Of a DNA stretch of 64,000 nucleotides, positions 1 through 64,000 are shown one piece after another; the first letter of the stretch is position 1, and every line of letters starts with the position of its first letter. The notes under the pieces were generated by a model. That model saw nothing but the letters and a program-made list of their open reading frames with translations, was not told where the DNA came from and made no database searches. The stretch is from Lachnospiraceae bacterium (GTDB lineage Bacteria > Bacillota > Clostridia > Lachnospirales > Lachnospiraceae): assembly GCA_014803415.1 (NCBI GenBank), contig JAAVBZ010000045.1, forward strand, positions 62,001-126,000, given 5' to 3'. Made by a program: the position numbers and the translations under genes.

Positions 1-86
1 GCAGGCATATATGCTGAACGTTGCATTAATAAAAACCCAATCAGTCGTGTTACTAGGAAGGGACTGAAGGGAGGTCAGGGTGTAAG

Positions 87-263
87 ATGTCAAACGTAAT
101 CGTTAAAGAGAATGAGACTTTAGATAGCGCTTTACGTCGTTTCAAGAGAAGCTGCGCAAAAGCTGGTATCCAGCAGGAAATTCGTAAAAGAGAACATTAC
201 GAGAAACCCAGCGTAAGACGTAAGAAGAAATCTGAAGCTGCAAGAAAACGCAAATACAACTAA
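87..263 (+). CDS. rpsU: 30S ribosomal protein S21
   Basis: This 58-residue, very basic protein begins [10 protein letters not shown] and ends in an Arg/Lys-rich tail ([14 protein letters not shown]), the standard size and pattern of bacterial S21. S21 sits on the small ribosomal subunit near the 3' end of 16S rRNA and helps initiation. The ATG follows a good SD (ggaggt) about 10 nt upstream. A strong intrinsic terminator starts 17 nt after the stop, so this is the last gene of its transcript; the upstream part lies outside the window. Confidence 0.95.
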
Positions 264-279
264 TCATAACGCAAGTGAA

Positions 280-309
280 GTTCCTGATATAGCTATCAGG
301 AACTTTATT
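280..309 (+). terminator. Intrinsic terminator after rpsU
   Basis: Perfect 10-bp stem gttcctgata / tatcaggaac around a tagc loop (280-303), followed by tttatt. Confidence 0.85.
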
Positions 310-387
310 GCGTCATGAAGATAATATTTACTGTCTTTCGTTCTATATAATGTAAATGAATAGGAACAGGAAGAAAGGAGAGTCATC

Positions 388-981
388 ATGTGGACAAAAG
401 AAGTATTTGGAACAGACGTATATCATTTAACAGCCGCCTTTATTATTTTTAGTATGCTGGGCTGGCTGGTGGAATCTATTTATATGTCATTCTGCAATAA
501 GAAACTGACAAACAGGGGATTTGGAAAGGGGCCTTTTTGCCCGATCTATGGATTTGGAGGTGTGATCGGGTATTTGATTTTAAAACCCTTAAGTGGACAT
601 TACATACAGTTATACGTTGCAGGAGCTCTGCTGGCTACCGCCTTTGAATATATGGTAGGACGCCTGATGCTGAAAGTGTTCGGTGAGGTATGGTGGGATT
701 ATAATGAAAAACCTTTTAATTACCGTGGAATCATCTGTCTGGAAAGTACAGTAGCCTGGGGATTTTACGCAGTCATTATCATTATGTTTCTGCATAACCG
801 GATCATAGAGTTTATCGATCGCTATGATACCGGAAGAGGAGTATTACTGTGTAAGCTGGTGCTCTGTATTGCTACTGTTGATTATCTCATTAGATTTTTT
901 ATTATATTTAAGGAAAATCTTTTAGAATATAAAGAAAAGATTGCAGACAAATATCAGTCGTTTAGAACTAGATGGTATTAA
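388..981 (+). CDS. CmpB-like putative ABC transporter permease family membrane protein
   Basis: A 197-residue integral membrane protein with about five hydrophobic segments. It carries two blocks typical of the CmpB (putative ABC-transporter type IV) family: GPFCPIYGFGG near residue 48 and a WWDYNEKPFNYRG/ICLE block near residue 101. Members are common in Clostridia; no transport substrate is established and no ATPase subunit is adjacent here, so the 'transporter' label is nominal. The ATG follows the SD aggaaagaaaggag. It appears monocistronic between the rpsU terminator and the carboxypeptidase gene. Confidence 0.75.
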   Translation: MWTKEVFGTDVYHLTAAFIIFSMLGWLVESIYMSFCNKKLTNRGFGKGPFCPIYGFGGVIGYLILKPLSGHYIQLYVAGALLATAFEYMVGRLMLKVFGEVWWDYNEKPFNYRGIICLESTVAWGFYAVIIIMFLHNRIIEFIDRYDTGRGVLLCKLVLCIATVDYLIRFFIIFKENLLEYKEKIADKYQSFRTRWY

Positions 982-1090
982 TGAGAGTAAGGGAGGTGCG
1001 GAAATTTGCACTCCCTTTTTTGGTACTTGCATTATAAATCAGGGAAAAGCATATTCATGGTAAAAGAGTACATACACAGGAGAGTACACC

Positions 1091-2257
1091 GTGAATAAAT
1101 TATTAAAAGCAATTTTATGCCATGTGATAAGCATAACTGTTTTCCTGATGAGTTTTATGACAGTGAAGGCTGCGCCCGAAATAGAGGCTCCTTCCTACAT
1201 CCTGCTGGAGGCTTCCACTGGGCAGGTCATTTGTGAGGAAAATGCAACAGAAAGAAGGAGTCCTGCCAGCATCACGAAAATAATGACGCTTCTGCTTATT
1301 TTTGAGCATCTGGATACCGGGCGCGTTACCTTAAGCAGTGATGTAGTGACCAGTGCTTATGCCAAGTCGATGGGAGGTTCCCAGGTCTTTCTGGAAGAAG
1401 GGGAAGTTCAGACACTTGAAACTATTATCAAATGTATTGCGGTAGCTTCTGGCAATGATGCCAGTGTGGCAGCCGCAGAATTTATAGCCGGAAGTGAAGC
1501 GGAATTTGTAAAATTGATGAATGATAAAGCACAGGAACTTGGAATGAATGATACTCATTTTGAGGACTGCTGTGGGCTTACCGACTCGGATAATCACTAT
1601 ACTACCGCCAAAGATGTAGCGATCATGTCGCGGGAGCTGATCACCAAATATCCGGAGGTATTTGATTATACCCGGATCTGGATGGAAGATATTTACCATA
1701 CAACGGCAAAAGGGACCTCCACGTTTACTTTATCAAGTACTAATAAATTGCTGAAAATGTATGAATGGACTACAGGATTAAAAACAGGTTCTACCAGTAA
1801 AGCATTGTATTGTCTTTCTGCTACGGCAAGCAAAGATAATATTGATCTGATAGCAGTAGTTATGGGTTCTCCTAATAATAAGACCAGATTTCAGGATGCC
1901 GTGACGCTTTTTAACTATGGTTACAGCGTCAGTGCACTTTACGAGGATGTGAACGAAGATACTCTGCCGTCGGTGCCTGTAAAGGGCGGCGTAGAAGAGG
2001 AGGCAGCACTTGTCTATCAGGGGCCCTTTAAGTATCTTGATATCGAAGGAAAGAATTTAAACACCATTGAAAAAGTCATCAGTCTGCCGCCTGAGATCAG
2101 TGCCCCCGTTAACAGAGGAGACGCCATAGGTGAAGCAGTATATCAGCTGGATGGCAAAAGAATCGGCAGTGTATCCATCCTCTCTGATGTAACAATAGAA
2201 AAAGCCCGCTACAAAGACTACTTGGGAAAAGTCTGGAAACTGTTTTGTAGTTTTTAA
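1091..2257 (+). CDS. D-alanyl-D-alanine carboxypeptidase (DacF/PBP5-like), copy 1
   Basis: A 388-residue secreted serine peptidase (family S11) that trims the terminal D-Ala from peptidoglycan pentapeptides. It has an N-terminal signal sequence (about residues 1-28). The penicillin-binding motifs are in order: SITK (SxxK) near residue 60, SGN near 119 and KTGS near 232. A C-terminal beta-rich PBP5-type domain follows, ending in a basic amphipathic tail typical of membrane-associated carboxypeptidases. The GTG start lies 9 nt after aggag. A second member of the same family lies at 5400-6680. A promoter for the next gene overlaps the 3' end of this one. Confidence 0.9.
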   Translation: MNKLLKAILCHVISITVFLMSFMTVKAAPEIEAPSYILLEASTGQVICEENATERRSPASITKIMTLLLIFEHLDTGRVTLSSDVVTSAYAKSMGGSQVFLEEGEVQTLETIIKCIAVASGNDASVAAAEFIAGSEAEFVKLMNDKAQELGMNDTHFEDCCGLTDSDNHYTTAKDVAIMSRELITKYPEVFDYTRIWMEDIYHTTAKGTSTFTLSSTNKLLKMYEWTTGLKTGSTSKALYCLSATASKDNIDLIAVVMGSPNNKTRFQDAVTLFNYGYSVSALYEDVNEDTLPSVPVKGGVEEEAALVYQGPFKYLDIEGKNLNTIEKVISLPPEISAPVNRGDAIGEAVYQLDGKRIGSVSILSDVTIEKARYKDYLGKVWKLFCSF

Positions 2258-2273
2258 GCGGATATGATATAAT
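2245..2273 (+). promoter_or_regulatory. Sigma-A-type promoter for the metallophosphoesterase gene
   Basis: TTGTAG (2245-2250), a 17-bp spacer and TATAAT (2268-2273). The -35 lies inside the end of the carboxypeptidase gene. Predicted transcription start is near 2280, at the base of the palindromic leader. Confidence 0.65.
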
Positions 2274-2277
2274 AGTC

Positions 2278-2398
2278 GCAAAATAAAAATAAGCGACTGC
2301 TTCGCAGTCATTTATTTTTATTGCGACATTAACGAGCAAACGTCCGATGAAATCGGACATAAAGCGCTGCAAGCGCGGGTTTGCGAGTTTTAACGCAC
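2278..2398 (+). repeat. Palindromic, multi-hairpin leader element
   Basis: The region holds nested inverted repeats. An AT-rich arm (cgcaaaataaaaataa against ttatttttattgcg) encloses gactgc-ttcg-cagtc (near 2294-2309). A second unit has arms gcaaac / gtttgc enclosing gtccgat-gaa-atcggac (2342-2358) and gcgc-tgcaa-gcgc. It sits between a promoter and the SD of the next gene, so it would form the 5' leader of that mRNA. Its style resembles dispersed REP-like palindromes; whether it recurs in the genome cannot be seen here. Confidence 0.6.
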
Positions 2399-2449
2399 CT
2401 GAAGAAATGACCCTGAAGGAGCGGAAAGGTTCATGGAAAGGAAAAAAAC

Positions 2450-3301
2450 GTGATAATATTTTTGGAAATGATCGCGGTGCTTGCATTGTTTTTTATAATA
2501 GTAATGATAATTGACTGCAACCGCTTTATTATTAGAGAATATACCTGTGCATCTGATAAACTGCATAAAGATGGCAGATTTATTCTTTTGTCGGATCTGC
2601 ACAATAAATCATTCGGAAAGAACAATGATAAACTTTATAATGCAATAGTAAAGCAAAAACCTGATGGGATTCTGATAGCGGGAGACATGTATACTTCTGA
2701 AGTGAATGAACGTTATCTTGAAACAGCTGAATTTGTAAGCCGACTATCCAAGAAGTATGCGGTGTATTACGGTAACGGAAATCACGAACATAAAACTCGT
2801 ATAGAGCCCGAAATTTTTGGTGATATGTATGAAGATTATATGGGGAGGGTCAAAAGTGCGGGAACAACCGTGCTGATCAATGAAGATGTGATGCTTCCGC
2901 CTTATAATATGAATATATATGGACTTGAAATGGAACGTTCTTTTTATAAGAAGTTTTCAAACCGGCAAATGGAGACAACTTATCTGGAAAAGCTTCTTGG
3001 GAAGCCGGATCCTGACAGTTTTAATCTTTTAATAGCGCATAATCCGGAGTATTTTGAAACTTATGCAAAGTGGGGCGCCGATCTGACGGTGTCCGGTCAT
3101 GTACACGGCGGCTTGATGAGACTGCCGGTACTTGGCGGCGTAATTTCACCAAAACTCCGGATCTTTCCGCGCTATGACGGCGGACGATTTGAAAAGGAAG
3201 GCAAAATAATGATTCTGTCGAGAGGACTGGGTACACATACATTGCCCATCAGAATCTTTAATCCCGGCGAATTGATAGTGATCCATTTAGTAAGGGAATA
3301 G
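2450..3301 (+). CDS. Membrane-anchored metallophosphoesterase (YkuE-like)
   Basis: A 283-residue calcineurin-type phosphoesterase with one N-terminal membrane segment (about residues 1-20). The metal-binding signature is complete: SDLHNK near residue 48, GDMYT near 79, GNGNHEH near 109, AHNPEYF near 196 and a GHVHGG block near 217. The family uses a two-metal centre to hydrolyse phosphoesters; the substrate is unknown (UDP-diacylglucosamine- or lipid-type substrates are known for relatives). It starts at GTG with SD ggaaagg 8 nt upstream, preceded by a long palindromic leader with its own promoter. Confidence 0.85.
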   Translation: MIIFLEMIAVLALFFIIVMIIDCNRFIIREYTCASDKLHKDGRFILLSDLHNKSFGKNNDKLYNAIVKQKPDGILIAGDMYTSEVNERYLETAEFVSRLSKKYAVYYGNGNHEHKTRIEPEIFGDMYEDYMGRVKSAGTTVLINEDVMLPPYNMNIYGLEMERSFYKKFSNRQMETTYLEKLLGKPDPDSFNLLIAHNPEYFETYAKWGADLTVSGHVHGGLMRLPVLGGVISPKLRIFPRYDGGRFEKEGKIMILSRGLGTHTLPIRIFNPGELIVIHLVRE

Positions 3302-3364
3302 TTGACTGGAAAAACGTATCATGATAAAATTTAAAACTGCATGAATGAAAGAGAGGGACTTAAG

Positions 3365-4003
3365 ATGTTGAATACTAAATTATTTGATCATACAATTTTA
3401 AAAGCGGATGCCACGAAAGCAGATGTGGAAAAAATCTGTAAGGAAGCCAGAGAATATCAGTTTATGTCAGTCTGTGTAAACAGTTATTATACAGCCTTTG
3501 CGGCTCAGCAGTTAAGTGGCAGCGGCGTCAGAGTCTGTACGGTAGTAGGATTTCCTTTAGGGCAGATGAGCACGAAAGCCAAGGCGGCAGAAACTAAGAT
3601 CGCTGTAGCAGACGGAGCAGATGAGATCGATATGGTCATCAACGTAGGAGCATTGAAAGACCAGAACTATGATGCAGTGTCAGATGATATTAAGGAAGTA
3701 AAAAGAGCATGCGGACAGGCTCTGCTCAAGGTTATTATTGAAACCTGCCTTCTGACAGAGAAAGAAAAAGTAAAAGCCTGCGAGATAGCAAAAGAAGCAG
3801 GGGCAGATTTTGTGAAAACATCCACCGGTTTTTCCACAGGCGGAGCAACTGCTGAAGATGTTGCCCTGATGCGCAGGACGGTAGGCGATACTATGGGAGT
3901 GAAGGCTTCCGGCGGTATCCGCAATAAGGAAACGGCCCAGGCCATGGTGCAGGCAGGTGCAAACAGGCTGGGGACAAGCGCTACCATTTCCATTTGCAAT
4001 TAG
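3365..4003 (+). CDS. deoC: Deoxyribose-phosphate aldolase
   Basis: A 212-residue class I aldolase that converts 2-deoxy-D-ribose 5-phosphate to glyceraldehyde 3-phosphate and acetaldehyde in deoxynucleoside salvage. Family landmarks visible are LFDHTILK at the N-terminus, [30 protein letters not shown] (the Schiff-base lysine region), [14 protein letters not shown] and VKASGGIR. An in-frame ATG at 3341 exists, but the ATG at 3365 is 9 nt from gagaggg and matches the family's N-terminus. No other deo genes are adjacent; scpA follows after 12 nt. Confidence 0.95.
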
Positions 4004-4015
4004 AAAGGTTAAGTT

Positions 4016-4762
4016 ATGGCAATACCGGTTAAGCTGGAGGTATTCGAGGGCCCCTTGGATCTGCTGCTCCATTTGATTGAAAAGAATAAAGTGGATATTT
4101 ATGATATTCCCATTGTGGAAATAACGGCCCAGTATCTTGAATACATACAGCAGATGCAGACAGAAGATATGAATATAATGAGCGAGTTCCTGGTCATGGC
4201 AGCCACACTCCTGGATATTAAGTGTCGTATGCTCCTTCCCAAGGAAGTAAATGAAGAGGGAGAAGAGGAAGATCCCAGGGCTGAGCTGGTTCAGAAACTC
4301 CTTGAGTATAAAATGTATAAATATATGTCTTATGAGTTAAAAGACAGGCAGGTGGATGCTGCCCATACTCTTTTTAAGGGGAAGACACTTCCCAAAGAAA
4401 TTGAGGACTATAAGCCGCCTGTTGACTATGGGGAGCTTTTAGGTGATGCAGATCTAAACAAGCTTCAAACATTGTTTAAATCTGTAATGAGGAGACAGGA
4501 GGACAAGATAGATCCTGTCAGAAGTACCTTCGGAAAGATTGAAAAGGATGAAATCGACATGAATCTGAAGACTTCTTACATTGAGGATTACATCCACGCG
4601 CATAAGACTTTTAGTTTCAGACAGCTTTTGGAAAAGCAGCACAGCAAAATGGAGATCATTGTTACATTTCTCGTTATACTGGAAATGATGAAGATCGGTA
4701 AGATATCCATTGTACAGGAAGATACTTTTGATGATATCATGATTACTTCAAGCGTAGCATAG
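4016..4762 (+). CDS. scpA: Segregation and condensation protein A
   Basis: A 248-residue kleisin that bridges SMC heads and binds ScpB dimers in the chromosome-organising SMC-ScpAB complex. The N-terminus shows the hallmark FEGPLDLLLHLIEKNKVDIYD, and the C-terminus ends in a winged-helix-like segment (FLVILEMMKIGKISIVQ). An acidic linker (NEEGEEEDP) occurs near residue 80, as in other kleisins. SD aaagg precedes the ATG. It is co-transcribed with scpB, 11 nt downstream. Confidence 0.95.
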   Translation: MAIPVKLEVFEGPLDLLLHLIEKNKVDIYDIPIVEITAQYLEYIQQMQTEDMNIMSEFLVMAATLLDIKCRMLLPKEVNEEGEEEDPRAELVQKLLEYKMYKYMSYELKDRQVDAAHTLFKGKTLPKEIEDYKPPVDYGELLGDADLNKLQTLFKSVMRRQEDKIDPVRSTFGKIEKDEIDMNLKTSYIEDYIHAHKTFSFRQLLEKQHSKMEIIVTFLVILEMMKIGKISIVQEDTFDDIMITSSVA

Positions 4763-4773
4763 GAGGTTACCAA

Positions 4774-5343
4774 GTGGAGAGACAGAAGGCAAAGGCAGTA
4801 CTTGAGTCCATACTTTTTACTATGGGGGAATCTGTGGAAGTGGACAGGCTGGCGGCAGTAATTGAAGAAGATAAAAAGACAACCCGGGAACTTCTCATGG
4901 AGATGAAAGAAGATTATGAGGAGCGTGAATGCGGCGTTACGCTGATGGAACTGGATAACTCCTTTCAGATGTGCACGAAAGGAGAAATGTATGAGTATCT
5001 GATCAAAATAGCCAAAACGCCAAGAAAATATGTACTTACAGACACACTTCTTGAAACTTTATCCATAGTGGCGTATAAGCAGCCCATTACCAGAATAGAA
5101 ATCGAAAAGATAAGAGGAGTCAGCTGTGATCATGCGGTGAACAGGCTGGTAGAATTTGGCCTGATCACGGAAGTGGGGAGAATGGATGCCCCGGGACGGC
5201 CGCTTCTTTTCGGAACCACAGAAGAGTTCCTGCGCAGCTTTGGAGTAAAATCATTGGAAGAATTGCCTGAATTGTCTCAGGTGCAGATCGAAGAATTTAA
5301 AGAGCAGGCAGAACAGGAAATCAGTTTAGCGGTGGATGTATAG
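4774..5343 (+). CDS. scpB: Segregation and condensation protein B
   Basis: A 189-residue partner of ScpA with two winged-helix domains: residues ~5-80, then ~90-160, which includes ETLSIVAYKQPITRIEIE and the GLITEVGRMDAPGRP loop. Family length is normal. The GTG start is preceded by aggagg only 7 nt upstream, which fixes the start. The scpAB pair lying between two dac genes suggests one transcription unit for chromosome segregation and wall maturation, a common Clostridia arrangement. Confidence 0.95.
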   Translation: MERQKAKAVLESILFTMGESVEVDRLAAVIEEDKKTTRELLMEMKEDYEERECGVTLMELDNSFQMCTKGEMYEYLIKIAKTPRKYVLTDTLLETLSIVAYKQPITRIEIEKIRGVSCDHAVNRLVEFGLITEVGRMDAPGRPLLFGTTEEFLRSFGVKSLEELPELSQVQIEEFKEQAEQEISLAVDV

Positions 5344-5399
5344 GGATATTTGAAGTCCGGCAGACATACAATGAAAAAAAGAGAAAAGCCGGACACAGT

Positions 5400-6680
5400 A
5401 TGATACATAGATTAGAAAGAATAAAAGCAGGACTGATACTGATCGTAGTGTTAACTTTCACTGCCCTGACCACGGCAGTAAGAGCACAGGAAAGCACCGA
5501 AAATAGTACAAACCTGCAGTTATACGCCCAATCGGCTATTTTGATGGATGCCGGTTCCGGGCGTATTTTATATGAAAAGAACGGACATGAAATAAGACCA
5601 ATGGCAAGCACCACCAAGATAATGACTTGCATTCTGGCATTGGAATATGGCAGCCTAGATGATTATGTAGATGTATCCTCTTATGCAGCAGGGATGCCTA
5701 AAGTAAAACTGGGCGTACAGCCGGGAGAAAAATATCGTTTAAAAGACCTTTTATATTCACTGATGCTGGAATCCCACAATGATTCGGCAGCGGCCATAGC
5801 GGAACATATCGGAGGGAGCATAGAGGGATTTGCCTCTATGATGAATCAAAAAGCCAGTGATATCGGATGCTTTGATACTTTTTTCATAACGCCGAATGGA
5901 CTGGATGCCACGGCGGTAACGGAGAGCGGGGAAACCAAAAGCCACTCCACCACAGCCGCAGATCTTGCAAGGATCATGTCGTACTGCATTATGGACTCAC
6001 CGAAAAAAGAGGAGTTCCTTACTATTACAAGAACCCCATCTTATCAATTTTCTGCATATAAGGAAAAAGACGGAGAAATGATACCCAATGGACGGAATTT
6101 TAATTGCAGCAATCACAATGCTTTTCTTTCCATGATGGAGGGGGCTCTGTCTGGAAAAACGGGATTTACTGGGAATGCAGGATATTGTTATGTGGGAAGT
6201 CTTCAAAGAGATGACCGTACTTTTGTAGTTGTCCTTCTTGCATGCGGCTGGCCTAACAACAGAACTTATAAATGGAGTGATACGAAAAAACTGATGGAGT
6301 ATGGACTTGATAATTTTGAATATCATTCTCTGGAAGAAGTAAAAATAGATGAGGACAGCTTAAATCCTGTTCTGGTGGAAGGCGGACAGACAGAAAGACT
6401 TGGTGAGAGCGCCTATGTTCCTGTTAAGATTGTGGATAAGGAAGATGCTGAAAATACGGAAGGAGTACTTCTTGCAAAAAATGAGAAATTTGAAGTGAAA
6501 AGAGAACTGAAAAATTCTCTGGAAGCTCCTGTGGAAGAAGGAACGCAGGTAGGGACTGTCAGTTATCTTTTAAATGGCGAAGTGTACGGTGTGGATTATA
6601 TCGTCACAACAGGAAATATTGATAAAATAGATTTTAAGTGGTGCCTTGCACAGATATTAAGATATTACATCATCTGCTGA
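5400..6680 (+). CDS. D-alanyl-D-alanine carboxypeptidase (DacF/PBP5-like), copy 2
   Basis: A 426-residue S11-family peptidase with an N-terminal signal segment (residues ~1-30). Active-site motifs are STTK (about residue 64), SHND (SxN position, about 124) and SGKTG (about 247). A longer C-terminal domain ends in a hydrophobic membrane-associating segment (FKWCLAQILRYYIIC). It removes terminal D-Ala from cell-wall pentapeptide. The ATG has only a weak SD, so translation may be coupled to scpB 57 nt upstream. It is a divergent paralogue of the gene at 1091-2257. Confidence 0.9.
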   Translation: MIHRLERIKAGLILIVVLTFTALTTAVRAQESTENSTNLQLYAQSAILMDAGSGRILYEKNGHEIRPMASTTKIMTCILALEYGSLDDYVDVSSYAAGMPKVKLGVQPGEKYRLKDLLYSLMLESHNDSAAAIAEHIGGSIEGFASMMNQKASDIGCFDTFFITPNGLDATAVTESGETKSHSTTAADLARIMSYCIMDSPKKEEFLTITRTPSYQFSAYKEKDGEMIPNGRNFNCSNHNAFLSMMEGALSGKTGFTGNAGYCYVGSLQRDDRTFVVVLLACGWPNNRTYKWSDTKKLMEYGLDNFEYHSLEEVKIDEDSLNPVLVEGGQTERLGESAYVPVKIVDKEDAENTEGVLLAKNEKFEVKRELKNSLEAPVEEGTQVGTVSYLLNGEVYGVDYIVTTGNIDKIDFKWCLAQILRYYIIC

Positions 6681-6776
6681 TATTGCCGAAAGTATTTATT
6701 TTGAATCTGTAAAAAGTGAAAACATGTAAAAAAAGTGTGAATTTTAAAATTCCTGCTATGCTAAAGCGCCCTTTTG

Positions 6777-6785
6777 TGGTATACT
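6777..6785 (+). promoter_or_regulatory. Extended -10 promoter of the carboxyltransferase/sodium pump operon
   Basis: TGG followed by TATACT (6780-6785) gives an extended -10 element. No convincing -35 is visible 17 bp upstream, which fits an extended -10 promoter. The remaining intergenic DNA (6681-6865) is AT-rich and otherwise featureless. Confidence 0.55.
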
Positions 6786-6865
6786 GCTATAGACGCATTT
6801 ATGGGGAAAGTCTGCCCCTGCGAATAAAGTTATTATTTATTTAATATAAAATGGAGGGCTGAAAA

Positions 6866-8296
6866 ATGAGTACTACTTCTCAAGCGAGTCAAAGAATCAC
6901 AGCTTTGCTCGATGAAAACAGTTTCGTTGAAATCGGTGGATTAGTTACAGCTAGAAGCACTGATTTTAATCTGAAACAGACAGAAACTCCTTCTGACGGT
7001 GTTATTACCGGCTATGGAGTGATTGGCGGCAGCCTTGTGTATGTTTACAGCCAGGATGCATCCGTACTGAACGGTTCTGTTGGTGAAATGCATGCAAAGA
7101 AAATTGCCGGCCTCTATGATTTGGCACTTAAAACGGGAGCTCCCGTTATAGGTCTGATCGATTCTGCCGGACTTAGATTACAGGAAGCAACAGATGCTTT
7201 AAACGGATTTGGAGAAATTTATCTTAAGCAGGTCAAAGCATCAGGAGTGATCCCCCAGATTACTGCAATCTTCGGAACCTGCGGCGGCGGTCTTGCACTT
7301 ATGCCTACTTTAACAGATTTTACTTTTATGGAGAGCACCAAGGCGAAATTATTCGTAAATTCACCTAACGCTTTAGACGGAAATGTAATTACTAAATGCG
7401 ATACATCTTCTGCTGAATTCCAGGGAAAAGAAGCTGGTATTGTAGATGTGGCTGCAGATGAAGCTACTGTTCTTTCCGAGATCAGGGAGCTGGTATCCAT
7501 GCTTCCCGCAAACAATGAGGATGACCTTTCTTTTGAGGAATGTTATGATGACCTGAACAGGGCATGTGAAGGGATCGAGGCATGCGTAGGAGATACATCC
7601 ATTGCACTTTCCCAGATCGCTGACAATGGTATTGTATTTGAAGTTAAGCGTGAATATGCAAAGGATATGGTAACCGGATTTATTAAATTAAACGGCGTTA
7701 CTGTAGGTGCAGTTGCAAATAGAACGGAAGTTTACGGAGAAGACGGAAAAGTTTCTGAGAAATTTGATGCTGTATTATCAGCAGCAGGATGTGAAAAAGC
7801 AGCAGATTTCATTAATTTCTGCGATGCTTTTGAAATTCCTGTATTATCGCTTACTAATGTTAAGGGATTTAAAGCAGATAAATGCAATGAAAAGAAGATT
7901 GCCAAAGCGGCAGCCAAACTTACATATGCATTTGCTAACGCTACTGTTCCGAAGGTAAATGTTATTATCGGACAGGCATACGGAAGCGCATATGTAACGA
8001 TGAACTCCAAGGCGATCGGTGCAGATATTACTATAGCATGGCCGGAGGCTGAGATCGGAACTATGGATGCTAAACTGGCAGCCAAGATAATCTGCGACGG
8101 ACAGGGAGCAGATGCTATTGATGCCTGCGCTAAAGAATATTCAGAACTTCAGACAAGTGCCGCAAGTGCAGCAAAGAGAGGTTATGTTGATCAGATCATT
8201 GAACCTGCAAGCACACGTAAGTATGTGATCGGGGCATTTGAGATGCTGTTCACGAAAAGGGAAGACCGTCCGGCTAAAAAACATGGCACAGTTTAG
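6866..8296 (+). CDS. mmdA: CoA-ester carboxyltransferase subunit (methylmalonyl-CoA decarboxylase alpha / transcarboxylase 12S type)
   Basis: A 476-residue crotonase-fold carboxyltransferase that moves CO2 between a biotin carrier and an acyl-CoA (methylmalonyl-, propionyl-, acetyl- or glutaconyl-CoA). The N-half has the acyl-CoA pocket blocks (GLIDSAGLRLQEA; FGTCGGGLALMP with the oxyanion glycines). The C-half has the biotin-side blocks (VIIGQAYGSAYVTMNSK; AWPEAEIGTMDA). It is a little shorter than the usual ~510 residues, mainly at the N-terminus and internal loops. SD ggaggg precedes the ATG. It leads an operon with OadG-like, biotin, beta and 5S-type subunits. The exact acyl-CoA cannot be read from sequence. 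Confidence 0.85.
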   Translation: MSTTSQASQRITALLDENSFVEIGGLVTARSTDFNLKQTETPSDGVITGYGVIGGSLVYVYSQDASVLNGSVGEMHAKKIAGLYDLALKTGAPVIGLIDSAGLRLQEATDALNGFGEIYLKQVKASGVIPQITAIFGTCGGGLALMPTLTDFTFMESTKAKLFVNSPNALDGNVITKCDTSSAEFQGKEAGIVDVAADEATVLSEIRELVSMLPANNEDDLSFEECYDDLNRACEGIEACVGDTSIALSQIADNGIVFEVKREYAKDMVTGFIKLNGVTVGAVANRTEVYGEDGKVSEKFDAVLSAAGCEKAADFINFCDAFEIPVLSLTNVKGFKADKCNEKKIAKAAAKLTYAFANATVPKVNVIIGQAYGSAYVTMNSKAIGADITIAWPEAEIGTMDAKLAAKIICDGQGADAIDACAKEYSELQTSAASAAKRGYVDQIIEPASTRKYVIGAFEMLFTKREDRPAKKHGTV

Positions 8297-8313
8297 AAAG
8301 GATGATACTTAAT

Positions 8314-9090
8314 ATGAAAAAATGGTTATTGATATTAGGTATGATTACCTGTATGATAGGGCTGACCGCATGCGGACAGCAGAAAGAGGATGACCTGAAC
8401 CTTATGACAACGGAGGAAGCAGAGTATCTGGCGCAAAGCTGTGTTGAACTGATCAATCAGGTAGTTAACCAGCAGGGCGAAAAAGACTATGTTGCCATGG
8501 TTGAACAAAGCGGCATGGATGGCACGGTATTTGAGAATGCTTTTGCCAGCTGGAAGAGCGCCTCTGAAGATATGGGTAGTTATGTAGAAATAATTGAAGT
8601 TACTTCAAATACCATGGTAATTGATGTTTATCAGGGCGTTACTTATCCGTCAGAGGGCGTTATTACCGTTAAGATCAAAGGTGAGGAACGTGATGCTACA
8701 GTGGAGATCGTATTTGAGGACGAGATGCCTTCCAGCATTACTACCAATGTAGAATATACTTTTGGTGAAAAAATGGAAAAGGCTGGATTAAATACACTTC
8801 TTGGCATGGGAACTGTATTTGTCGTTCTGATCCTGATCAGCGCAATTATCAGCTGCTTTAACCTGATCCCCAAGATCGAGGCTAAGTTTACCAAGAAGCC
8901 TGCACAGGAAACCAGGAAAGCTGCAGTTGTAAGTGCACCTGCACAGGAGGCTGAAGAAGAATTATCAGATGATCTGGAACTGGTTGCAGTTATTTCAGCG
9001 GCGATCGCTGCAAGTGAAGGCGCTGCATCTGCAGACGGATATGTAGTAAGAAGCATTAAGCGTGCCGGCAATAAATGGCAAAGAGCATAA
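8314..9090 (+). CDS. OadG-family subunit with an N-terminal lipoprotein/extracytoplasmic domain
   Basis: A 258-residue protein. Residues ~1-19 form a lipoprotein signal with lipobox LTAC. About 140 residues predicted outside the membrane follow, resembling DUF3887-type domains. One membrane span comes next (NTLLGMGTVFVVLILISAII, about residues 157-176), then a charged, Ala/Glu-rich cytosolic tail ending RSIKRAGNKWQRA. The span plus tail is the pattern of OadG, the small gamma subunit that holds sodium-pumping decarboxylases together. An upstream ATG at 8302 abuts the SD, so 8314 is preferred. The outer domain could sense or bind a ligand (inference). Confidence 0.75.
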   Translation: MKKWLLILGMITCMIGLTACGQQKEDDLNLMTTEEAEYLAQSCVELINQVVNQQGEKDYVAMVEQSGMDGTVFENAFASWKSASEDMGSYVEIIEVTSNTMVIDVYQGVTYPSEGVITVKIKGEERDATVEIVFEDEMPSSITTNVEYTFGEKMEKAGLNTLLGMGTVFVVLILISAIISCFNLIPKIEAKFTKKPAQETRKAAVVSAPAQEAEEELSDDLELVAVISAAIAASEGAASADGYVVRSIKRAGNKWQRA

Positions 9091-9135
9091 TTTCAAATAA
9101 TGAAATGATAAGGATATTACAGGAGGAAATTAATC

Positions 9136-9507
9136 ATGAAAAATTATACAATTACCGTTAATGGAAACGTATATGATGTAGTAGTAGAAGAAGGCGCATC
9201 TTCAGGAGCACCTACAGCAGCTCCTGCCGCACCCAAGGCAGCACCGAAAGCGGCTCCCAAAGCGGCAGCACCTAAGGCGTCAGCCGGAGCAGGCAGCATT
9301 AGGGTTGAAGCCGGAGCAGCCGGCAAGGTATTTAAGATCGAAGCAAGTGTAGGCCAGGCTGTTAAGGCCGGAGATGCTGTAGTTATTGTGGAAGCCATGA
9401 AAATGGAAATTCCTGTTGTTGCACCTCAGGATGGTACTGTGGCAAGTATTGACGTAGCAGTAGGCGATGCTGTTGAGGCCGGCGCTTTACTGGCAACACT
9501 TAACTAA
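9136..9507 (+). CDS. Biotin carboxyl carrier protein of the decarboxylase/transcarboxylase complex
   Basis: A 123-residue carrier with three parts: a short N-terminal strand region (NYTITVNGNVYDVVVEE), a flexible Ala/Pro/Lys linker (residues ~26-50) and a C-terminal biotinyl domain. The domain carries the biotinylation motif EAMKMEI, with the modified lysine near residue 89. It shuttles carboxybiotin between the carboxyltransferase subunits and the membrane beta subunit. It has the size of GcdC/MmdC or transcarboxylase 1.3S. aggagg lies upstream of the ATG. Confidence 0.92.
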   Translation: MKNYTITVNGNVYDVVVEEGASSGAPTAAPAAPKAAPKAAPKAAAPKASAGAGSIRVEAGAAGKVFKIEASVGQAVKAGDAVVIVEAMKMEIPVVAPQDGTVASIDVAVGDAVEAGALLATLN

Positions 9508-9573
9508 TACGTCACCGGTACATGCGGATTCATTTCACCGCATAGTGCAGAATAACAACAGGAGGTAAAAGAA

Positions 9574-10725
9574 ATGGATTATATCGTAACTACACTGTCC
9601 AATCTGATCCATCAGACTGCTTTCTTTAATCTGACCTGGGGCAATTATCTGATGATCGTTGTGGCCTGTGTATTTCTTTATCTTGCGATTGCTAAGGGCT
9701 TTGAACCATTGCTTTTAACACCTATCGCATTTGGTATGCTGCTTGTTAATATTTATCCTGATATTATGATGAGTATCAAGGATTCTGCAAACGGAACCGG
9801 CGGCTTACTGTATTATTTTTATCTCTTAGATGAATGGGCAATTTTACCTTCCCTGATCTTTATGGGAGTGGGTGCTATGACAGACTTCGGTCCGTTGATT
9901 GCCAATCCTAAGAGCTTCCTGCTCGGTGCTGCAGCACAGTTCGGTATTTTCGCAGCATATTTCGGAGCAATTGCCATGGGCTTTAATGATAAAGCGGCAG
10001 CGGCAATCTCCATTATCGGTGGTGCTGATGGCCCTACCTCCATTTTCCTGGCAGGTAAACTGGGACAGACTGCATTGTTGGGACCTATTGCGGTAGCAGC
10101 ATATTCTTATATGTCGCTGGTACCTATTATTCAGCCGCCTATTATGAAGTTACTTACAACTGAAAAGGAAAGAAAGATCAAGATGGGGCAGCTTCGTCCT
10201 GTATCCAAGCTTGAAAAGATCCTGTTCCCTATCGTTGTTACTATTGTGGTTTGTATGATCCTGCCTACCACAGCGCCCCTTGTAGGTATGCTGATGTTAG
10301 GTAATCTGTTCAGAGAATCAGGTGTTGTAAGACAGCTGACTGATACAGCTTCCAATGCACTTATGTATATTGTAGTTATCCTGCTTGGTACTTCTGTAGG
10401 CGCTACTACAAGTGCGGAAGCATTCCTGAATCTGGATACATTAAAGATCGTTGCGCTTGGTCTGATCGCATTTGCATTCGGTACCGCAGCAGGTGTATTA
10501 TTCGGTAAACTGATGTGCATAGCAACGAAAGGAAAGGTCAATCCGCTTATCGGTTCTGCAGGTGTATCTGCAGTGCCTATGGCAGCCAGAGTTTCTCAGA
10601 AGGTCGGTGCCGAAGCAGATCCTACCAACTTCCTGCTGATGCATGCTATGGGACCTAATGTAGCAGGTGTTATTGGTACGGCTGTTGCTGCCGGAACCTT
10701 TATGGCAGTATTTGGAGTATTTTAA
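9574..10725 (+). CDS. Sodium-translocating decarboxylase beta subunit (OadB/GcdB/MmdB)
   Basis: A 383-residue, highly hydrophobic protein with roughly nine to eleven membrane segments. It contains the family blocks [28 protein letters not shown] (the conserved Asp of the ion site), [10 protein letters not shown] and [12 protein letters not shown]. This subunit decarboxylates carboxybiotin and exports sodium ions. Its length is close to the family norm. aggagg precedes the ATG. Its presence means the complex is membrane-bound and can conserve energy, unlike soluble transcarboxylase. Confidence 0.92.
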
Positions 10726-10728
10726 TAT

Positions 10729-10793
10729 AAACAAGGAGGATAAATCCACCCCTCACCGGGGGTTCGGGTTTTTCTTCGAAAAACAAGGAGGAT
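10729..10793 (+). repeat. 13-bp direct repeat duplicating the SD, with two hairpins between
   Basis: aaacaaggaggat occurs at 10729-10741 and 10781-10793. Between and overlapping the copies are hairpins acccc-tcaccg-ggggt (10748-10763) and gtttttc-ttc-gaaaaac (10768-10784). The first SD has no start codon near it; the second serves the gene at 10800. It resembles a small palindromic insertion with duplicated flanks, or an internal attenuator. Confidence 0.6.
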
Positions 10794-10799
10794 TTAGAA

Positions 10800-12227
10800 A
10801 TGGCAGAACAGGCTAAAAAACCGGTTGGAATCATGGAAACCGTTCTTCGTGACGCACATCAGTCTCTGATCGCTACAAGAATGCCTACCGAAATGATGCT
10901 TCCGATCGTAGAAAAAATGGATAAAGTTGGTTATCACGCAGTAGAGTGCTGGGGTGGTGCTACATTTGATGCTTCCCTTCGTTTCTTAAAAGAAGATCCC
11001 TGGGACAGACTCAGAAAATTAAGAGATGGATTCAAGAATACTAAGTTGCAGATGCTTTTCAGAGGTCAGAACATCTTAGGATACAGACCTTATGCAGACG
11101 ATGTTGTAGACAGCTTTGTAGAAAAGTCTATTGCAAACGGTATTGATATTATCCGTATTTTCGACTGCCTGAACGATCTTAGAAATTTACAGGAAGCAGT
11201 TAATGCTACCAATAAGATCAAAGTACAGGAAGGAAGAGGCCATGCGCAGGTTGCTCTTTCCTATACATTAGGTGATGCTTATACCATGGAATACTGGATG
11301 GATATGGCTAAGAAGATTGAAGAGATGGGTGCAGATTCTATCTGTATCAAGGATATGGCAGGACTTCTTGTTCCTTATAAGGCATCTGAGATGATCTCAG
11401 CTATGAAGTCTGTTACCAAACTTCCTATCCAGCTTCATACACATTATACATCAGGCGTAGCCAGCATGACTTATCTGAAAGCAGTTGAGGCCGGTGTGGA
11501 TGTAATTGACTGTGCAATTTCACCTTTTGCAATGGGTACTTCTCAGCCTGCTACAGAAGTTATGGTTGAAACCTTTAAGGGTACTCCTTATGATACAGGC
11601 TATGATCAGAGTATTTTGTCAGAAATTGCTGATTATTTCAGACCTTACAGAGACGAGTGCCTTGCAAGCGGTCTGTTGAATCCCAAGGTTATGGGTGTAG
11701 ATATTAAGACATTATTATATCAGGTACCGGGCGGTATGCTTTCCAACATGGTGAGCCAGTTGAAGGAGCAGAACGCAGAAGATAAGTATTATGATGTGCT
11801 GAAAGAAATTCCTCAGGTAAGAAAAGACTTGGGAGAGCCTCCGTTAGTTACTCCTTCCTCACAGATCGTTGGTACACAAGCTGTATTTAACGTACTGATG
11901 GGTGAAAGATACAAGATGGCAACCAAGGAAACCAAGGCAGTTCTCCGCGGTGAATATGGACAGACAGTTAAGCCTATGAATCAGGAAATCATTGACAAGG
12001 TCATTCCCGGCGAAAAGAGAATTACCTGTCGCCCTGCCGATCTGATCGAGAACGAAATGGATAAGTTGGAAGCAGAAATGAAGGAATGGAAACAGCAGGA
12101 TGAGGATGTATTATCCTATGCATTATTCCCTCAAGTAGCAACTGATTTCTTCAAATATCGTCAGGCTCAGCAGGAAAAGGTGGATATGACACAGGCTGAT
12201 ACCAAGAATGCTGCTTATCCTGTTTAA
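10800..12227 (+). CDS. Pyruvate/oxaloacetate carboxyltransferase subunit (OadA / transcarboxylase 5S type, no biotin domain)
   Basis: A 475-residue HMGL-like TIM-barrel carboxyltransferase. Visible landmarks are ETVLRDAHQSL (metal-binding Asp), ECWGGATFDASLRFL, LFRGQNILGYR, SICIKDMAGLL (carbamylated-lysine region) and LPIQLHTHYTSG with the metal-binding histidines. It converts oxaloacetate plus biotin to pyruvate plus carboxybiotin, or the reverse. It stops before any biotinyl domain and so depends on the separate carrier gene at 9136. It is the last gene of the operon, followed by a strong terminator. Confidence 0.9.
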   Translation: MAEQAKKPVGIMETVLRDAHQSLIATRMPTEMMLPIVEKMDKVGYHAVECWGGATFDASLRFLKEDPWDRLRKLRDGFKNTKLQMLFRGQNILGYRPYADDVVDSFVEKSIANGIDIIRIFDCLNDLRNLQEAVNATNKIKVQEGRGHAQVALSYTLGDAYTMEYWMDMAKKIEEMGADSICIKDMAGLLVPYKASEMISAMKSVTKLPIQLHTHYTSGVASMTYLKAVEAGVDVIDCAISPFAMGTSQPATEVMVETFKGTPYDTGYDQSILSEIADYFRPYRDECLASGLLNPKVMGVDIKTLLYQVPGGMLSNMVSQLKEQNAEDKYYDVLKEIPQVRKDLGEPPLVTPSSQIVGTQAVFNVLMGERYKMATKETKAVLRGEYGQTVKPMNQEIIDKVIPGEKRITCRPADLIENEMDKLEAEMKEWKQQDEDVLSYALFPQVATDFFKYRQAQQEKVDMTQADTKNAAYPV

Positions 12228-12256
12228 GCAGAAATAAAATAGTATGAGCTAGATAA

Positions 12257-12301
12257 AAAACAGCTAATGATAGAGAAATAAATGTCATTAGCTGTTTTTA
12301 T
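12257..12301 (+). terminator. Intrinsic terminator of the pump operon
   Basis: 14-bp perfect stem aaaacagctaatga (12257-12270) / tcattagctgtttt (12285-12298) with an AT-rich loop and a T-run. The stem resembles the terminator after the next gene (13285-13332). Confidence 0.85.
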
Positions 12302-12328
12302 AAGCTTAAAGTAAAGGGAAAATGAGGT

Positions 12329-13267
12329 ATGGTAATAGAAAATAAACGGTTTGCACTTTTGATCGATGGGGATAATATTTCGGCAAAGTATATTGGGGAT
12401 ATTTTAGAAGAACTTTCTACTTATGGCATCATAACATATAAGCGGATCTACGGAGACTGGACCAGTACACAGTCATCTAAATGGAAAGAAAGGTTGCTGG
12501 AAAATTCAGTTATTCCCATTCAGCAGTTCAGTAATACAATTGGAAAGAATGCTACGGATTCTACTTTGATCATTGACGCCATGGATATTCTATATACAGG
12601 AAACGTAGAAGGATTTTGCATCGTTTCCAGCGACAGTGATTTTACTCGTCTGGCAAGCAGACTGCGTGAATCCGGCATGGAAGTTATTGGTATGGGAGAA
12701 GAGAAAACACCTCGTTCTTTTCGTGTTGCCTGCAGCAGATTTATAAATCTTGAAAATCTGGGGAATCAGGACGAAAACACCGAAAGCAAAGATAAGCAGG
12801 ATGATACTAACACAATTAGAAGAGAGGCAGTTTATAATGCAATCATTAATATCATTACTGAAAATGAAAATAAAGGTAAAAGCGTGGAACTTGGTTCCGT
12901 AGGAAATCGGCTTGTAAATATGTATCCTGATTTTGATGTGAGAAATTATGGTTACAGCCTTCTGTCAAGATTTCTTGAGGATTCCGGATTATTCCAGATG
13001 GAGAAAAAACACAGTATCATTACCATTTCCTTAAAGGATGATAAAAAATCCAAGGAGGAGATCAAAGAATATATAAACACTGTTATTTCGGCATCAGGAA
13101 AAAAAGGGATTGGGTTCAGTGAACTCAGCAATCTTGTTCATGGAAAGTATAATAGTTTTAATGTAAAAGATTACGGTTACAGCCAGTTTTCCAAGTTTAT
13201 ACAGAGCTTTGAGGACGTTGAAACTTTTGATGAAGGTAATAATCAAAAGCGTGTAAGGAAAATTTGA
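12329..13267 (+). CDS. NYN-domain putative ribonuclease with two OST-HTH/LOTUS domains
   Basis: A 312-residue protein. Residues ~5-145 form a NYN (PIN-like) domain with the acidic residues expected for a metal-dependent RNase: LIDGDNIS, KNATDSTLIIDAMD and IVSSDSDFTRLA. Residues ~165-235 and ~240-310 are two OST-HTH (LOTUS) domains, each with a repeated (V/N)-x-YGYS-x-(L/F)S-(R/K)F block; these bind RNA, notably G-rich or structured forms, in relatives. The bacterial role is unknown; RNA processing or decay is the inference. It is monocistronic between two similar hairpin terminators. Confidence 0.82.
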   Translation: MVIENKRFALLIDGDNISAKYIGDILEELSTYGIITYKRIYGDWTSTQSSKWKERLLENSVIPIQQFSNTIGKNATDSTLIIDAMDILYTGNVEGFCIVSSDSDFTRLASRLRESGMEVIGMGEEKTPRSFRVACSRFINLENLGNQDENTESKDKQDDTNTIRREAVYNAIINIITENENKGKSVELGSVGNRLVNMYPDFDVRNYGYSLLSRFLEDSGLFQMEKKHSIITISLKDDKKSKEEIKEYINTVISASGKKGIGFSELSNLVHGKYNSFNVKDYGYSQFSKFIQSFEDVETFDEGNNQKRVRKI

Positions 13268-13284
13268 TATAATTATAGTAGAAT

Positions 13285-13332
13285 AAAAACAGCTGATGAT
13301 CAATTCTAAGCAAAAGATCATCAGCTGTTTTT
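13285..13332. terminator. Bidirectional terminator shared by convergent genes
   Basis: 17-bp perfect stem aaaaacagctgatgatc (13285-13301) / gatcatcagctgttttt (13316-13332). It ends in T-runs on both strands and overlaps the last codons of the minus-strand regulator. Confidence 0.85.
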
Positions 13333-13779
13333 GTGTTCAGCAATGCGATTCTTTTTCTTAAGCTGCATGAAAGAAAGAATATCCTTTTGATCTCGGCTGT
13401 CCAGATGTTCGTAATAATAGAGCAGCAGCCGTTCTTGTCTATCCAAATGTTTCATCTTTTTGCTATTTTCAGGAGCATTTATAAAGTTTAAATACTGATC
13501 TAATTCGTCGGAATCAGTTGAGGATGATGGTCGCTGAGGATTTTGGGCGAAGTCCATATTAATATTATAAGTTACAGCTAGATCCAGAAAATTTTCAACA
13601 GGAATACCATATAATTTGGCAAGATTATAAAGCGAATTGACAGGAGGCGTAATACGCCCTGTTTCATAGTGTGAATAAGTCTGACGGGTAATATTCAGAT
13701 GAGAAGCGATAAACTCCTGAGAATAGTTGTACGATTTGCGAAGCTTCTTTAAATACTGTTCCAGAGTAATGTTATCCAT
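13321..13779 (-). CDS. Xre-family helix-turn-helix regulator
   Basis: A 152-residue protein with a Cro/CI-type helix-turn-helix at residues ~5-62 (LRKSYNYSQEFIASHLNITR, then YSHYETGR and LAKLYGIPVENFLDL). A polar tail follows, including a helical segment near 112-140. The stop codon lies inside the shared terminator stem. It is divergent from the secreted-protein gene at 13963 across 183 bp of AT-rich DNA, so it may control that gene, itself or the downstream glycan locus (inference). The SD tgagg precedes the ATG. Confidence 0.85.
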   Translation of the reverse strand: MDNITLEQYLKKLRKSYNYSQEFIASHLNITRQTYSHYETGRITPPVNSLYNLAKLYGIPVENFLDLAVTYNINMDFAQNPQRPSSSTDSDELDQYLNFINAPENSKKMKHLDRQERLLLYYYEHLDSRDQKDILSFMQLKKKNRIAEHKNS

Positions 13780-13858
13780 TATTATACCTCACAATTTAAC
13801 TTGTTAATATTGCATAAAATGCGTAATCCCCCTTTTACAAATATAGTAAAAAAAGCAC

Positions 13859-13887
13859 TTGAAAATATATTGATAATAGCATATTAT
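13859..13887 (+). promoter_or_regulatory. Promoter of the secreted-protein gene
   Basis: TTGAAA (13859-13864), a 17-bp spacer and TATTAT (13882-13887), about 75 nt before the ATG. The intergenic region also holds a short dyad gcat-aaa-atgc near 13812, a possible site for the divergent Xre regulator. Confidence 0.55.
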
Positions 13888-13962
13888 ATTAAAAGAGCTA
13901 TTATAAATAGCAATTTGATGCAAATAAGTTTGCACCAAAAATATGATGAGAGGAGAAAAGAG

Positions 13963-14610
13963 ATGAAAGCAAGTATCATCAAAAAACTGATGGCTGGAGC
14001 GCTTACAGTTTCTTTAGTGATGGCTCCTGCATTTAGTGCATTTGCTACAACTATCACTAATGTTGAGTCTAAAGTTGAAGAAGCCATATCTTCCGGCACA
14101 TCAGGCGAAGTAACTACTGTTGCAGAAGTTCCTAACACCAGTTCTGTTGCAGGCGTGAAGACAACTGTTGGCGGCGTATATCTTGCAACAAAAGTTAACG
14201 GAAGTATTGTTTCAACCAGCGCAGCTGCTATAGCTGAAAGCTATGGTCTTGCAGGCAATGAAAAGGCTTATGCTAAGTTTTCTAACTTAGATGCAAAGAA
14301 GAGTCCTCTTGCTATGCAGGCTGTTGTTGCAGCAGCGGCATCACAGGGAGCTGAAGTAGGTCCTGTGCTCAATGTAGAATTGGGAAAGATGACAGCAGGC
14401 AAATACAGCTTACTGCCTTCTGACGGTGCAGCGATCAGATTGTCATTTGGCATTCCGAAAAGCTTTGTTCAGGCTGGCAAGACATATGCTGTAGTGGTTG
14501 TTCGCGCAGGCGGCGCAGTATCTATTTTACAGGATATTGATGAAAATCCTAATACTGTTACATTTGATACTACCGGTGGAGCAGGCGCATACGCTATCAT
14601 CAGATATTAA
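13963..14610 (+). CDS. Secreted protein of unknown function
   Basis: A 215-residue protein with a clear signal peptide (MKASIIKKLMAGALTVSLVM, cleavage likely after AFA). The mature part is Ala/Val/Ser/Thr-rich, compact and apparently all-beta, ending AGAYAIIRY. No catalytic motif, anchor or SH3/LysM pattern is visible. Codons are common, GC-richer ones than in the glycan genes, suggesting good expression. An upstream in-frame ATG at 13801 is rejected because aggag lies 8 nt before 13963. I do not recognise the family. It sits between an Xre regulator and a glycan locus, so a surface or matrix role is possible (inference). Confidence 0.75.
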   Translation: MKASIIKKLMAGALTVSLVMAPAFSAFATTITNVESKVEEAISSGTSGEVTTVAEVPNTSSVAGVKTTVGGVYLATKVNGSIVSTSAAAIAESYGLAGNEKAYAKFSNLDAKKSPLAMQAVVAAAASQGAEVGPVLNVELGKMTAGKYSLLPSDGAAIRLSFGIPKSFVQAGKTYAVVVVRAGGAVSILQDIDENPNTVTFDTTGGAGAYAIIRY

Positions 14611-14653
14611 TAAGAAATAGTTAATTTCATGTGAAGCGTAAATGTATTATGGG

Positions 14654-14677
14654 GAAGCTGCTGTAACAGGCAGCTTC
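14654..14677 (+). terminator. Hairpin between secreted protein and glycan locus
   Basis: gaagctgc / gcagcttc stem (14654-14661 with 14670-14677) extended by an inner ctg/cag pairing. No proper T-run follows, so it may be an attenuator or mRNA-stability hairpin rather than a terminator. Confidence 0.4.
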
Positions 14678-14695
14678 TCACATGAAAAGGGACGA

Positions 14696-16450
14696 ATGAA
14701 TTTGAAAAATAATTTGCAGAAGATCAAAAAAAATAATAGCTATTCTCTTTTTGTTTTGTTATTGATCTTTTGTATTTATCAATATGGGATTCAAAAAATA
14801 TGTGGCTTTACCCTGTATCCGGACGAATTCGGATACTGGGCCAGTGCAGCCAATGCCATAGGATATAACTGGTCAGAAGTAGCCTCAATGAGCTCTTATT
14901 ATTCTTTTGGCTATAGCCTTATTTTAATGCCAGTATTAAAAATTTTTGTAAATAGTGTTGCTGCATATAAAGCGGCAGTAACTGTCAATATGCTGTTAAT
15001 GTGTATCAGTGTTTTGCTGATGCAGAAAGTTATTTTTAAGTTATTTCCGGATATAGAAAAGGTAAAAAGTGTTTTTTTGAGCAGTATTGCAGTATTATAC
15101 CCTGCATGGATATTTTATATGCAGATGACAATGACAGAATCACTTTTATTTTTTCTGTTTGTGCTTATTAGCTATCTGTTTTTATATATGTTGGAAAAAC
15201 CGAGAGTACTGACGGCAGTAATGCTGGCTACAGCGCTTATATATATATATTGTGTACATATGCGAACAGTTGGTATGGTAATCGCCTGTATTTTAACATG
15301 TGTTCTTTGGGGAATAGTAAATGCCGGGGAAAAGAAGCGGGCAGGATATACGATTCTTTTTTTTATCACACTTGCTGTAGCAGGATGGATTGCATTAAAA
15401 ATGAAGAACAAAACTATATTGGAAGTTTTTGCTTATGCGGAAAAAGATGTTCTGGCAGGAAATGATTACGGCAGTCAGATTGCTAAGTTAAATAAGATTC
15501 TTACATTTCAGGGAATGATTCAGTTGCTCAAAGAGATGGTCGGCAAAATTTTCTATCTGGGTCTTTCCAGTTTCGGATTCTTTTATTGGGCTGCCATATG
15601 GTGTATGAAAGAGTGTACTAACTTACTTAGAAAAATAGTATACAGAGAAAGCCCTTTTCTTAAGCAATGGATGGCATTGTTTCTGCTTTTGTCTGCACTG
15701 GCTGAAATACTGATAAGCAGTATTTACATGTATGGAGCAGGCAATGTGGATTGCTTAATTTATGGAAGATATGATGAATTTGTTCTTCCTGTCATGATAG
15801 CAGTAGGGATTATTGCCATGGAGAAAAGCAGCTTCCTGTTTTTGGGCACAGTTTTTGCAGGTATCTTTTCAGGAGTGCTTTCTTTCATGCTTCTGAATGT
15901 AATTGAAATAAGAAATATGAAGGGGCTTCGCGGATATCATATCGCAGGACTTAGCTATCTGATAAAAGAAAATAGTATCGATATTTATTTTTTCTTTCGG
16001 GATACATGGATTCTATGCTTTGGAATCATGTTGATTGTGTGTTTCCTTGTATGGCTGAACAGGAGGTTAAAAAGAAATTCTTGGATTCTTGCAGGTATTA
16101 TGGTCATTGAAATAATAGCTGGATTGCAGATTAGCGAGCATTATGTCTATTCTGCCAATAATGTGAATTTTGAAAATCAGATTATTGTGGAGACGATTCT
16201 GGAAAATTGTAACGATAAAGACAAAATTGTTTATCTGGATGAGGGATATCCGGAGTTTATAGACTTTCTGCAGATGCAGCTTAGGGAAAAAAGTATATCA
16301 GTGGTGACAGAGAGAACTTTAAAAAGAGAAGCACTACCCGAATTTATAGTGACACATGTGGATACACAAATGGGTGATTTCCTGCAGGAAGTTTATGACA
16401 GTAAAGTAACAGCAAATACGTTAAATGTATATTTCAATAAAAATACATGA
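14696..16450 (+). CDS. Multi-spanning GT-C-like glycosyltransferase, paralogue 1
   Basis: About 584 residues with 10-12 hydrophobic segments. The first extracytoplasmic loop has a YPDEFGYW block carrying the Asp-Glu pair typical of GT-C enzymes, which use polyprenyl-phosphate sugars outside the membrane. A soluble C-terminal part follows (residues ~495-584). The adjacent GT2 gene, of the polyprenyl-phosphate sugar synthase type, would supply the donor (inference). It is homologous to the protein at 24236 (shared DE...AA...G-x-x-WS-x-V...SYY-x-FG pattern). The start is ATG 14696, or TTG 14702 with better SD spacing. Confidence 0.65.
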   Translation: MNLKNNLQKIKKNNSYSLFVLLLIFCIYQYGIQKICGFTLYPDEFGYWASAANAIGYNWSEVASMSSYYSFGYSLILMPVLKIFVNSVAAYKAAVTVNMLLMCISVLLMQKVIFKLFPDIEKVKSVFLSSIAVLYPAWIFYMQMTMTESLLFFLFVLISYLFLYMLEKPRVLTAVMLATALIYIYCVHMRTVGMVIACILTCVLWGIVNAGEKKRAGYTILFFITLAVAGWIALKMKNKTILEVFAYAEKDVLAGNDYGSQIAKLNKILTFQGMIQLLKEMVGKIFYLGLSSFGFFYWAAIWCMKECTNLLRKIVYRESPFLKQWMALFLLLSALAEILISSIYMYGAGNVDCLIYGRYDEFVLPVMIAVGIIAMEKSSFLFLGTVFAGIFSGVLSFMLLNVIEIRNMKGLRGYHIAGLSYLIKENSIDIYFFFRDTWILCFGIMLIVCFLVWLNRRLKRNSWILAGIMVIEIIAGLQISEHYVYSANNVNFENQIIVETILENCNDKDKIVYLDEGYPEFIDFLQMQLREKSISVVTERTLKREALPEFIVTHVDTQMGDFLQEVYDSKVTANTLNVYFNKNT

Positions 16451-16460
16451 GAGGTGGCTT

Positions 16461-17507
16461 ATGAAACTGATTATTCAGATTCCATGTTATAACGAGGCGG
16501 AAACGCTGGAGATAGCATTGAATGATCTTCCCAGACAACTTAAGGGAATCGATGAAATCGAATATCTGATTATCAATGATGGAAGCAGGGATAATACAGT
16601 GGAAGTTGCCAGGAAGTGGGGCGTTCATCATGTGGTGAATTTTAAACAGAACAAAGGACTGGCCAAAGGATTCATGGCTGGACTGGATGAGTGCCTTCGA
16701 AACGGAGCGGATATTATTGTAAATACCGATGCGGATAATCAATACTGTGCAGAGGATATTGTAGCTTTGATACAGCCAATACTGAATGGAAAAGCAGATA
16801 TGGTAATCGGTGCGAGACCCATCGATCAGACAGAGCATTTTTCTTTTATTAAGAAAAAACTTCAGCATTTCGGAAGCTGGGTAGTAAGAAAGGCTTCTAA
16901 TACAGACATACCGGATGCGCCCAGCGGATTCAGGGCTTTTTCAAGAGAAGCGGCTATGCGGATCAATGTGGTAAATGATTATACATATACACTGGAAACC
17001 ATCGTACAGGCAGGAAGAGAGAAGATTGCTATCACCAGCGTTCCTGTCCGAACCAATGCAGAACTTCGTCCTTCAAGACTGTTTAACAGCATTTTTGGGT
17101 ATGTGAAAAAGAGCATGCTGACAATCCTCCGGGCTTATATGATGTATAAACCTTTAAAATGCTTTGGGTATTTGTCAGTCGCACCAATAGCAGTAGGAAT
17201 TTTGATTGGTTTTCGATTTCTATATTATATGGGGATCGGGCAATCCAGTGGACATGTACAGTCGCTTATTTTGGCTTGTACTTTGATCATTATGGGATTT
17301 CTGACATTTATGATTGGTCTTGTAGCAGATGTGATCGCAGCTAACCGGAAACTTTTGCAGGATACTCAATACCATACGAGGAAGACGGAGTATGATGCGA
17401 TTTATATGCAGATGAAAATGGAGAAGGAAGCTGTGAAGACTTACAGGGTTTTAGCAGATTCAGAGAAAGAAAAGGAGAGCTTGGGAAGTGTTAGCATATC
17501 CTTATGA
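16461..17507 (+). CDS. GT2 glycosyltransferase, polyprenyl-phosphate sugar synthase type
   Basis: A 348-residue protein with a GT-A catalytic domain (residues ~1-215): IPCYNEAETLE at the N-terminus, LIINDGSRDNT and the metal-binding NTDADNQY near residue 91. Two membrane spans follow (~235-260 and ~270-300) plus a cytosolic tail. This matches DPM1/ArnC-like enzymes that load a sugar onto undecaprenyl phosphate. It begins 10 nt after the GT-C-like gene, with SD gaggtgg, so the two probably act together. A candidate terminator follows. Confidence 0.85.
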   Translation: MKLIIQIPCYNEAETLEIALNDLPRQLKGIDEIEYLIINDGSRDNTVEVARKWGVHHVVNFKQNKGLAKGFMAGLDECLRNGADIIVNTDADNQYCAEDIVALIQPILNGKADMVIGARPIDQTEHFSFIKKKLQHFGSWVVRKASNTDIPDAPSGFRAFSREAAMRINVVNDYTYTLETIVQAGREKIAITSVPVRTNAELRPSRLFNSIFGYVKKSMLTILRAYMMYKPLKCFGYLSVAPIAVGILIGFRFLYYMGIGQSSGHVQSLILACTLIIMGFLTFMIGLVADVIAANRKLLQDTQYHTRKTEYDAIYMQMKMEKEAVKTYRVLADSEKEKESLGSVSISL

Positions 17508-17521
17508 CTTAGATTTGAGAA

Positions 17522-17552
17522 CCTTGACAATTTCCTTGTGTCAGGATTTTTT
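17522..17552 (+). terminator. Candidate terminator inside the glycan locus
   Basis: tgaca (17525-17529) pairs with tgtca (17539-17543), extended by cc/gg with one bulged t, then a six-T run (17547-17552). It would separate the first two glycan genes from the rest. A lone TTGACA here has no matching -10. Confidence 0.4.
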
Positions 17553-17566
17553 ATGTGGAGATAAAA

Positions 17567-18733
17567 ATGAATCGAAAGAAGAAATTACTTGTAACAGCAT
17601 CAACATTTCCCAGATGGGAGGGAGATACTGAACCGAGATTTGTATTGGATCTTTGCTCACATATGGCGGATAAGTGTGATGTGACAGCGTTGGTTCCCGC
17701 TGCGTCAGGGGCAAAAGACAGAGAAATATTAGAAGGCGTTGAGGTGATAAGATACCATTATTTTCCGATTCATAAATGGGAAACTCTGTGTTATCCGGGA
17801 GCAATTGTTTCGAGGATAAAGGAAAAGAAAATTAGAGTATTATTAGTTCCTTTTTTATTACTTTCGTTGTATCTTCATTTATTTAAACTGTTACCACAAT
17901 TTGACATGGTACACGCCCACTGGCTGATTCCGCAGGGAATTGTACAGTCTTTTTTTAAGACACCTTATATTGTGACGGGGCATGGCGGGGATGTTACTTC
18001 TATGAATCAAGGAATACTACGGAAATTGAAAATAAGATGCCTTAAAAGAGCAGATCATGTAACGGTAGTGTCAGAGCATTTGAAAAATATAATACAGCAG
18101 ATGGTACCTGAAATACATCCGGATATTATTTCTATGGGAGTAGATGCAGGCAAGTTTGGCGGACAATATTATGTCTCCAATTATTTTGGTCAAGGGAATA
18201 GAAAGGTTGTTCTGTTTGTTGGAAGATTAGTAGAGATCAAAGGAGTGGAATATCTAATTGAAGCAATGAAAAGTGTGGATGCACTTCTGGTAATCGTGGG
18301 GGACGGTCCGCTTAAAGATAAATTGCAGTTAAAGGCAGATGGACTGGGAAAAAATGAAGTAAAGTTTCTTGGCGGAAAAACTCATGAAGAATTAAAAAAT
18401 ATTTTTGCATCTGCGGATGTGTTTGTTATTCCTTCAATTACTGCTGCGGATGGCGCTAAAGAAGGATTTGGCCTTGTAATACTTGAAGCAATGGCCTCTG
18501 GACTTCCTGTAATTGCAAGTAATTCCGGAGGGATACCGCAACTTATCCAAAATGGTATAAATGGTCTATTGTGTGAAGAAAAAGATATAGAGGCATTATC
18601 CATAAGTATCAATAAACTTTTAAACGATAAGCAATTGTCACAACAATTAGTTGACAATGGGAAAAGAACAATAAAGCAATATGATTATAGCTTGATTGCC
18701 AAAAAGTATGATGAAATTCTTAGAAACAAATGA
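17567..18733 (+). CDS. GT4-family glycosyltransferase
   Basis: A 388-residue GT-B enzyme. The N-domain ends near VTGHGGDVTSM and the C-domain has VVLFVGRLVEIKGVEYLIEA-type nucleotide-sugar binding. It carries the EX7E-type motif within KEGFGLVILEAMASGLPVI (residues ~290-310), typical of retaining GT4 enzymes. It transfers a hexose from a nucleotide sugar to a lipid-linked acceptor in the cytoplasm. A GTG at 17555 is in frame, but the ATG at 17567 with gtggag 7 nt upstream is better. It starts a run of closely spaced AT-rich genes. Confidence 0.88.
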   Translation: MNRKKKLLVTASTFPRWEGDTEPRFVLDLCSHMADKCDVTALVPAASGAKDREILEGVEVIRYHYFPIHKWETLCYPGAIVSRIKEKKIRVLLVPFLLLSLYLHLFKLLPQFDMVHAHWLIPQGIVQSFFKTPYIVTGHGGDVTSMNQGILRKLKIRCLKRADHVTVVSEHLKNIIQQMVPEIHPDIISMGVDAGKFGGQYYVSNYFGQGNRKVVLFVGRLVEIKGVEYLIEAMKSVDALLVIVGDGPLKDKLQLKADGLGKNEVKFLGGKTHEELKNIFASADVFVIPSITAADGAKEGFGLVILEAMASGLPVIASNSGGIPQLIQNGINGLLCEEKDIEALSISINKLLNDKQLSQQLVDNGKRTIKQYDYSLIAKKYDEILRNK

Positions 18734-18745
18734 GGAAATATGTAA

Positions 18746-19720
18746 ATGGACACAAAATTACTGATTAGTGTTATTATACCGGTTTACAATGTACATTTGT
18801 ATTTAAGACAATGCCTTGACAGTGTAATCTTACAGACTTATCAAAATCTTGAAATAATTTTAGTAGATGATGGTTCAACAGATGAGTCTGGGATAATATG
18901 TGATGAATATGCAAAAAAGGATATGCGCATAAAAGTCATCCATCAAGTAAATGAAGGTCAGGCATCAGCCAGAAATCATGGTTTGCAGTATGCACGTGGA
19001 GAATATATTACATATATAGATAGTGATGATTATGTAGCAAATAATTATATTGAATGTATGATAACCATGGCTGAAGAGTTTAAAGCCGATCTGGTACATT
19101 GCTGTATGGAAAAATTCTGGAAACATAGAAACGAAAAAGGTATATCGGAAAACTTTAATATAAAAGTTTATACAGCTTCAGAAGCCCTCAATGAATACTG
19201 TTATCAAAATAGGTTTATGCCATCGCCGTGTTGTAAACTTATTCATATTTCTTTAATTGAGAATATTAAATTCCCTGTTAATATGGGATATGAAGATGCG
19301 GCAACTATGTATAAGGTAATAGGAAATGCAAAAAAGATAGTGTTTATGCAGAAAGTGATGTATTACTATAGGCAGCACAATATGTCGACTATGCATGCAG
19401 GATTTTCAGATAAGAAGGTAGATAGAATTAGAGTCGCAGAGCAATTAAAGCAATATATTGATATTAATTTTCCTGAAAATAGTAGGGCAGCTAATACCAG
19501 ATATATCTTAGCAAATTTTCAACTTCTTATGGATCTGCCATATAGTAAAGAATATATAGAAATAAGAAAAGAAGTTGAAGAAAATATTAAGAATGTGCGG
19601 CGGAGAGTTATTTTTGATAATAAGTCAAAAATAAGTATTAAAATAATTGCAATGATCAGTTATTTAGGATCGCCAGTATTAATTTGTTTGGGGAAAATCT
19701 ATAAGAAAATGAATTACTGA
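18746..19720 (+). CDS. GT2-family glycosyltransferase
   Basis: A 324-residue GT-A enzyme with SVIIPVYNVHLYLRQCLDS at the N-terminus, ILVDDGSTDESG and the DXD-type YIDSDDYV near residue 92. The second half carries the GYEDAATMYKV block seen in EpsH/WfgD-like transferases. No membrane segment stands out apart from a hydrophobic C-terminus. It adds one sugar to the growing repeat unit; donor and linkage are not readable. It lies 12 nt after the GT4 gene and clearly uses AT-rich codons. Confidence 0.88.
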   Translation: MDTKLLISVIIPVYNVHLYLRQCLDSVILQTYQNLEIILVDDGSTDESGIICDEYAKKDMRIKVIHQVNEGQASARNHGLQYARGEYITYIDSDDYVANNYIECMITMAEEFKADLVHCCMEKFWKHRNEKGISENFNIKVYTASEALNEYCYQNRFMPSPCCKLIHISLIENIKFPVNMGYEDAATMYKVIGNAKKIVFMQKVMYYYRQHNMSTMHAGFSDKKVDRIRVAEQLKQYIDINFPENSRAANTRYILANFQLLMDLPYSKEYIEIRKEVEENIKNVRRRVIFDNKSKISIKIIAMISYLGSPVLICLGKIYKKMNY

Positions 19721-19738
19721 TCAAAAGGATAGATAGTA

Positions 19739-20791
19739 ATGAAAGTAAGTTTTATTATACCATTTTATAATTCAAAAGAATATCTGGAAGGCTGTATACG
19801 ATCATTAATGAGGATAAAAAATAGTGATATTGAATTTTTGTTTATCGATGATGGGTCAGAAGATAAAGGAAAAGAAATAATTCAAAAGTATCAAAAAATA
19901 GAAAAACGAATGAATGTCTATAGCCAAAATAATCAAGGAGTATCTGCTGCAAGGAACTTTGGAATACAAAAGGCAAAGGGTGAGTGGATTTCGTTCATAG
20001 ATAGTGATGATACAATTGAAGCGGAAGCATACGATATGGCAATAGACAGTCTTAGAGATGATATGGATTTATTTATCATGGGATTTGATATTGTCAGTGA
20101 GAATAAACAAATTCAAAAAAAAAAGGAAGAAATTAGTATATATTCTTACGATAAATCAGATTTACAGAAAATCCGTTATGGCATCATTGATAGAGATTTT
20201 AAGTTATACAAACCGTATAGATATAGAGAAACACACATTGATTTTGCGGGTCCCTGTGGAAAATTCTATCGTCATCGAATAATTGAGAAATACAAAATTT
20301 TTTTCCCTGTAGGTATAACAATAGGTGAGGACAGAATATTTAATTATAAATATTGTGGACTGATTTCAAAGTGCTTTTATAGTAATAATATTGCATATCA
20401 TTATTTTCAGAATGAAGAATCAGCCATGCATCAATTTAAGGAGGGGAAAGGAAGGGATGTAATATGTTTGGTAAATGAATTTCAAAAAACAATCGAAGAT
20501 GATTTAATATCTAAAAAGTGTTTATGGCAATTAGGAATACGATATTACCTGGTTTCACTTAAAATGGAATTTTGTAATTTAAATAATCAGAAATGTTATC
20601 GTGTTAGAAGAAAAGAAGCTTTAGATGTAAGGAAGATGGATCTGGTTAATCAATGTTTCCATTATGGGAGTATATGGAAGATAAGGATAGAAGCAATTCC
20701 CCTTGCGCTTTTTGCAAAATATAAAATGTTTTTTATATGTGATATGATGCTCAAATTGAAAGAGTTTTTTCATATAACGGCTTCAATTTAA
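19739..20791 (+). CDS. GT2-family glycosyltransferase
   Basis: A 350-residue GT-A enzyme: VSFIIPFYNSKEYLEGCI, FLFIDDGSEDKG and the FIDSDDTIE metal-binding site near residue 88. The GPCGKFYRHRIIEKY and GEDRIFNYKY blocks match other capsule and teichoic-type GT2 enzymes. It is paralogous to the previous gene but clearly diverged. It probably adds a further sugar to the repeat unit. The gene follows after 18 nt with a weak aaagg SD. Confidence 0.87.
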   Translation: MKVSFIIPFYNSKEYLEGCIRSLMRIKNSDIEFLFIDDGSEDKGKEIIQKYQKIEKRMNVYSQNNQGVSAARNFGIQKAKGEWISFIDSDDTIEAEAYDMAIDSLRDDMDLFIMGFDIVSENKQIQKKKEEISIYSYDKSDLQKIRYGIIDRDFKLYKPYRYRETHIDFAGPCGKFYRHRIIEKYKIFFPVGITIGEDRIFNYKYCGLISKCFYSNNIAYHYFQNEESAMHQFKEGKGRDVICLVNEFQKTIEDDLISKKCLWQLGIRYYLVSLKMEFCNLNNQKCYRVRRKEALDVRKMDLVNQCFHYGSIWKIRIEAIPLALFAKYKMFFICDMMLKLKEFFHITASI

Positions 20792-20844
20792 TACCGATCG
20801 AAAACTTAATAATTGAATCAAAAAGTGAAAGGTGGATTATTAAT

Positions 20845-21984
20845 ATGAAAGTTATAGCATTTTATCTTCCTCAATTTCATGTTATTAAAGAAAATAATGA
20901 ATGGTGGGGAGATGGATTTACAGATTGGGTGAATGTAAAAAGAGCCATTAAGTATAACGAAAAACAATATCAGCCAAGAGTCCCATTAAATAAAAATTAT
21001 TATGATTTGTCAAATATTGATGTGATGAAATGGCAAGCAGAGATGGCTAAAAAATATGGAATATATGGATTTTGTATGTATCATTACTGGTTTAATGGGC
21101 ATAAGCTTCTGGAAAAGCCAGTAGAGAATTATTTGAAACATACAGAGATAGATTTGCCTTTTTGTCTGTGCTGGGCTAATGAAAATTGGACAAACCAGTG
21201 GGGACCGGGCGCTAATCAAAAGATGTTGATAGAGCAAGTATATGGAGATGAAAAAGATTGGAAAGAGCATTTTGACTATATGTTACCGTTTTTCCGTGAT
21301 AAACGGTATATAAAAGAAAATGGAAAACCGCTACTCGTAATATATAGACCAGATTTAATTGATAGATTAGATGAAATGTTGGAAAAGATGGATTCTTGGG
21401 CAAAAGATAATGGACTTAATGGTCTTTGCTATGCATATCAGAATGCGATAAGTACCTTGTTTAATTATAAAAATGGCAGAGACAGAAAATTTGATATACA
21501 GATTGAATATCAACCAGGAGCTGCTTTTGAATGGCAATGGAATAAAATAAGTATGTGGGCAATTAAGATAAAACGCGAGTTTATTAATACATTAGGAAAA
21601 TTATTACATACTAAAAAATTACCCACAACCCTTCATGCTAAAAAACTTGAAAAAAGAAATTACGATAAAACTTGGAAATGTATTTTAGAACACATACCTG
21701 TGTCAGAAAAGTGTGTACCAGGTGCATTTGTTGATTGGGATAATACCCCAAGAAAACAGAAGAGAGGTTCTTTTTATGAAGGAGCATCACCTGAGAAATT
21801 TGCATATTATTTTGATAAGCTGATCAAAAGAACAAAGGAAGTTTACCATAAGGATATGATTTTTATATTTGCATGGAATGAGTGGGCTGAAGGTGGATAT
21901 CTCGAACCAGATGAAAAGAATGAATACAGCTATTTGGCTGCAGTATATCAAGGTTTGAAAAAAAATAATGAACTTCCAAGGTGA
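20845..21984 (+). CDS. WbsX-family protein (GH99-like domain), copy 1
   Basis: A 379-residue soluble protein of the WbsX type, found in many O-antigen and capsule loci. It opens with the family block KVIAFYLPQFHVIKENNEWW, followed by GFTDWVNV, YGFCMYHYWFNG, LCWANENWT and, near the C-terminus, FAWNEWAEGGYLEPD. The fold is TIM-barrel, related to GH99. Whether members act as glycosyltransferases or hydrolases is unsettled; the conserved Glu/Asp residues suggest catalysis. A homologous copy follows immediately. Confidence 0.82.
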   Translation: MKVIAFYLPQFHVIKENNEWWGDGFTDWVNVKRAIKYNEKQYQPRVPLNKNYYDLSNIDVMKWQAEMAKKYGIYGFCMYHYWFNGHKLLEKPVENYLKHTEIDLPFCLCWANENWTNQWGPGANQKMLIEQVYGDEKDWKEHFDYMLPFFRDKRYIKENGKPLLVIYRPDLIDRLDEMLEKMDSWAKDNGLNGLCYAYQNAISTLFNYKNGRDRKFDIQIEYQPGAAFEWQWNKISMWAIKIKREFINTLGKLLHTKKLPTTLHAKKLEKRNYDKTWKCILEHIPVSEKCVPGAFVDWDNTPRKQKRGSFYEGASPEKFAYYFDKLIKRTKEVYHKDMIFIFAWNEWAEGGYLEPDEKNEYSYLAAVYQGLKKNNELPR

Positions 21985-21988
21985 TTAT

Positions 21989-23083
21989 ATGAATACAAAA
22001 ATAATTGCATTTTATTTACCTCAATATCATGAAATCAAAGAAAATAGTGAATGGTGGGGAAAAGGCTTTACAGAGTGGACTAATGTGAAAAAGGCGAAAC
22101 CATTATATAAAAGTCATTATCAACCTAAAGTACCGTATGAAAATAATTATTATTGCTTATTAGATTCTAAGGTTCAGGAGTGGCAGGCTAAAATAGCAAT
22201 AGAAAATGGTATTTTTGGATTTTGTTATTATCACTATTGGTTTAATGGAAAACTTTTATTAGAAAAGCCAATGGAAAATATGCTTGCTAATGAAAAGATA
22301 CACATTAATTTTTGTATATCATGGGCAAATGAGCCATGGACCAGAACATGGACAGGAGAAAATCAAGATGTATTGATGCCGCAGCAATATGGTGGCATAG
22401 AGGATTGGGAACAACATTTACAATATTTATTGCCCTTTTTTAAAGACGAAAGATATATTCTAAATGAAAACAAACCAATGTTACTGATTTACAGAGCTGA
22501 GAATATTCCGCAATGCCAGGAGATGATCGCATATTGGGATAGAAGGTTAAAGGAATACGGTTTTACGGGTATTTGTGTTCTGGAAACTTTGACAGGGTGG
22601 CAGAAGGAAAAAAAGGTAAAAAACAGCGCTGGAGTTGTCGCAATGGAACCAATGCATTGCATGGCAGAAGATTTGTCTATATTGTGTAGATTGAGACATC
22701 AACTAATAAAAAAAATGAAATTACAGAGATTTGGAATGCTAGATGAATATAATTATGATTATATTTGGAGAAAAATACTTAATAAAAAATTTACTCAATA
22801 TAAAGTATCTTACTATGGTGGATTTATGAACTGGGATAATACAGCAAGAAAAGGGAAAGATGCTATTTTATTACGAGGATTTTCATTAAAAAAATATAAA
22901 TATTATATTCGAAAAATGTACGAAAAGTGTAATGCTGAAAAGAAAGAATATTTGTTTTTTAATGCATGGAATGAATGGAGTGAAGGAACTTATCTTGAGC
23001 CAGATGATCGATATGGATATGAATACTTAATAGGGATTAAAGAAATCGTAAAAAGTAATGGAGAAAAGGAAGATGGGCAATAA
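21989..23083 (+). CDS. WbsX-family protein (GH99-like domain), copy 2
   Basis: A 364-residue homologue of the preceding gene with the same blocks: IIAFYLPQYHEIKENSEWW, GFTEWTNV, FGFCYYHYWFNG, ISWANEPWT and FNAWNEWSEGTYLEPD. The in-frame ATG at 21968 lies inside copy 1; the ATG at 21989 has aaggtga 5 nt upstream and matches copy 1's N-terminus. The middle region (residues ~195-300) is the least conserved, suggesting a different substrate from copy 1. Its last codons overlap the next gene, indicating translational coupling. Confidence 0.82.
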   Translation: MNTKIIAFYLPQYHEIKENSEWWGKGFTEWTNVKKAKPLYKSHYQPKVPYENNYYCLLDSKVQEWQAKIAIENGIFGFCYYHYWFNGKLLLEKPMENMLANEKIHINFCISWANEPWTRTWTGENQDVLMPQQYGGIEDWEQHLQYLLPFFKDERYILNENKPMLLIYRAENIPQCQEMIAYWDRRLKEYGFTGICVLETLTGWQKEKKVKNSAGVVAMEPMHCMAEDLSILCRLRHQLIKKMKLQRFGMLDEYNYDYIWRKILNKKFTQYKVSYYGGFMNWDNTARKGKDAILLRGFSLKKYKYYIRKMYEKCNAEKKEYLFFNAWNEWSEGTYLEPDDRYGYEYLIGIKEIVKSNGEKEDGQ

Positions 23084-24239
23084 ATATATTTTTGCAACGC
23101 ATATGGGAATTGGAAATCGAGGGTGCGAAGCTTTAACAAAATCGCTATGTTTATTGCTTGATTTACCACGAGAAAAGACACAGATATATTCTGAACATTA
23201 TAAGGAAGATAGAAAAAGTGATCTTCAAAGGTATGGGAAGATCATGAAGACAGATCGATGGAGTAAATGCTTTTTTCTGAAGAAAATATTCTACAAAATG
23301 CAAGCAGCTATTAAGGGAGATATACAGGCAATTGAATTAATGAAATATGACTTAAGTGATATAAATTCTGAATCAATAGTGTTCATAACAGGCGGCGACT
23401 TATATTGCTATGAAGGAACTATTAAATTAATGAGATTTATACATGATTATTCCATCAAACAGTCTGCAAAGACATTATTGATTGGTTGTTCCATAGATGA
23501 AAAATTTTTGATGCCGAAAGTAATAGAAGATTTGAAACGTTATGACTTAATAACTGTTCGGGAAAGTATGACATATGATAATTTGATAAAGCTGGGAATT
23601 AGAAAAAATGTATATTTAATACCAGACAGTGCGTTTACGTTATCTTCTCAGGCGGCGGGTGTATTAATGCAGTCAAATGATAATATAGTCGGAATTAATA
23701 TCAGTAAATTTATAAATGGAGGAGAAAAAGACGATACACTGTTCTTTCGAAATATTGAGAAGGTAATAAATTATATTTTAGATAATACAAAGTATGATGT
23801 CATGTTAATCCCTCATGTATTTTGGAAAGATCAGGATGATAGAAGACTGATTAGAATATTGAAAAGAAAATTTCCTACAAAAAGAGTATTTATATTTAAT
23901 AGTGAAAAGTTAAATTATTGTCAAATTAGATATGTGATTTCACAATGCAGATTTTTCATGGGAGCAAGAACTCATTCAGTTATTTCAGCATATTCGGAGT
24001 GTGTACCGGCCATTGCTTTAGGATATTCGGTTAAATCTATTGGAATTGCAAAAGATTTAGGTATGAGTATTCAGACAGTTATTGATTGTCGAAATTTGAA
24101 ACATGAAGATGAATTGTTAAAAGCTTTCCTTTATTTAGAGAATAATGAAGTTGAAATAAAAAATATACTAAAAGAAAAATTACCTTCTTATATAGAACAG
24201 GCTCATAGTTTAAAAAAAATAATAGAAAAAAATAAATGA
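23073..24239 (+). CDS. Polysaccharide pyruvyltransferase family protein
   Basis: A 388-residue protein of the pyruvyltransferase family (CsaB/WcaK-like, GT-B-like fold). Family features are THMGIGNRGCEALTKSL near the start, ITGGDLYCYEG, LIGCSIDEKF, DLITVRESMTYDNL, LIPDSAF, IPHVFW and MGARTHSVISAY near residue 305. Members attach pyruvate from PEP as a ketal on a sugar, giving the polymer negative charge, though some have other roles. The start is ATG 23073, 9 nt after ggag, overlapping the preceding gene by 11 nt. It ends in an ATGA overlap with the next gene. Confidence 0.82.
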   Translation: MGNKYIFATHMGIGNRGCEALTKSLCLLLDLPREKTQIYSEHYKEDRKSDLQRYGKIMKTDRWSKCFFLKKIFYKMQAAIKGDIQAIELMKYDLSDINSESIVFITGGDLYCYEGTIKLMRFIHDYSIKQSAKTLLIGCSIDEKFLMPKVIEDLKRYDLITVRESMTYDNLIKLGIRKNVYLIPDSAFTLSSQAAGVLMQSNDNIVGINISKFINGGEKDDTLFFRNIEKVINYILDNTKYDVMLIPHVFWKDQDDRRLIRILKRKFPTKRVFIFNSEKLNYCQIRYVISQCRFFMGARTHSVISAYSECVPAIALGYSVKSIGIAKDLGMSIQTVIDCRNLKHEDELLKAFLYLENNEVEIKNILKEKLPSYIEQAHSLKKIIEKNK

Positions 24240-26056
24240 AAAATATTAATTATAATTATCGAAAAATTAAATATGCGATCATTGTATTTTTAATTGCTTT
24301 TGTTCCAAGAATGATATGTACTTTTCTCATGGATCCTGTGAAAGTGCTTATGGATGAAATATGTACATTAAATGGTGCTGCATATTTTGCAGGACTTGAC
24401 TGGAGTAATGTAGTTGGAGAAGGGAGTTATTATGGATTTGGATTCTATGCATTAGTATCCTTTATATTTAAAATTACAGATAATCCATATATCATATATC
24501 ATTTAATATTATTGGTTTTAGCTGTAGTACAAAGCTTAACGTCAGTATTTTGTTTTAATATATTACTGAAATTTTTCAATATAAAAGAATATAGATGGTG
24601 CGTAATTGTATCAGTAATATGCTCATATATGGTTGTAAGTAGAGCAATAGCTTTTGTAAATGAACATCCATTAATACTTATTACATGGATTCTTGTATGG
24701 CTGATTCTTTTATTATGCAAATATCAAAGTGATAAAAGGAAAAAAGCAATTTATACATTATTGTTAATATTATTTATGACATATTCATTGCTAATTCATA
24801 CCAGGGCAATCACATATTGGATAGCATTTTTACTTTTAGTAATTTTGTATGGATTGGTTTACAGGAAATGTTTAATTTCTATTCCGGTTTTTACAGGTAT
24901 AACAATTGCTTTAGTACCGTTAGGACAGTATTTCATTAAAAATTACCAGAGCAGTATATGGGATAGTACGAAAGCAATTGTCAATGCAAGTATTGATATT
25001 TCGGCAACAAGTCAGGTCTTAAAGGCAGAAAATTTGAAAGCTATATTAGATATTGTCTTAGGGGAAATTAATACAATAGGGGTATATACTGGCGGAATTT
25101 CATATATTGCAATTGTCGTCTGTATTTATATATTGTTCATATGTTTGAAGGAAAAGAAGAATAATACTGAAGAAAACAATAAGTTGTTTGCTGTTATTAT
25201 ATTTTGTAATGCATGTGTAGGAATTAGTATAGCGGGGATGGTAACTTCATGGGGTAACGGAGTTATTTATGGATTAGCTAAAAATATTACATATGATTAT
25301 TATTCATATAAAGCATTGACTTATATCAGATATTTTGGACCTTACTTGGGACCACTATTAATGATAACACTTATATTTGCAAAGAAAAATAGAAATGAAA
25401 TATGTTGTTTGTGTTTTTGGGCAATTTTAGCCATGATTCCAATACAATTCTATTGGTTAGAAAATATTATCCCTATTATCACTCAAAATTCAACAACAAA
25501 CTCAGCATTTATGCTTTTTACATTATGGAATGAGAATAAAGAATTAGAAAGCGGTGTTTATTATGCAGGAATCATGTTTATGGTTTTATTTTTAATTATG
25601 TATAAATGGTGCCTTAGTTGTAAAAAGGAAGTGGTGTCATTGATGCTGATAGGCTGTATTTTGCTTTCACAATATATATATGGGGTATATGCACTGGATA
25701 CGGTTTGGGCAAAAGAAAATTTTATTCAGGCAGACAGCGGATATGAATGGATAAAAAAACTGGAAAAAAATGTTAAATTACCTGAAAAAATATATGTGAA
25801 AGATAACGTAGCCGTTTCGCACCATAAATCATATTATATTTATCAATTTATGTTGAATCGATATACTGTTGTTCCTGGTGAGCCAGGAGAAGAAGTAGAG
25901 GAAGCAATCCTGTTTGAGAATACGGATATAAATATTCCTATGTTACAAAACATGGAATTTAAATATTTACAATTAGATGAAAATGAATATGTATTTATAA
26001 AAGGCGATGAGCTGTTAAGAGAATTACAAAATATAGGTATAAATTTAGAAGGATAG
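24236..26056 (+). CDS. Multi-spanning GT-C-like membrane protein, paralogue 2
   Basis: A 606-residue membrane protein with about 12 hydrophobic segments and a soluble C-terminal part (residues ~500-606). The first outer loop contains LMDEICTLNGAAYFAGLDWS, aligning with YPDEFGYWASAANAIGYNWS of the protein at 14696; the Asp-Glu pair is the expected GT-C catalytic site. It probably transfers a polyprenyl-phosphate-linked sugar onto the glycan outside the membrane, or acts as polymerase (inference). The start codon overlaps the previous stop (ATGA). Confidence 0.65.
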   Translation: MKNINYNYRKIKYAIIVFLIAFVPRMICTFLMDPVKVLMDEICTLNGAAYFAGLDWSNVVGEGSYYGFGFYALVSFIFKITDNPYIIYHLILLVLAVVQSLTSVFCFNILLKFFNIKEYRWCVIVSVICSYMVVSRAIAFVNEHPLILITWILVWLILLLCKYQSDKRKKAIYTLLLILFMTYSLLIHTRAITYWIAFLLLVILYGLVYRKCLISIPVFTGITIALVPLGQYFIKNYQSSIWDSTKAIVNASIDISATSQVLKAENLKAILDIVLGEINTIGVYTGGISYIAIVVCIYILFICLKEKKNNTEENNKLFAVIIFCNACVGISIAGMVTSWGNGVIYGLAKNITYDYYSYKALTYIRYFGPYLGPLLMITLIFAKKNRNEICCLCFWAILAMIPIQFYWLENIIPIITQNSTTNSAFMLFTLWNENKELESGVYYAGIMFMVLFLIMYKWCLSCKKEVVSLMLIGCILLSQYIYGVYALDTVWAKENFIQADSGYEWIKKLEKNVKLPEKIYVKDNVAVSHHKSYYIYQFMLNRYTVVPGEPGEEVEEAILFENTDINIPMLQNMEFKYLQLDENEYVFIKGDELLRELQNIGINLEG

Positions 26057-26064
26057 TGGTTGAA

Positions 26065-27780
26065 ATGTATTCAGTAATTAGAAATGTTAATATCTTAGTT
26101 TCACTTTTAAAAAAGTTTGATATAAGGAATATTGTAGTATCTCCTGGATCACGTAATATTCCAATTGCTGTTTCAATAGAGAAAGATGATTTTTTTAAAT
26201 GCTATTCTATTGTTGATGAGAGAAGTGCAGCTTTTTTTGGAATAGGATTAATACAAAAATTAAAGCAACCGGTGGCCATTTGCTGTACATCAGGAACGGC
26301 TGTATGTAATTATCTTTCTGCAGTTACAGAAGCATATTATCAGAAGCTGCCGCTTATCGTAATTACTGCAGATCGAAATATATATTATTTGAATCAATTA
26401 GAGGATCAAGATATACCGCAAATGAGTTATTTTGTGGAAGTTACTAAGAAATCGGTATGTCTTCCTATTGTTAACGATGAAAAAAGTGAATGGTATTGTT
26501 GGAGATTGGTTAATGAGGCATTATTGGGATTAGATCATCATGGAACAGGGCCGGTACATATTAATGTTCCGATTGAGATTGGGCCGGAAGAAATGGATTT
26601 TAGTTTAAAAGAATTGCCTGAACTAAATTGTATTACCAGGCTAACAGTAGAGTCAAAGAGAGAGGAATGGAAAAGGTATGCTGAAAGATTAAAGAAGACT
26701 CGGAAAATATTAATAATTTATGGACAAAGCTTTAGGGCTTCCGCAGAATTGTCCAGTATCATTGGACAGTTTTTTAAAAAATATAATTGTGTCATAGCAA
26801 CAGAATTGATTTCTAACTTGTGGAGTGATGGAATAGTAAATCTACACAGAATATTTCAATTTCACTCAGGAGATTTTTTAGATCAGGCAGAGCCGGAAAT
26901 TGTTATTACCTTAGGTGGTAATTATGTCTCTGATATAAAAGGAAAATTGAAAAGTAATAAATGGAATTTTGAACATTGGTTAGTATGTGAGGAGGGTTTG
27001 ATAGCGGATCCATATAGGAAGCTGACAAATGTTTTTGAATGTAGTCCGCAAGTTTTCTTTAGTAATATGACAGGATTAGGAGGAAATGATATTTTAGAGC
27101 ATTCCTATTATGACCTCTGGAAAGAAAATGAAAAACAATTTGTAGAACCGTTTCGTGAATATAATGATGTATATGTAGTTAGTGAGTTTATGAGAAAAAT
27201 TCCCGATCATGCATTACTTCATGTAGCAAACAGTACAAGCATTAGAATAGCGGAGCTATTTTCTGTAAAAGAAACAGTAGATGTGTTTTGTAACCGGGGA
27301 ACAAATGGAATCGACGGTTCATTGTCTGCTTTTATAGGAGCAGCATCAGTATCAGATGAATTATGTTTTTTGCTGATAGGTGATTTAAGCTTCTTTTATG
27401 ACATGAATGGATTATGGAATCGGTACATAGGAAAAAATATCAGAATTTTATTAAATAACAATAGTGGAGCTGGAATATTTCATTACATTCGTTCTGAAAA
27501 AATCATTCCTTCGCTGGATAATTTAGTAGCTGCAGAACATGATGCTATGGCCAGGAAATGGGTAGAGTCAAGAGGATTTTTGTATTTATCTGCATATAAT
27601 ATGAAGGAATTTGAAGATAATATTACGAAGTTTTTTGATGCAAATTTGGATTCACCTGTCTTTTTTGAAGTCTTTACTGATAAGAAAACAGATGCAGAAG
27701 CATTAAAAAGATATTATGAGAGTAATAAAACAGCAATGAAGGGAATGAAAAAAATAGTAGGTAAGGTATTTAAAATATAG
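26065..27780 (+). CDS. MenD-like thiamine-diphosphate enzyme in a glycan locus
   Basis: A 571-residue ThDP enzyme most like MenD (SEPHCHC synthase). Visible are SPGSR (residues ~26-30), the activating Glu in VDERS (E52), TSGTAV, TADR (R104), the ThDP/Mg site GDLS...NNN (D440, ~464-466), NSTSIR (R394) and NRGTNGIDG (R411). From knowledge of E. coli MenD, the two last Arg contact 2-oxoglutarate and are kept. Positions linked to isochorismate differ: N117 appears as Asp, and the Lys292/Arg293 region reads VSDIK. So the donor may be 2-oxoglutarate with another acceptor, perhaps a keto-sugar (inference). No other men genes are visible in the window. Confidence 0.8.
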   Translation: MYSVIRNVNILVSLLKKFDIRNIVVSPGSRNIPIAVSIEKDDFFKCYSIVDERSAAFFGIGLIQKLKQPVAICCTSGTAVCNYLSAVTEAYYQKLPLIVITADRNIYYLNQLEDQDIPQMSYFVEVTKKSVCLPIVNDEKSEWYCWRLVNEALLGLDHHGTGPVHINVPIEIGPEEMDFSLKELPELNCITRLTVESKREEWKRYAERLKKTRKILIIYGQSFRASAELSSIIGQFFKKYNCVIATELISNLWSDGIVNLHRIFQFHSGDFLDQAEPEIVITLGGNYVSDIKGKLKSNKWNFEHWLVCEEGLIADPYRKLTNVFECSPQVFFSNMTGLGGNDILEHSYYDLWKENEKQFVEPFREYNDVYVVSEFMRKIPDHALLHVANSTSIRIAELFSVKETVDVFCNRGTNGIDGSLSAFIGAASVSDELCFLLIGDLSFFYDMNGLWNRYIGKNIRILLNNNSGAGIFHYIRSEKIIPSLDNLVAAEHDAMARKWVESRGFLYLSAYNMKEFEDNITKFFDANLDSPVFFEVFTDKKTDAEALKRYYESNKTAMKGMKKIVGKVFKI

Positions 27781-27816
27781 CATTGCGTTCAGCAAAATAG
27801 ATTGGGAGGAATACAG

Positions 27817-29343
27817 TTGAATATAGACAGGAAGAAAAATGCGATTAGAAATATAGTCTGGGGCATTTTAAATAAAGTAATACTTGTTCTTTTTCCGTTT
27901 ATTACAAGAACGATCCTGATACAAAAATTAGGGACAGAGTATTTGGGAGTAAGCAGTCTTTTTTCATCAGTATTACAAGTATTGAATCTTGCAGAACTTG
28001 GATTTGGAAATGCATTAGTGTTTAGTATGTATAAACCGATTGCTGAAAATGACGGACAGATGATATGCGCTTTGCTAAATACATATCGAAAAGTTTACCA
28101 TGCAATAGGAGTAATGATTTTGATGTTGGGATTACTAATATTGCCTTTTGTTAAATACATAATTAAAGGAGATTACCCAGCTGAATTAAATATTTATATT
28201 ATTTATCTAATTTACTTATTAAATTCAGCAATCAGTTATTTTGCTTTTGTATATCGATCATCATTACTATTAGCGCATAATAGGAATGATATTATTAGTA
28301 AAATATCCTCCAGTATAATGATATTTCAGTATCTTGTGCAGGCTGCAATTTTATATTTTGTTTCTGATTATTACTTATACATTGCAGTGTTGCCGATTTT
28401 TACAATGGCATTAAATATTGCCCAGGCATTATGTGCAGTAAAAATGTACCCTGAGTATGTATGCAGAGGGAATATCAGCCGTGAGATGCGTGCTGATATT
28501 AAGAAGAGAGTATATGGACTTGCTTCCTACAAAATATATGGTGTGGTATTTTCTTCCGTAGATTCAATTGTTATTTCAATGTTCTTGGGGTTGGCTCCGC
28601 TTGGAATATATAATAACTATTATTATATCATTACATCTGTTGAAGGATTCCTTGTTATATTAATTAATTCGCTGACAGCAGGAATTGGAAATAGTCTGGT
28701 TCTTGAGACAAAAGGAAAAAATTATCATGATTATAATCAATTAGTATTCTTAAATACATGGATAGTAGGGTGGTGTGCCATCTGTATGTCAGTTTTATTC
28801 CAACCCTTTATTGAAATATGGATAGGGAAGGATTATTGGATGCCGTATAATACTGTATGTTTATTGATAATTATGTTTTATGCATCAAGAGCAACTACTA
28901 TTTCGTACTTATATAAAGAAGCTTTGGGATTATGGTGGGAGGATCGAATACGGCCTTTGATATCAACTATTGTTAATTTAACAATAAATATTTTATTAGT
29001 ACAAAAAATAGGATTAAATGGAGTTATAATCTCAACGGTGGTATGTACTGTATTTATCAATGTTCCATGGGGAACGCATATTTTATTTAAAAATTATTTT
29101 AAGGAAGGCGAAAAAACCTATTATATTAATATAATTAAATACGCAATGATTACAATTCTAATTGGAATTTTTACATATTATATTTCTTCAATATTTAAGA
29201 ATAGTGGCTTTGAAGGTATAACGATAAGAGCATTGATATGTTTAATTATACCTAATCTATGCTTTGTTTTAGTATATCATAGGAAGAATGAATTTAAAGA
29301 GACTTGTGTATTAATTAAGTCGATAATGAAAAGATGTTTATAG
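27817..29343 (+). CDS. Wzx-type polysaccharide flippase
   Basis: A 508-residue MOP-superfamily exporter with about 12-14 membrane segments. The N-terminus (NIVWGILNKVILVLFPFITR) and TEYLGVSSLFSSVLQVLNLAELGFG are characteristic of Wzx-like proteins in Firmicutes capsule and EPS loci. It would flip the undecaprenyl-pyrophosphate-linked repeat unit to the outer face. The TTG start at 27817 is fixed by ggagga 6 nt upstream. It is the transport step of the locus; no Wzz/Wze-type chain-length genes are seen. Confidence 0.87.
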   Translation: MNIDRKKNAIRNIVWGILNKVILVLFPFITRTILIQKLGTEYLGVSSLFSSVLQVLNLAELGFGNALVFSMYKPIAENDGQMICALLNTYRKVYHAIGVMILMLGLLILPFVKYIIKGDYPAELNIYIIYLIYLLNSAISYFAFVYRSSLLLAHNRNDIISKISSSIMIFQYLVQAAILYFVSDYYLYIAVLPIFTMALNIAQALCAVKMYPEYVCRGNISREMRADIKKRVYGLASYKIYGVVFSSVDSIVISMFLGLAPLGIYNNYYYIITSVEGFLVILINSLTAGIGNSLVLETKGKNYHDYNQLVFLNTWIVGWCAICMSVLFQPFIEIWIGKDYWMPYNTVCLLIIMFYASRATTISYLYKEALGLWWEDRIRPLISTIVNLTINILLVQKIGLNGVIISTVVCTVFINVPWGTHILFKNYFKEGEKTYYINIIKYAMITILIGIFTYYISSIFKNSGFEGITIRALICLIIPNLCFVLVYHRKNEFKETCVLIKSIMKRCL

Positions 29344-29354
29344 GGAGAATATTT

Positions 29355-30197
29355 ATGGCGTTAAAGAAAAAAATAAATGCATACCTGACATTTAATAAGA
29401 AAAGAGAAAATCAATATGTACTTAAAATAGATGAAGGGAAACGATTTCAGGGAAAGATTGTATTGGTGACAGGAGGATCAGGTGCCATAGGAAGAGCAGC
29501 TTGTATCAAATTTGCTATGGAAGGAGCAATGGTATATGTCGCAGGAACAAATCAAATAAAAATTAATGAGACATTGGGGCTCATAAGAATCCAGGGAGGA
29601 AGTGCTGCCGGAGTCGTTATACATGTAGAAGACTTTGGGAACATTAAGAAAGTTATTGAGCATATTTTGGAAAAAGAAGGACAGATTGATATATTAGTAA
29701 ATTGTGCAGGGGGATCAGCAAGAGAAAAAGGAACGGCATTAGATCTGCAGGAAGTCGACATTATTGAAAACGTAATCAATACTAATTTATTGGGAACAAT
29801 TTATTGTTGCAAATGTGTAATACCAATAATGAAGGAAAAAAGAAGTGGGAAAATTATTAATATATCTTCATTACTCGGTATACAAGGGAAAAAATATCAT
29901 ACTGAATATTCTGCAGCTAAGGCAGGAATTATTGCAGTAACCAAATCCCTTGCAATGGAGTTAGGTGAATATGGAATAAATGTAAACTGTGTGATTCCGG
30001 GGCTCGTACAAAGGGAGGAGTTTGAAGCGAAGGATGCATATAATTATAGTAGAACAAATTATTTGGATAAAATATGCAAACCAACGGATGTTGCAAATCT
30101 TATTTGTTTTTTGGCATCTGATGAATCAAGTTTTATAACTGGAAGCAATTATGTGATTGATGGTGGAAGAAATTTGGGGTGTAAAGGCGATACTTGA
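29355..30197 (+). CDS. Short-chain dehydrogenase/reductase
   Basis: A 280-residue classical SDR. After an unusual 30-residue N-terminal extension come the NAD(P) motif TGGSGAIG (about residue 41), NCAGG (about 119), catalytic Ser in NISSLLG and YSAAK (Tyr and Lys about residues 183 and 187), ending FITGSNYVIDGG. It probably reduces a keto group or oxidises an alcohol in an unusual sugar. As the last gene of the AT-rich glycan run, it is a natural partner of the MenD-like enzyme two genes upstream. ATG 29355 follows aggga. Confidence 0.85.
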   Translation: MALKKKINAYLTFNKKRENQYVLKIDEGKRFQGKIVLVTGGSGAIGRAACIKFAMEGAMVYVAGTNQIKINETLGLIRIQGGSAAGVVIHVEDFGNIKKVIEHILEKEGQIDILVNCAGGSAREKGTALDLQEVDIIENVINTNLLGTIYCCKCVIPIMKEKRSGKIINISSLLGIQGKKYHTEYSAAKAGIIAVTKSLAMELGEYGINVNCVIPGLVQREEFEAKDAYNYSRTNYLDKICKPTDVANLICFLASDESSFITGSNYVIDGGRNLGCKGDT

Positions 30198-30345
30198 TTG
30201 CAATAATGTCCTCCTTCTGAGCAATAACATGCTGGTCATTAAGGATATCCAGATAATATTCTTCTCTGTCTCTGCAGCGTTTTGGATTTCATGTTGAAGG
30301 TAAGCGGACCGGAAGCCTCCTGAAAAGATGTGAATGTGGGGTGAG
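30198..30345 (-). pseudogene. Degenerate coding remnant at the glycan locus boundary
   Basis: Read on the minus strand, this DNA has coding-like character but no intact gene. One frame gives FQEASGPLTFNMKSKTLQRQR, and after a one-base shift the neighbouring frame continues REEYYLDILNDQHVIAQKED, then IIAIKYR, running into the 3' end of the dehydrogenase gene. The family is not recognised. It looks like the tail of a gene left by recombination at the edge of the locus. No terminal repeats are visible. Confidence 0.4.
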
Positions 30346-30416
30346 AGTTCATAGAAAGAATTTATTAAAAATGAGTATATATAATTTGATTTATCATTTA
30401 TTACAGGAGCATGCAG

Positions 30417-31793
30417 ATGAAGAATAGAAAAATTTCCTTTCTTAATATATCAGAAAAGCTAATGTTTATTTTATTTGGAATATCTATGCTTGTTCTTATA
30501 CACCCGGATATTGGAGAAATTTCATTACAAACTTTCCTCATATTTCTCATATCGCTGGGCTGGGCAGGAACCGGGATGTTTTTCTTCAGGCAGGGTAAAC
30601 TGACGATTAAAAAAGAATTTTATAAGATGGATCTTTTGGCAGGAATTCTTTTTATTTGGGAATTTTTATCTGTAATAGATAAGATGATTCGAAGTACAGG
30701 GGAAACGATGGTTGACTATAGTGTTAATGCAGCCTTAATGTCATTAGTTATTTTATATTTTTTGTTTATGCAGGTACTTTGCTTTAAAAGAAACTATCTT
30801 GATATAATTCTGTACATTGGCCTGCTGGCAATGACCGCAATGCTGTTCTGCTTTTTATGTGACATAGGATTTAGTTGGATAATGGCAGAAGGAAATGAAA
30901 ATTCAGGTCAAATTGCTTCATTTTTGATGTTGATCAGTATGATTGGTATTTACCAGTATTGTATGTGCCAGGACAAATTCCGATCCTGTTTTTATCTGCT
31001 GACTTGCGGAGTTACATTTTTCTTACTATTTATTAATTACAATATTATCAGCCTCTGGATAATGGTATTGGTATTTTTTATGATTCCGGTATGGTTTCGG
31101 CCCACAGCTGAACTGGTAAAGAAGGACATGCAGATAATGTTCCTGTACCTGTTCATGCTGAGCAATATGAGCCTTTTGACGAATTATACCGCATTGTTAA
31201 CGGTAGAACTTACTTTAGATCTTGAACACAGTGTTTATCTAGAGCTGCTTTTAGCGATTGGAGCTGTGGCATTTTTCCATTATTGGGACAGAATACCGGA
31301 GGGAACTGCTTTGGATAGGCTGGTTCTTAGAAAGCTGAGAAGGGTTTATCAGTCTTTAACAATATTTATCATAGCAGTGTTTATTGGCTTTTTGTTTAGC
31401 GGCAATAAATGGGACAGATTAGGAGCAGGAGTTAGCTTTTCTTTAATAAAAAGTTTTGCGATCCCGCTTACTAGGGATATTTCTCAAAATGATAATATAT
31501 TTATCATTGGAATTGAAAAAATTGGTCTGATAGGAATAGTTTTAATTTTAGGTTTTTTGATTATGGCAATAAGTCGTATTGGAAAGAACAAAGGATTTGA
31601 TAAGCCTATGACAGGATTATTCAGTATGATTACAATCATATTTATGCTTCAACTCTTGTTTTGGGTGCCGGCAATGAATGTCCTGCCAGTCTATCTTTAC
31701 TTTATGGTTTTGGCACTATTTTATAAAGAAGAAAGAATAAAGGTAAAAAGTACCGTATTCAATATAGAAAGAAAAGAGGTAAGTGATCAATGA
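30417..31793 (+). CDS. Multi-spanning membrane protein, possibly O-antigen ligase/polymerase-like
   Basis: A 458-residue hydrophobic protein with about 12 predicted spans and one larger polar loop near residues 340-375 (GNKWDRLGAG...TRDISQNDNIFIIG). The topology resembles O-antigen ligase/polymerase (Wzy/WaaL) or SEDS-like proteins, but no diagnostic motif is recognised. The ATG at 30417 is 7 nt from aggag; the ATG at 30411 is too close. It overlaps the SH3 gene by 4 nt (ATGA). Base composition is nearer the chromosome than the glycan genes. If it is the polymerase, it would complete the locus (inference). Confidence 0.55.
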   Translation: MKNRKISFLNISEKLMFILFGISMLVLIHPDIGEISLQTFLIFLISLGWAGTGMFFFRQGKLTIKKEFYKMDLLAGILFIWEFLSVIDKMIRSTGETMVDYSVNAALMSLVILYFLFMQVLCFKRNYLDIILYIGLLAMTAMLFCFLCDIGFSWIMAEGNENSGQIASFLMLISMIGIYQYCMCQDKFRSCFYLLTCGVTFFLLFINYNIISLWIMVLVFFMIPVWFRPTAELVKKDMQIMFLYLFMLSNMSLLTNYTALLTVELTLDLEHSVYLELLLAIGAVAFFHYWDRIPEGTALDRLVLRKLRRVYQSLTIFIIAVFIGFLFSGNKWDRLGAGVSFSLIKSFAIPLTRDISQNDNIFIIGIEKIGLIGIVLILGFLIMAISRIGKNKGFDKPMTGLFSMITIIFMLQLLFWVPAMNVLPVYLYFMVLALFYKEERIKVKSTVFNIERKEVSDQ

Positions 31794-32377
31794 AAAAGTT
31801 AAGGAGGATCTTATTAGGTCTGATGCTGGTAGTGTCTGTGGGAACAGGAGTTATGATAGTCCATGGGGAAGAAAACACTGCATTGGAAGTAACAGAATTA
31901 TCCCAGTTTTTGATAGCAAAAGACAAGATAGAAGCTAAAGCGGAACCTGATGAAAAGGCCGAAACAGTCATTACATATGATGCAGGTTCAACTATATACG
32001 TAACTGGTCAGACTCAAGAAGGGTGGATTTCAGTATCTTATCAGGGACAGACAGGCTATATTAATATGAATATACCGGAAATAAGAGATAATCTGGAAGA
32101 AAATGAGATCGATGTGGCGGCACTTGATAAAGAAATGGAAGCAGAAATAGCAGAGGGTAAAATGATCATTGAAGAGGTGGAACGGTATCGGGCGGAAAAG
32201 AAACGTTCCAGAATATGGGGAACTGTCATTGTACTTCTGGTAGCAGGGATTTTTGCAATGGGTATTGTGTCCGGTATCCAGGCAGAAAAAGCAAAGAAAC
32301 AAGAAGGCGAAAACAATGATTCAGAATTAATTCCTGATGCGGAAACAGATATAATTGATCTTGACAAGGAAGATTAA
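31790..32377 (+). CDS. Bacterial SH3-domain protein with a membrane anchor
   Basis: A 195-residue protein: signal/anchor at residues 1-27 (ending VHGEE), an SH3_3-type domain at ~42-93 (IEAKAEPDEKAETV, GWISVSYQGQTGYIN), an acidic helical stretch at ~98-140, a membrane span at ~142-163 and a short acidic tail. The SH3 domain should lie outside the cell and bind wall peptides. Having both an N-terminal signal and a late membrane span gives an exported domain with a small cytosolic tail. It is coupled to the preceding membrane protein by ATGA. Confidence 0.75.
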   Translation: MKKLRRILLGLMLVVSVGTGVMIVHGEENTALEVTELSQFLIAKDKIEAKAEPDEKAETVITYDAGSTIYVTGQTQEGWISVSYQGQTGYINMNIPEIRDNLEENEIDVAALDKEMEAEIAEGKMIIEEVERYRAEKKRSRIWGTVIVLLVAGIFAMGIVSGIQAEKAKKQEGENNDSELIPDAETDIIDLDKED

Positions 32378-32397
32378 AAATCTATTTTAAAATTTTC

Positions 32398-32426
32398 TTG
32401 AGATTGCAAAATAATTGTGTTATAGT
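32398..32426 (+). promoter_or_regulatory. Promoter before the structured leader
   Basis: TTGAGA (32398-32403), a 17-bp spacer and TATAGT (32421-32426). The predicted start near 32433 falls at the 5' arm of the leader's outer stem. Confidence 0.65.
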
Positions 32427-32428
32427 AA

Positions 32429-32571
32429 TTTTATGAATCAAATCGCGCACATGATAATCTTTTAATTCTTTGCGCAGTATCGGTTACCCGATGTCTTGGC
32501 TTTTCGCCAAAGATTCATAAAACAAAAACATTTGTGATAGGCGAAAAGAGAGATTTCGCCGCATCTGCGAT
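32429..32571 (+). ncRNA. Candidate structured 5' leader RNA
   Basis: An 11-bp outer stem (32429-32439 with 32512-32522) closes a junction with three hairpins: gcgca/tgcgc (32445-32449 with 32471-32475), atcgg/ccgat (32479-32483 with 32488-32492) and ttggc/gccaa (32496-32500 with 32506-32510). A fourth hairpin ggcgaaa/tttcgcc (32540-32546 with 32554-32560) follows just before the SD. The segment cttttcgcc (32500-32508) can instead pair with ggcgaaaag (32540-32548), giving two exclusive folds. It matches no riboswitch class that I recognise; it could also be a REP-like palindrome. Confidence 0.5.
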
Positions 32572-32587
32572 CAAGGAGGATTAAATA

Positions 32588-33118
32588 ATGGTAGACAAAG
32601 AAATGCTGTCAGCAATGGAAGAACTGCTGGAGAGAAAACTGGACGAAAAACTGGATCAGAAATTTGATGAGAACCTGAAACCGGTTAACATCAAATTAGA
32701 CAGGCTGGAAACATCAGTGGAAAAGCTGGATGAGAGAACAGCGAGTCTGGAAACATCAGTGGAGAAAATGGAAGAAAGGACGACAAGTCTGGAAACATCA
32801 GTGACTAAGCTGGAAACCTCGGTAGAGAAACTGGGAGAAAGAACAACCGGCTTGGAGATGTCAGTATCCAGATTGGAAACCTCGGTAGAAAAACTGGATG
32901 AAAGAACCGCTAAATTAGAAACTGATATGAATTTTATTAAGGTAGTGCAGTTGGAAAATAATGTAATTCCGAGATTGAATACAATAGAGAAATGTTACCT
33001 TGATACATCAAAAAGATATCTGGAGCGGACCGAACAGATAGACAGAATGGATTCAGATATCAGTATTTTAAAACAGATAGTTACGAATCACAGTGAGAAG
33101 TTAAAGAAAGCACAATAG
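32588..33118 (+). CDS. Heptad-repeat coiled-coil protein
   Basis: A 176-residue, strongly charged protein without signal or membrane segment. Residues ~35-120 are tandem 7- or 14-residue units of the form LETSVEKLDERTAS, with variants LETSVTK and LEMSVSR. That is a perfect heptad coiled coil, and the DNA repeats are similar enough to allow copy-number change. The C-terminal 55 residues are a further helix (RLNTIEKCYLDTSKRYLERT). Proteins of this sort are frequent in Lachnospiraceae with no known function; a cytosolic scaffold is the inference. A strong SD aaggagga ends a long structured leader. Confidence 0.8.
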   Translation: MVDKEMLSAMEELLERKLDEKLDQKFDENLKPVNIKLDRLETSVEKLDERTASLETSVEKMEERTTSLETSVTKLETSVEKLGERTTGLEMSVSRLETSVEKLDERTAKLETDMNFIKVVQLENNVIPRLNTIEKCYLDTSKRYLERTEQIDRMDSDISILKQIVTNHSEKLKKAQ

Positions 33119-33264
33119 AGGGTCTGCTTACAAATTATACCCATCACTGATTTTAAGAAAATCTTCAGGTTTCATTAAGTAAAACACAAGGCTTATGTGA
33201 TAAAATGAATATAAGCGCGTTGAGCTGCTTTCAGAATGTATGAATTACAAAGGAAGAAACTGAT

Positions 33265-34059
33265 GTGGAACTGAAGATGATCGATATTTCAGAAGAAGAT
33301 AGACAGGAAAGGACAAGAAGACAGAGAGAAATCCAAAGGCGTAAGCAGGAAAGGTACAGGAAGGAATTACGGAGAAAAAAGCGTAAAAGAAAGATCATGA
33401 TGATCAAATTGGGATTGTTCGCCTGTATGATATGTCTGATCTTCATTTTATGTAACTGCATTTATCATGTTATCAGATCCATGAATAAGACAGAGGAAGT
33501 GCAGCCGGTATTTTCTGAGGAAAATGAGATAAAAAGAGAGATCGTTGAAACGAATCATGCTTCTAAACCTGTTATCACGGAAGATTTTCTTACACCGAAT
33601 GAATATTCAAGACCGGGGGAGATGCTGCCGGAAGTAAATAATATCTTTGTTCATTATACGGCAAACAAGGGAACAAGCGCAGCTCAGAACAGAAGCTATT
33701 TTGAAAATCTTGGGATTACGGGAGAAACTTCGGCCAGTGCACATTTCGTGATCGGTTATGAAGGAGAGATCATTCAATGTATTCCTCTTAACGAAATTGC
33801 TTATGCCGTGCAGAAAAGAAATTATGATTCAGTTTCCATCGAGTGCTGTTATCTGGATAATAGTGGTAAATTTACAGAAGATACTTATGAATCGTTGATC
33901 CGTTTGAGCGCATGGCTGTTGAAAGAATATGATTTAACTCCGGAAGACATGAGAAGACATTATGATGAGGGCGGTAAAAAATGTCCCTTATATTATGTAG
34001 AGCATGAGGAGGCCTGGGAACAGTTCCTTAGAGATTTAAATGAATATATTGCACAATAA
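33265..34059 (+). CDS. Membrane-anchored N-acetylmuramoyl-L-alanine amidase (Amidase_2)
   Basis: A 264-residue protein with a very basic cytosolic N-terminus (residues ~9-45, rich in Arg/Lys), one membrane span (~48-70) and an external Amidase_2/PGRP-type domain (~125-260). The zinc ligands are visible: His in FVHYTA, His in RRHYDEGG and Cys in KKCPLYY. It cleaves the bond between MurNAc and the peptide stem. The GTG at 33265 has aggaag upstream; ATG 33277 is an alternative. A strong terminator follows directly. Confidence 0.88.
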   Translation: MELKMIDISEEDRQERTRRQREIQRRKQERYRKELRRKKRKRKIMMIKLGLFACMICLIFILCNCIYHVIRSMNKTEEVQPVFSEENEIKREIVETNHASKPVITEDFLTPNEYSRPGEMLPEVNNIFVHYTANKGTSAAQNRSYFENLGITGETSASAHFVIGYEGEIIQCIPLNEIAYAVQKRNYDSVSIECCYLDNSGKFTEDTYESLIRLSAWLLKEYDLTPEDMRRHYDEGGKKCPLYYVEHEEAWEQFLRDLNEYIAQ

Positions 34060-34079
34060 AAGCCCTTTCGGGCTTTTTT
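34058..34079 (+). terminator. Intrinsic terminator after the amidase gene
   Basis: aaaagccc-tttc-gggctttt followed by more T; it overlaps the stop codon. A second inverted repeat, acaatagaa/ttctattgt (34089-34097 with 34115-34123), lies just beyond. Confidence 0.85.
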
Positions 34080-34212
34080 GTATTCATGACAATAGAAAGT
34101 TCGTAAAGCTTGCGTTCTATTGTATGCAAATATGCGGTTTTATTTATTGACATGCGCTAAAAATCATTATAAAATAATAACGTATGTTATACAAAGGGAG
34201 GAATCATTCGGG

Positions 34213-34758
34213 ATGGCAAGAAAAGAATCAATCACCAAAGATGATATAGTGAATGCAGCATTTGAGATTTTACAGGAAGAGGGCATTGAGCAGGTAACTG
34301 CCAGAAAGCTTGCTGCAAAGGCAGGATGTTCAACACAGCCCATATTCCGGGTTTATAAGAATATGGATGAACTGACAGAGGACCTTTTTGTCAAGGCATG
34401 TGACTTTTTTCAGGAGTATTATGGGCAGTTTATAAGACAGACTGTGACCCCGTTTGTACATCTTGGAAATATTTATATTAAGTTTGCCAATGAGCATAAG
34501 AAGTTGTTTTCATTTGTTTTTCTGTCAGAGAACAGATTTGGAAGAAGTATGTACGATCTGATAAACGGAAGTTCGGGGAATGTAAGCCGTGAAATACAGA
34601 CAGCTGCATCGCAGGGATGCCGTAATGCCAGTGAGCTGTTTATGAAAATGTGGATTTTTATACATGGAGCAGCATGTATGTCGCTTACCGGTGATTATGA
34701 CTTGTCGGAAGAAGAGACCATAAGAATGCTTAAGGATTCTTATCAGTCATTTAAATAG
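34213..34758 (+). CDS. TetR-family transcriptional regulator
   Basis: A 181-residue regulator with an N-terminal TetR helix-turn-helix (residues ~8-55: DDIVNAAFEILQEEGIEQVT, then KLAAKAGCSTQPIFRVYKNM) and a divergent ligand-binding C-domain containing a WIFIHGAACMSLTGD block near residue 150. The in-frame upstream ATG at 34120 is rejected, as aggagga lies just before 34213. Its stop overlaps a GTG of the next gene, and an RpiR regulator follows, so the two may be co-transcribed. The ligand is unknown. Confidence 0.87.
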   Translation: MARKESITKDDIVNAAFEILQEEGIEQVTARKLAAKAGCSTQPIFRVYKNMDELTEDLFVKACDFFQEYYGQFIRQTVTPFVHLGNIYIKFANEHKKLFSFVFLSENRFGRSMYDLINGSSGNVSREIQTAASQGCRNASELFMKMWIFIHGAACMSLTGDYDLSEEETIRMLKDSYQSFK

Positions 34759-34778
34759 TGGAAGGAACAGGAAATGTA

Positions 34779-35714
34779 ATGGAACAGAAGGAACTGGATA
34801 TTATTACCCGGATGAATGATAAATATATTAAAATGAGCAAGGGGCACAAAGCTATTGCCGCTTATATTTCAGATCATTATGAGCAGGCAGTGTTCATGAC
34901 AGCAGCCAAACTGGGGGAAACTGTAGGCGTCAGTGAATCTACGGTGGTGCGTTTTGCTATGGGTCTGGGGTATGCCGGTTATCCGGAATTTCAGAAAGCC
35001 TTGGAGGAATGGGTCAAAAGCAAGCTGAATTCTGTACAGAAGATAGGGGCTAAGTATGGAAAAAGTACACAAACGGAAATCCTTCATTCTGTACTGAACG
35101 CTGATATTGAAAAAATAAAAGATACGATTGTGAATTTGGATGCGGCGGCATTTGGAGCAGCAGTTGACATAATTCTGGAAGCAGAGACCATTTATCTTGT
35201 AGGAGTAAGAAGCTGTGAGCCTTTAGCAGATTTTCTGCATTTTTATCTGAATATGATCCGTGGTAATGTGGTACTTGTTAAAACCACCAGTGTAACGGAA
35301 ATGTTTGAACAGATGATAAGGATTGGAAACAAAGATGCGATTATCGGAATCAGTTTTCCCCGATATTCCATGCGTACTTTAAAGGCTATGGAGTTTGCCA
35401 ATGACAGAAATGCCAAAGTAATTACCATTACAGACAGCATTCATTCTCCCATGAATCTGTATTCCTCCTGTAATCTGCTGGCTAGAAGCGACATGGTCTC
35501 TATTGTTGATTCCCTGGTCGCACCCCTCAGTGTGATCAATGCATTAGTGGTGGCTCTTTGTTTAAAGAGGCCGGAGATGGTAAAGCAGAATCTGGAAATG
35601 CTTGAGGAAGTATGGAATAATTATCAAGTCTATTTAAATGATGAAATTAATTTTATAGATGAAGAACCTATGCTGAATTATCCTTTGATGAAGCAGGAAG
35701 AGGAGTTGTCATAA
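34779..35714 (+). CDS. MurR/RpiR-family transcriptional regulator
   Basis: A 311-residue regulator with an N-terminal RpiR helix-turn-helix (residues ~1-75: LGETVGVSESTVVRFAMGLG) and a SIS sugar-phosphate-binding domain (~110-250: IYLVGVRSCEPLADF, ISFPRYSMRTLKAM). Such proteins sense phosphosugars (for example MurNAc-6-phosphate or hexosamine phosphates). The C-terminus has an extra ~40-residue acidic tail. The start is ATG 34779 after aggaa; a GTG at 34758 overlaps the TetR stop. No sugar catabolic genes are adjacent, so the regulon is not evident. Confidence 0.87.
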   Translation: MEQKELDIITRMNDKYIKMSKGHKAIAAYISDHYEQAVFMTAAKLGETVGVSESTVVRFAMGLGYAGYPEFQKALEEWVKSKLNSVQKIGAKYGKSTQTEILHSVLNADIEKIKDTIVNLDAAAFGAAVDIILEAETIYLVGVRSCEPLADFLHFYLNMIRGNVVLVKTTSVTEMFEQMIRIGNKDAIIGISFPRYSMRTLKAMEFANDRNAKVITITDSIHSPMNLYSSCNLLARSDMVSIVDSLVAPLSVINALVVALCLKRPEMVKQNLEMLEEVWNNYQVYLNDEINFIDEEPMLNYPLMKQEEELS

Positions 35715-35716
35715 GG

Positions 35717-36991
35717 ATGGGAAGGAAGCATGTTATTGTAATCGGAGGCGGCGGCGCAGGTATGATGGCGGCTATTGCCGCATCGAGGCATGGAGCAGAG
35801 GTGACTTTGCTTGAAAAAAATGAAAAGACAGGCAAAAAGATATATATTACAGGAAAGGGCAGATGTAACCTGACTAATTCCTGTGATAAAGAAGCATTCT
35901 TTGAACATATGATCAGTAACGGGAAATTTCTGTACAGTGCTTTTTCTCAAATGGATAATCAGGCCGTAATGAAGTTCTTTGAAGACAGTGGCTGCCGATT
36001 GAAAGAAGAACGGGGAGAAAGGATCTTTCCGGTAAGCGATCATTCATCAGATGTGATCGCGGCTTTGAACAGGCAGATGGCCAGGGAACAGGTGAAGGTG
36101 CTTCTCCATAGTGAGGTAGAAGAAATTATAATAAAAGAAGGTGACGGCCGGGAAAATGGCAGCAGAATAGCAGGTGTGAGGCTGTCAAACGGTAAAAAGT
36201 TTTATGCTGATGCAGTGATCATAGCTACAGGTGGCAGATCTTATGAAGCCACTGGCTCTACCGGAGACGGATACCGGTTTGCAGAAGAACTTGGACATAC
36301 CATAAAAGAGGTAAAACCGGCGCTTGTACCGCTTACCGTTCAGGAAAGCTGGTGCATGGAAATGCAGGGACTTTCCCTTAAAAATGTGTCAGTAGCATTA
36401 AAGAGCGGAAATAAGAAAATATACGAGGGATTTGGGGAGATGCTGTTTACTCATTTTGGTGTCAGCGGACCTTTGATCTTAAGCGCCAGCAGCTTTTATG
36501 TTAAGAAATATAAAGATATGCCGGTAAGTCTTTCCATTGATCTGAAGCCGGCACTTACCAGAGAGCAGCTTGATAAGCGCCTTTTGAGGGATTTTGAAGA
36601 AAATAAAAATAAACAGCTAAGAAACAGCTTAGGCGGACTGCTTCCATCCAAAATAATACCGGTTATTATTAAACTTACGGGTATTTCGCCGGATAAGAAG
36701 GTAAATGAGATCACCAGGCAGGAAAGAGAGAGCCTTATTATGTGCCTGAAAAATATGACCATGACAGTTACAGGAACAAGGGGCTTTACAGAAGCGATCG
36801 TTACACAGGGCGGTGTCAATGTGAAAGAAGTAAATCCCTCTACCATGGAATCAAAACTGGTCAGGGGGCTTTATTTTGCAGGGGAGGTTTTGGATCTTGA
36901 TGCCGTAACAGGAGGTTTTAACCTGCAGATCGCGTGGTCTACCGGATATTTGGCAGGACTTAGTGCAGCAGGAGAAAGAGGAGAAAAATGA
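35717..36991 (+). CDS. BaiN/HI0933-family flavoprotein oxidoreductase
   Basis: A 424-residue FAD-dependent protein. The N-terminus holds the dinucleotide motif VIGGGGAGMMAA and LLEKNEKTGKKIYITGKGRCNLTNS, diagnostic of the HI0933/BaiN family. IIATGGRSYEATGSTGDGY and the C-terminal LYFAGEVLDLDAVTGGFNLQ (second FAD site) complete it. Relatives include BaiN, implicated in bile-acid dehydroxylation, but most are uncharacterised; its position before cmk is a conserved Clostridia neighbourhood. It overlaps cmk by ATGA. Confidence 0.88.
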   Translation: MGRKHVIVIGGGGAGMMAAIAASRHGAEVTLLEKNEKTGKKIYITGKGRCNLTNSCDKEAFFEHMISNGKFLYSAFSQMDNQAVMKFFEDSGCRLKEERGERIFPVSDHSSDVIAALNRQMAREQVKVLLHSEVEEIIIKEGDGRENGSRIAGVRLSNGKKFYADAVIIATGGRSYEATGSTGDGYRFAEELGHTIKEVKPALVPLTVQESWCMEMQGLSLKNVSVALKSGNKKIYEGFGEMLFTHFGVSGPLILSASSFYVKKYKDMPVSLSIDLKPALTREQLDKRLLRDFEENKNKQLRNSLGGLLPSKIIPVIIKLTGISPDKKVNEITRQERESLIMCLKNMTMTVTGTRGFTEAIVTQGGVNVKEVNPSTMESKLVRGLYFAGEVLDLDAVTGGFNLQIAWSTGYLAGLSAAGERGEK

Positions 36992-37644
36992 GTTATCAGA
37001 TAGCAATAGACGGGCCGGCAGGAGCCGGTAAAAGTACCGTTGCCAGAAGAGTGGCAAAAGAAAAAGGATTTATTTATGTAGATACCGGGGCTATGTATCG
37101 TGCCATGGCATATTATCTTTTGACAAGGAAGATAGATCCGGCAGATGGAGAGGCGATAGAGAAAAGCTGTATAGATGCAGATATTACCATTCAGTATGAG
37201 AATGGGGAACAGGTGGTACTTCTAAACGGTGAGAATGTGAATGGTATGATCCGTAGTGAAGAAGTAGGCAATATGGCCTCCATAAGCAGTAAAAATCCCA
37301 GAGTGAGAGAGAGGCTTACTCATTTACAGAAAGAACTGGCAAAGTCAAATGATGTGGTCATGGATGGCCGGGATATAGGAACCTGTGTGCTTCCTGATGC
37401 CGATGTAAAAGTGTACCTGACAGCCAGCGCAGGGGTGCGGGCGAAGAGACGTTTCCATGAACTGACCGCTAAGGGAGAAAGGTGTGATATCAAGAAGATC
37501 GAAGAAGATATCATCACAAGAGATAAGCAGGATATGAACCGGGAAATAGCACCGCTGCGGCAGGCAGAAGATGCGGTTTTGCTGGATGCTTCAGATATGT
37601 CTATTGACGAGGTGGTTTCTGCAATTCTGGAACTTTGCAGATAG
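36988..37644 (+). CDS. cmk: Cytidylate kinase
   Basis: A 218-residue nucleoside monophosphate kinase that phosphorylates CMP and dCMP with ATP. The P-loop GPAGAGKST is at residues ~9-17. FIYVDTGAMYRAMAYYLL follows, then VVMDGRDIGTCVLPDADVK (CMP-binding) and the lid region KRRFHE...RDKQDMNREIAPL. Length is standard. It overlaps the upstream flavoprotein gene by 4 nt and is followed by ispH-rpsA, the classical Clostridia order. Confidence 0.96.
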   Translation: MSYQIAIDGPAGAGKSTVARRVAKEKGFIYVDTGAMYRAMAYYLLTRKIDPADGEAIEKSCIDADITIQYENGEQVVLLNGENVNGMIRSEEVGNMASISSKNPRVRERLTHLQKELAKSNDVVMDGRDIGTCVLPDADVKVYLTASAGVRAKRRFHELTAKGERCDIKKIEEDIITRDKQDMNREIAPLRQAEDAVLLDASDMSIDEVVSAILELCR

Positions 37645-37695
37645 CAGGCAGCCTTAGGTGACAAAGAGGAGAAGGGAGAAGAAAAGTTTTAACGT

Positions 37696-39672
37696 ATGGA
37701 GATTATACTTGCAGAAAGTGCAGGCTTTTGCTTTGGAGTAAAGAGGGCAGTGGAGAAGGTTTATGAACAGACCGGCTCCGGTAAGAAAATATACACCTTT
37801 GGCCCTATCATACATAATGAAGAGGTGGTAAAGGATCTTGAAAATAAAGGGGTATCGGTGATTGAGACGTCAGAAGAGCTTAATGCACTGACGGAAGGTA
37901 CCGTTGTGATCAGATCCCATGGCGTTTCAAAGAACATCTGTGATCTGATAGAAAAAAGAGGGTTGGAATGTATTGATGCCACCTGTCCTTTTGTAAAGCG
38001 CATTCATAATATTGTGGAAAAAGAAAGTGCTGCAGGGAAAAAAATCATTATTATCGGAAATGCAGGACACCCGGAAGTAGAGGGGATTAAGGGCTGGTCA
38101 CATACGCCTGCGGTAGTGATAGAATCGGCGGAGGAAGCCGAAAAATTTTGTTGTGATAAGCAGGAATTTTTGTGTATTGTGTCGCAAACGACATTTAATT
38201 ACAACAAATTTAAAGAATTAGTTGAAATTTTTCAAAAAAAAGGTTACAATGTTACTGTTGTTAATACTATCTGTAATGCAACGGAAGAAAGACAGACACA
38301 GGCCCGTGATATAGCGGCCAGGGTCGATGCTATGATAGTAATAGGTGGAAAGCATAGTTCTAATACAAGAAAACTTTATGAAATTTGTAAAGAGAAATGT
38401 GCAGCCACATATTTTATACAGACACTGGATGACTTGCATTTGGAACTGCCTAAAACTGCTGCTCTGGTGGGTATTACTGCGGGGGCTTCCACCCCCAACA
38501 ATATAATCGAGGAGGTTCAAAATTTCATGTCAGAATTAACTTTTGAACAAATGTTGGAAGAATCATTAAAAACAATACATACAGGAGAGGTAGTTGAAGG
38601 TACAGTCATTGATGTTAAGCCTGAAGAGATCATTCTTAACATTGGTTACAAGTCAGATGGTATTTTGACCAAGAATGAATATACCAATGAGCCGGGCGTT
38701 GATCTGACAGCTGTTGCCAAACCGGGAGATACCATGGAAGTTAAAGTTCTCAAGGTTAATGACGGTGAGGGACAGGTTCTTCTTACTTATAAGAGGCTGG
38801 CAGCTGACAGAGGAAACAAGAGAATTGAAGAGGCTTTCAATAATAAGGAAGTTTTAACAGCTAAAGTATCTCAGGTGCTTGAAGGCGGTTTAAGTGTAGT
38901 AATGGAAGAGGTAAGGATCTTCATTCCTGCAAGCCTTGTATCAGATGTATATGAAAAAGACCTTTCCAAATATGCAGGTCAGGAAATACAGTTCGTGATC
39001 AGTGAATATAATCCTAAGAGAAGAAGATATATCGGTGACCGCAGACAGCTTTTAGCCGCTGAAAAGGCTGAGAAACAGCAGAAGCTTCTTGAGAGTATCA
39101 ATATTGGTGATGTAGTAGAAGGTACAGTCAAGAATGTAACTGATTTCGGTGCATTCATCGATATAGGCGGTGCAGATGGATTACTTCATATTTCTGAGAT
39201 GTCTTGGGGACGAGTAGAGAATCCTAAGAAAGTATTTAAGGTAGGAGATCAGGTAAAAACATTTATCAAGGATATCAGCGGTACCAAGATAGCACTCAGC
39301 CTTAAGTTTGAAGATGCAAACCCTTGGAAAGATGCAGCTGCTAAATATGCAGTTGGCAATGAAGTGACAGGAAAAGTTGCCAGAATGACAGATTTTGGTG
39401 CATTTGTTGAACTGGAAGCCGGAGTGGATGCACTTCTGCATGTATCTCAGATTTCCAGAGAACATATTGAAAAGCCTGCAGATGTGTTAAAGATAGGTGA
39501 AGAAGTTACTGCTAAAGTAGTTGATTTCAATGAAGAGGATAAGAAGATCAGCTTGAGCATTAAGGCGTTACTTGCACCGGAGCCTCAGGAAACAGTTGAA
39601 GAAACAGTGGAAGAAGATGCAGATGTTGTATCTGTAGATATTGATGCTGTAATTGCAAGTGAAGAACAGTAA
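37696..39672 (+). CDS. ispH: IspH - ribosomal protein S1 fusion
   Basis: A 658-residue bifunctional protein. Residues ~1-280 are 4-hydroxy-3-methylbut-2-enyl diphosphate reductase (last MEP-pathway step) with the three iron-sulfur Cys (C12, C97, C193) and His40/His124/Glu126. Residues ~290-640 carry four S1 RNA-binding domains, the last two being the best conserved (FGAFIDIGGADGLLHISEM and FGAFVELEAGVDALLHVSQI). The C-terminus is acidic. This IspH-S1 fusion is a hallmark of Clostridia. The ribosomal contribution of the S1 half is not proven in most species. The ATG has a poorly spaced SD. Confidence 0.95.
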   Translation: MEIILAESAGFCFGVKRAVEKVYEQTGSGKKIYTFGPIIHNEEVVKDLENKGVSVIETSEELNALTEGTVVIRSHGVSKNICDLIEKRGLECIDATCPFVKRIHNIVEKESAAGKKIIIIGNAGHPEVEGIKGWSHTPAVVIESAEEAEKFCCDKQEFLCIVSQTTFNYNKFKELVEIFQKKGYNVTVVNTICNATEERQTQARDIAARVDAMIVIGGKHSSNTRKLYEICKEKCAATYFIQTLDDLHLELPKTAALVGITAGASTPNNIIEEVQNFMSELTFEQMLEESLKTIHTGEVVEGTVIDVKPEEIILNIGYKSDGILTKNEYTNEPGVDLTAVAKPGDTMEVKVLKVNDGEGQVLLTYKRLAADRGNKRIEEAFNNKEVLTAKVSQVLEGGLSVVMEEVRIFIPASLVSDVYEKDLSKYAGQEIQFVISEYNPKRRRYIGDRRQLLAAEKAEKQQKLLESINIGDVVEGTVKNVTDFGAFIDIGGADGLLHISEMSWGRVENPKKVFKVGDQVKTFIKDISGTKIALSLKFEDANPWKDAAAKYAVGNEVTGKVARMTDFGAFVELEAGVDALLHVSQISREHIEKPADVLKIGEEVTAKVVDFNEEDKKISLSIKALLAPEPQETVEETVEEDADVVSVDIDAVIASEEQ

Positions 39673-39710
39673 TTTTGGATATGAATTAAATATTATGTAA
39701 GGTAAAAATA

Positions 39711-39745
39711 ACAGGGAGTACGTATATGTACTTTCTGTTGTTTTA
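39711..39745 (+). terminator. Intrinsic terminator after ispH-rpsA
   Basis: 11-bp stem acagggagtac / gtactttctgt (39711-39721 with 39728-39738, two G-U pairs) followed by tgtttt. Confidence 0.7.
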
Positions 39746-39786
39746 CATAGAAACAAAATAAAAATTGATCAGGAGTGAGTAATCAA

Positions 39787-40569
39787 ATGGTATACGATTA
39801 TGAGAAATTTAAGAGTGTAGTTTTGCAGCTTACTAAAATCGATTTAAATGCTTACAAAGAGAAGCAGATGAAAAGAAGAATCGATTCCCTGATTGCCAAG
39901 AATGGCTATAAGGGCTATGAGGACTATGTAGAAGCGCTTAAAAAGAATAAGCCGGTATTTGAAGAATTTGTCAATTATCTGACGATCAATGTTTCTGAAT
40001 TCTACAGAAATCCGGATCAATGGAATTTATTAGATAAACAGATCATTCCCGATCTGATCTCTAAATTTGGTAAGAATTTGAAAATATGGAGTGCTGCATG
40101 TTCTACAGGAGATGAACCGTATTCTCTTGTTATGGCATTATCAAGGCATATTCCGCTTAGTTTAATCCGTATTGCGGCAACCGATATTGATAAACAGGTA
40201 ATAGCCACAGCTAAGGTAGGGCTTTACAATGCGAAAAGTATTGCTGCCGTACCGGAGGATTTAAAAAAGAAATATTTTACAAAGATAGGTCTTTCTTATC
40301 AGATTTCAAATGATGTGAAAGCGAGAGTTGATTTCAAAGAACATAATCTTTTGGAAAATAATTATGCTACCGGGTATCATATGATCGTATGCAGAAATGT
40401 TCTGATTTATTTTACAGAAGAAGCTAAAGATAAGGTGTTCAGAAAATTCTATGCATCTCTTGCACCGGGCGGAATCCTTTTTATCGGAAGTACTGAGCAG
40501 ATTATCAATTATAAAGAAATAGGTTTTGAAAAGAAAGGTTCATTCTATTACGAAAAACCTAGAAAGTAG
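39787..40569 (+). CDS. cheR: CheR-type protein-glutamate methyltransferase
   Basis: A 260-residue SAM-dependent methyltransferase. An N-terminal helical CheR_N domain (residues ~1-60) precedes the catalytic domain with NVSEFYRNPDQW (substrate and SAM site), IWSAACSTGDEPYSLVMAL (SAM motif I), RIAATDID and MIVCRNVLIYFTEE. It would methylate receptor glutamates in chemotaxis. No other chemotaxis or flagellar gene is in the window, so an orphan role is possible. ATG 39787 is chosen over GTG 39775, which abuts the SD. A terminator follows. Confidence 0.92.
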   Translation: MVYDYEKFKSVVLQLTKIDLNAYKEKQMKRRIDSLIAKNGYKGYEDYVEALKKNKPVFEEFVNYLTINVSEFYRNPDQWNLLDKQIIPDLISKFGKNLKIWSAACSTGDEPYSLVMALSRHIPLSLIRIAATDIDKQVIATAKVGLYNAKSIAAVPEDLKKKYFTKIGLSYQISNDVKARVDFKEHNLLENNYATGYHMIVCRNVLIYFTEEAKDKVFRKFYASLAPGGILFIGSTEQIINYKEIGFEKKGSFYYEKPRK

Positions 40570-40579
40570 TGATATTATT

Positions 40580-40607
40580 AAAGGCATCCTGAATGGATGC
40601 CTTTTTG
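40580..40607 (+). terminator. Intrinsic terminator after cheR
   Basis: aaaggcatcc / ggatgccttt stem (40580-40589 with 40594-40603) plus further T. It lies between convergent genes and may serve both strands weakly. Confidence 0.8.
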
Positions 40608-40626
40608 CTGTAAAAATAAATTCTTA

Positions 40627-41730
40627 TTATGGCTGTACGGCCATTACATTCAGCACGTGGCTGGCGTAATCGGAAAATAGCTGTCTGTCCTTCTTGATTT
40701 CATCCGTTAATTCAAAGAACAGCTCATTGCTTTTATATTCCCTTTTGAAGAAAGGTTCTGCCAGAATATCCCACTGAGGCAGATAGCTTGAGAACTTACG
40801 GGTGTAGCAGGTAGAAGCTGTAGCCTGTTCGCGGTATTCTTTGTCAACATAAGATGCAATTGATTTATGCATGGCAGCATCTTCAACAGGGAGATAGTAG
40901 TAATCTTTGTAGTTTGCATAAAAATATTTTAATTCTTCTTCATAAATCGGGACGATCAGAGTACCTTCGTGTCCTTCTCCTTTAAAATGACAACCCTTCG
41001 CCATGGCACTGATCATAACAGGGAGAGGGGAAGCAAATACCAGTTTCATCAACAGTTCCTTACGAGGAATACCATGGATATCATTGTAATAATTGGCCTG
41101 TACCTTACGGGCCTTTATACTGTTATTGAACAGATCATAATAAGACAGGACAGGAAGGATCTCCAGCATGCCTTTTATGTCTTCGGAATTGTGAAGCAGA
41201 AGCAGATGATATAAATTATAGTCGTGGGAAGAAAGGTAATCTTTATAGATACTGATCAACTCCCGTCCGCTGTAGGTATCTTCCCGGGAAATACCGAGAA
41301 AATATTCAATGGTCTTCTGCTTACAGTTAGGCAGCTTTAAAAAGTTTTTGTAAGGAGCGATTCGCCTGTATATGTCGATGCCTTCAAAGTTGCCGAAACT
41401 ATAAGGGAATCCATATTGAGCGGATTTTTGCTTTAAATAGGGAAGGTCGAAGGCATTTCCATTATAATGCATAAGATAGGAAAAATCCTTTGCAAAGGCG
41501 AAAAAGGCCTTCAGCAGCTCGGGCTCTTCTTCAGCAGACTGCGCAAACCATTGTTTGATCTGCCAGTTGCCCTCTTTATAAAATGCGCATCCTATCAGGT
41601 AAAGCTGAGAGGTTGCCGAAGTAAGTCCGGTAGTTTCTATATCCAGAAATAATATTCGATCCAAAGGGGCAAGGCGCTCTAAAGGATATTTTAATGTAAA
41701 ATTATTTAAGATTATTTCTTCATATTTCAT
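40627..41730 (-). CDS. YprB-like RNase H-fold exonuclease
   Basis: A 367-residue protein with a DEDD-type 3'-5' exonuclease domain at residues ~20-205. The acidic residues are visible in LFLDIETTG (motif I), HYNGNAFDLPYLK (motif II) and LHNSEDIKGML (motif III). The C-terminal ~150 residues are family-specific and of unknown role. In Firmicutes this family is YprB; its substrate is undetermined. SD aggag is 8 nt before the ATG. It is transcribed divergently from the rnf operon across 184 bp. Confidence 0.85.
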   Translation of the reverse strand: MKYEEIILNNFTLKYPLERLAPLDRILFLDIETTGLTSATSQLYLIGCAFYKEGNWQIKQWFAQSAEEEPELLKAFFAFAKDFSYLMHYNGNAFDLPYLKQKSAQYGFPYSFGNFEGIDIYRRIAPYKNFLKLPNCKQKTIEYFLGISREDTYSGRELISIYKDYLSSHDYNLYHLLLLHNSEDIKGMLEILPVLSYYDLFNNSIKARKVQANYYNDIHGIPRKELLMKLVFASPLPVMISAMAKGCHFKGEGHEGTLIVPIYEEELKYFYANYKDYYYLPVEDAAMHKSIASYVDKEYREQATASTCYTRKFSSYLPQWDILAEPFFKREYKSNELFFELTDEIKKDRQLFSDYASHVLNVMAVQP

Positions 41731-41840
41731 AAATGTATCTCCTGATAAAATTAAGCAGCCTAAACATGCTTTTTAATTAGTGTAACACATTTTAAGAAAT
41801 TTCTGTAGTGCTTTCGACAAAAAACTTTCACGAGGAAAGG

Positions 41841-41869
41841 TTGTAAATCCGACAAAAAAATAGTATATT
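41841..41869 (+). promoter_or_regulatory. Promoter of the rnf operon
   Basis: TTGTAA (41841-41846), a 17-bp spacer and TATATT (41864-41869), about 45 nt before rnfC. The rest of the 41731-41914 gap is AT-rich without an obvious operator. Confidence 0.6.
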
Positions 41870-41914
41870 TATATGAATAGAGAGAAATAAAAACTAGGGA
41901 AAGAAGGGTAGTTA

Positions 41915-43231
41915 ATGGCAAGGTTAACATTTGTGGGTGGTATTCATCCCTATGATGGTAAGGATTTATCAAAAGATAAGCCTATCCGGGAAGTCCTTCC
42001 GAAAGGAGATCTGGTTTATCCTCTGTCACAGCATATTGGCGCACCGGCCACGCCTATTGTAAAAAAGGGCGACAGGGTACTTGCTGGACAGAAAATAGCA
42101 GAAGCTGCAGGGTTTGTTTCTGCACCTATTTATGCCACTGTTTCAGGCACGGTCAAAGCGGTTGAGCCCAGGCGTGTGGTTACAGGTGACAATGTTATGA
42201 GTATTGTGGTTGAAAATGATGGCCTGTATGAAGAGATCGACTGGCCGGAAGTCAGACCTTTCTCAGAACTTAACAGGGAAGAAAAGATCAATATCATTAA
42301 AGAGGCCGGTATTGTGGGCATGGGCGGAGCAGGATTTCCTACATTTATTAAACTTTCACCCAAAGAACCGGAGAAGATAGACTATGTAATTGTAAATTGT
42401 GCAGAATGTGAACCATATCTGACTTCCGACTATCGAAAGATGCTGGAAGAGCCGGAAAAGCTGATCAGCGGTCTTAAAGTATCTTTAAGTCTGTTTGAAA
42501 ATGCTAGAGGTATTCTGGCTGTTGAAGATAATAAACCTGACTGTATAGAACTTTTAAAGAAGCTTACAAAAGATGAAACAAAAATTACGGTCAAGGCATT
42601 AAAGACCAAATACCCTCAGGGGTCTGAACGCCAGCTTATTTATGCTGCCACAGGCCGTGCCATAAGCTCAGAAAAACTGCCTGCAGATGTGGGCTGTGTG
42701 GTAAATAACGTAGATACTGTTATTTCCATACATAATGCAGTGATCGAGGGAAGGCCTCTGATGCATAGAATTGTTACAGTGACAGGCGATGCTATAAAAG
42801 AACCCTGTAATTTTAAAGTTAAGATTGGTACCAATTATCATGAGCTGATAGAAGAAGCCGGCGGTTTTAAAGAGAATCCGGTTAAGATTGTTTCCGGCGG
42901 TCCTATGATGGGCTTCGGTATTTTTGATCTGGATGTACCTACTACCAAGACGTCATCTGCCCTTCTTTGTCTTACAAAAGATGATGTTTCGGCTATGGAA
43001 CCAAGTGCCTGTATCAATTGCGGAAAATGTGTGGAAGCATGCCCGGGAAGGGTAGTGCCGAGAAAACTTGCGGATTATGCAGAGCATTATGATGAAGAGG
43101 CATTTGTGAAGAATAATGGTATGGAATGCTGTGAATGCGGGTGCTGCAGCTTTGTCTGCCCTGCCAAGAGGCCCCTTACACAGGTGATCAAATCCATGCG
43201 CAAGATGCAGCTTGCAAAGAAGAAAAAGTAG
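41915..43231 (+). CDS. rnfC: Rnf complex subunit C (NADH-binding, iron-sulfur)
   Basis: A 438-residue peripheral subunit of the ferredoxin:NAD+ oxidoreductase. It has an N-terminal sandwich domain (HIGAPATPIVKKGDRV), a Rossmann-type NADH/FMN domain (IVGMGGAGFPTFIKL, VNCAECEPYLTSDY), an SLBB-like part and two C-terminal [4Fe-4S] sites, CINCGKCVEACP and CCECGCCSFVCP. It accepts electrons that arrive through the membrane subunits and reduces NAD+, or works in reverse. It leads the six-gene rnfCDGEAB operon; aagaagg precedes the ATG. Confidence 0.96.
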   Translation: MARLTFVGGIHPYDGKDLSKDKPIREVLPKGDLVYPLSQHIGAPATPIVKKGDRVLAGQKIAEAAGFVSAPIYATVSGTVKAVEPRRVVTGDNVMSIVVENDGLYEEIDWPEVRPFSELNREEKINIIKEAGIVGMGGAGFPTFIKLSPKEPEKIDYVIVNCAECEPYLTSDYRKMLEEPEKLISGLKVSLSLFENARGILAVEDNKPDCIELLKKLTKDETKITVKALKTKYPQGSERQLIYAATGRAISSEKLPADVGCVVNNVDTVISIHNAVIEGRPLMHRIVTVTGDAIKEPCNFKVKIGTNYHELIEEAGGFKENPVKIVSGGPMMGFGIFDLDVPTTKTSSALLCLTKDDVSAMEPSACINCGKCVEACPGRVVPRKLADYAEHYDEEAFVKNNGMECCECGCCSFVCPAKRPLTQVIKSMRKMQLAKKKK

Positions 43232-43243
43232 GAGGAAAGAGTA

Positions 43244-44176
43244 ATGAGCGATTTGATGAAAGTGTCATCCAATCCCCATATCAGGTCAAAGATAACCACG
43301 TCAAACATCATGCTTGCAGTGATAATTGCTTTGCTTCCTGCAGCCGGTTTCGGTATCTATAACTTTGGATTGGATGCGCTGATATTGATACTGATAACAG
43401 TAGCCACTACAGTGCTGACAGAATACATATATGAAAAAGCCATGCATAAACCAGTTACAATAGGAGATTTTTCGGCAGTAGTAACAGGACTTTTGCTGGC
43501 CCTTAATCTGCCATCCACAGCGCCCTGGTGGATTGGCGTGATCGGTGGTATTTTTGCAATTCTTGTTGTCAAAATGCTGTTTGGCGGTCTGGGACAGAAT
43601 TTTATGAATCCGGCCCTGGGTGCCAGATGCTTTCTGTTGATTTCCTATACCTCAATTATGTGCAATTTTGAAACGGATGCATATACAGGAGCAACCCCTC
43701 TTTATGCGCTAAAGAATGGGGAGAGTGTGAATATTCTGGATATGGTGGTTGGACGCATCCCAGGAACTATCGGTGAAACTTCTATGATAGCGATCGTGAT
43801 CGGGGCTTGCTTTTTGATCCTTCTTGGAATCATTGATTTAAGAATTCCCGGAAGCTATCTGGTCAGCTTTGTGATTTTTCTTATCTTATTCGGCGGTCAC
43901 GGACTTGATCCTGCTTTTATCAGTGCGCACCTTGCAGGAGGCGGGCTGATGCTTGGAGCATTTTTCATGGCTACTGATTATGTAACGCGTCCCGTTACCA
44001 AAAACGGACAGTATCTATACGGTATCTTCCTTGGTATTCTGACAGGTATTTTCAGGATCTTCGGACCTTCGGCGGAAGGAGTTTCCTATGCCATTATTAT
44101 CGGTAACCTGATCGTGCCTCTGATCGAGAAGATCACACTTCCTAAAGCATTTGGAAAAGGAGGGGAACGGACATGA
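43244..44176 (+). CDS. rnfD: Rnf complex subunit D (membrane, covalent FMN)
   Basis: A 310-residue integral membrane subunit with about nine to ten spans, homologous to NqrB. The flavinylation sequence YTGATPLYAL (about residue 147) should carry FMN on its Thr via a phosphoester bond, installed by ApbE, which is encoded at the far end of this cluster. The riboflavin/ion region GHGLDPAFI and the PVTKNGQYLYG block are present. SD aggagg precedes the ATG. It overlaps rnfG by 4 nt. Confidence 0.95.
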   Translation: MSDLMKVSSNPHIRSKITTSNIMLAVIIALLPAAGFGIYNFGLDALILILITVATTVLTEYIYEKAMHKPVTIGDFSAVVTGLLLALNLPSTAPWWIGVIGGIFAILVVKMLFGGLGQNFMNPALGARCFLLISYTSIMCNFETDAYTGATPLYALKNGESVNILDMVVGRIPGTIGETSMIAIVIGACFLILLGIIDLRIPGSYLVSFVIFLILFGGHGLDPAFISAHLAGGGLMLGAFFMATDYVTRPVTKNGQYLYGIFLGILTGIFRIFGPSAEGVSYAIIIGNLIVPLIEKITLPKAFGKGGERT

Positions 44177-44775
44177 AAAATATGATTAAGGATGCAGCGG
44201 TGCTGCTTATCATTACAGTGACGGCCGGTTTGCTCCTGGGCTTTGTATATCAGATTACCAAAGAACCTATTGCACTTGCGCAGGAGAAAGCTGCCAATGA
44301 AGCCTATGCGGAAGTCTTTCCGGGAGCAGATTCTTTTGAAGCAATTGCATTTTCAGTGCCGGCTGGGGACAGCACCTGGGAAGAAGAGTATGGAGCGGTA
44401 GATATTGATAAAATTCTGGAAGTCAAAGACGGACTGGGAAATAATCTCGGATACGTACTGACAGTTACCAGTCATGAAGGCTATGGCGGAGATATTACTT
44501 TTACCATGGGAATACAAAATGACGGTACATTAAACGGAATTTCCATCTTAAAGATTTCAGAAACGCCCGGTCTTGGTATGAAAGCAGAAGCAGTATTAAA
44601 ACCTCAGTTCGATAATAAAAACGTGTCAAGCTTTACCTATACCAAATCCGGTTCTGTCATGGACAGCCAGATCGATGCCATCAGTGGAGCAACCATCACT
44701 ACCAATGCCGTTACTAGGGCTGTTAACGGCGGACTTTATATATATCAGACACAGTTAGGAGGTAATGTACAATGA
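44173..44775 (+). CDS. rnfG: Rnf complex subunit G (FMN-binding)
   Basis: A 200-residue subunit with one N-terminal membrane span (~8-28) and an external FMN_bind domain. The flavinylation motif SGATITT is near residue 174. GYGGDITFTMGIQNDGTLNG and ETPGLGMKAE are typical of the RnfG/NqrC fold. It passes electrons between RnfD and the other redox centres. It starts at an ATGA overlap with rnfD and ends at an ATGA overlap with rnfE, so translation is tightly coupled. Confidence 0.95.
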   Translation: MKNMIKDAAVLLIITVTAGLLLGFVYQITKEPIALAQEKAANEAYAEVFPGADSFEAIAFSVPAGDSTWEEEYGAVDIDKILEVKDGLGNNLGYVLTVTSHEGYGGDITFTMGIQNDGTLNGISILKISETPGLGMKAEAVLKPQFDNKNVSSFTYTKSGSVMDSQIDAISGATITTNAVTRAVNGGLYIYQTQLGGNVQ

Positions 44776-45488
44776 AAGAAGGCAGCGCAGCCGAACGATT
44801 AAAAAACGGTATTATTACTGAAAATCCTACCTTTGTACTGACGCTGGGCATGTGTCCTACGCTGGCGGTTACAACGTCTGCAATTAACGGACTGGGAATG
44901 GGACTTACCACGATGGCGGTATTGGCACTCAGTAATATGTTCATATCCATGTTAAGAAAGGTGATTCCTGACAAAGTAAGGATCCCTGCGTTTATCGTGA
45001 TCATAGCTTCTTTTGTTACGATGGTGGAGCTCTTATTGGAGGGATATCTCCCATTCTTGTATAATGCACTCGGGCTATATATTCCGCTCATCGTAGTCAA
45101 CTGTATCATTCTGGGCCGTGCAGAGAGCTATGCTTCCAAGAATGGCGTGATCTCTTCTTTGTTTGACGGTATCGGCATGGGACTTGGTTTTACCTTTGCT
45201 CTGACGATCATCGGAGCGGTCAGAGAGCTGATCGGTGCTGGAGAACTGTTCGGATTCAAGATCATGCCGGAAAGCTATGTGCCCTGCAATATTTTCATAC
45301 TGGCTCCGGGAGCATTCTTTGTTCTTGCAGTACTGACGGCAATCCAGAATAAAGTAAAGCTGGCGGGAGAGCGCAAAGGAAAAGATATGTCAAAGATACA
45401 GTCAGGATGCGGAAGTGACTGTTCACATTGTAAGGATACTGGCTGTACGGGACGCACAGCAGAAAAGGAGGGAAAAGACATTGATTAA
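44772..45488 (+). CDS. rnfE: Rnf complex subunit E with a Cys-rich C-terminal tail
   Basis: A 238-residue membrane subunit with six spans, homologous to RnfA. Landmarks are NPTFVLTLGMCPTLAVT and GLYIPLIVVNCIILGRAE, which bear the Cys that ligate the membrane-embedded Fe-S centre with RnfA. After the last span the cytosolic tail contains GCGSDCSHCKDTGC, four Cys in a short metal-site-like spacing not part of the core fold. The stop overlaps the TTG start of rnfA by 8 nt. Confidence 0.94.
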   Translation: MKEGSAAERLKNGIITENPTFVLTLGMCPTLAVTTSAINGLGMGLTTMAVLALSNMFISMLRKVIPDKVRIPAFIVIIASFVTMVELLLEGYLPFLYNALGLYIPLIVVNCIILGRAESYASKNGVISSLFDGIGMGLGFTFALTIIGAVRELIGAGELFGFKIMPESYVPCNIFILAPGAFFVLAVLTAIQNKVKLAGERKGKDMSKIQSGCGSDCSHCKDTGCTGRTAEKEGKDID

Positions 45489-46059
45489 GGAATTACTTAT
45501 TATTCTGATCTCATCTTCACTGGTAAGCAATGTTGTTTTAAGCCAATTCCTTGGCTTATGTCCGTTCCTCGGTGTCTCCAAAAAGATCAATACGGCGGCA
45601 GGTATGGGGACCGCGGTTATTTTTGTCATTACCCTGGCTTCTGCAGTAGCCGGCATGATTTATAAGTTCATTCTGACTCCTCTTGACCTGACATATCTGC
45701 GGACCATCGTATTTATTCTGGTCATTGCGGCACTGGTACAGTTTGTGGAAATGTTCTTAAAAAAATTTATGCCCTCTTTGTACCAGGCGCTTGGTGTTTA
45801 TTTACCTCTGATCACGACCAACTGTGCAGTACTTGGTGTAGCCCTTACCAATGTTCAGAAGAATTACGGAATCCTTGCAGGTATTGTAAACGGTTTTGCC
45901 ACAGCAGTGGGCTTTACCATTTCTATTGTGATTCTTGCGGGGATCAGAGAAAAAATGGAATACAATGATATTCCGGAATCCTTTAAAGGAATGCCCATCG
46001 TGCTGATCACAGCGGGACTGATGGCGATCGCCTTCTGCGGATTCTCGGGACTCTTGTAG
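45481..46059 (+). CDS. rnfA: Rnf complex subunit A
   Basis: A 192-residue, six-span membrane subunit. Conserved blocks are NVVLSQFLGLCPFLGVSKK and GVYLPLITTNCAVLGVAL, each with a Cys for the RnfA/RnfE Fe-S centre. The TTG start at 45481 is supported by aggaggg upstream and fits the usual RnfA length; the longer frame back to 45415 lies within rnfE. It ends 11 nt before rnfB. Confidence 0.95.
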   Translation: MIKELLIILISSSLVSNVVLSQFLGLCPFLGVSKKINTAAGMGTAVIFVITLASAVAGMIYKFILTPLDLTYLRTIVFILVIAALVQFVEMFLKKFMPSLYQALGVYLPLITTNCAVLGVALTNVQKNYGILAGIVNGFATAVGFTISIVILAGIREKMEYNDIPESFKGMPIVLITAGLMAIAFCGFSGLL

Positions 46060-46070
46060 GAGGTGCTTAG

Positions 46071-46871
46071 GTGAGTATATCAGGAATTATTTTATCGGTT
46101 GCCGCAGTAGGCGGTGTTGGATTATTTGTAGGCATATTTCTTGGAATAGCCGGAATCTGCTTTAAAGTAGAGGTAGACGAAAAAGAGGAGGCGGTTCTTG
46201 CGGCACTTCCCGGCAATAACTGCGGCGGATGTGGATTTCCCGGATGCAGCGGTCTTGCGGCGGCCATTGCCAAAGGGGAAGCGGCTGTGAATACCTGTCC
46301 TGTAGGAGGAGAAGCAGTAGGAAAGAAGATTGCCGAGATCATGGGCGTGGAAGCGGAAGAATCCACGAAAATGGTAGCATTTGTACAATGTCAGGGAGAT
46401 TGTGACAAAACAACATTTGATTATGACTATTATGGAATCGAAGACTGCCGTATGCTGTCTTTTGTTCCAAACGGCGGTGCAAAAAGCTGTAATTACGGCT
46501 GCCTTGGTTATGGAACCTGTGTGCAGGTCTGTCCCTTTGATGCCATTCATGTTGAAAACGGCGTTGCAAAAGTAGATAAAGAAGCATGTAAAGCATGCGG
46601 TAAATGTGTGGAAGTCTGTCCTAAGCATCTGATCAGCCTGATTCCTTATGATGCAAAATATGCAGTAGCATGCAGCTCTCTGGAAAAAGGACCTGTTGCC
46701 ATGAAGGAATGTACCACAGCCTGTATCGGCTGTCAGCTCTGCAAGAAAAACTGTCCAGCAGATGCCGTTACAGTGGAGAATTTTAATGCAACGATCGATT
46801 ATGAAAAATGTGAAGGCTGCGGAGCCTGCAAGGAAAAATGTCCCAGAAAATCGATTATTGAGCATGCTTAA
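46071..46871 (+). CDS. rnfB: Rnf complex subunit B (poly-ferredoxin)
   Basis: A 266-residue subunit: N-terminal membrane span (residues ~4-27), a Fes-type [4Fe-4S] domain (NNCGGCGFPGCSGLA), then several ferredoxin sites in GYGTCVQVCPFDAI, CKACGKCVEVCPKHLI, CIGCQLCKKNCPADAV and CEGCGACKEKCPRKSI. It is the entry point for electrons from reduced ferredoxin. The GTG start has aggaggtg upstream. Its stop overlaps the next start by one base (TAATG), coupling it to the aldo-keto reductase gene. Confidence 0.96.
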   Translation: MSISGIILSVAAVGGVGLFVGIFLGIAGICFKVEVDEKEEAVLAALPGNNCGGCGFPGCSGLAAAIAKGEAAVNTCPVGGEAVGKKIAEIMGVEAEESTKMVAFVQCQGDCDKTTFDYDYYGIEDCRMLSFVPNGGAKSCNYGCLGYGTCVQVCPFDAIHVENGVAKVDKEACKACGKCVEVCPKHLISLIPYDAKYAVACSSLEKGPVAMKECTTACIGCQLCKKNCPADAVTVENFNATIDYEKCEGCGACKEKCPRKSIIEHA

Positions 46872-47929
46872 TGAAAGTGAGGTATGGTTGTTCTATGAAT
46901 CAGGTACAGGTACGATTGGGAAAAACAGAAATTTTAGTGAATAAAAATGGCTTTGGAGCCCTTCCCATCCAGCGGATCAGCGATGAGGCGGCAGTTCATC
47001 TGCTACGTAAGGCTTATGATGGAGGTATCCGTTTTTTTGATACTGCAAGGGCATACAGTGACAGTGAGCACAAGGTAGGACTTGCTTTTGAAAAGATCAG
47101 GGAGAATCTGTATATTGCTACCAAATCCGGTGCGCAAACGGGAGAGGCCATGCGAGAGGACCTGAAGAAGAGTCTTGAGAATCTGAAGACCGATTATATT
47201 GATATTTATCAGTTCCATAATCCGGCATTCTGTCCCAGACCCGGTGATAACAGCGGTTTATATGATGCTGCGCTGGAAGCCAAAAAAGAAGGTAAGATCC
47301 GTCATATCGGCATTACCAATCACAGACTGGCAGTAGCCGGAGAAGCAATAGAAAGCGGGCTTTATGAGACACTGCAGTTCCCGTTCTGTTATCTTGCAAC
47401 AGAAAAAGATGAAGAACTGGTCCGTAAGTGTAAGGAAGCAGATATGGGATTTATTGCCATGAAGGCATTGTCCGGCGGTCTGATCACTAATTCTGCCGCT
47501 GCGTACGCTCATGCGGCCCAGTATGATAATGTACTTCCTATCTGGGGAGTTCAGAAAGAAAAGGAGTTGGATGAATTCCTTTCTTATGTAACGAATCCAC
47601 CTGCTATGACGAAACAAACAGCTGAGCTCATTGAGAAGGACAGGGCAGAACTTTCGGGAGAATTCTGCAGAGGATGCGGGTATTGCATGCCGTGTCCCGT
47701 AAATATTGAGATCAACAACTGTGCCAGAATGTCCCTTCTGCTGCGGCGTTCACCGTCAGAAGCCCAGCTTACACAGGAAGCACAGAAAAAAATGCTGAAT
47801 ATCGAAAACTGTCTACACTGTAACCAGTGTAAGGGCAAATGTCCTTACGGACTGGATACACCGGCGCTTCTTCAGAAGAATCTGGAGGATTACAAGAATG
47901 TGCTGGCCGGCAAAGTATCTGTTTCATAA
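46871..47929 (+). CDS. Aldo-keto reductase with C-terminal ferredoxin motifs
   Basis: A 352-residue protein. Residues ~15-260 form an aldo-keto reductase barrel (GFGALPIQRI, FFDTARAYSDSEHKVG with the catalytic Asp/Tyr, YIDIYQFHNP, IGITNHR, FIAMKALSGG). The C-terminus has [4Fe-4S]-type Cys clusters, CRGCGYCMPCP and CLHCNQCKGKCP. It may link NAD(P)H- or ferredoxin-dependent reduction of a carbonyl to the Rnf electron pool (inference from position). The start may be ATG 46871 or ATG 46895. It is the last gene of the Rnf transcript. Confidence 0.85.
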   Translation: MKVRYGCSMNQVQVRLGKTEILVNKNGFGALPIQRISDEAAVHLLRKAYDGGIRFFDTARAYSDSEHKVGLAFEKIRENLYIATKSGAQTGEAMREDLKKSLENLKTDYIDIYQFHNPAFCPRPGDNSGLYDAALEAKKEGKIRHIGITNHRLAVAGEAIESGLYETLQFPFCYLATEKDEELVRKCKEADMGFIAMKALSGGLITNSAAAYAHAAQYDNVLPIWGVQKEKELDEFLSYVTNPPAMTKQTAELIEKDRAELSGEFCRGCGYCMPCPVNIEINNCARMSLLLRRSPSEAQLTQEAQKKMLNIENCLHCNQCKGKCPYGLDTPALLQKNLEDYKNVLAGKVSVS

Positions 47930-47936
47930 AAAGATA

Positions 47937-48938
47937 TCATAAAACAGTTCCATCTTCTGAAATAAAGACGGCCTCCACCCCTTGGAGGCTGTCTATCAGT
48001 TTTTTCCCCTTTTCATATCCTAAAATAAAACAATATGTGGACAAAGCATCCCCATCTACGGAGCGTTCACTGATAATGGTTACGCCGGAAAGACCGCTGT
48101 CTGCCGGATATCCGTCTGAAGTAGACAGAATATGATGGTAGAGGACATCCTCCTTTAGAAAAAACCGTTCATAATTGCCGGAAGATACCAGCGACCTGTC
48201 CTGCACATCAAGAATGAGGATAGAAGTGCCGGCATCAGCAAAAGGTTTTTGAATTCCAACTTTAAAAGGAGTATGATCAGGCCGCCCGCCAATCGTTAAA
48301 ACATTTCCGCCAAGATTAATGACAGCGCTTTTTACATTGTTAGCGATCAGGTATTCTTTCATTCTGTCGGCAATATATCCTTTGGCAACAAAACCAAGAT
48401 CTATCATGGCCTGGGGATCTTTAAGAGTTACCTGATTTCCTTCTATCATGATATTCCGGTAATTCACATGAGAAAGTGCTTCAATGATGGCATCTTCTGA
48501 AGGAACAGTGCCCTGATCATCCTCACCGAAATTCCATAGACTTGACAGAGTGCCGATGGTGGGATCTACCAGACCCTCTGACATTTCGGCGTAAGACAAA
48601 GCGATATTTAACAGATCACGTGTTTCATCATGAACAGTTACTGGCATTCCGCCGCTGTGATTAATGTTCCAGACATCACTGCCCTCTATAGTGCGGCTCA
48701 GCATATGCTCATAAGAATCCGCCATTTCCATACAGCCTTCAAACAGTTCTTCACGTCCGGTTCCATAGAGTGTGATGGATATAACTGTATTCAGATAAAA
48801 GCCGGTTCTGGTCTCTTTTGCCATATTCTGTCCGCAGCCTGTAAGATTCGGGAATAAAAGCAAGACAGCAATAGATAAAAAGAAACACAGAATAGACCCG
48901 GTAAATTTTTGCAGTTTTGGTAAAAAACATGAAAACAT
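47937..48938 (-). CDS. apbE: FAD:protein FMN transferase (ApbE lipoprotein)
   Basis: A 333-residue lipoprotein (signal residues ~1-33, lipobox LTGC) with an ApbE domain. Visible features are TRTGFYLNTVISITLYGTG near the start, VDPTIGTLSSLWNFG, DLGFVAKGYIADRM, VINLGGNVLTIGG and the C-terminal SERSVDGDALSTYCFILG metal site. It transfers FMN from FAD to Thr of target proteins outside the membrane; RnfD and RnfG in the adjacent convergent operon both carry target motifs. SD aggag is 9 nt before the ATG. Only 7 nt separate its stop from the aldo-keto reductase stop. Confidence 0.94.
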   Translation of the reverse strand: MFSCFLPKLQKFTGSILCFFLSIAVLLLFPNLTGCGQNMAKETRTGFYLNTVISITLYGTGREELFEGCMEMADSYEHMLSRTIEGSDVWNINHSGGMPVTVHDETRDLLNIALSYAEMSEGLVDPTIGTLSSLWNFGEDDQGTVPSEDAIIEALSHVNYRNIMIEGNQVTLKDPQAMIDLGFVAKGYIADRMKEYLIANNVKSAVINLGGNVLTIGGRPDHTPFKVGIQKPFADAGTSILILDVQDRSLVSSGNYERFFLKEDVLYHHILSTSDGYPADSGLSGVTIISERSVDGDALSTYCFILGYEKGKKLIDSLQGVEAVFISEDGTVL

Positions 48939-48971
48939 GAAAAGATTCTCCTAAATGGAATTTGTTTATAG

Positions 48972-49001
48972 TTGTCAATTATCAGGTAATTATAGTATAC
49001 T
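48972..49001 (+). promoter_or_regulatory. Promoter of the GH25-like gene
   Basis: TTGTCA (48972-48977), an 18-bp spacer and TATACT (48996-49001), in the gap divergent from apbE. Confidence 0.55.
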
Positions 49002-49054
49002 CTTACAGTAACAATGATTAAAAAGGTGAAAAATCGAAAGAGAGTAGTGATATA

Positions 49055-50209
49055 ATGCGGTTACCTGATGAACAGGATGAAAAAGGAATGAGCCCTCGGG
49101 TCACTTATACTATAGTGGCAGTATCAATTCTGATTCTTATTATATTAGCCTATGTGCTTATCAGCAATAGCAAAAATAAATCCAATCATATATACAATCA
49201 GAATACGGCCACTGCGGAGCCGTTGCCAACAGCAACAGTGTCAACGGAAGGAACTGTAAAATTTACCGATGGTGAGACAGACTTGGAGACTCTTTACAAA
49301 GAACATAAGCTGACATCACAGGATCTTGAATTCTGGGATATGTATGATGAGGAAGAAAAGGATGTGGAGGCGCAGGCTTCACCGGCTGCAAGTTTGGGCC
49401 CGACGCCTGTCCCTTCCCATGAACCTACTGACGAGGAAAAAGCAGCCGACGGCAACCATATTCTGGTTTCTTATAAAGACGGAACCCAGGAGTGGGTGGA
49501 GATTGATGATAAGATTCCCAAAAGTGATTATGATTTTACCAAAATGAAAACAGTCAATGGAAAAATGACTTATTATGACGGAAACAAAAAGCTTTCAAGG
49601 CTGGGAGTGGAGATTTCGGAAGAGAACGGAACAGTAGACTTTGAGACTCTTCGGGATGAAGGAATTGATTTTGTAATGTTGAAGGTTGGAGCAAGGGGAT
49701 ATGGAACAGGACTGATCACCCTTGACCAGAATTTTATCACAAATATAGAAGCAGCTTCAAAGGCGGGACTGGAGATCGGCGTTTATTTCTGCTCTCAGGC
49801 AGTGACTGTGGATGAGGCCGTAGAAGAGGCACAGTTTGTTGCCGCTAATCTGATTCCTTATAAGATCACTTATCCGGTAGCCCTTCGAATGGAGAGCATT
49901 AAAAATGATACTGCCAGAACGGATATTCTGGATACAGAGCAGAAGACGCAGATTGTAGAAACCTTTTTGAAAGAAGTAGGAAGAGAAGGTCATGATGCGA
50001 TTTTATATGGAGACAGAGATTGGCTGCTATCAGAGATTCTTTCCTCCGAAATACTGAAGAAGTATGATGTATGGCTGACAGATCAGTCGCCTGTGCCCGA
50101 TTATCCTTACCAGTTCAAAATGTGGGAGTATGCAGGCGGTGAAAGCATTAACGGAGTGGGAAGAGAAGTCAATTATACCATCAGCTTCGTAGATTATTCC
50201 AAGCGTTAG
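49055..50209 (+). CDS. Membrane-anchored GH25-like protein with altered catalytic residues
   Basis: A 384-residue type II membrane protein: span at residues ~16-37, a Pro/Thr/Ala-rich acidic linker (~45-185) and a C-terminal GH25 muramidase-like barrel (~190-382). The barrel opens with LGVEIS where the family has GIDVS, and the usual DVE catalytic strand reads LRME (R278-M-E280). The Asp is thus replaced by Arg although a Glu remains. YPYQFKMWEYA near the end is typical of GH25. It may bind peptidoglycan rather than cut it (inference). Its stop overlaps that of the convergent next gene. Confidence 0.75.
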   Translation: MRLPDEQDEKGMSPRVTYTIVAVSILILIILAYVLISNSKNKSNHIYNQNTATAEPLPTATVSTEGTVKFTDGETDLETLYKEHKLTSQDLEFWDMYDEEEKDVEAQASPAASLGPTPVPSHEPTDEEKAADGNHILVSYKDGTQEWVEIDDKIPKSDYDFTKMKTVNGKMTYYDGNKKLSRLGVEISEENGTVDFETLRDEGIDFVMLKVGARGYGTGLITLDQNFITNIEAASKAGLEIGVYFCSQAVTVDEAVEEAQFVAANLIPYKITYPVALRMESIKNDTARTDILDTEQKTQIVETFLKEVGREGHDAILYGDRDWLLSEILSSEILKKYDVWLTDQSPVPDYPYQFKMWEYAGGESINGVGREVNYTISFVDYSKR

Positions 50210-51006
50210 TCCGATACCGTATAATTTAATATTTTAGAAGAAATATGCAGTTTTGAATAAATGTCGGCGTAGACGGAAGGAGAAAGATCCTCTAAGTAAT
50301 TAGGAACGAAATTCTTTGTTACGCCGGCTTTTTTCAGTATATCTATCGCTTTATTATAAGCGATGGCAGCTTCTGTATCAGTAACATAAGTTCCTACTGT
50401 ATAATTGCCGTTAATATGGATCTTTGTTACATACTTAACACCTTTTTTAGATTCTTTTCTTATAACGCCATGATATTTATTAAAGATCTCAATATTTTCA
50501 TATCGGAAGTCACAGGGATCCCCGTTTACAAAGCGGTAGTCTCTGCCCTGTACGGCGTAATTTTTAATGCCATATCGGTTGGCAATATTTACCTGCATGC
50601 CATAATCAGCCACAAAAAAGTGACGGCCCCTTTGCATGATCTTTCGGGAAGAGTAATAGAAAAGATCATCAATGTCAAACTTTAATACCTGTTCGGGAGA
50701 AAGAAAATATTCAAAATAGTTCTGACGAAGATAGATAGGAGTAGCTATATATATATTATTGTCTCTGAAATTGATCAGAGTGACCCACTTGCCAAAAGGC
50801 AGGACACGGTGAATGGAATAATCATTTAATGAAAGAGATTTTTTTTCAATGATAGAAGAAGCTTCCAAATATGCACCAAAAGCCTTGGATGGTGTATCAT
50901 AGCTTCCAAGGCTGATATGCTTTTGCTTATACGTGATAGAAGAACGGTAATAAACAGTACCGTTCTTTTTTGTTGCCGGAAATACGCCGGGCAGCTTCTT
51001 TTCCAT
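50206..51006 (-). CDS. AP2-like DNA-binding protein derived from an HNH/AP2 endonuclease
   Basis: A 266-residue protein. The N-terminus (KLPGVFPATKKNGTVYYRSS, LGSYDTPSKAFGAYLEA) and C-terminus (YHGVIRKESKKGVKYVTKIH, VGTYVTDTEAAIAYNKAID) each look like an AP2/integrase-type DNA-binding domain. Between them, VNGDPCDFRYENIEIFNKYH matches the tail of HNH homing-endonuclease domains, but catalytic His residues are not evident. It is probably a domesticated regulator. ATG 51006 is preferred, with aaggtgg 5 nt upstream. Direct repeats and a dyad in its upstream region are candidate binding sites. Confidence 0.65.
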   Translation of the reverse strand: MEKKLPGVFPATKKNGTVYYRSSITYKQKHISLGSYDTPSKAFGAYLEASSIIEKKSLSLNDYSIHRVLPFGKWVTLINFRDNNIYIATPIYLRQNYFEYFLSPEQVLKFDIDDLFYYSSRKIMQRGRHFFVADYGMQVNIANRYGIKNYAVQGRDYRFVNGDPCDFRYENIEIFNKYHGVIRKESKKGVKYVTKIHINGNYTVGTYVTDTEAAIAYNKAIDILKKAGVTKNFVPNYLEDLSPSVYADIYSKLHISSKILNYTVSD

Positions 51007-51072
51007 AAAAACCACCTTGTATCAGGTTAAAGTTTGCAGATCAATAATTATTATCCATTTTAACATAAAACA

Positions 51073-51167
51073 TACAAATTTGAAATATTTTACCCATAAA
51101 TACAAATTTTAGAAATATTTTAAGGCATGTCTGTATAAAATATTAAGGAAGTATTACACAAGTGTAA
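51073..51167. promoter_or_regulatory. Direct repeats and dyad between the AP2-like gene and the SleB-like gene
   Basis: tacaaattt..gaaatatttta occurs twice, at 51073-51092 and from 51101, 28 nt apart. A perfect dyad ttacac-aa-gtgtaa lies at 51154-51167, just before the SleB-like gene. Both are candidate operators in this divergent 190-bp gap. Confidence 0.45.
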
Positions 51168-51196
51168 CATTTTGAAAGAAAGGAATATGGAATAAA

Positions 51197-51823
51197 ATGT
51201 ATAAAAAGTTTGTAACCCAGTTGTTTCTTTGCAATATGCTTTTTCTGGCAGGATGGTTCTGTGTAAAGGGAATACAGGTAAACAGACTGGCTTCTATGCC
51301 GGCTTTTCAGATCAGTCTGGCGCAAAATTATGAAGAGCCAAAGGCTGACAAGTTCTTTGGGATTTTAAAAAGAGCTTCTTCAGGGCAGAGAGTCGTAGAT
51401 TATGAGGTGCTTGAAAGAGAGGATATTTATAATCTTTCGGACAAGGATTATGAAGTTTTGTTAAAAATTGTACAGGCAGAGGCAGGGAATGAGGATGAAA
51501 AAGGAAAGATGCTGGTGGCAGGCGTAGTGATGAACAGAGTGAACAGCAGCAGATTTCCCAATACGGTAGAGGAGGTAGTATTCCAGCATAAAAACGATAA
51601 ATATCAGTTTTCGCCTGTGGCCAACGGCAGCTATTATTCCGTAAAAGTGAGTGAGGAGACCAAAGAGGCTGTGGGCAGAGTTCTTAAAGGTGAGGACATG
51701 ACAGAAGGCGCGCTTTATTTTGCGGCCAGAAAATATGCTGATGACGAAAACATGAAATGGTTTGACCGTTCCTTAAAAAGATTGTTTGAATACGGCGGAC
51801 ATGAATTTTTTACCTACGGATAA
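51197..51823 (+). CDS. SleB/CwlJ-type cell wall hydrolase
   Basis: A 208-residue protein with an N-terminal signal/anchor (residues ~1-25) and a C-terminal Hydrolase_2 (SleB) domain from about residue 85. The domain contains IVQAEAGNEDEKGKMLVAGV (catalytic Glu), VMNRVNSSRFPNTVEEVVFQ and YQFSPVANGSYY. It is related to spore-cortex lytic transglycosylases, but such proteins also act on vegetative walls; no peptidoglycan-binding domain is present. It is followed after 80 nt by thrC. Confidence 0.87.
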   Translation: MYKKFVTQLFLCNMLFLAGWFCVKGIQVNRLASMPAFQISLAQNYEEPKADKFFGILKRASSGQRVVDYEVLEREDIYNLSDKDYEVLLKIVQAEAGNEDEKGKMLVAGVVMNRVNSSRFPNTVEEVVFQHKNDKYQFSPVANGSYYSVKVSEETKEAVGRVLKGEDMTEGALYFAARKYADDENMKWFDRSLKRLFEYGGHEFFTYG

Positions 51824-51903
51824 GGCTGTCTTGTCAAGTGCCGGGGTTTATGATAATATCTAAAAGGATAAATCACTGCCTGCAGAGAAAGAAAGGAACG
51901 AAT

Positions 51904-53391
51904 ATGGAAATTTTATATAATAGTACCAGATCGAAGAAAAGTCCGGTAAAAGCTTCAGAAGCAATCTTAAAGGGGCTTTCAGAAGACGGTGGATTGTTTG
52001 TACCGGAAAGGATTCCGGCGCTTGATAAATCCCTTGAGGAGCTGTCTCATATGACATATGGACAGGTTGCTTATGAAGTAATGAAACTGTATCTGACTGA
52101 TTTTACGGAAGATGAGCTGAAGAACTGCATTGAGAAGGCTTATGATGCTAAATTCGATACAGAGGTCATAGCGCCTTTGGCAGAAGCAGATGGTGCATTT
52201 TACCTGGAGCTTTTTCATGGTGCAACCATTGCCTTCAAAGATATGGCATTATCAATTTTGCCGCATCTGATGATAACATCGGCAAAGAAAAATAATGTTG
52301 AGAATGAAATTGTGATACTGACAGCAACTTCCGGGGATACCGGCAAGGCTGCACTGGCAGGATTTGCTGATGTGGATGGGACAAGGATCGTGGTGTTCTA
52401 TCCGAAAAATGGCGTAAGTCCCATTCAGGAAAAACAGATGGTGACCCAGAAGGGTAAAAATACATATGTTGTAGGTATTCATGGTAATTTTGATGATGCT
52501 CAGACCGGTGTGAAGCGGATTTTTGGGGATAAAGAACTGGCAGCTTATATGGAGACAAAAGGTTTTCAGTTTTCTTCAGCCAATTCCATTAATATCGGAA
52601 GACTGGTACCTCAGATTGTTTATTACGTATATTCTTATGTGAAATTACTGGAAGAAGGCCGTGTTAAAGAGGGAGAGCAGATCAATGTAGTGGTTCCCAC
52701 GGGTAACTTCGGCAATATACTGGCTGCTTTTTATGCAAAACAAATGGGTCTTCCTATTGATAAACTTATCTGTGCGTCCAATGAGAATAAAGTACTGTAT
52801 GATTTCTTTACATCAGGTACTTATGACAGGAACAGGGATTTCGTGCTTACCTCATCGCCTTCTATGGATATTCTTATTTCCAGTAATCTGGAGCGTTTGA
52901 TCTATAAGATAGCAGGTGATGATGCTGAAAAGAATCTGGATCTGATGAATGAGCTGAAGCAGACCGGTAAATACAGTATTACAGAGGAAATGAGTTTACA
53001 GCTTGCAGATTTCTATGGTAATTATGCAAGTGAAGAGGAGACAGCACAGACCATCCATGATCTGTATGACAGGACAGGATATGTGATAGATACCCATACA
53101 GCAGTTGCTTCCTGTGTTTATAAGAAGTACAAAAAGGATACCGGAGACGAAAAGACAGCTGTGATCGCTTCTACAGCAAGTCCCTACAAATTTACCAGAA
53201 GTGTTATGAATGCCATTGATAACAAATATGATGATATGGATGATTTTGAACTGGCTAATAAGCTTTCTGAACTTTCAGGGGTAGCAGTACCTGAGGCGAT
53301 CAAGGAGATTGCAGCAGCACCGGTTTTACATGATCACATCTGCGACAGATCAGAAATGAAACAGACTGTAATGGATTTTTTGGGAATATAA
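51904..53391 (+). CDS. thrC: Threonine synthase
   Basis: A 495-residue PLP enzyme that converts O-phosphohomoserine to threonine. It has the long-form N-terminus (MEILYNSTRSKK, SEDGGLFVPERIP), the PLP-lysine block ELFHGATIAFKDMALSILP (Lys near residue 112), TATSGDTGKAALAGF, FSSANSINIGRLVPQ and VVPTGNFGNILAAFYAK. The ATG at 51904 with aaagga upstream is preferred over an in-frame ATG at 51838. It stands apart from other threonine genes and ends at a strong terminator. Confidence 0.95.
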   Translation: MEILYNSTRSKKSPVKASEAILKGLSEDGGLFVPERIPALDKSLEELSHMTYGQVAYEVMKLYLTDFTEDELKNCIEKAYDAKFDTEVIAPLAEADGAFYLELFHGATIAFKDMALSILPHLMITSAKKNNVENEIVILTATSGDTGKAALAGFADVDGTRIVVFYPKNGVSPIQEKQMVTQKGKNTYVVGIHGNFDDAQTGVKRIFGDKELAAYMETKGFQFSSANSINIGRLVPQIVYYVYSYVKLLEEGRVKEGEQINVVVPTGNFGNILAAFYAKQMGLPIDKLICASNENKVLYDFFTSGTYDRNRDFVLTSSPSMDILISSNLERLIYKIAGDDAEKNLDLMNELKQTGKYSITEEMSLQLADFYGNYASEEETAQTIHDLYDRTGYVIDTHTAVASCVYKKYKKDTGDEKTAVIASTASPYKFTRSVMNAIDNKYDDMDDFELANKLSELSGVAVPEAIKEIAAAPVLHDHICDRSEMKQTVMDFLGI

Positions 53392-53408
53392 ACAAATAAT
53401 ACGGGAAT

Positions 53409-53442
53409 AAAAAAGCGGTTCGAGGTGCGAACCGCTTTTTTG
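53409..53442 (+). terminator. Intrinsic terminator after thrC
   Basis: 14-bp perfect stem aaaaaagcggttcg / cgaaccgctttttt (53409-53422 with 53428-53441), loop aggtg. Its A- and T-runs allow function on both strands, serving convergent thrC and citrate synthase. Confidence 0.88.
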
Positions 53443-53469
53443 TAATATAGGAAATTCCTCCTAAGAGCG

Positions 53470-53515
53470 GAAGGACCGAAGGTTCTTCCCAAGATAATCG
53501 CGTAGCGATTTTCTT
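53470..53515. repeat. Pair of palindromes downstream of the citrate synthase gene
   Basis: ggaaggacc-gaa-ggttcttcc (near 53469-53489, one G-U) is followed by a 12-bp stem with one mismatch closing on aatcgc-gta-gcgatt (about 53490-53515). The tandem GC-capped hairpins resemble the element at 2278-2398 in style. Confidence 0.5.
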
Positions 53516-53516
53516 G

Positions 53517-54884
53517 TTAATACCGGTCTTCCATATCAATATATTCTTTGTCGATACTGATAGGCTTGTAGGCAGGTCTGATGATCTTGCCATTGTTTGC
53601 AAGTTCTTCCATACGGTGTGCGCTCCAGCCGGAAATACGTGCCATGGCAAAGATAGGCGTGTAAAGTTCCATGGGAAGGCCTAACATGTTATAAACAAAA
53701 CCGGAATAGAAGTCCACATTGACACTGACGCCTTTATACATCTGACGTTCTCCGGAAATAACAACGGGGGCAAGTTTCTCTACAAGAGAATACAGCGCAA
53801 ATTCTTTTTCCAGGGATTTTTCCATGGAAAGTTTTTCTGCAAAGTCCTTGAGAATTACAGCTCTTGGATCCGACTTGGAATAAATGGCATGACCCACACC
53901 GTAGATCAGTCCGGCATGGTCAAAAGCTTCTTTATGCAGAAGTTTTTGCAGATAAGCTTTAACTTCTTCTTCATCCTCCCAGTCTTTGATTTCTTTCTTC
54001 ATTTCGTCAAACATCTGAACAACCTTGATGTTGGCACCGCCGTGACGGGGACCTTTCAGGGAACCGATCGCAGCGGCAATAACAGAATAAGTATCTGTAA
54101 GGGAAGAGGTAACAACATGGGTGGTAAAAGATGAATTGTTACCGCCGCCGTGTTCCATATGAAGCACCAGAGCAATATCAAGCAGCTTGGCCTCCAAAGG
54201 GGTATAGGAACTGTCAGGACGAAGAATATGTAAGATATTCTCTGCCGCTGAAAGGGAGGGATCAGGCTGGTGGATATAGAGACTCTTTCCGTCATGATAG
54301 TGACAGTATGCCTGATAACCGTAAATGGACAGAAGCGGGAACAGGCTGATGAGCTGCAGACACTGACGAAGTACATTAGGCAGGGAAACATCATCCGCTC
54401 TGTCATCGTAGGAATAGAGAGTCAGTACACTTCTTGAAAGTGTATTCATCATATCAATGCTGGGAGCTTTCATAATGATATCCCGGACAAAACTGGTGGG
54501 AAGAGTACGATAGCCTGCCAGCATATCTCTGAAGCTTAGCAGTTCTTCTTCATTCGGCAGTTTGTCAAAGAGAAGAAGATAAGTAACTTCTTCAAATCCG
54601 AACCGGTCATTCTGGGTAAAACCTGCTACCAGATCCTTGACATCATAGCCCCGGTAAAAGAGTCTGCCGTGTGTGGGAACGGATACTCCATCCACTATTT
54701 TGGTGGCGCGTACATCGGAAATATTGGTAAGCCCTGCCAGCACGCCTTTTCCGTTTAAATCCCGCAGACCTCTTTTTACATCGTACTTTGTAAAAAGTTC
54801 TGAGTCGATGATATCTGCCTTTTGTGCCATGGAAGCAAGACGGATGATATCGGGTGTAATTTCTGAATAGCTATTATGATCCAT
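53517..54884 (-). CDS. Citrate synthase
   Basis: A 455-residue citrate synthase that condenses oxaloacetate and acetyl-CoA. Active-site regions are visible: HMEHGGGNNSSFTTH (first catalytic His), LKGPRHGGAN (second His) and VNVDFYSGFVYNMLG (catalytic Asp). YRGYDVKDL near residue 80 is typical. It is longer than the ~370-residue Bacillus enzymes because of an N-terminal extension (~45 residues) and an insertion, as in other Lachnospiraceae. SD aaggag is about 10 nt before the ATG. With pckA divergent, it forms a node for oxaloacetate use. Confidence 0.93.
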   Translation of the reverse strand: MDHNSYSEITPDIIRLASMAQKADIIDSELFTKYDVKRGLRDLNGKGVLAGLTNISDVRATKIVDGVSVPTHGRLFYRGYDVKDLVAGFTQNDRFGFEEVTYLLLFDKLPNEEELLSFRDMLAGYRTLPTSFVRDIIMKAPSIDMMNTLSRSVLTLYSYDDRADDVSLPNVLRQCLQLISLFPLLSIYGYQAYCHYHDGKSLYIHQPDPSLSAAENILHILRPDSSYTPLEAKLLDIALVLHMEHGGGNNSSFTTHVVTSSLTDTYSVIAAAIGSLKGPRHGGANIKVVQMFDEMKKEIKDWEDEEEVKAYLQKLLHKEAFDHAGLIYGVGHAIYSKSDPRAVILKDFAEKLSMEKSLEKEFALYSLVEKLAPVVISGERQMYKGVSVNVDFYSGFVYNMLGLPMELYTPIFAMARISGWSAHRMEELANNGKIIRPAYKPISIDKEYIDMEDRY

Positions 54885-55237
54885 AGTATATTAACTCCTT
54901 TCTACCTTGGATTGTGTCTGTTTATACATAAAATTTTGATGTATCAATACAGTGAATTGATTTCGGACATGTTGCAGAATATGTCAGACTAAAAATATAT
55001 ATTTTCTATCTTATCATGGCAAAAGAATTGAAACAAGTAAAAAAATATAGTTTACAAATATTTAATAAATAGAAACTTGAGTTTCCGTAAATTGCAGCCA
55101 AAAAGTAAGTATAGTTGCTGATTCAAGCCAATTTAGGTATTTACTTATTTTCCTGAATATGGTATGCTTTAAACGTATATGGATTGATAATGGGTTCTAT
55201 ATATCAACTATAATATAAAAGAAGAGAGGTTAAAAAA
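54885..55237. promoter_or_regulatory. Divergent regulatory region between citrate synthase and pckA
   Basis: No gene is seen in these 353 bases. The + strand holds a good pckA promoter: TTTACT (55140-55145), a 17-bp spacer and TATGCT (55163-55168) with an extended TGG. Perfect dyad gaaact-tg-agtttc lies at 55072-55085, and the AT dyad tattta-a-taaata just upstream; both could be operators. On the minus strand a TTGATA...TATAAA pair near 54923-54949 is a weak candidate for the citrate synthase promoter. Confidence 0.55.
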
Positions 55238-56839
55238 ATGGCAATTGATTTAAGCAAGTATGGCATTACCGGTGTCAAAGAAATCGTGCACAACCCTTCT
55301 TACGAAATGTTATTCGAGGAAGAGACAAAAGCAGGCCTGGAGGGCTTTGAAGTCGGTCAGGAAAGCGAACTTGGAGCAGTCAACGTAATGACTGGTATTT
55401 ATACAGGTCGTTCACCTAAAGACAAGTATATCGTTATGGATGATAATTCCAAAGATACGGTATGGTGGACTTCCGATGAGTACAAGAACGACAATCATCC
55501 TATGTCTGAAGATGTTTGGGCTACCATTAAGGAAATTGCTAAGAAAGAGCTTTGCGACAAACGTCTTTTCGTAGTAGATGCATTCTGTGGTGCAAATAAA
55601 GACACCCGTATGGCAGTACGTTTCATCGTTGAAGTTGCATGGCAGGCACATTTCATTAAGAATATGTTCATTCAGCCTTCCGATGCAGAGCTGGCTGATT
55701 TCGAGCCGGATTTCGTTGTTTATAACGCTTCTAAGGCAAAAGTTGACAATTATAAAGAGTTAGGTCTTAACTCAGAAACCTGTGTTGCTTTCAATATCAC
55801 CAGCCGCGAGCAGGTTATCATTAATACATGGTACGGCGGAGAAATGAAGAAGGGTATGTTCTCCATGATGAACTACTATCTGCCGCTTAAGGGTATTGCT
55901 TCTATGCACTGTTCCGCAAATACAGACATGAATGGCGAAAACACAGCTATCTTCTTCGGACTTTCCGGAACTGGTAAGACAACCCTTTCCACTGACCCGA
56001 AGCGTCTTCTTATCGGTGACGACGAGCACGGCTGGGATGATAACGGCGTATTTAACTTTGAGGGCGGATGTTATGCGAAGGTTATCAATCTGGACAAAGA
56101 TTCCGAGCCGGATATCTACAATGCGATCAAGCGTAATGCTCTTCTTGAGAACGTTACTCTGGATGCTGACGGAAAGATTGACTTTGACGATAAGAGTGTA
56201 ACGGAGAATACCCGTGTATCTTACCCGATCAATCACATTGACAATATTGTGAAACCGGTATCCGCTGCTCCTGCTGCTAAGAACGTAATCTTCTTATCCG
56301 CAGATGCATTTGGAGTACTGCCGCCTGTATCTATTCTGACACCGGAGCAGACCCAGTACTACTTCCTTTCCGGATTTACCGCTAAGTTAGCTGGAACAGA
56401 GCGCGGAATTACAGAGCCTACACCGACCTTCTCCGCTTGTTTCGGACAGGCATTCTTAGAGCTTCATCCGACCAAGTATGCAGAAGAATTAGTTAAGAGA
56501 ATGGAAAAGAGCGGTGCAAAGGCTTATCTCGTAAACACAGGCTGGAACGGAACTGGAAAGAGAATTTCCATTAAGGATACCCGTGGAATCATTGATGGAA
56601 TCTTAAGTGGTGACATCAACAATGCTCCGACAAAGAAGATTCCGCTCTTCAACTTTGAAGTTCCTACCGAGCTTCCGGGTGTTGATCCTGCAATTCTTGA
56701 CCCGCGCGATACTTATGCAGATGTTTCCGAATGGGAAACCAAGGCAAAAGACTTAGCAGACAGATTTGTTAAGAACTTTGCAAAATATGAAGGCAACGAT
56801 GCTGGAAAGGCATTAGTTTCTGCAGGACCTGAGAAATAA
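55238..56839 (+). CDS. pckA: Phosphoenolpyruvate carboxykinase (ATP)
   Basis: A 533-residue enzyme interconverting oxaloacetate + ATP and PEP + CO2 + ADP. The N-domain has [12 protein letters not shown] (oxaloacetate binding) and [12 protein letters not shown] (Mn site Lys). The kinase P-loop [20 protein letters not shown] (metal-binding Asp) and the [14 protein letters not shown] lid region follow. In anaerobes of this group it often works in the CO2-fixing, ATP-forming direction, feeding the oxaloacetate used by the 5S-type subunit (inference). SD gaagagagg precedes the ATG, and a strong terminator follows. Confidence 0.96.
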
Positions 56840-56848
56840 GTTATATTT

Positions 56849-56887
56849 ATACGGGTATATCTGTTAAGATATACCCGTATTTTTTTA
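56849..56887 (+). terminator. Intrinsic terminator after pckA
   Basis: 12-bp perfect stem atacgggtatat / atatacccgtat (56849-56860 with 56869-56880) followed by seven T. Confidence 0.88.
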
Positions 56888-56895
56888 TTTTACAG

Positions 56896-56924
56896 TTGTA
56901 TTTTAGACTTATATTGGATATAAT
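56896..56924 (+). promoter_or_regulatory. Promoter of the 6S RNA gene
   Basis: TTGTAT (56896-56901), a 17-bp spacer and TATAAT (56919-56924), giving a start near 56931. Confidence 0.65.
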
Positions 56925-56930
56925 AAAACT

Positions 56931-57152
56931 AACCTGAGATGCGCGATAACTCCTGTTGTTTTTGAACCTACAGATACTTTAAACGGGATTCCTATATCGT
57001 CTGGCGGCTGTCAAGCCCTCACTCATTTGAGGATTGGAAGGGAAGGCAAATGTTCAGATTGCGGTCACCCACCTAGCTCGGCTAGGAGTCAAAAGACAGG
57101 AACCGGCATTTTGGGGAACGAAAGAAAAGCAGCCAATGGCTGCTTTTCTTTG
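56931..57152 (+). ncRNA. ssrS: 6S RNA
   Basis: This roughly 200-nt non-coding stretch has the Clostridia 6S RNA layout: gaacctacag and a cgggattcctat strand on the 5' side, a central gene-end hairpin (ccctcactcatttgagg), then gggaaggcaaatgttcag and ggtcacccacctagc...ctaggagtc on the 3' side. It would form a long duplex with a promoter-like bubble that binds sigma-A RNA polymerase in stationary phase. The transcript starts after a clear promoter and ends at a terminator (aaagcagcc / ggctgctttt, about 57125-57152). The identification is from remembered family patterns, not a covariance search. Confidence 0.75.
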
Positions 57153-57172
57153 TTATAATGAGGAGCTTGTAT

Positions 57173-59452
57173 ATGAAAAAAGAAACTCGTATTTTGTTAA
57201 AACTGATACTGATCATTGTCTGTGTATGCGTACTTATTTTCCTGATAAAAAAAGATACCAGGGTATTTCGTATGGAGCAGCCCGAAGGAGAGGGAATAGA
57301 AGCAGATGATGTAGAAATCTTAATGCAGGCTTTTGCCCAAAAGGCGGCATGCAGCGCGGAAACAGGAAGGCAGTTGGAAGAGTGGATTTTACAGATCCAA
57401 AATGCATATGTGCAGAGTGATACAGAATTTTTACTTTACGAAGATTACATAGGAATGATCACACTGCTATCAGATGATAAGCAGTTTAGAATGGAAAGTA
57501 AATATAAAGAGGGATTTTATATCCTGAAGGAGGACTGGTATAAAACTTACGATAACCTGCTGGCCTTATATGGTCTTCAGGAAATCATTGAAAAGTCCGA
57601 GATATTCCTTTTGACCGGAAATGAAAATTTAGCGGGAGAAAAAATGGATGAGGGAAGTCTTCTTTCGGCAGAAGGGGAAATATATACTTATTCTTCCGGG
57701 AAGTTCAAAGACTGCTATTTTTCTAAAGTCAGGGCGTATGTCAGCGAAGATAAGCTTTTGACAGTTAGAGAAAAAGAAAAAGGAAGCGTTACCATGGAAA
57801 ATGTATGGGTGATGGAGGCTGATGAATGGAAAATACAGTTTTTTGTCCATGGATTTGAAATAGCCTATGAATGGAAAGAAGGAGAACCGAAGGAAGATGC
57901 ATTAAGAGAAAGTATTTCTGATATTACCTTTTCGGAAGGACATTTAAGTAAGATAAATGTTAAGAGTGAGCGGGTAAGCGGAAGACTTCTTAGAATGGGA
58001 GAAGAAGATCTTGAACTGCAGGACAAAGGAACTTTTGCAATATCCGACAACTGTAAAGTATATCAATTATATGAAGAACTTTGTGAAACCGATCTTTCGG
58101 ATTTAAGAATCGGCTATGACTTTGCAGATTATGTACTGGATAGAGGAAAAATATGCGCAGTACTTATCATGCGTAAAGAGAATATGGAAAGCATCAGAAT
58201 AGCCGTGATGAACAGCAATTTCAAATCTTTGTACCATGACAGCCTGACGCTGGCTGCAGACTGTGAAGTGGAACTTATTTACGGACCGTATGAGGAAAGA
58301 GAGAGAAAAGTCTTTAATGCAGGAGAAAAAATAGAAATTGACAGTGAGAGCAATTATCTTGATGGAGACAGAGTAGAGCTTGTCCCGGCCGTAAAATCCG
58401 GAAGAATCCAGGTGTTTTCAATTGACAGAAATCAGGGAACTCCTTCTTATAGGGGAAGGATGGAAATTGTAAAGACAGGGGAAGGACTCGTACTTATCAA
58501 TGAACTGCTTTTGGAAGAATATCTTTATTCTGTAGTGCCAAGCGAAATGCCGGCATCCTATGCACCGGAGGCGTTAAAAGCGCAGGCAGTCTGTGCCAGA
58601 ACTTATGCCTACCGATATTTGATCCATCCGGGATTGCCTGATCTGGGCGCTCATGTGGATGACAGTGTCAATTATCAGGTTTACAATAATATCGTGGAAA
58701 ATGTGAATTCGACAAAAGCAGTCAAAGAAACTACGGGAATTTTGCTTTACCATGGCAGTGAAGCAGTAAGCACTTATTATTATTCTACTTCCTGTGGTTT
58801 CGGAACGGATGCGGGGGTATGGAATGAAAGCAATAAAGAGACCATGCCATACTTATCCTCAGTACATATTGCTGAAAATGATAATACCGGCGAGGGAAGC
58901 GAAGATGAAGAAGAGATCACGCCGGAACAAATGAGCAGAGAAGAAGAGTTCAGGGAGTATATCTTAAATACGCATGAAGAAGATTATGAAAAGGAAGAAG
59001 CATGGTATCGCTGGCAGTATGATGTTTCGGAAATGAATGTAAAAGAAATGGCAGGGCGTATGTCGGAGGATTTCTCCGAAGTTTATGATATGTATATTGC
59101 AGAGAGAAGAGAAGGAGGTGTGGCACAAAAGCTGATTCTTGATACGGATGCAGGTATTTTTGAGACATCAGGAGAATACAATATACGATATGTCTTAAAC
59201 AATGGCGGCAGTGTTAGGAAGCAGGATGGAACCGAGGCGGAAATAGGAAAGATCATTCCCAGTGCATATATCATAATTGATGTTGTAAAAGATGGGGGAA
59301 TTGTGGTAGGATATACTGTGTTTGGCGGTGGATATGGTCATGGTGTGGGAATGAGCCAGAATGGAGCAAAAGCCATGGGAAACAGTCAAAAGAGCTGTGA
59401 GGAGATCCTGACCTTCTTTTATCCTGAATGCTATATGAAAAAATTGTATTAA
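57173..59452 (+). CDS. SpoIID/LytB-domain protein, membrane-anchored
   Basis: A 759-residue type II membrane protein: span at residues ~8-27, a large unrecognised external region (~35-390), then a SpoIID domain (~400-759). The domain contains EEYLYSVVPSEMPASYAPEA, LKAQAVCARTYAYR, YYSTSCGFGTDAGVW and VFGGGYGHGVGMSQNGAKAM. SpoIID is a lytic transglycosylase needed for engulfment; the catalytic Glu corresponds to VVPSEMP. At more than twice SpoIID's ~340 residues and with the extended N-terminal part, this is a LytB-like relative rather than orthologous SpoIID. ATG 57173 lies 7 nt after aggag. Confidence 0.85.
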   Translation: MKKETRILLKLILIIVCVCVLIFLIKKDTRVFRMEQPEGEGIEADDVEILMQAFAQKAACSAETGRQLEEWILQIQNAYVQSDTEFLLYEDYIGMITLLSDDKQFRMESKYKEGFYILKEDWYKTYDNLLALYGLQEIIEKSEIFLLTGNENLAGEKMDEGSLLSAEGEIYTYSSGKFKDCYFSKVRAYVSEDKLLTVREKEKGSVTMENVWVMEADEWKIQFFVHGFEIAYEWKEGEPKEDALRESISDITFSEGHLSKINVKSERVSGRLLRMGEEDLELQDKGTFAISDNCKVYQLYEELCETDLSDLRIGYDFADYVLDRGKICAVLIMRKENMESIRIAVMNSNFKSLYHDSLTLAADCEVELIYGPYEERERKVFNAGEKIEIDSESNYLDGDRVELVPAVKSGRIQVFSIDRNQGTPSYRGRMEIVKTGEGLVLINELLLEEYLYSVVPSEMPASYAPEALKAQAVCARTYAYRYLIHPGLPDLGAHVDDSVNYQVYNNIVENVNSTKAVKETTGILLYHGSEAVSTYYYSTSCGFGTDAGVWNESNKETMPYLSSVHIAENDNTGEGSEDEEEITPEQMSREEEFREYILNTHEEDYEKEEAWYRWQYDVSEMNVKEMAGRMSEDFSEVYDMYIAERREGGVAQKLILDTDAGIFETSGEYNIRYVLNNGGSVRKQDGTEAEIGKIIPSAYIIIDVVKDGGIVVGYTVFGGGYGHGVGMSQNGAKAMGNSQKSCEEILTFFYPECYMKKLY

Positions 59453-59480
59453 TGAGTAAAGGAAACGGACAAAGAAAACA

Positions 59481-60320
59481 ATGCTTAGAAGATTATTATT
59501 TATCGGATATGATTTTGGTAAGCATATGAGCAAAAAGAATGTAAGTGCATTTGCAGCAAGTACGGCATTCTTTCTGTTTTTATCCCTGATCCCCATGTTG
59601 ATGCTTTTGTGTGCCATAATTCCATATACACCGGTCACGGAGGCCACTCTGTTAAGAGTAGTTACTAAAATTGTACCGGATCAGATGAAAGGGCTTTTAT
59701 CCGGAATTATTACCGAGGTTTATGACAAATCCATAGGGATCATCTCTATAACGGCAATAGGTACTATTTGGTCAGCCGGTAAAGGGATGATGGCGCTGAT
59801 GCAGGGATTAAATGCCATCAATGATGTGGAAGAAAACAGAAATTATGTGGTGCTTCGGATCGTAGCAAGCTTTTATACGATCATGGTCGTGATCTTAATG
59901 CTGATTTCTCTGATCACTATGGTATTTGGCAATACGCTGGTAAATATAGTGGAAAGACAGATTCCGCAGTCAGCTTATCTGTTTAATGTTCTGATGCATT
60001 TCAGAATGATGGTGGTCTGGTTTGTAATTACCATTATTATAGCGCTTATGTATACATACATGCCGGGCGCCAAGCTGGGATTCAAAATGCAGCTCCCAGG
60101 CGCAGTGGTGGCTTCTATTGGCTGGAGTATTGTCACCTGGGTCTTTTCTGTTTATGTGGATGAATTTAACGGTTTCAGTGCTTATGGCAGTCTGACTACG
60201 ATCATTATTTTAATGTTGTGGCTGTATGCCTGTATGTACATTGTCATGGCCGGCGCTTTTCTGAACAGGTATTTTAAGCCCGCGTTTCAGTTTTTTGTAG
60301 GAAAAAGAAAAAACAAGTGA
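59481..60320 (+). CDS. YihY/BrkB-family membrane protein
   Basis: A 279-residue membrane protein with six spans. Family features are FAASTAFFLFLSLIPMLMLL near the N-terminus, the WSAGKGMMALMQGLNAIN block, MYTYMPGAKLGFKMQLPGAV and FSAYGSLTTIIILMLWLYAC near the C-terminus. The function is unsettled; the 'ribonuclease BN' name is a historical misassignment. It follows the SpoIID-like gene by 28 nt and is probably co-transcribed. The C-terminal tail is basic. Confidence 0.88.
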   Translation: MLRRLLFIGYDFGKHMSKKNVSAFAASTAFFLFLSLIPMLMLLCAIIPYTPVTEATLLRVVTKIVPDQMKGLLSGIITEVYDKSIGIISITAIGTIWSAGKGMMALMQGLNAINDVEENRNYVVLRIVASFYTIMVVILMLISLITMVFGNTLVNIVERQIPQSAYLFNVLMHFRMMVVWFVITIIIALMYTYMPGAKLGFKMQLPGAVVASIGWSIVTWVFSVYVDEFNGFSAYGSLTTIIILMLWLYACMYIVMAGAFLNRYFKPAFQFFVGKRKNK

Positions 60321-60348
60321 AACTCAGTTCTTTATAGGAAAAAGGGTG

Positions 60349-60377
60349 TTGACAAGCGAAAGAAGATTGACTAAAAT
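60349..60377 (+). promoter_or_regulatory. Promoter of pheST
   Basis: TTGACA (60349-60354), a 17-bp spacer and TAAAAT (60372-60377): a near-consensus promoter ahead of the T-box leader. Confidence 0.8.
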
Positions 60378-60383
60378 AAGTTC

Positions 60384-60650
60384 AGTTAAATAAATGGCTG
60401 TGAAGGTGTTAAGTAACATATTATTTTCTGCCAGAGAGAGGAAGTCACCGGCTGAAAGCTTCCTTAAGTTCAGATAATATGCGAATTTCCCACCAGAGCT
60501 TTCGGATTGAAGCAGGAAGAAATAGTTTTGTGAGTAGGTTCGGACGTGGCGCGCGTTAAGCGAATGAAGTGTCTGCCGGAAGGCAGAAATTTGGGTGGTA
60601 CCGCGGAGAAATTCGTCCCTTGTATGGAAGCATACAGGGGACTTTCATTT
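60384..60650 (+). promoter_or_regulatory. T-box riboswitch (phenylalanyl) controlling pheST
   Basis: A tRNA-sensing leader. Stem I holds a specifier-loop sequence with UUC (Phe) at 60487-60489, followed by ccacc. The antiterminator carries the T-box core ggtggtaccgcgg (60594-60606), whose TGGT can pair with tRNA ACCA, agreeing with the Phe discriminator A. The terminator is a 12-bp stem gtcccttgtatg / catacaggggac (60615-60626 with 60631-60642) followed by tttcatttt. Uncharged tRNA-Phe would favour antitermination and pheS expression. Confidence 0.93.
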
Positions 60651-60680
60651 TATTCAAAATAAAAAAAGGAGACAAGTAAG

Positions 60681-61703
60681 ATGATGTTTAATGCAGACGA
60701 ATTGAAAAACGCTTTTATGGATGACATTCAGGCAGCAAAGTCTGAGCTCCAGCTTTCCGAAGTTTGGAAAAAATACCTTAGCAAGACTGGTTCTGTGCAG
60801 GGATTGATGAATGGGATCAAGCAGGTTGCCAAGGAAGAAAAGAAGGCATATGGTCAGTTTGTGAATGAGGTGAAGACCTGGGTTCAGGAGAAATATGATG
60901 AGAAGAAAGCGCAGATCGAGGAATTCGAACTGCAGCAAAAGTATGAAAGGGAGACCATAGACGTAACGGTTCCTGTTAAAATCCGTCCTATGGGAAATCT
61001 TCATCCGCTGACTACTGTTAAGTATGAGATGATCAATGTGTTTTCAGGTATGGGATTTGAAATTTTTGAAGGTCCGGAAATAGAAGATGATGACCATAAC
61101 TTTACCAGACTGAATGTATTAAAGGATCATCCATCAAGAGACATGCAGGATACCTTCTGGCTGACAGAAGATCTGCTTCTGCGCACCCATACATCACCGG
61201 GACAAATCCGGGTAATGGACAGTAGGAAGCCGCCCATCAAGGTGCTTGTTCCCGGCAAGGTATTCCGTTCCGATTCGGATGCCACCCATTCGCCTATGTT
61301 CAGCCAGATGGAAGGGTTGGTTGTTGATAAGCATATTACGCTGTGCGATCTTCAGGGTATGTTAGATGAATTTGTGAAAGGACTGTTTTCCGATGCGGCC
61401 AAGACAAGGCTGCGTCCTTCCTATTTCCCGTTTACCGAGCCGTCAGTAGAGGTAGATGTGAGCTGCTTTAAGTGCGGCGGAAGCGGATGCTCCCTTTGTA
61501 AAGGAACCGGCTGGATTGAGGTCCTTGGCGGAGGTGTGGTGAATAAGAAGGTGCTTGAAAACTGCGGTATTGATTCGGAAGAGTATTCAGGGCTTGCATT
61601 TGGTATTGGAATTGAGCGTATTGCCATGCTGAAATATGGAATTAACCATATGGGCAAGTTATTTGAAAATGATATCGAATTTTTAAAACAATTTAAGGCA
61701 TAG
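60681..61703 (+). CDS. pheS: Phenylalanine--tRNA ligase alpha subunit
   Basis: A 340-residue class II synthetase subunit. The N-terminal coiled coil (residues ~1-85) binds tRNA. The catalytic core shows [49 protein letters not shown] (motif 2 region), [40 protein letters not shown] and [14 protein letters not shown] (motif 3). It charges tRNA-Phe as an alpha2-beta2 enzyme with PheT. The ATG follows aaaggaga behind the T-box leader, and pheT starts 14 nt downstream. Confidence 0.96.
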
Positions 61704-61717
61704 TTGGAGGTGCAATC

Positions 61718-64000
61718 GTGAAAGTATTACTTAGTTGGTTAAAAGAATATGTAGATATTGACGTAACGCCAAAGGAACTAGAGGAAAAACTGTTTTCGGC
61801 CGGACTTGAGGTGGAAGAGGTTGTATATCTTGGTGATAATATTGAGAAAATATATGTGGGTCAGGTTACTTCCATTGAGAAATATGAGGGAACGCACCTT
61901 TATATCTGCCATATTGACTGCGGAGAGCAGGGGCATGATCATTTGATCCTTACCGGCGCTGACAATGTTTTTCAGGGAGCAAAGGTTCCTGCCTGCTTAG
62001 TGGGAGCGAAGCTTCCTAACGGTATGGAGATTACACCGAGAAAGATGAAGGATATGACCTCCTACGGCATGCTATGTTCAGGAGAAGAGCTTGGTCTTAA
62101 CAAAGATTGGTATCCGGGCGCTGATGTGAACGGTATTATGATTCTTGATGATGACGCTCCGGTTGGAGAGGATATTAAGACTTATCTGGAGCTGGAGGAT
62201 TATGTTTTTGATATTTCCATTACTGCCAACCGGCCGGATTGCCAGTCTGTTCTTGGTATTGCCCGTGAGGTTGCTGCTTTCCTTGGAAAAGAGATCAAAA
62301 ATCCGGATATGAGCTATACCTGTGAGGACAGGGTCAATGAAGATATCAGTGTGACAGTTGTTGACAAGGACGTCTGCCCGAGATATTTAGGGCATTATGT
62401 CTATGATGTACAGTATAAAGAGTCCCCACTCTGGATGAAGAGAAGGTTGATTGCAGTGGGACATAATGCGATCAATGCCATGGTAGACATCACAAATTAT
62501 GTATTGGTGGAAATTGGTCAGCCTATGCATGCATTTGACCTTAGTACCTTAGAGGGCAGCTCTATCGTTGTCAGACGTGCAGCGGAGGGCGAAGAGCTGA
62601 TTACATTGGATGAGAAGAAGCGTGTTCTGGATAACAGCAATCTGCTGATCTGCGATAAAGTAAAAGCGGTAGGTCTTGCCGGGGTTATGGGAGGCCTTAA
62701 CAGCGAAATTACAGAGAGTACAAAGGAGGTCCTGTTTGAGTCCGCGAAATTCATGAAAGACAGTGTCCGTAAGACCGCGAGACGGCTGGGTCTTCATTCG
62801 GATGCGGCAGCCCGCTATGAGAAGGGAATCGACGAATATTCTGTGGAATGCGGTATGGCAAGAGCCTTAAATCTTACCCAGACTCTTGGCGTGGCAAAAA
62901 TCAGTTCTTCCCATTTTGATGTAAGCGCCGGTGCATCTACAGAAAAGAGAGTGATTCAGGTAGAAACTGCAAAGGTGAATTACGTGCTGGGGATAGAGGT
63001 TCCGGAAGAGGAAATGGTCCGGATATTAAAGAACCTCGCCTTTGAAGTAGAACTGCAGGATGGAATCCTTACTTTAGCCGTTCCGCGCTACCGTGAGGAT
63101 ATTGAGAATGATCAGGATATTGCGGAGGAAGTGATCAGAGAGTATGGTTACGATAAGGTGGTTCCTACTTTCCTTGGCGAAGCCCTTGTTACCAACGGGG
63201 GATTAAATGGGGAACAGAGTAAGGAACTGGAGATAAAGAATTTTCTGTGCACTCAGGGATATTTTGAAATTCAGACCATTGCCATGACAGCCAAGGGAGA
63301 GTTTGATCAATTCCTGATTCCGGAGGAGGCAAAGGAAAGGAAGGCTGTTGAAATTTTGAATCCCATCACGGAGAATCTCAGCATTATGAGAACTTTTATG
63401 GCACCTGCCATGGTAAAGGCGCTTGAGAATAACATTAAGAACGGTCAGTCCGATTTAAGATTCTTTGAGCTTGCCAATATCTATCTTCCAAAGGATTTAC
63501 CGCTGACAGAAGCTCCTAATGAGATCAAAACCCTGTGTCTTGGAACCTCCGGCACAGAAGAAGATTTCTTTACCATGAAAGAGACTTTGGAGAATTTGGC
63601 GGCATATAATGACCTTACCTTTAAGTACCAAAGGGGAAATGTGCCTTATCTTCATCCGGGAAGGACCGCGGAAGTATATTGCGGCGGAGAACGGATTGGT
63701 GTTTTTGGCCAGCTCCGGTATGATATTATTGATTCCCTTGCTATCGCAAAGGATAAGAAAGCGGATACCAGGATTTTTATTGCAGAGATAAATTACGATG
63801 TTCTTAAGACCAAGTTTAAGGAAAAGATCAACTATGTGCCGGAATCTCCTTATGCGAAGACCAGCAGAGATATTTCCATGGTGGTGGATAAGAATGTAGA
63901 ATGCGGACAGATCATTGAGACAATCGAACATGCAGATGAGCTTGTTTCCAAAGTAGAGCTGTTTGATATATTTGAAAGTGAAAAGCTGGGATTTGCAAAG
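61718..64000 (+). CDS. pheT: Phenylalanine--tRNA ligase beta subunit (3' end cut by window)
   Basis: 761 codons are present without a stop before the window edge; the family is ~800 residues, so only the end of the C-terminal anticodon-binding domain is missing. Domains in order are an EMAP/OB-type tRNA-binding domain (residues ~40-150, ADNVFQGAKVPACLVGAKLP), B1/B5 (ISITANRPDCQSVLGIAREV), B3/B4 editing region (VDITNYVLVEIGQPMHAFDL), the catalytic-like core (NPITENLSIMRTFMAPAMVK) and the start of FDX-ACB (YAKTSRDISMVVDKNVECG). The start is GTG with ggaggtg upstream. Confidence 0.95.
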   Translation, partial: MKVLLSWLKEYVDIDVTPKELEEKLFSAGLEVEEVVYLGDNIEKIYVGQVTSIEKYEGTHLYICHIDCGEQGHDHLILTGADNVFQGAKVPACLVGAKLPNGMEITPRKMKDMTSYGMLCSGEELGLNKDWYPGADVNGIMILDDDAPVGEDIKTYLELEDYVFDISITANRPDCQSVLGIAREVAAFLGKEIKNPDMSYTCEDRVNEDISVTVVDKDVCPRYLGHYVYDVQYKESPLWMKRRLIAVGHNAINAMVDITNYVLVEIGQPMHAFDLSTLEGSSIVVRRAAEGEELITLDEKKRVLDNSNLLICDKVKAVGLAGVMGGLNSEITESTKEVLFESAKFMKDSVRKTARRLGLHSDAAARYEKGIDEYSVECGMARALNLTQTLGVAKISSSHFDVSAGASTEKRVIQVETAKVNYVLGIEVPEEEMVRILKNLAFEVELQDGILTLAVPRYREDIENDQDIAEEVIREYGYDKVVPTFLGEALVTNGGLNGEQSKELEIKNFLCTQGYFEIQTIAMTAKGEFDQFLIPEEAKERKAVEILNPITENLSIMRTFMAPAMVKALENNIKNGQSDLRFFELANIYLPKDLPLTEAPNEIKTLCLGTSGTEEDFFTMKETLENLAAYNDLTFKYQRGNVPYLHPGRTAEVYCGGERIGVFGQLRYDIIDSLAIAKDKKADTRIFIAEINYDVLKTKFKEKINYVPESPYAKTSRDISMVVDKNVECGQIIETIEHADELVSKVELFDIFESEKLGFAK

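Follow-up and report, generated by a model that had tools for sequence, protein, structure and literature searches.

Why does a gene for a MenD-like ThDP enzyme lie within a surface-glycan locus? The window, the whole 64,000-nucleotide stretch of DNA that was analyzed, carries the following genes around it.

14642 to 17507, + strand: locus head, a membrane protein (by eye) and a GT2 glycosyltransferase (sub-cut-off AglJ similarity)
17555 to 20791, + strand: three glycosyltransferases (GT4, GT2, GT2)
20845 to 21984, + strand: WbsX-type glycosyltransferase (PF14307, 405 bits)
21968 to 23083, + strand: WbsX-type glycosyltransferase (PF14307, 402 bits)
23058 to 24239, + strand: polysaccharide pyruvyltransferase (PF04230, 96.6 bits; cut-off 25.3)
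24236 to 26056, + strand: large membrane protein (by eye), without a Pfam family match
26065 to 27780, + strand: MenD-like ThDP enzyme from an ATG (in-frame GTG upstream at 26056), class I of a glycan-locus family
27802 to 29343, + strand: oligosaccharide flippase, Wzx-like (Polysacc_synt 25.2 bits, under the 28.2 cut-off)
29334 to 30197, + strand: SDR with an N-terminal basic extension (motifs TGGSGAIG, Ser, YSAAK)

This arrangement confirms the setting described in an earlier note on this DNA, which placed the MenD-like gene amid glycosyltransferases with a flippase and an SDR just downstream; the ORFs are all on the + strand. The note had overlooked the pyruvyltransferase gene at 23058-24239. 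The MenD-like ORF is intact, ending at 27780 and encoding 574 residues from the GTG or 571 from the ATG.

The encoded protein scored about 283 bits in a profile search against the menD model TIGR00173, over the equivalog cut-off of 244.2. Its AlphaFold2 model has a mean pLDDT of 90.2, and the solved structures nearest to it are MenD. The Pfam profile for the MenD central domain, PF16582, found no match in the protein or its genome, in a search that matched 7 of 14 control genomes (6 above the cut-off). Residues were compared with 20 reference MenDs (11 with men neighbors, some by own profiles; E. coli by species; 8 Bacteroidota entries assumed) and with 38 glycan-type sequences (L027 plus 9 of class I and 28 of class II). 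Numbered from the GTG, the positions of interest are listed below.

26152 to 26154, + strand: Arg33, isochorismate-side Arg, retained (B. subtilis Arg32 mutant; alignment)
26218 to 26220, + strand: catalytic Glu55 of the ThDP site (Glu in 20/20 reference MenDs and 38/38 glycan-type sequences)
26374 to 26376, + strand: Arg107, isochorismate-side Arg, retained (B. subtilis Arg106 mutant; alignment)
26932 to 26934, + strand: Asp293, opposite MenD Lys292 (alignment)
27232 to 27297, + strand: 2-oxoglutarate carboxylate clamp, Ser393, Arg397 and Arg414 (alignment)

The clamp residues align with Ser391, Arg395 and Arg413 of E. coli MenD, whose roles in 2-oxoglutarate binding come from the MenD literature; the two Arg had been given as R394 and R411, which is correct when counted from 26065. 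All 9 class I sequences retain the clamp, which is largely gone in class II (Ser in 1/28, second Arg in 0/28). Because the clamp is retained, we infer that the window enzyme uses 2-oxoglutarate. The acceptor side is altered, as had been claimed: the V-S-D-I-K segment reported at the Lys292/Arg293 region is confirmed, and it sets Asp293 opposite Lys292, a position occupied by Lys in 20/20 reference MenDs and 0/38 glycan-type sequences (three, all class II, have Arg). The reported Asp in place of Asn117 is likewise present, but it says little because the reference MenDs vary there (Asn in 1, Pro in 2, Gly in 17; n=20). Arg33, Arg107, Gln118, Ile474 and Phe475, which are isochorismate or cofactor residues in MenD, are all retained, and the Lys299Ala change in B. 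subtilis MenD raises the Km for isochorismate only about 8-fold, a mild effect; the residues by themselves are therefore still compatible with isochorismate as acceptor.

Relatives of the window enzyme lie inside surface-glycan loci of gut bacteria, sporadically in Bacillota, Bacteroidota, Saccharibacteria and one archaeon, and form two classes: a small class I, to which the window enzyme belongs, with the Ser-Arg-Arg clamp, and a large class II without it. We know of no member with known activity. In the tree, a branch with support of 100/100 unites the reference MenDs and leaves the window protein outside (class I, 98/88; class II, 99/95); the phylogeny proposed earlier as a check assigns the protein to the glycan-locus family. 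A grouping of the window protein with Bacteroidales MenD was rejected (p-AU 2.4e-5); its placement as a single branch nearest reference MenD is compatible with the data (AU p 0.39). In a phylum sample it scores 284 bits, compared with 408-532 for the best 30 matches.

No menaquinone genes had been seen in the window, and by eye menB, menF, menE, menC and menH were recognized in none of its listed ORFs. Extended by profile to the whole of its own genome (97% complete, 9% contaminated), the search, for menB and menA, found no menB over the cut-off (best 129 versus 342.7 bits) and no match to menA. A menB over the cut-off was absent from 13/13 glycan-type genomes and present in 2/2 genomes with a MenD of 425 bits (neighborhood read for one, L035). 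Judged from these searches, the window enzyme is very unlikely to be a menaquinone MenD. The menB and menA results, the separate branch and the locus content all support the earlier proposal of a non-menaquinone enzyme in glycan assembly.

The most constant partner of the MenD-like genes is a PEP-type polysaccharide pyruvyltransferase (PF04230), found in 34 of 37 glycan loci, a count that includes one fusion and one PF04230 found by Pfam; none was seen in L034, L063 (a truncated contig) or L072. The 37 loci were hand-picked from L021-L034 and L036-L082, omitting L028 (truncated, beside a chorismate-binding gene), L029 and L069 (3-kb contig), the reference MenD loci, the duplicates L036, L040 and L074, and also L041, in which the ORF filter dropped the MenD-like frame; L083-L115 were assigned as reference-type MenD without viewing neighbors. 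Within the same genomes, PF04230 lay no more than 5 kb away in 12/13 MenD-like loci versus 4/22 other flippase loci (Fisher 4.2e-5; 13 of 17 genomes used, with G079, G163, G182 and G241 dropped; flippase matches of at least 100 bits), and these partner statistics overstate independence, the loci being mutually related and collected by queries from the window family. In L027, which has its locus head in common with the window (14642-17507) and L122, PF04230 and the MenD-like protein are fused, a single case and possibly an assembly error; in the window a membrane-protein gene separates the two.

The PEP-binding residues R148, H308 and K or R328 (CsaB numbering) are retained in 34/34 partners; in the window protein R168, R304, H306 and K326 are the equivalents of CsaB R148, R306, H308 and K328. 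The partners thus keep the PEP residues of the family that includes CsaB and WcfO. The members described in the accessible part of the sources form pyruvate ketals, and that text mentions a ThDP partner for none of them; of the partners here, 28/34 are missing the Arg of RxH. The association suggests that surface glycans receive an acid modification not described before.

The earlier note had treated the MenD-like enzyme and the SDR as a functional unit, which the loci do not bear out. Against 34/37 for PF04230, a reductase of any type lay within 7 kb of the MenD-like gene in 28/37 and an SDR in 22/37, and only 4/8 class I loci in the tree had a reductase near; a reductase is a common partner, not a constant one. 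The window SDR has the classical motifs TGxxxGxG, Ser and YxxxK. What it has in common with the MenD-like protein is a basic tail.

27682 to 27777, + strand: C-terminal basic helix of the MenD-like protein, residues 543-574 (net +5 over the last 30 residues)

The C-tail charge of MenD-like proteins averages +6.1 (n=34; the basic tail is missing in L025, at -5, and L062, at 0), versus +1.3 among the remaining proteins of these loci (n=414) and -0.35 in reference MenDs (n=17), and the SDR N-tail averages +5.0 (n=20) versus +1.5 (n=394). Such tails do not prove membrane binding but suggest that both enzymes work at the membrane, and hence perhaps on a lipid-linked glycan; the sugar-nucleotide acceptor proposed earlier is not supported as stated. 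E. coli pyruvate oxidase, a "peripheral membrane enzyme" (3EY9/3EYA), differs from the window protein in chemistry and subfamily. Characterized PF04230 enzymes work on lipid-linked precursors, according to the accessible part of PMC6801904, and this, with the tails, points to a lipid-linked acceptor.

We put at roughly 0.5 the probability that the window encodes a MenD-family ThDP C-C ligase serving a surface glycan, membrane-bound, 2-oxoglutarate-dependent, acting on a lipid-linked acceptor and paired with the pyruvyltransferase. Most likely, 2-oxoglutarate would be decarboxylated on ThDP, as in MenD, and the four-carbon succinyl-type carbanion would be added to an acceptor on the membrane-bound, lipid-linked glycan, where the locus's own PEP-dependent pyruvyltransferase would work alongside. 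Where present, the SDR would reduce the resulting ketone, and the flippase would export the product; the reaction order and product are what we infer. If true, one cassette, present in records from an archaeon and several bacterial phyla, would couple ThDP carboligation to pyruvyl transfer. It would yield acidic surface groups, on which no report was found, and would offer new enzymes that form C-C bonds on glycans. MenD's own acceptor is an unsaturated carboxylate bearing an enolpyruvyl ether. One tentative and rather unlikely elaboration is a Stetter reaction on the glycan itself: PF04230 would add enolpyruvyl or pyruvyl from PEP to a lipid-linked sugar, the MenD-like enzyme would add the succinyl carbanion from 2-oxoglutarate to the unsaturated carboxylate so formed, and the SDR would reduce the ketone. 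The surface polymer would then bear a branched dicarboxylic acid ether, with class II acting likewise on another 2-oxo acid. Such a modification of glycans would be of a new type, and MenD chemistry would gain a new role.

The alternative that fares best, while unlikely, is a YerE-like route: the SDR would oxidize a sugar hydroxyl, or a keto-sugar would be supplied, and the MenD-like enzyme would acylate the ketone to give a C-branched acidic sugar, nucleotide- or lipid-linked, with the pyruvyltransferase acting independently. A reductase acts after YerE, and 28 of the 37 loci have a reductase, SDR or other, nearby. YerE, ErwE and JanthE resemble the window enzyme in being ThDP enzymes of surface-polysaccharide loci, and YerE and ErwE make branched surface sugars, as the accessible part of PMC12247030 describes. 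They probably belong to a different ThDP subfamily; keto-sugar supply genes, a keto-sugar-forming dehydratase among them, were not recognized among the ORFs of 14642-30197 (no dedicated search), and the accessible text describes no pyruvyltransferase link for them, unlike the window family. A branched or C-extended acid sugar is possible as a product; a branched nucleotide sugar is without specific support.

It is distinctly improbable that the locus supplies a small acid, with 2-oxoglutarate converted to succinic semialdehyde and by the SDR to 4-hydroxybutyrate, which would then be placed on the glycan. The intact clamp and the SDR motifs agree with this, but no ligase or CoA enzyme was recognized by eye in the operon, class II is without the clamp yet has similar neighbor types, and the membrane tails and the fusion would be superfluous. 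Hardly credible is an ordinary MenD, or a moonlighting one, that joins 2-oxoglutarate to isochorismate and became stranded among glycan genes: with MenD (SEPHCHC synthase, TIGR00173) the window protein shares a score over the cut-off, the ThDP fold, a nearest-branch placement compatible with the data and most active-site residues (catalytic Glu, Ser-Arg-Arg clamp, Arg33/Arg107/Gln118, Ile474/Phe475), but it differs in the loss of Lys292, the unmatched PF16582, the basic C-terminal helix, the separate branch, the lower bit score, its glycan neighbors, and a genome without menA or menB over the cut-off, the latter found in 0/13 glycan-type genomes.

The curated menD cut-off can let glycan-type proteins through, as it did for 8 of 14 such matches in the genome search, so genomes without menaquinone may receive a menD annotation. 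Harmless carriers include Lactobacillus equicursoris and Ruminococcus albus 7; the latter, a named strain, has a class II version whose neighborhood is annotated.

The longer ORFs that we took as genes between 14642 and 30197 of the window (G000:C45:62001-126000, from a draft genome of 4.26 Mb, 97% complete and 9% contaminated) all lie on the forward strand and form a glycan locus with the following content:

14642-30197, + strand, whole locus: two proteins judged by eye to be large membrane proteins, glycosyltransferases (three GT2, one of them resembling AglJ below cut-off; one GT4; two of WbsX type) and the four genes below
23058-24239, + strand: PF04230 polysaccharide pyruvyltransferase
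26065 (or GTG 26056)-27780, + strand: MenD-like ThDP enzyme
27802-29343, + strand: flippase
29334-30197, + strand: SDR

Relatives of the MenD-like protein begin with MYS or MYT, so 26065, the start used in the earlier note, is likelier than the GTG at 26056; residue numbers of the window protein are counted here from that GTG, and the earlier note's are these minus 3. The head of the locus (13321-17507; small secreted protein, large membrane protein, GT2) is common to loci L027 (246-4216) and L122 (1007-4659), and in the window and L027 it also includes a regulator. Downstream of this head the glycan genes are exchanged, with a MenD-like gene in two of the three loci; the small secreted protein could act as a carrier for the glycan.

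The window protein scores 283-284 bits against TIGR00173 (cut-off 244), and MenDs are its closest solved structures both in sequence and in fold (predicted model, mean pLDDT 90.2). Identity as a menaquinone MenD is nonetheless very unlikely: the Pfam MenD central domain found no match in the protein, and its genome has no menB over cut-off and no menA match. The earlier note would have called it ordinary MenD given a full menaquinone pathway and clustering inside true MenD; menB over cut-off and menA were not found, and the protein falls outside the reference MenDs. Matches at E 1e-40 or better occurred in 17 of 392 genomes of the order, and menB exceeded its cut-off in 0 of 13 glycan-type genomes tested, versus both genomes with a 425-bit MenD. 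Eight of the 14 glycan-type matches in the order (151-292 bits) lie above the TIGR00173 cut-off, so this model can label them menD; they comprise four of class I (the glycan-locus group of the window protein), three of class II (a second such group) and L027. In a phylum sample of 398 genomes, the best 30 matches, known by score alone, reached 408-532 bits. The remainder of that list was the window protein, four genomes from a single family, in which very long ORFs match piece by piece (267-273 bits per piece; 432.6 for one with neighbours) and two matches at 165 and 192 bits. In a phage collection, five records named 'Bacteriophage sp.' and derived from human faeces (H16-H20) also encode MenD relatives (31-41% identity), perhaps as bacterial DNA within virome contigs.

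A scan of GTDB contigs, from which 80 of 397 confirmed loci were kept, supplied a wider set. An unrooted tree of 58 proteins placed the 20 reference MenDs in one group (support 100/100), class I in another (8 rows, 98/88) and class II in a third (28 rows, 99/95), while L027 and L063 fell outside both classes. In a first tree of smaller sets, for which two acetolactate synthases served as outgroup, the supports were 84/99, 94/84 and 99/97. Constraining the window protein, or all of class I, with Bacteroidales MenDs was rejected (p 2.4e-5 and 2.8e-5, respectively), and placing the window protein as nearest branch to all reference MenDs was not (p 0.39). The glycan types join MenD on the Bacteroidales side of the unrooted tree, whereas the outgroup-rooted tree has L027 outermost and reference MenD nested inside; because these placements disagree, descent could run in either direction. 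The scattered taxa of the glycan-type members among the kept loci (Bacillota, Bacteroidota, a Saccharibacteria MAG, a Lactobacillus, a Methanocorpusculum) suggest horizontal spread, although single cases may be MAG contamination.

In 12 of 13 glycan-type genomes PF04230 lay no more than 5 kb from the MenD-like gene, compared with 4 of 22 control flippase genes from the same genomes (at least 100 bits, more than 20 kb from the MenD-like gene; Fisher 4.2e-5), and within 10 kb the counts were 12/13 and 7/22 (p 0.001). Across 37 glycan loci, our own profiles found PF04230 within 7 kb in 32, or 34 with the L027 fusion and a Pfam match in L064. Flippases were near in 29, MenD paralogues missing the middle domain in 8, and menB/F, by our own profiles, in none. 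The pairing of MenD-like enzyme and SDR that the earlier note had stressed holds in part: a reductase is common (28/37 for any of SDR, epimerase-like or Gfo/Idh, one at 4.7 kb; SDR 22/37), but PF04230 is the more constant partner. In L027 PF04230 and the MenD-like enzyme are fused in one 1093-aa ORF (PF04230 at 185-463, MenD-like half from ~550), and R. albus 7 carries PF04230, flippase, MenD-like enzyme and epimerase-type reductase in series. The CsaB residues R148, H308 and K328, given as PEP-binding in the available text of PMC10435577, correspond to R, H and K/R in 34/34 partners; the R306 equivalent is kept in 6/34, the window's included. A protein of 280-295 aa (L026:8636-9523, L034:7118-7963) also sits beside the MenD-like genes of L053, L054, L056, L059, L061, L064 and L029. 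Its TPP_enzyme_N match is weak (in the two copies scanned), and by eye it has a degenerate PP half and no middle domain. It resembles a MenD paralogue minus that domain and may serve some class II enzymes as a non-catalytic partner subunit.

We aligned active-site residues of 20 reference MenDs, 9 class I proteins (L063 included), 28 of class II and L027. In the accessible portions of two papers, the 2-oxoglutarate carboxylate is held by Ser408/Arg412/Arg431 in Listeria MenD (PMC12312563), and B. subtilis MenD uses Arg409 and Arg428 for 2-oxoglutarate and Arg32 and Arg106 for isochorismate (PMC2914249). The catalytic Glu and Gln118 were universal. The equivalent E. coli set (Ser391/Arg395/Arg413) was present at 20/20, 14/20 and 20/20 in reference MenDs (six with Tyr as first Arg), at 9/9 throughout in class I, and at 1/28, 28/28 and 0/28 in class II, bearing out the earlier note's view that the window protein retains the 2-oxoglutarate arginines and ThDP site. 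Six Bacteroidota MenDs beside menF by our own profile (L048, L050, L052, L055, L058, L060) have Tyr at E. coli Arg395. The Lys292 region is altered, as the earlier note had also remarked: Lys292 occurs in 20/20 reference MenDs versus 0/38 glycan-type sequences, three class II proteins having Arg. The window protein keeps Arg33 and Arg107 of the basic isochorismate set and loses Lys292, a residue whose removal is mild in B. subtilis MenD (Lys299Ala raises isochorismate Km ~8-fold, in the same portion of PMC2914249). Arg33 is kept in 9/9 class I and 19/28 class II proteins, and Arg107 in 8/9 and 15/28. The Ile474 position adjoins the ThDP thiazolium in MenD. Among sequences with a residue at this position, it is Ile in 19/19 reference MenDs and Glu in 27/27 of class II; class I has Ile, Leu or Met. 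The Glu hints at class II chemistry unlike that of class I. On these counts, class I, including the window protein, should retain 2-oxoglutarate use, its acceptor site retuned yet with two Arg in place; in class II the donor has probably changed, and perhaps the chemistry too.

The last 30 residues of 34 glycan MenD-likes carry a mean net charge of +6.1, against -0.35 in 17 reference MenDs and +1.3 in 414 other same-locus proteins (p 1e-13 for the latter), with L025 (-5) and L062 (0) as exceptions. SDR N-termini are likewise basic (+5.0, n=20, versus +1.5, n=394; p 5e-9), and their cofactor motif lies around residue 36-51, or at 26 in L025, three of the 20 being unscored. The window protein is predicted to end in a helix (543-573; last nine residues of low confidence), and a structural neighbour of its model is the pyruvate oxidase of E. 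coli, which its entry title describes as a peripheral membrane enzyme. Since characterised pyruvyltransferases act on undecaprenyl-PP-linked precursors (PMC6801904, available text), the MenD-like enzyme, SDR and pyruvyltransferase may all meet there.

The reading we prefer, at a probability of about one half, is that the MenD-like enzyme would be a membrane-bound 2-oxoglutarate-dependent C-C ligase, working with the pyruvyltransferase on a lipid-linked glycan as the presumed acceptor, and that SDR reduction would follow ligation. A rather unlikely version has the enzyme make a Stetter addition to an enolpyruvyl ether formed by PF04230; this agrees with the chemistry of MenD itself, with the L027 fusion, with the retention of Arg33/Arg107 and with a reductase being optional, but the PF04230 enzymes described in the source text available yield ketals. 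The accessible part of a 2025 review (PMC12247030) gives the known ketone-branching ThDP enzymes as YerE-like, alpha-ketoacid dehydrogenase and transketolase types, with no mention of 'MenD' in that part. In the open literature searched we found no report associating a MenD-like enzyme with pyruvyltransferase glycan loci.

Iron-sulphur proteins also occur near the cassette, as Cys-rich starts seen by eye upstream of the pyruvyltransferase (L044, L047) and as a DUF362 protein with Fer4 (L062:11739-13148). Near their MenD-like cassettes, two further loci (L025:5409-6755, L116:1334-2608) have a cytidylyltransferase-Gfo/Idh fusion together with a class V aminotransferase, L116 with annotated LicD genes; these genes perhaps represent a second unusual activation pathway.
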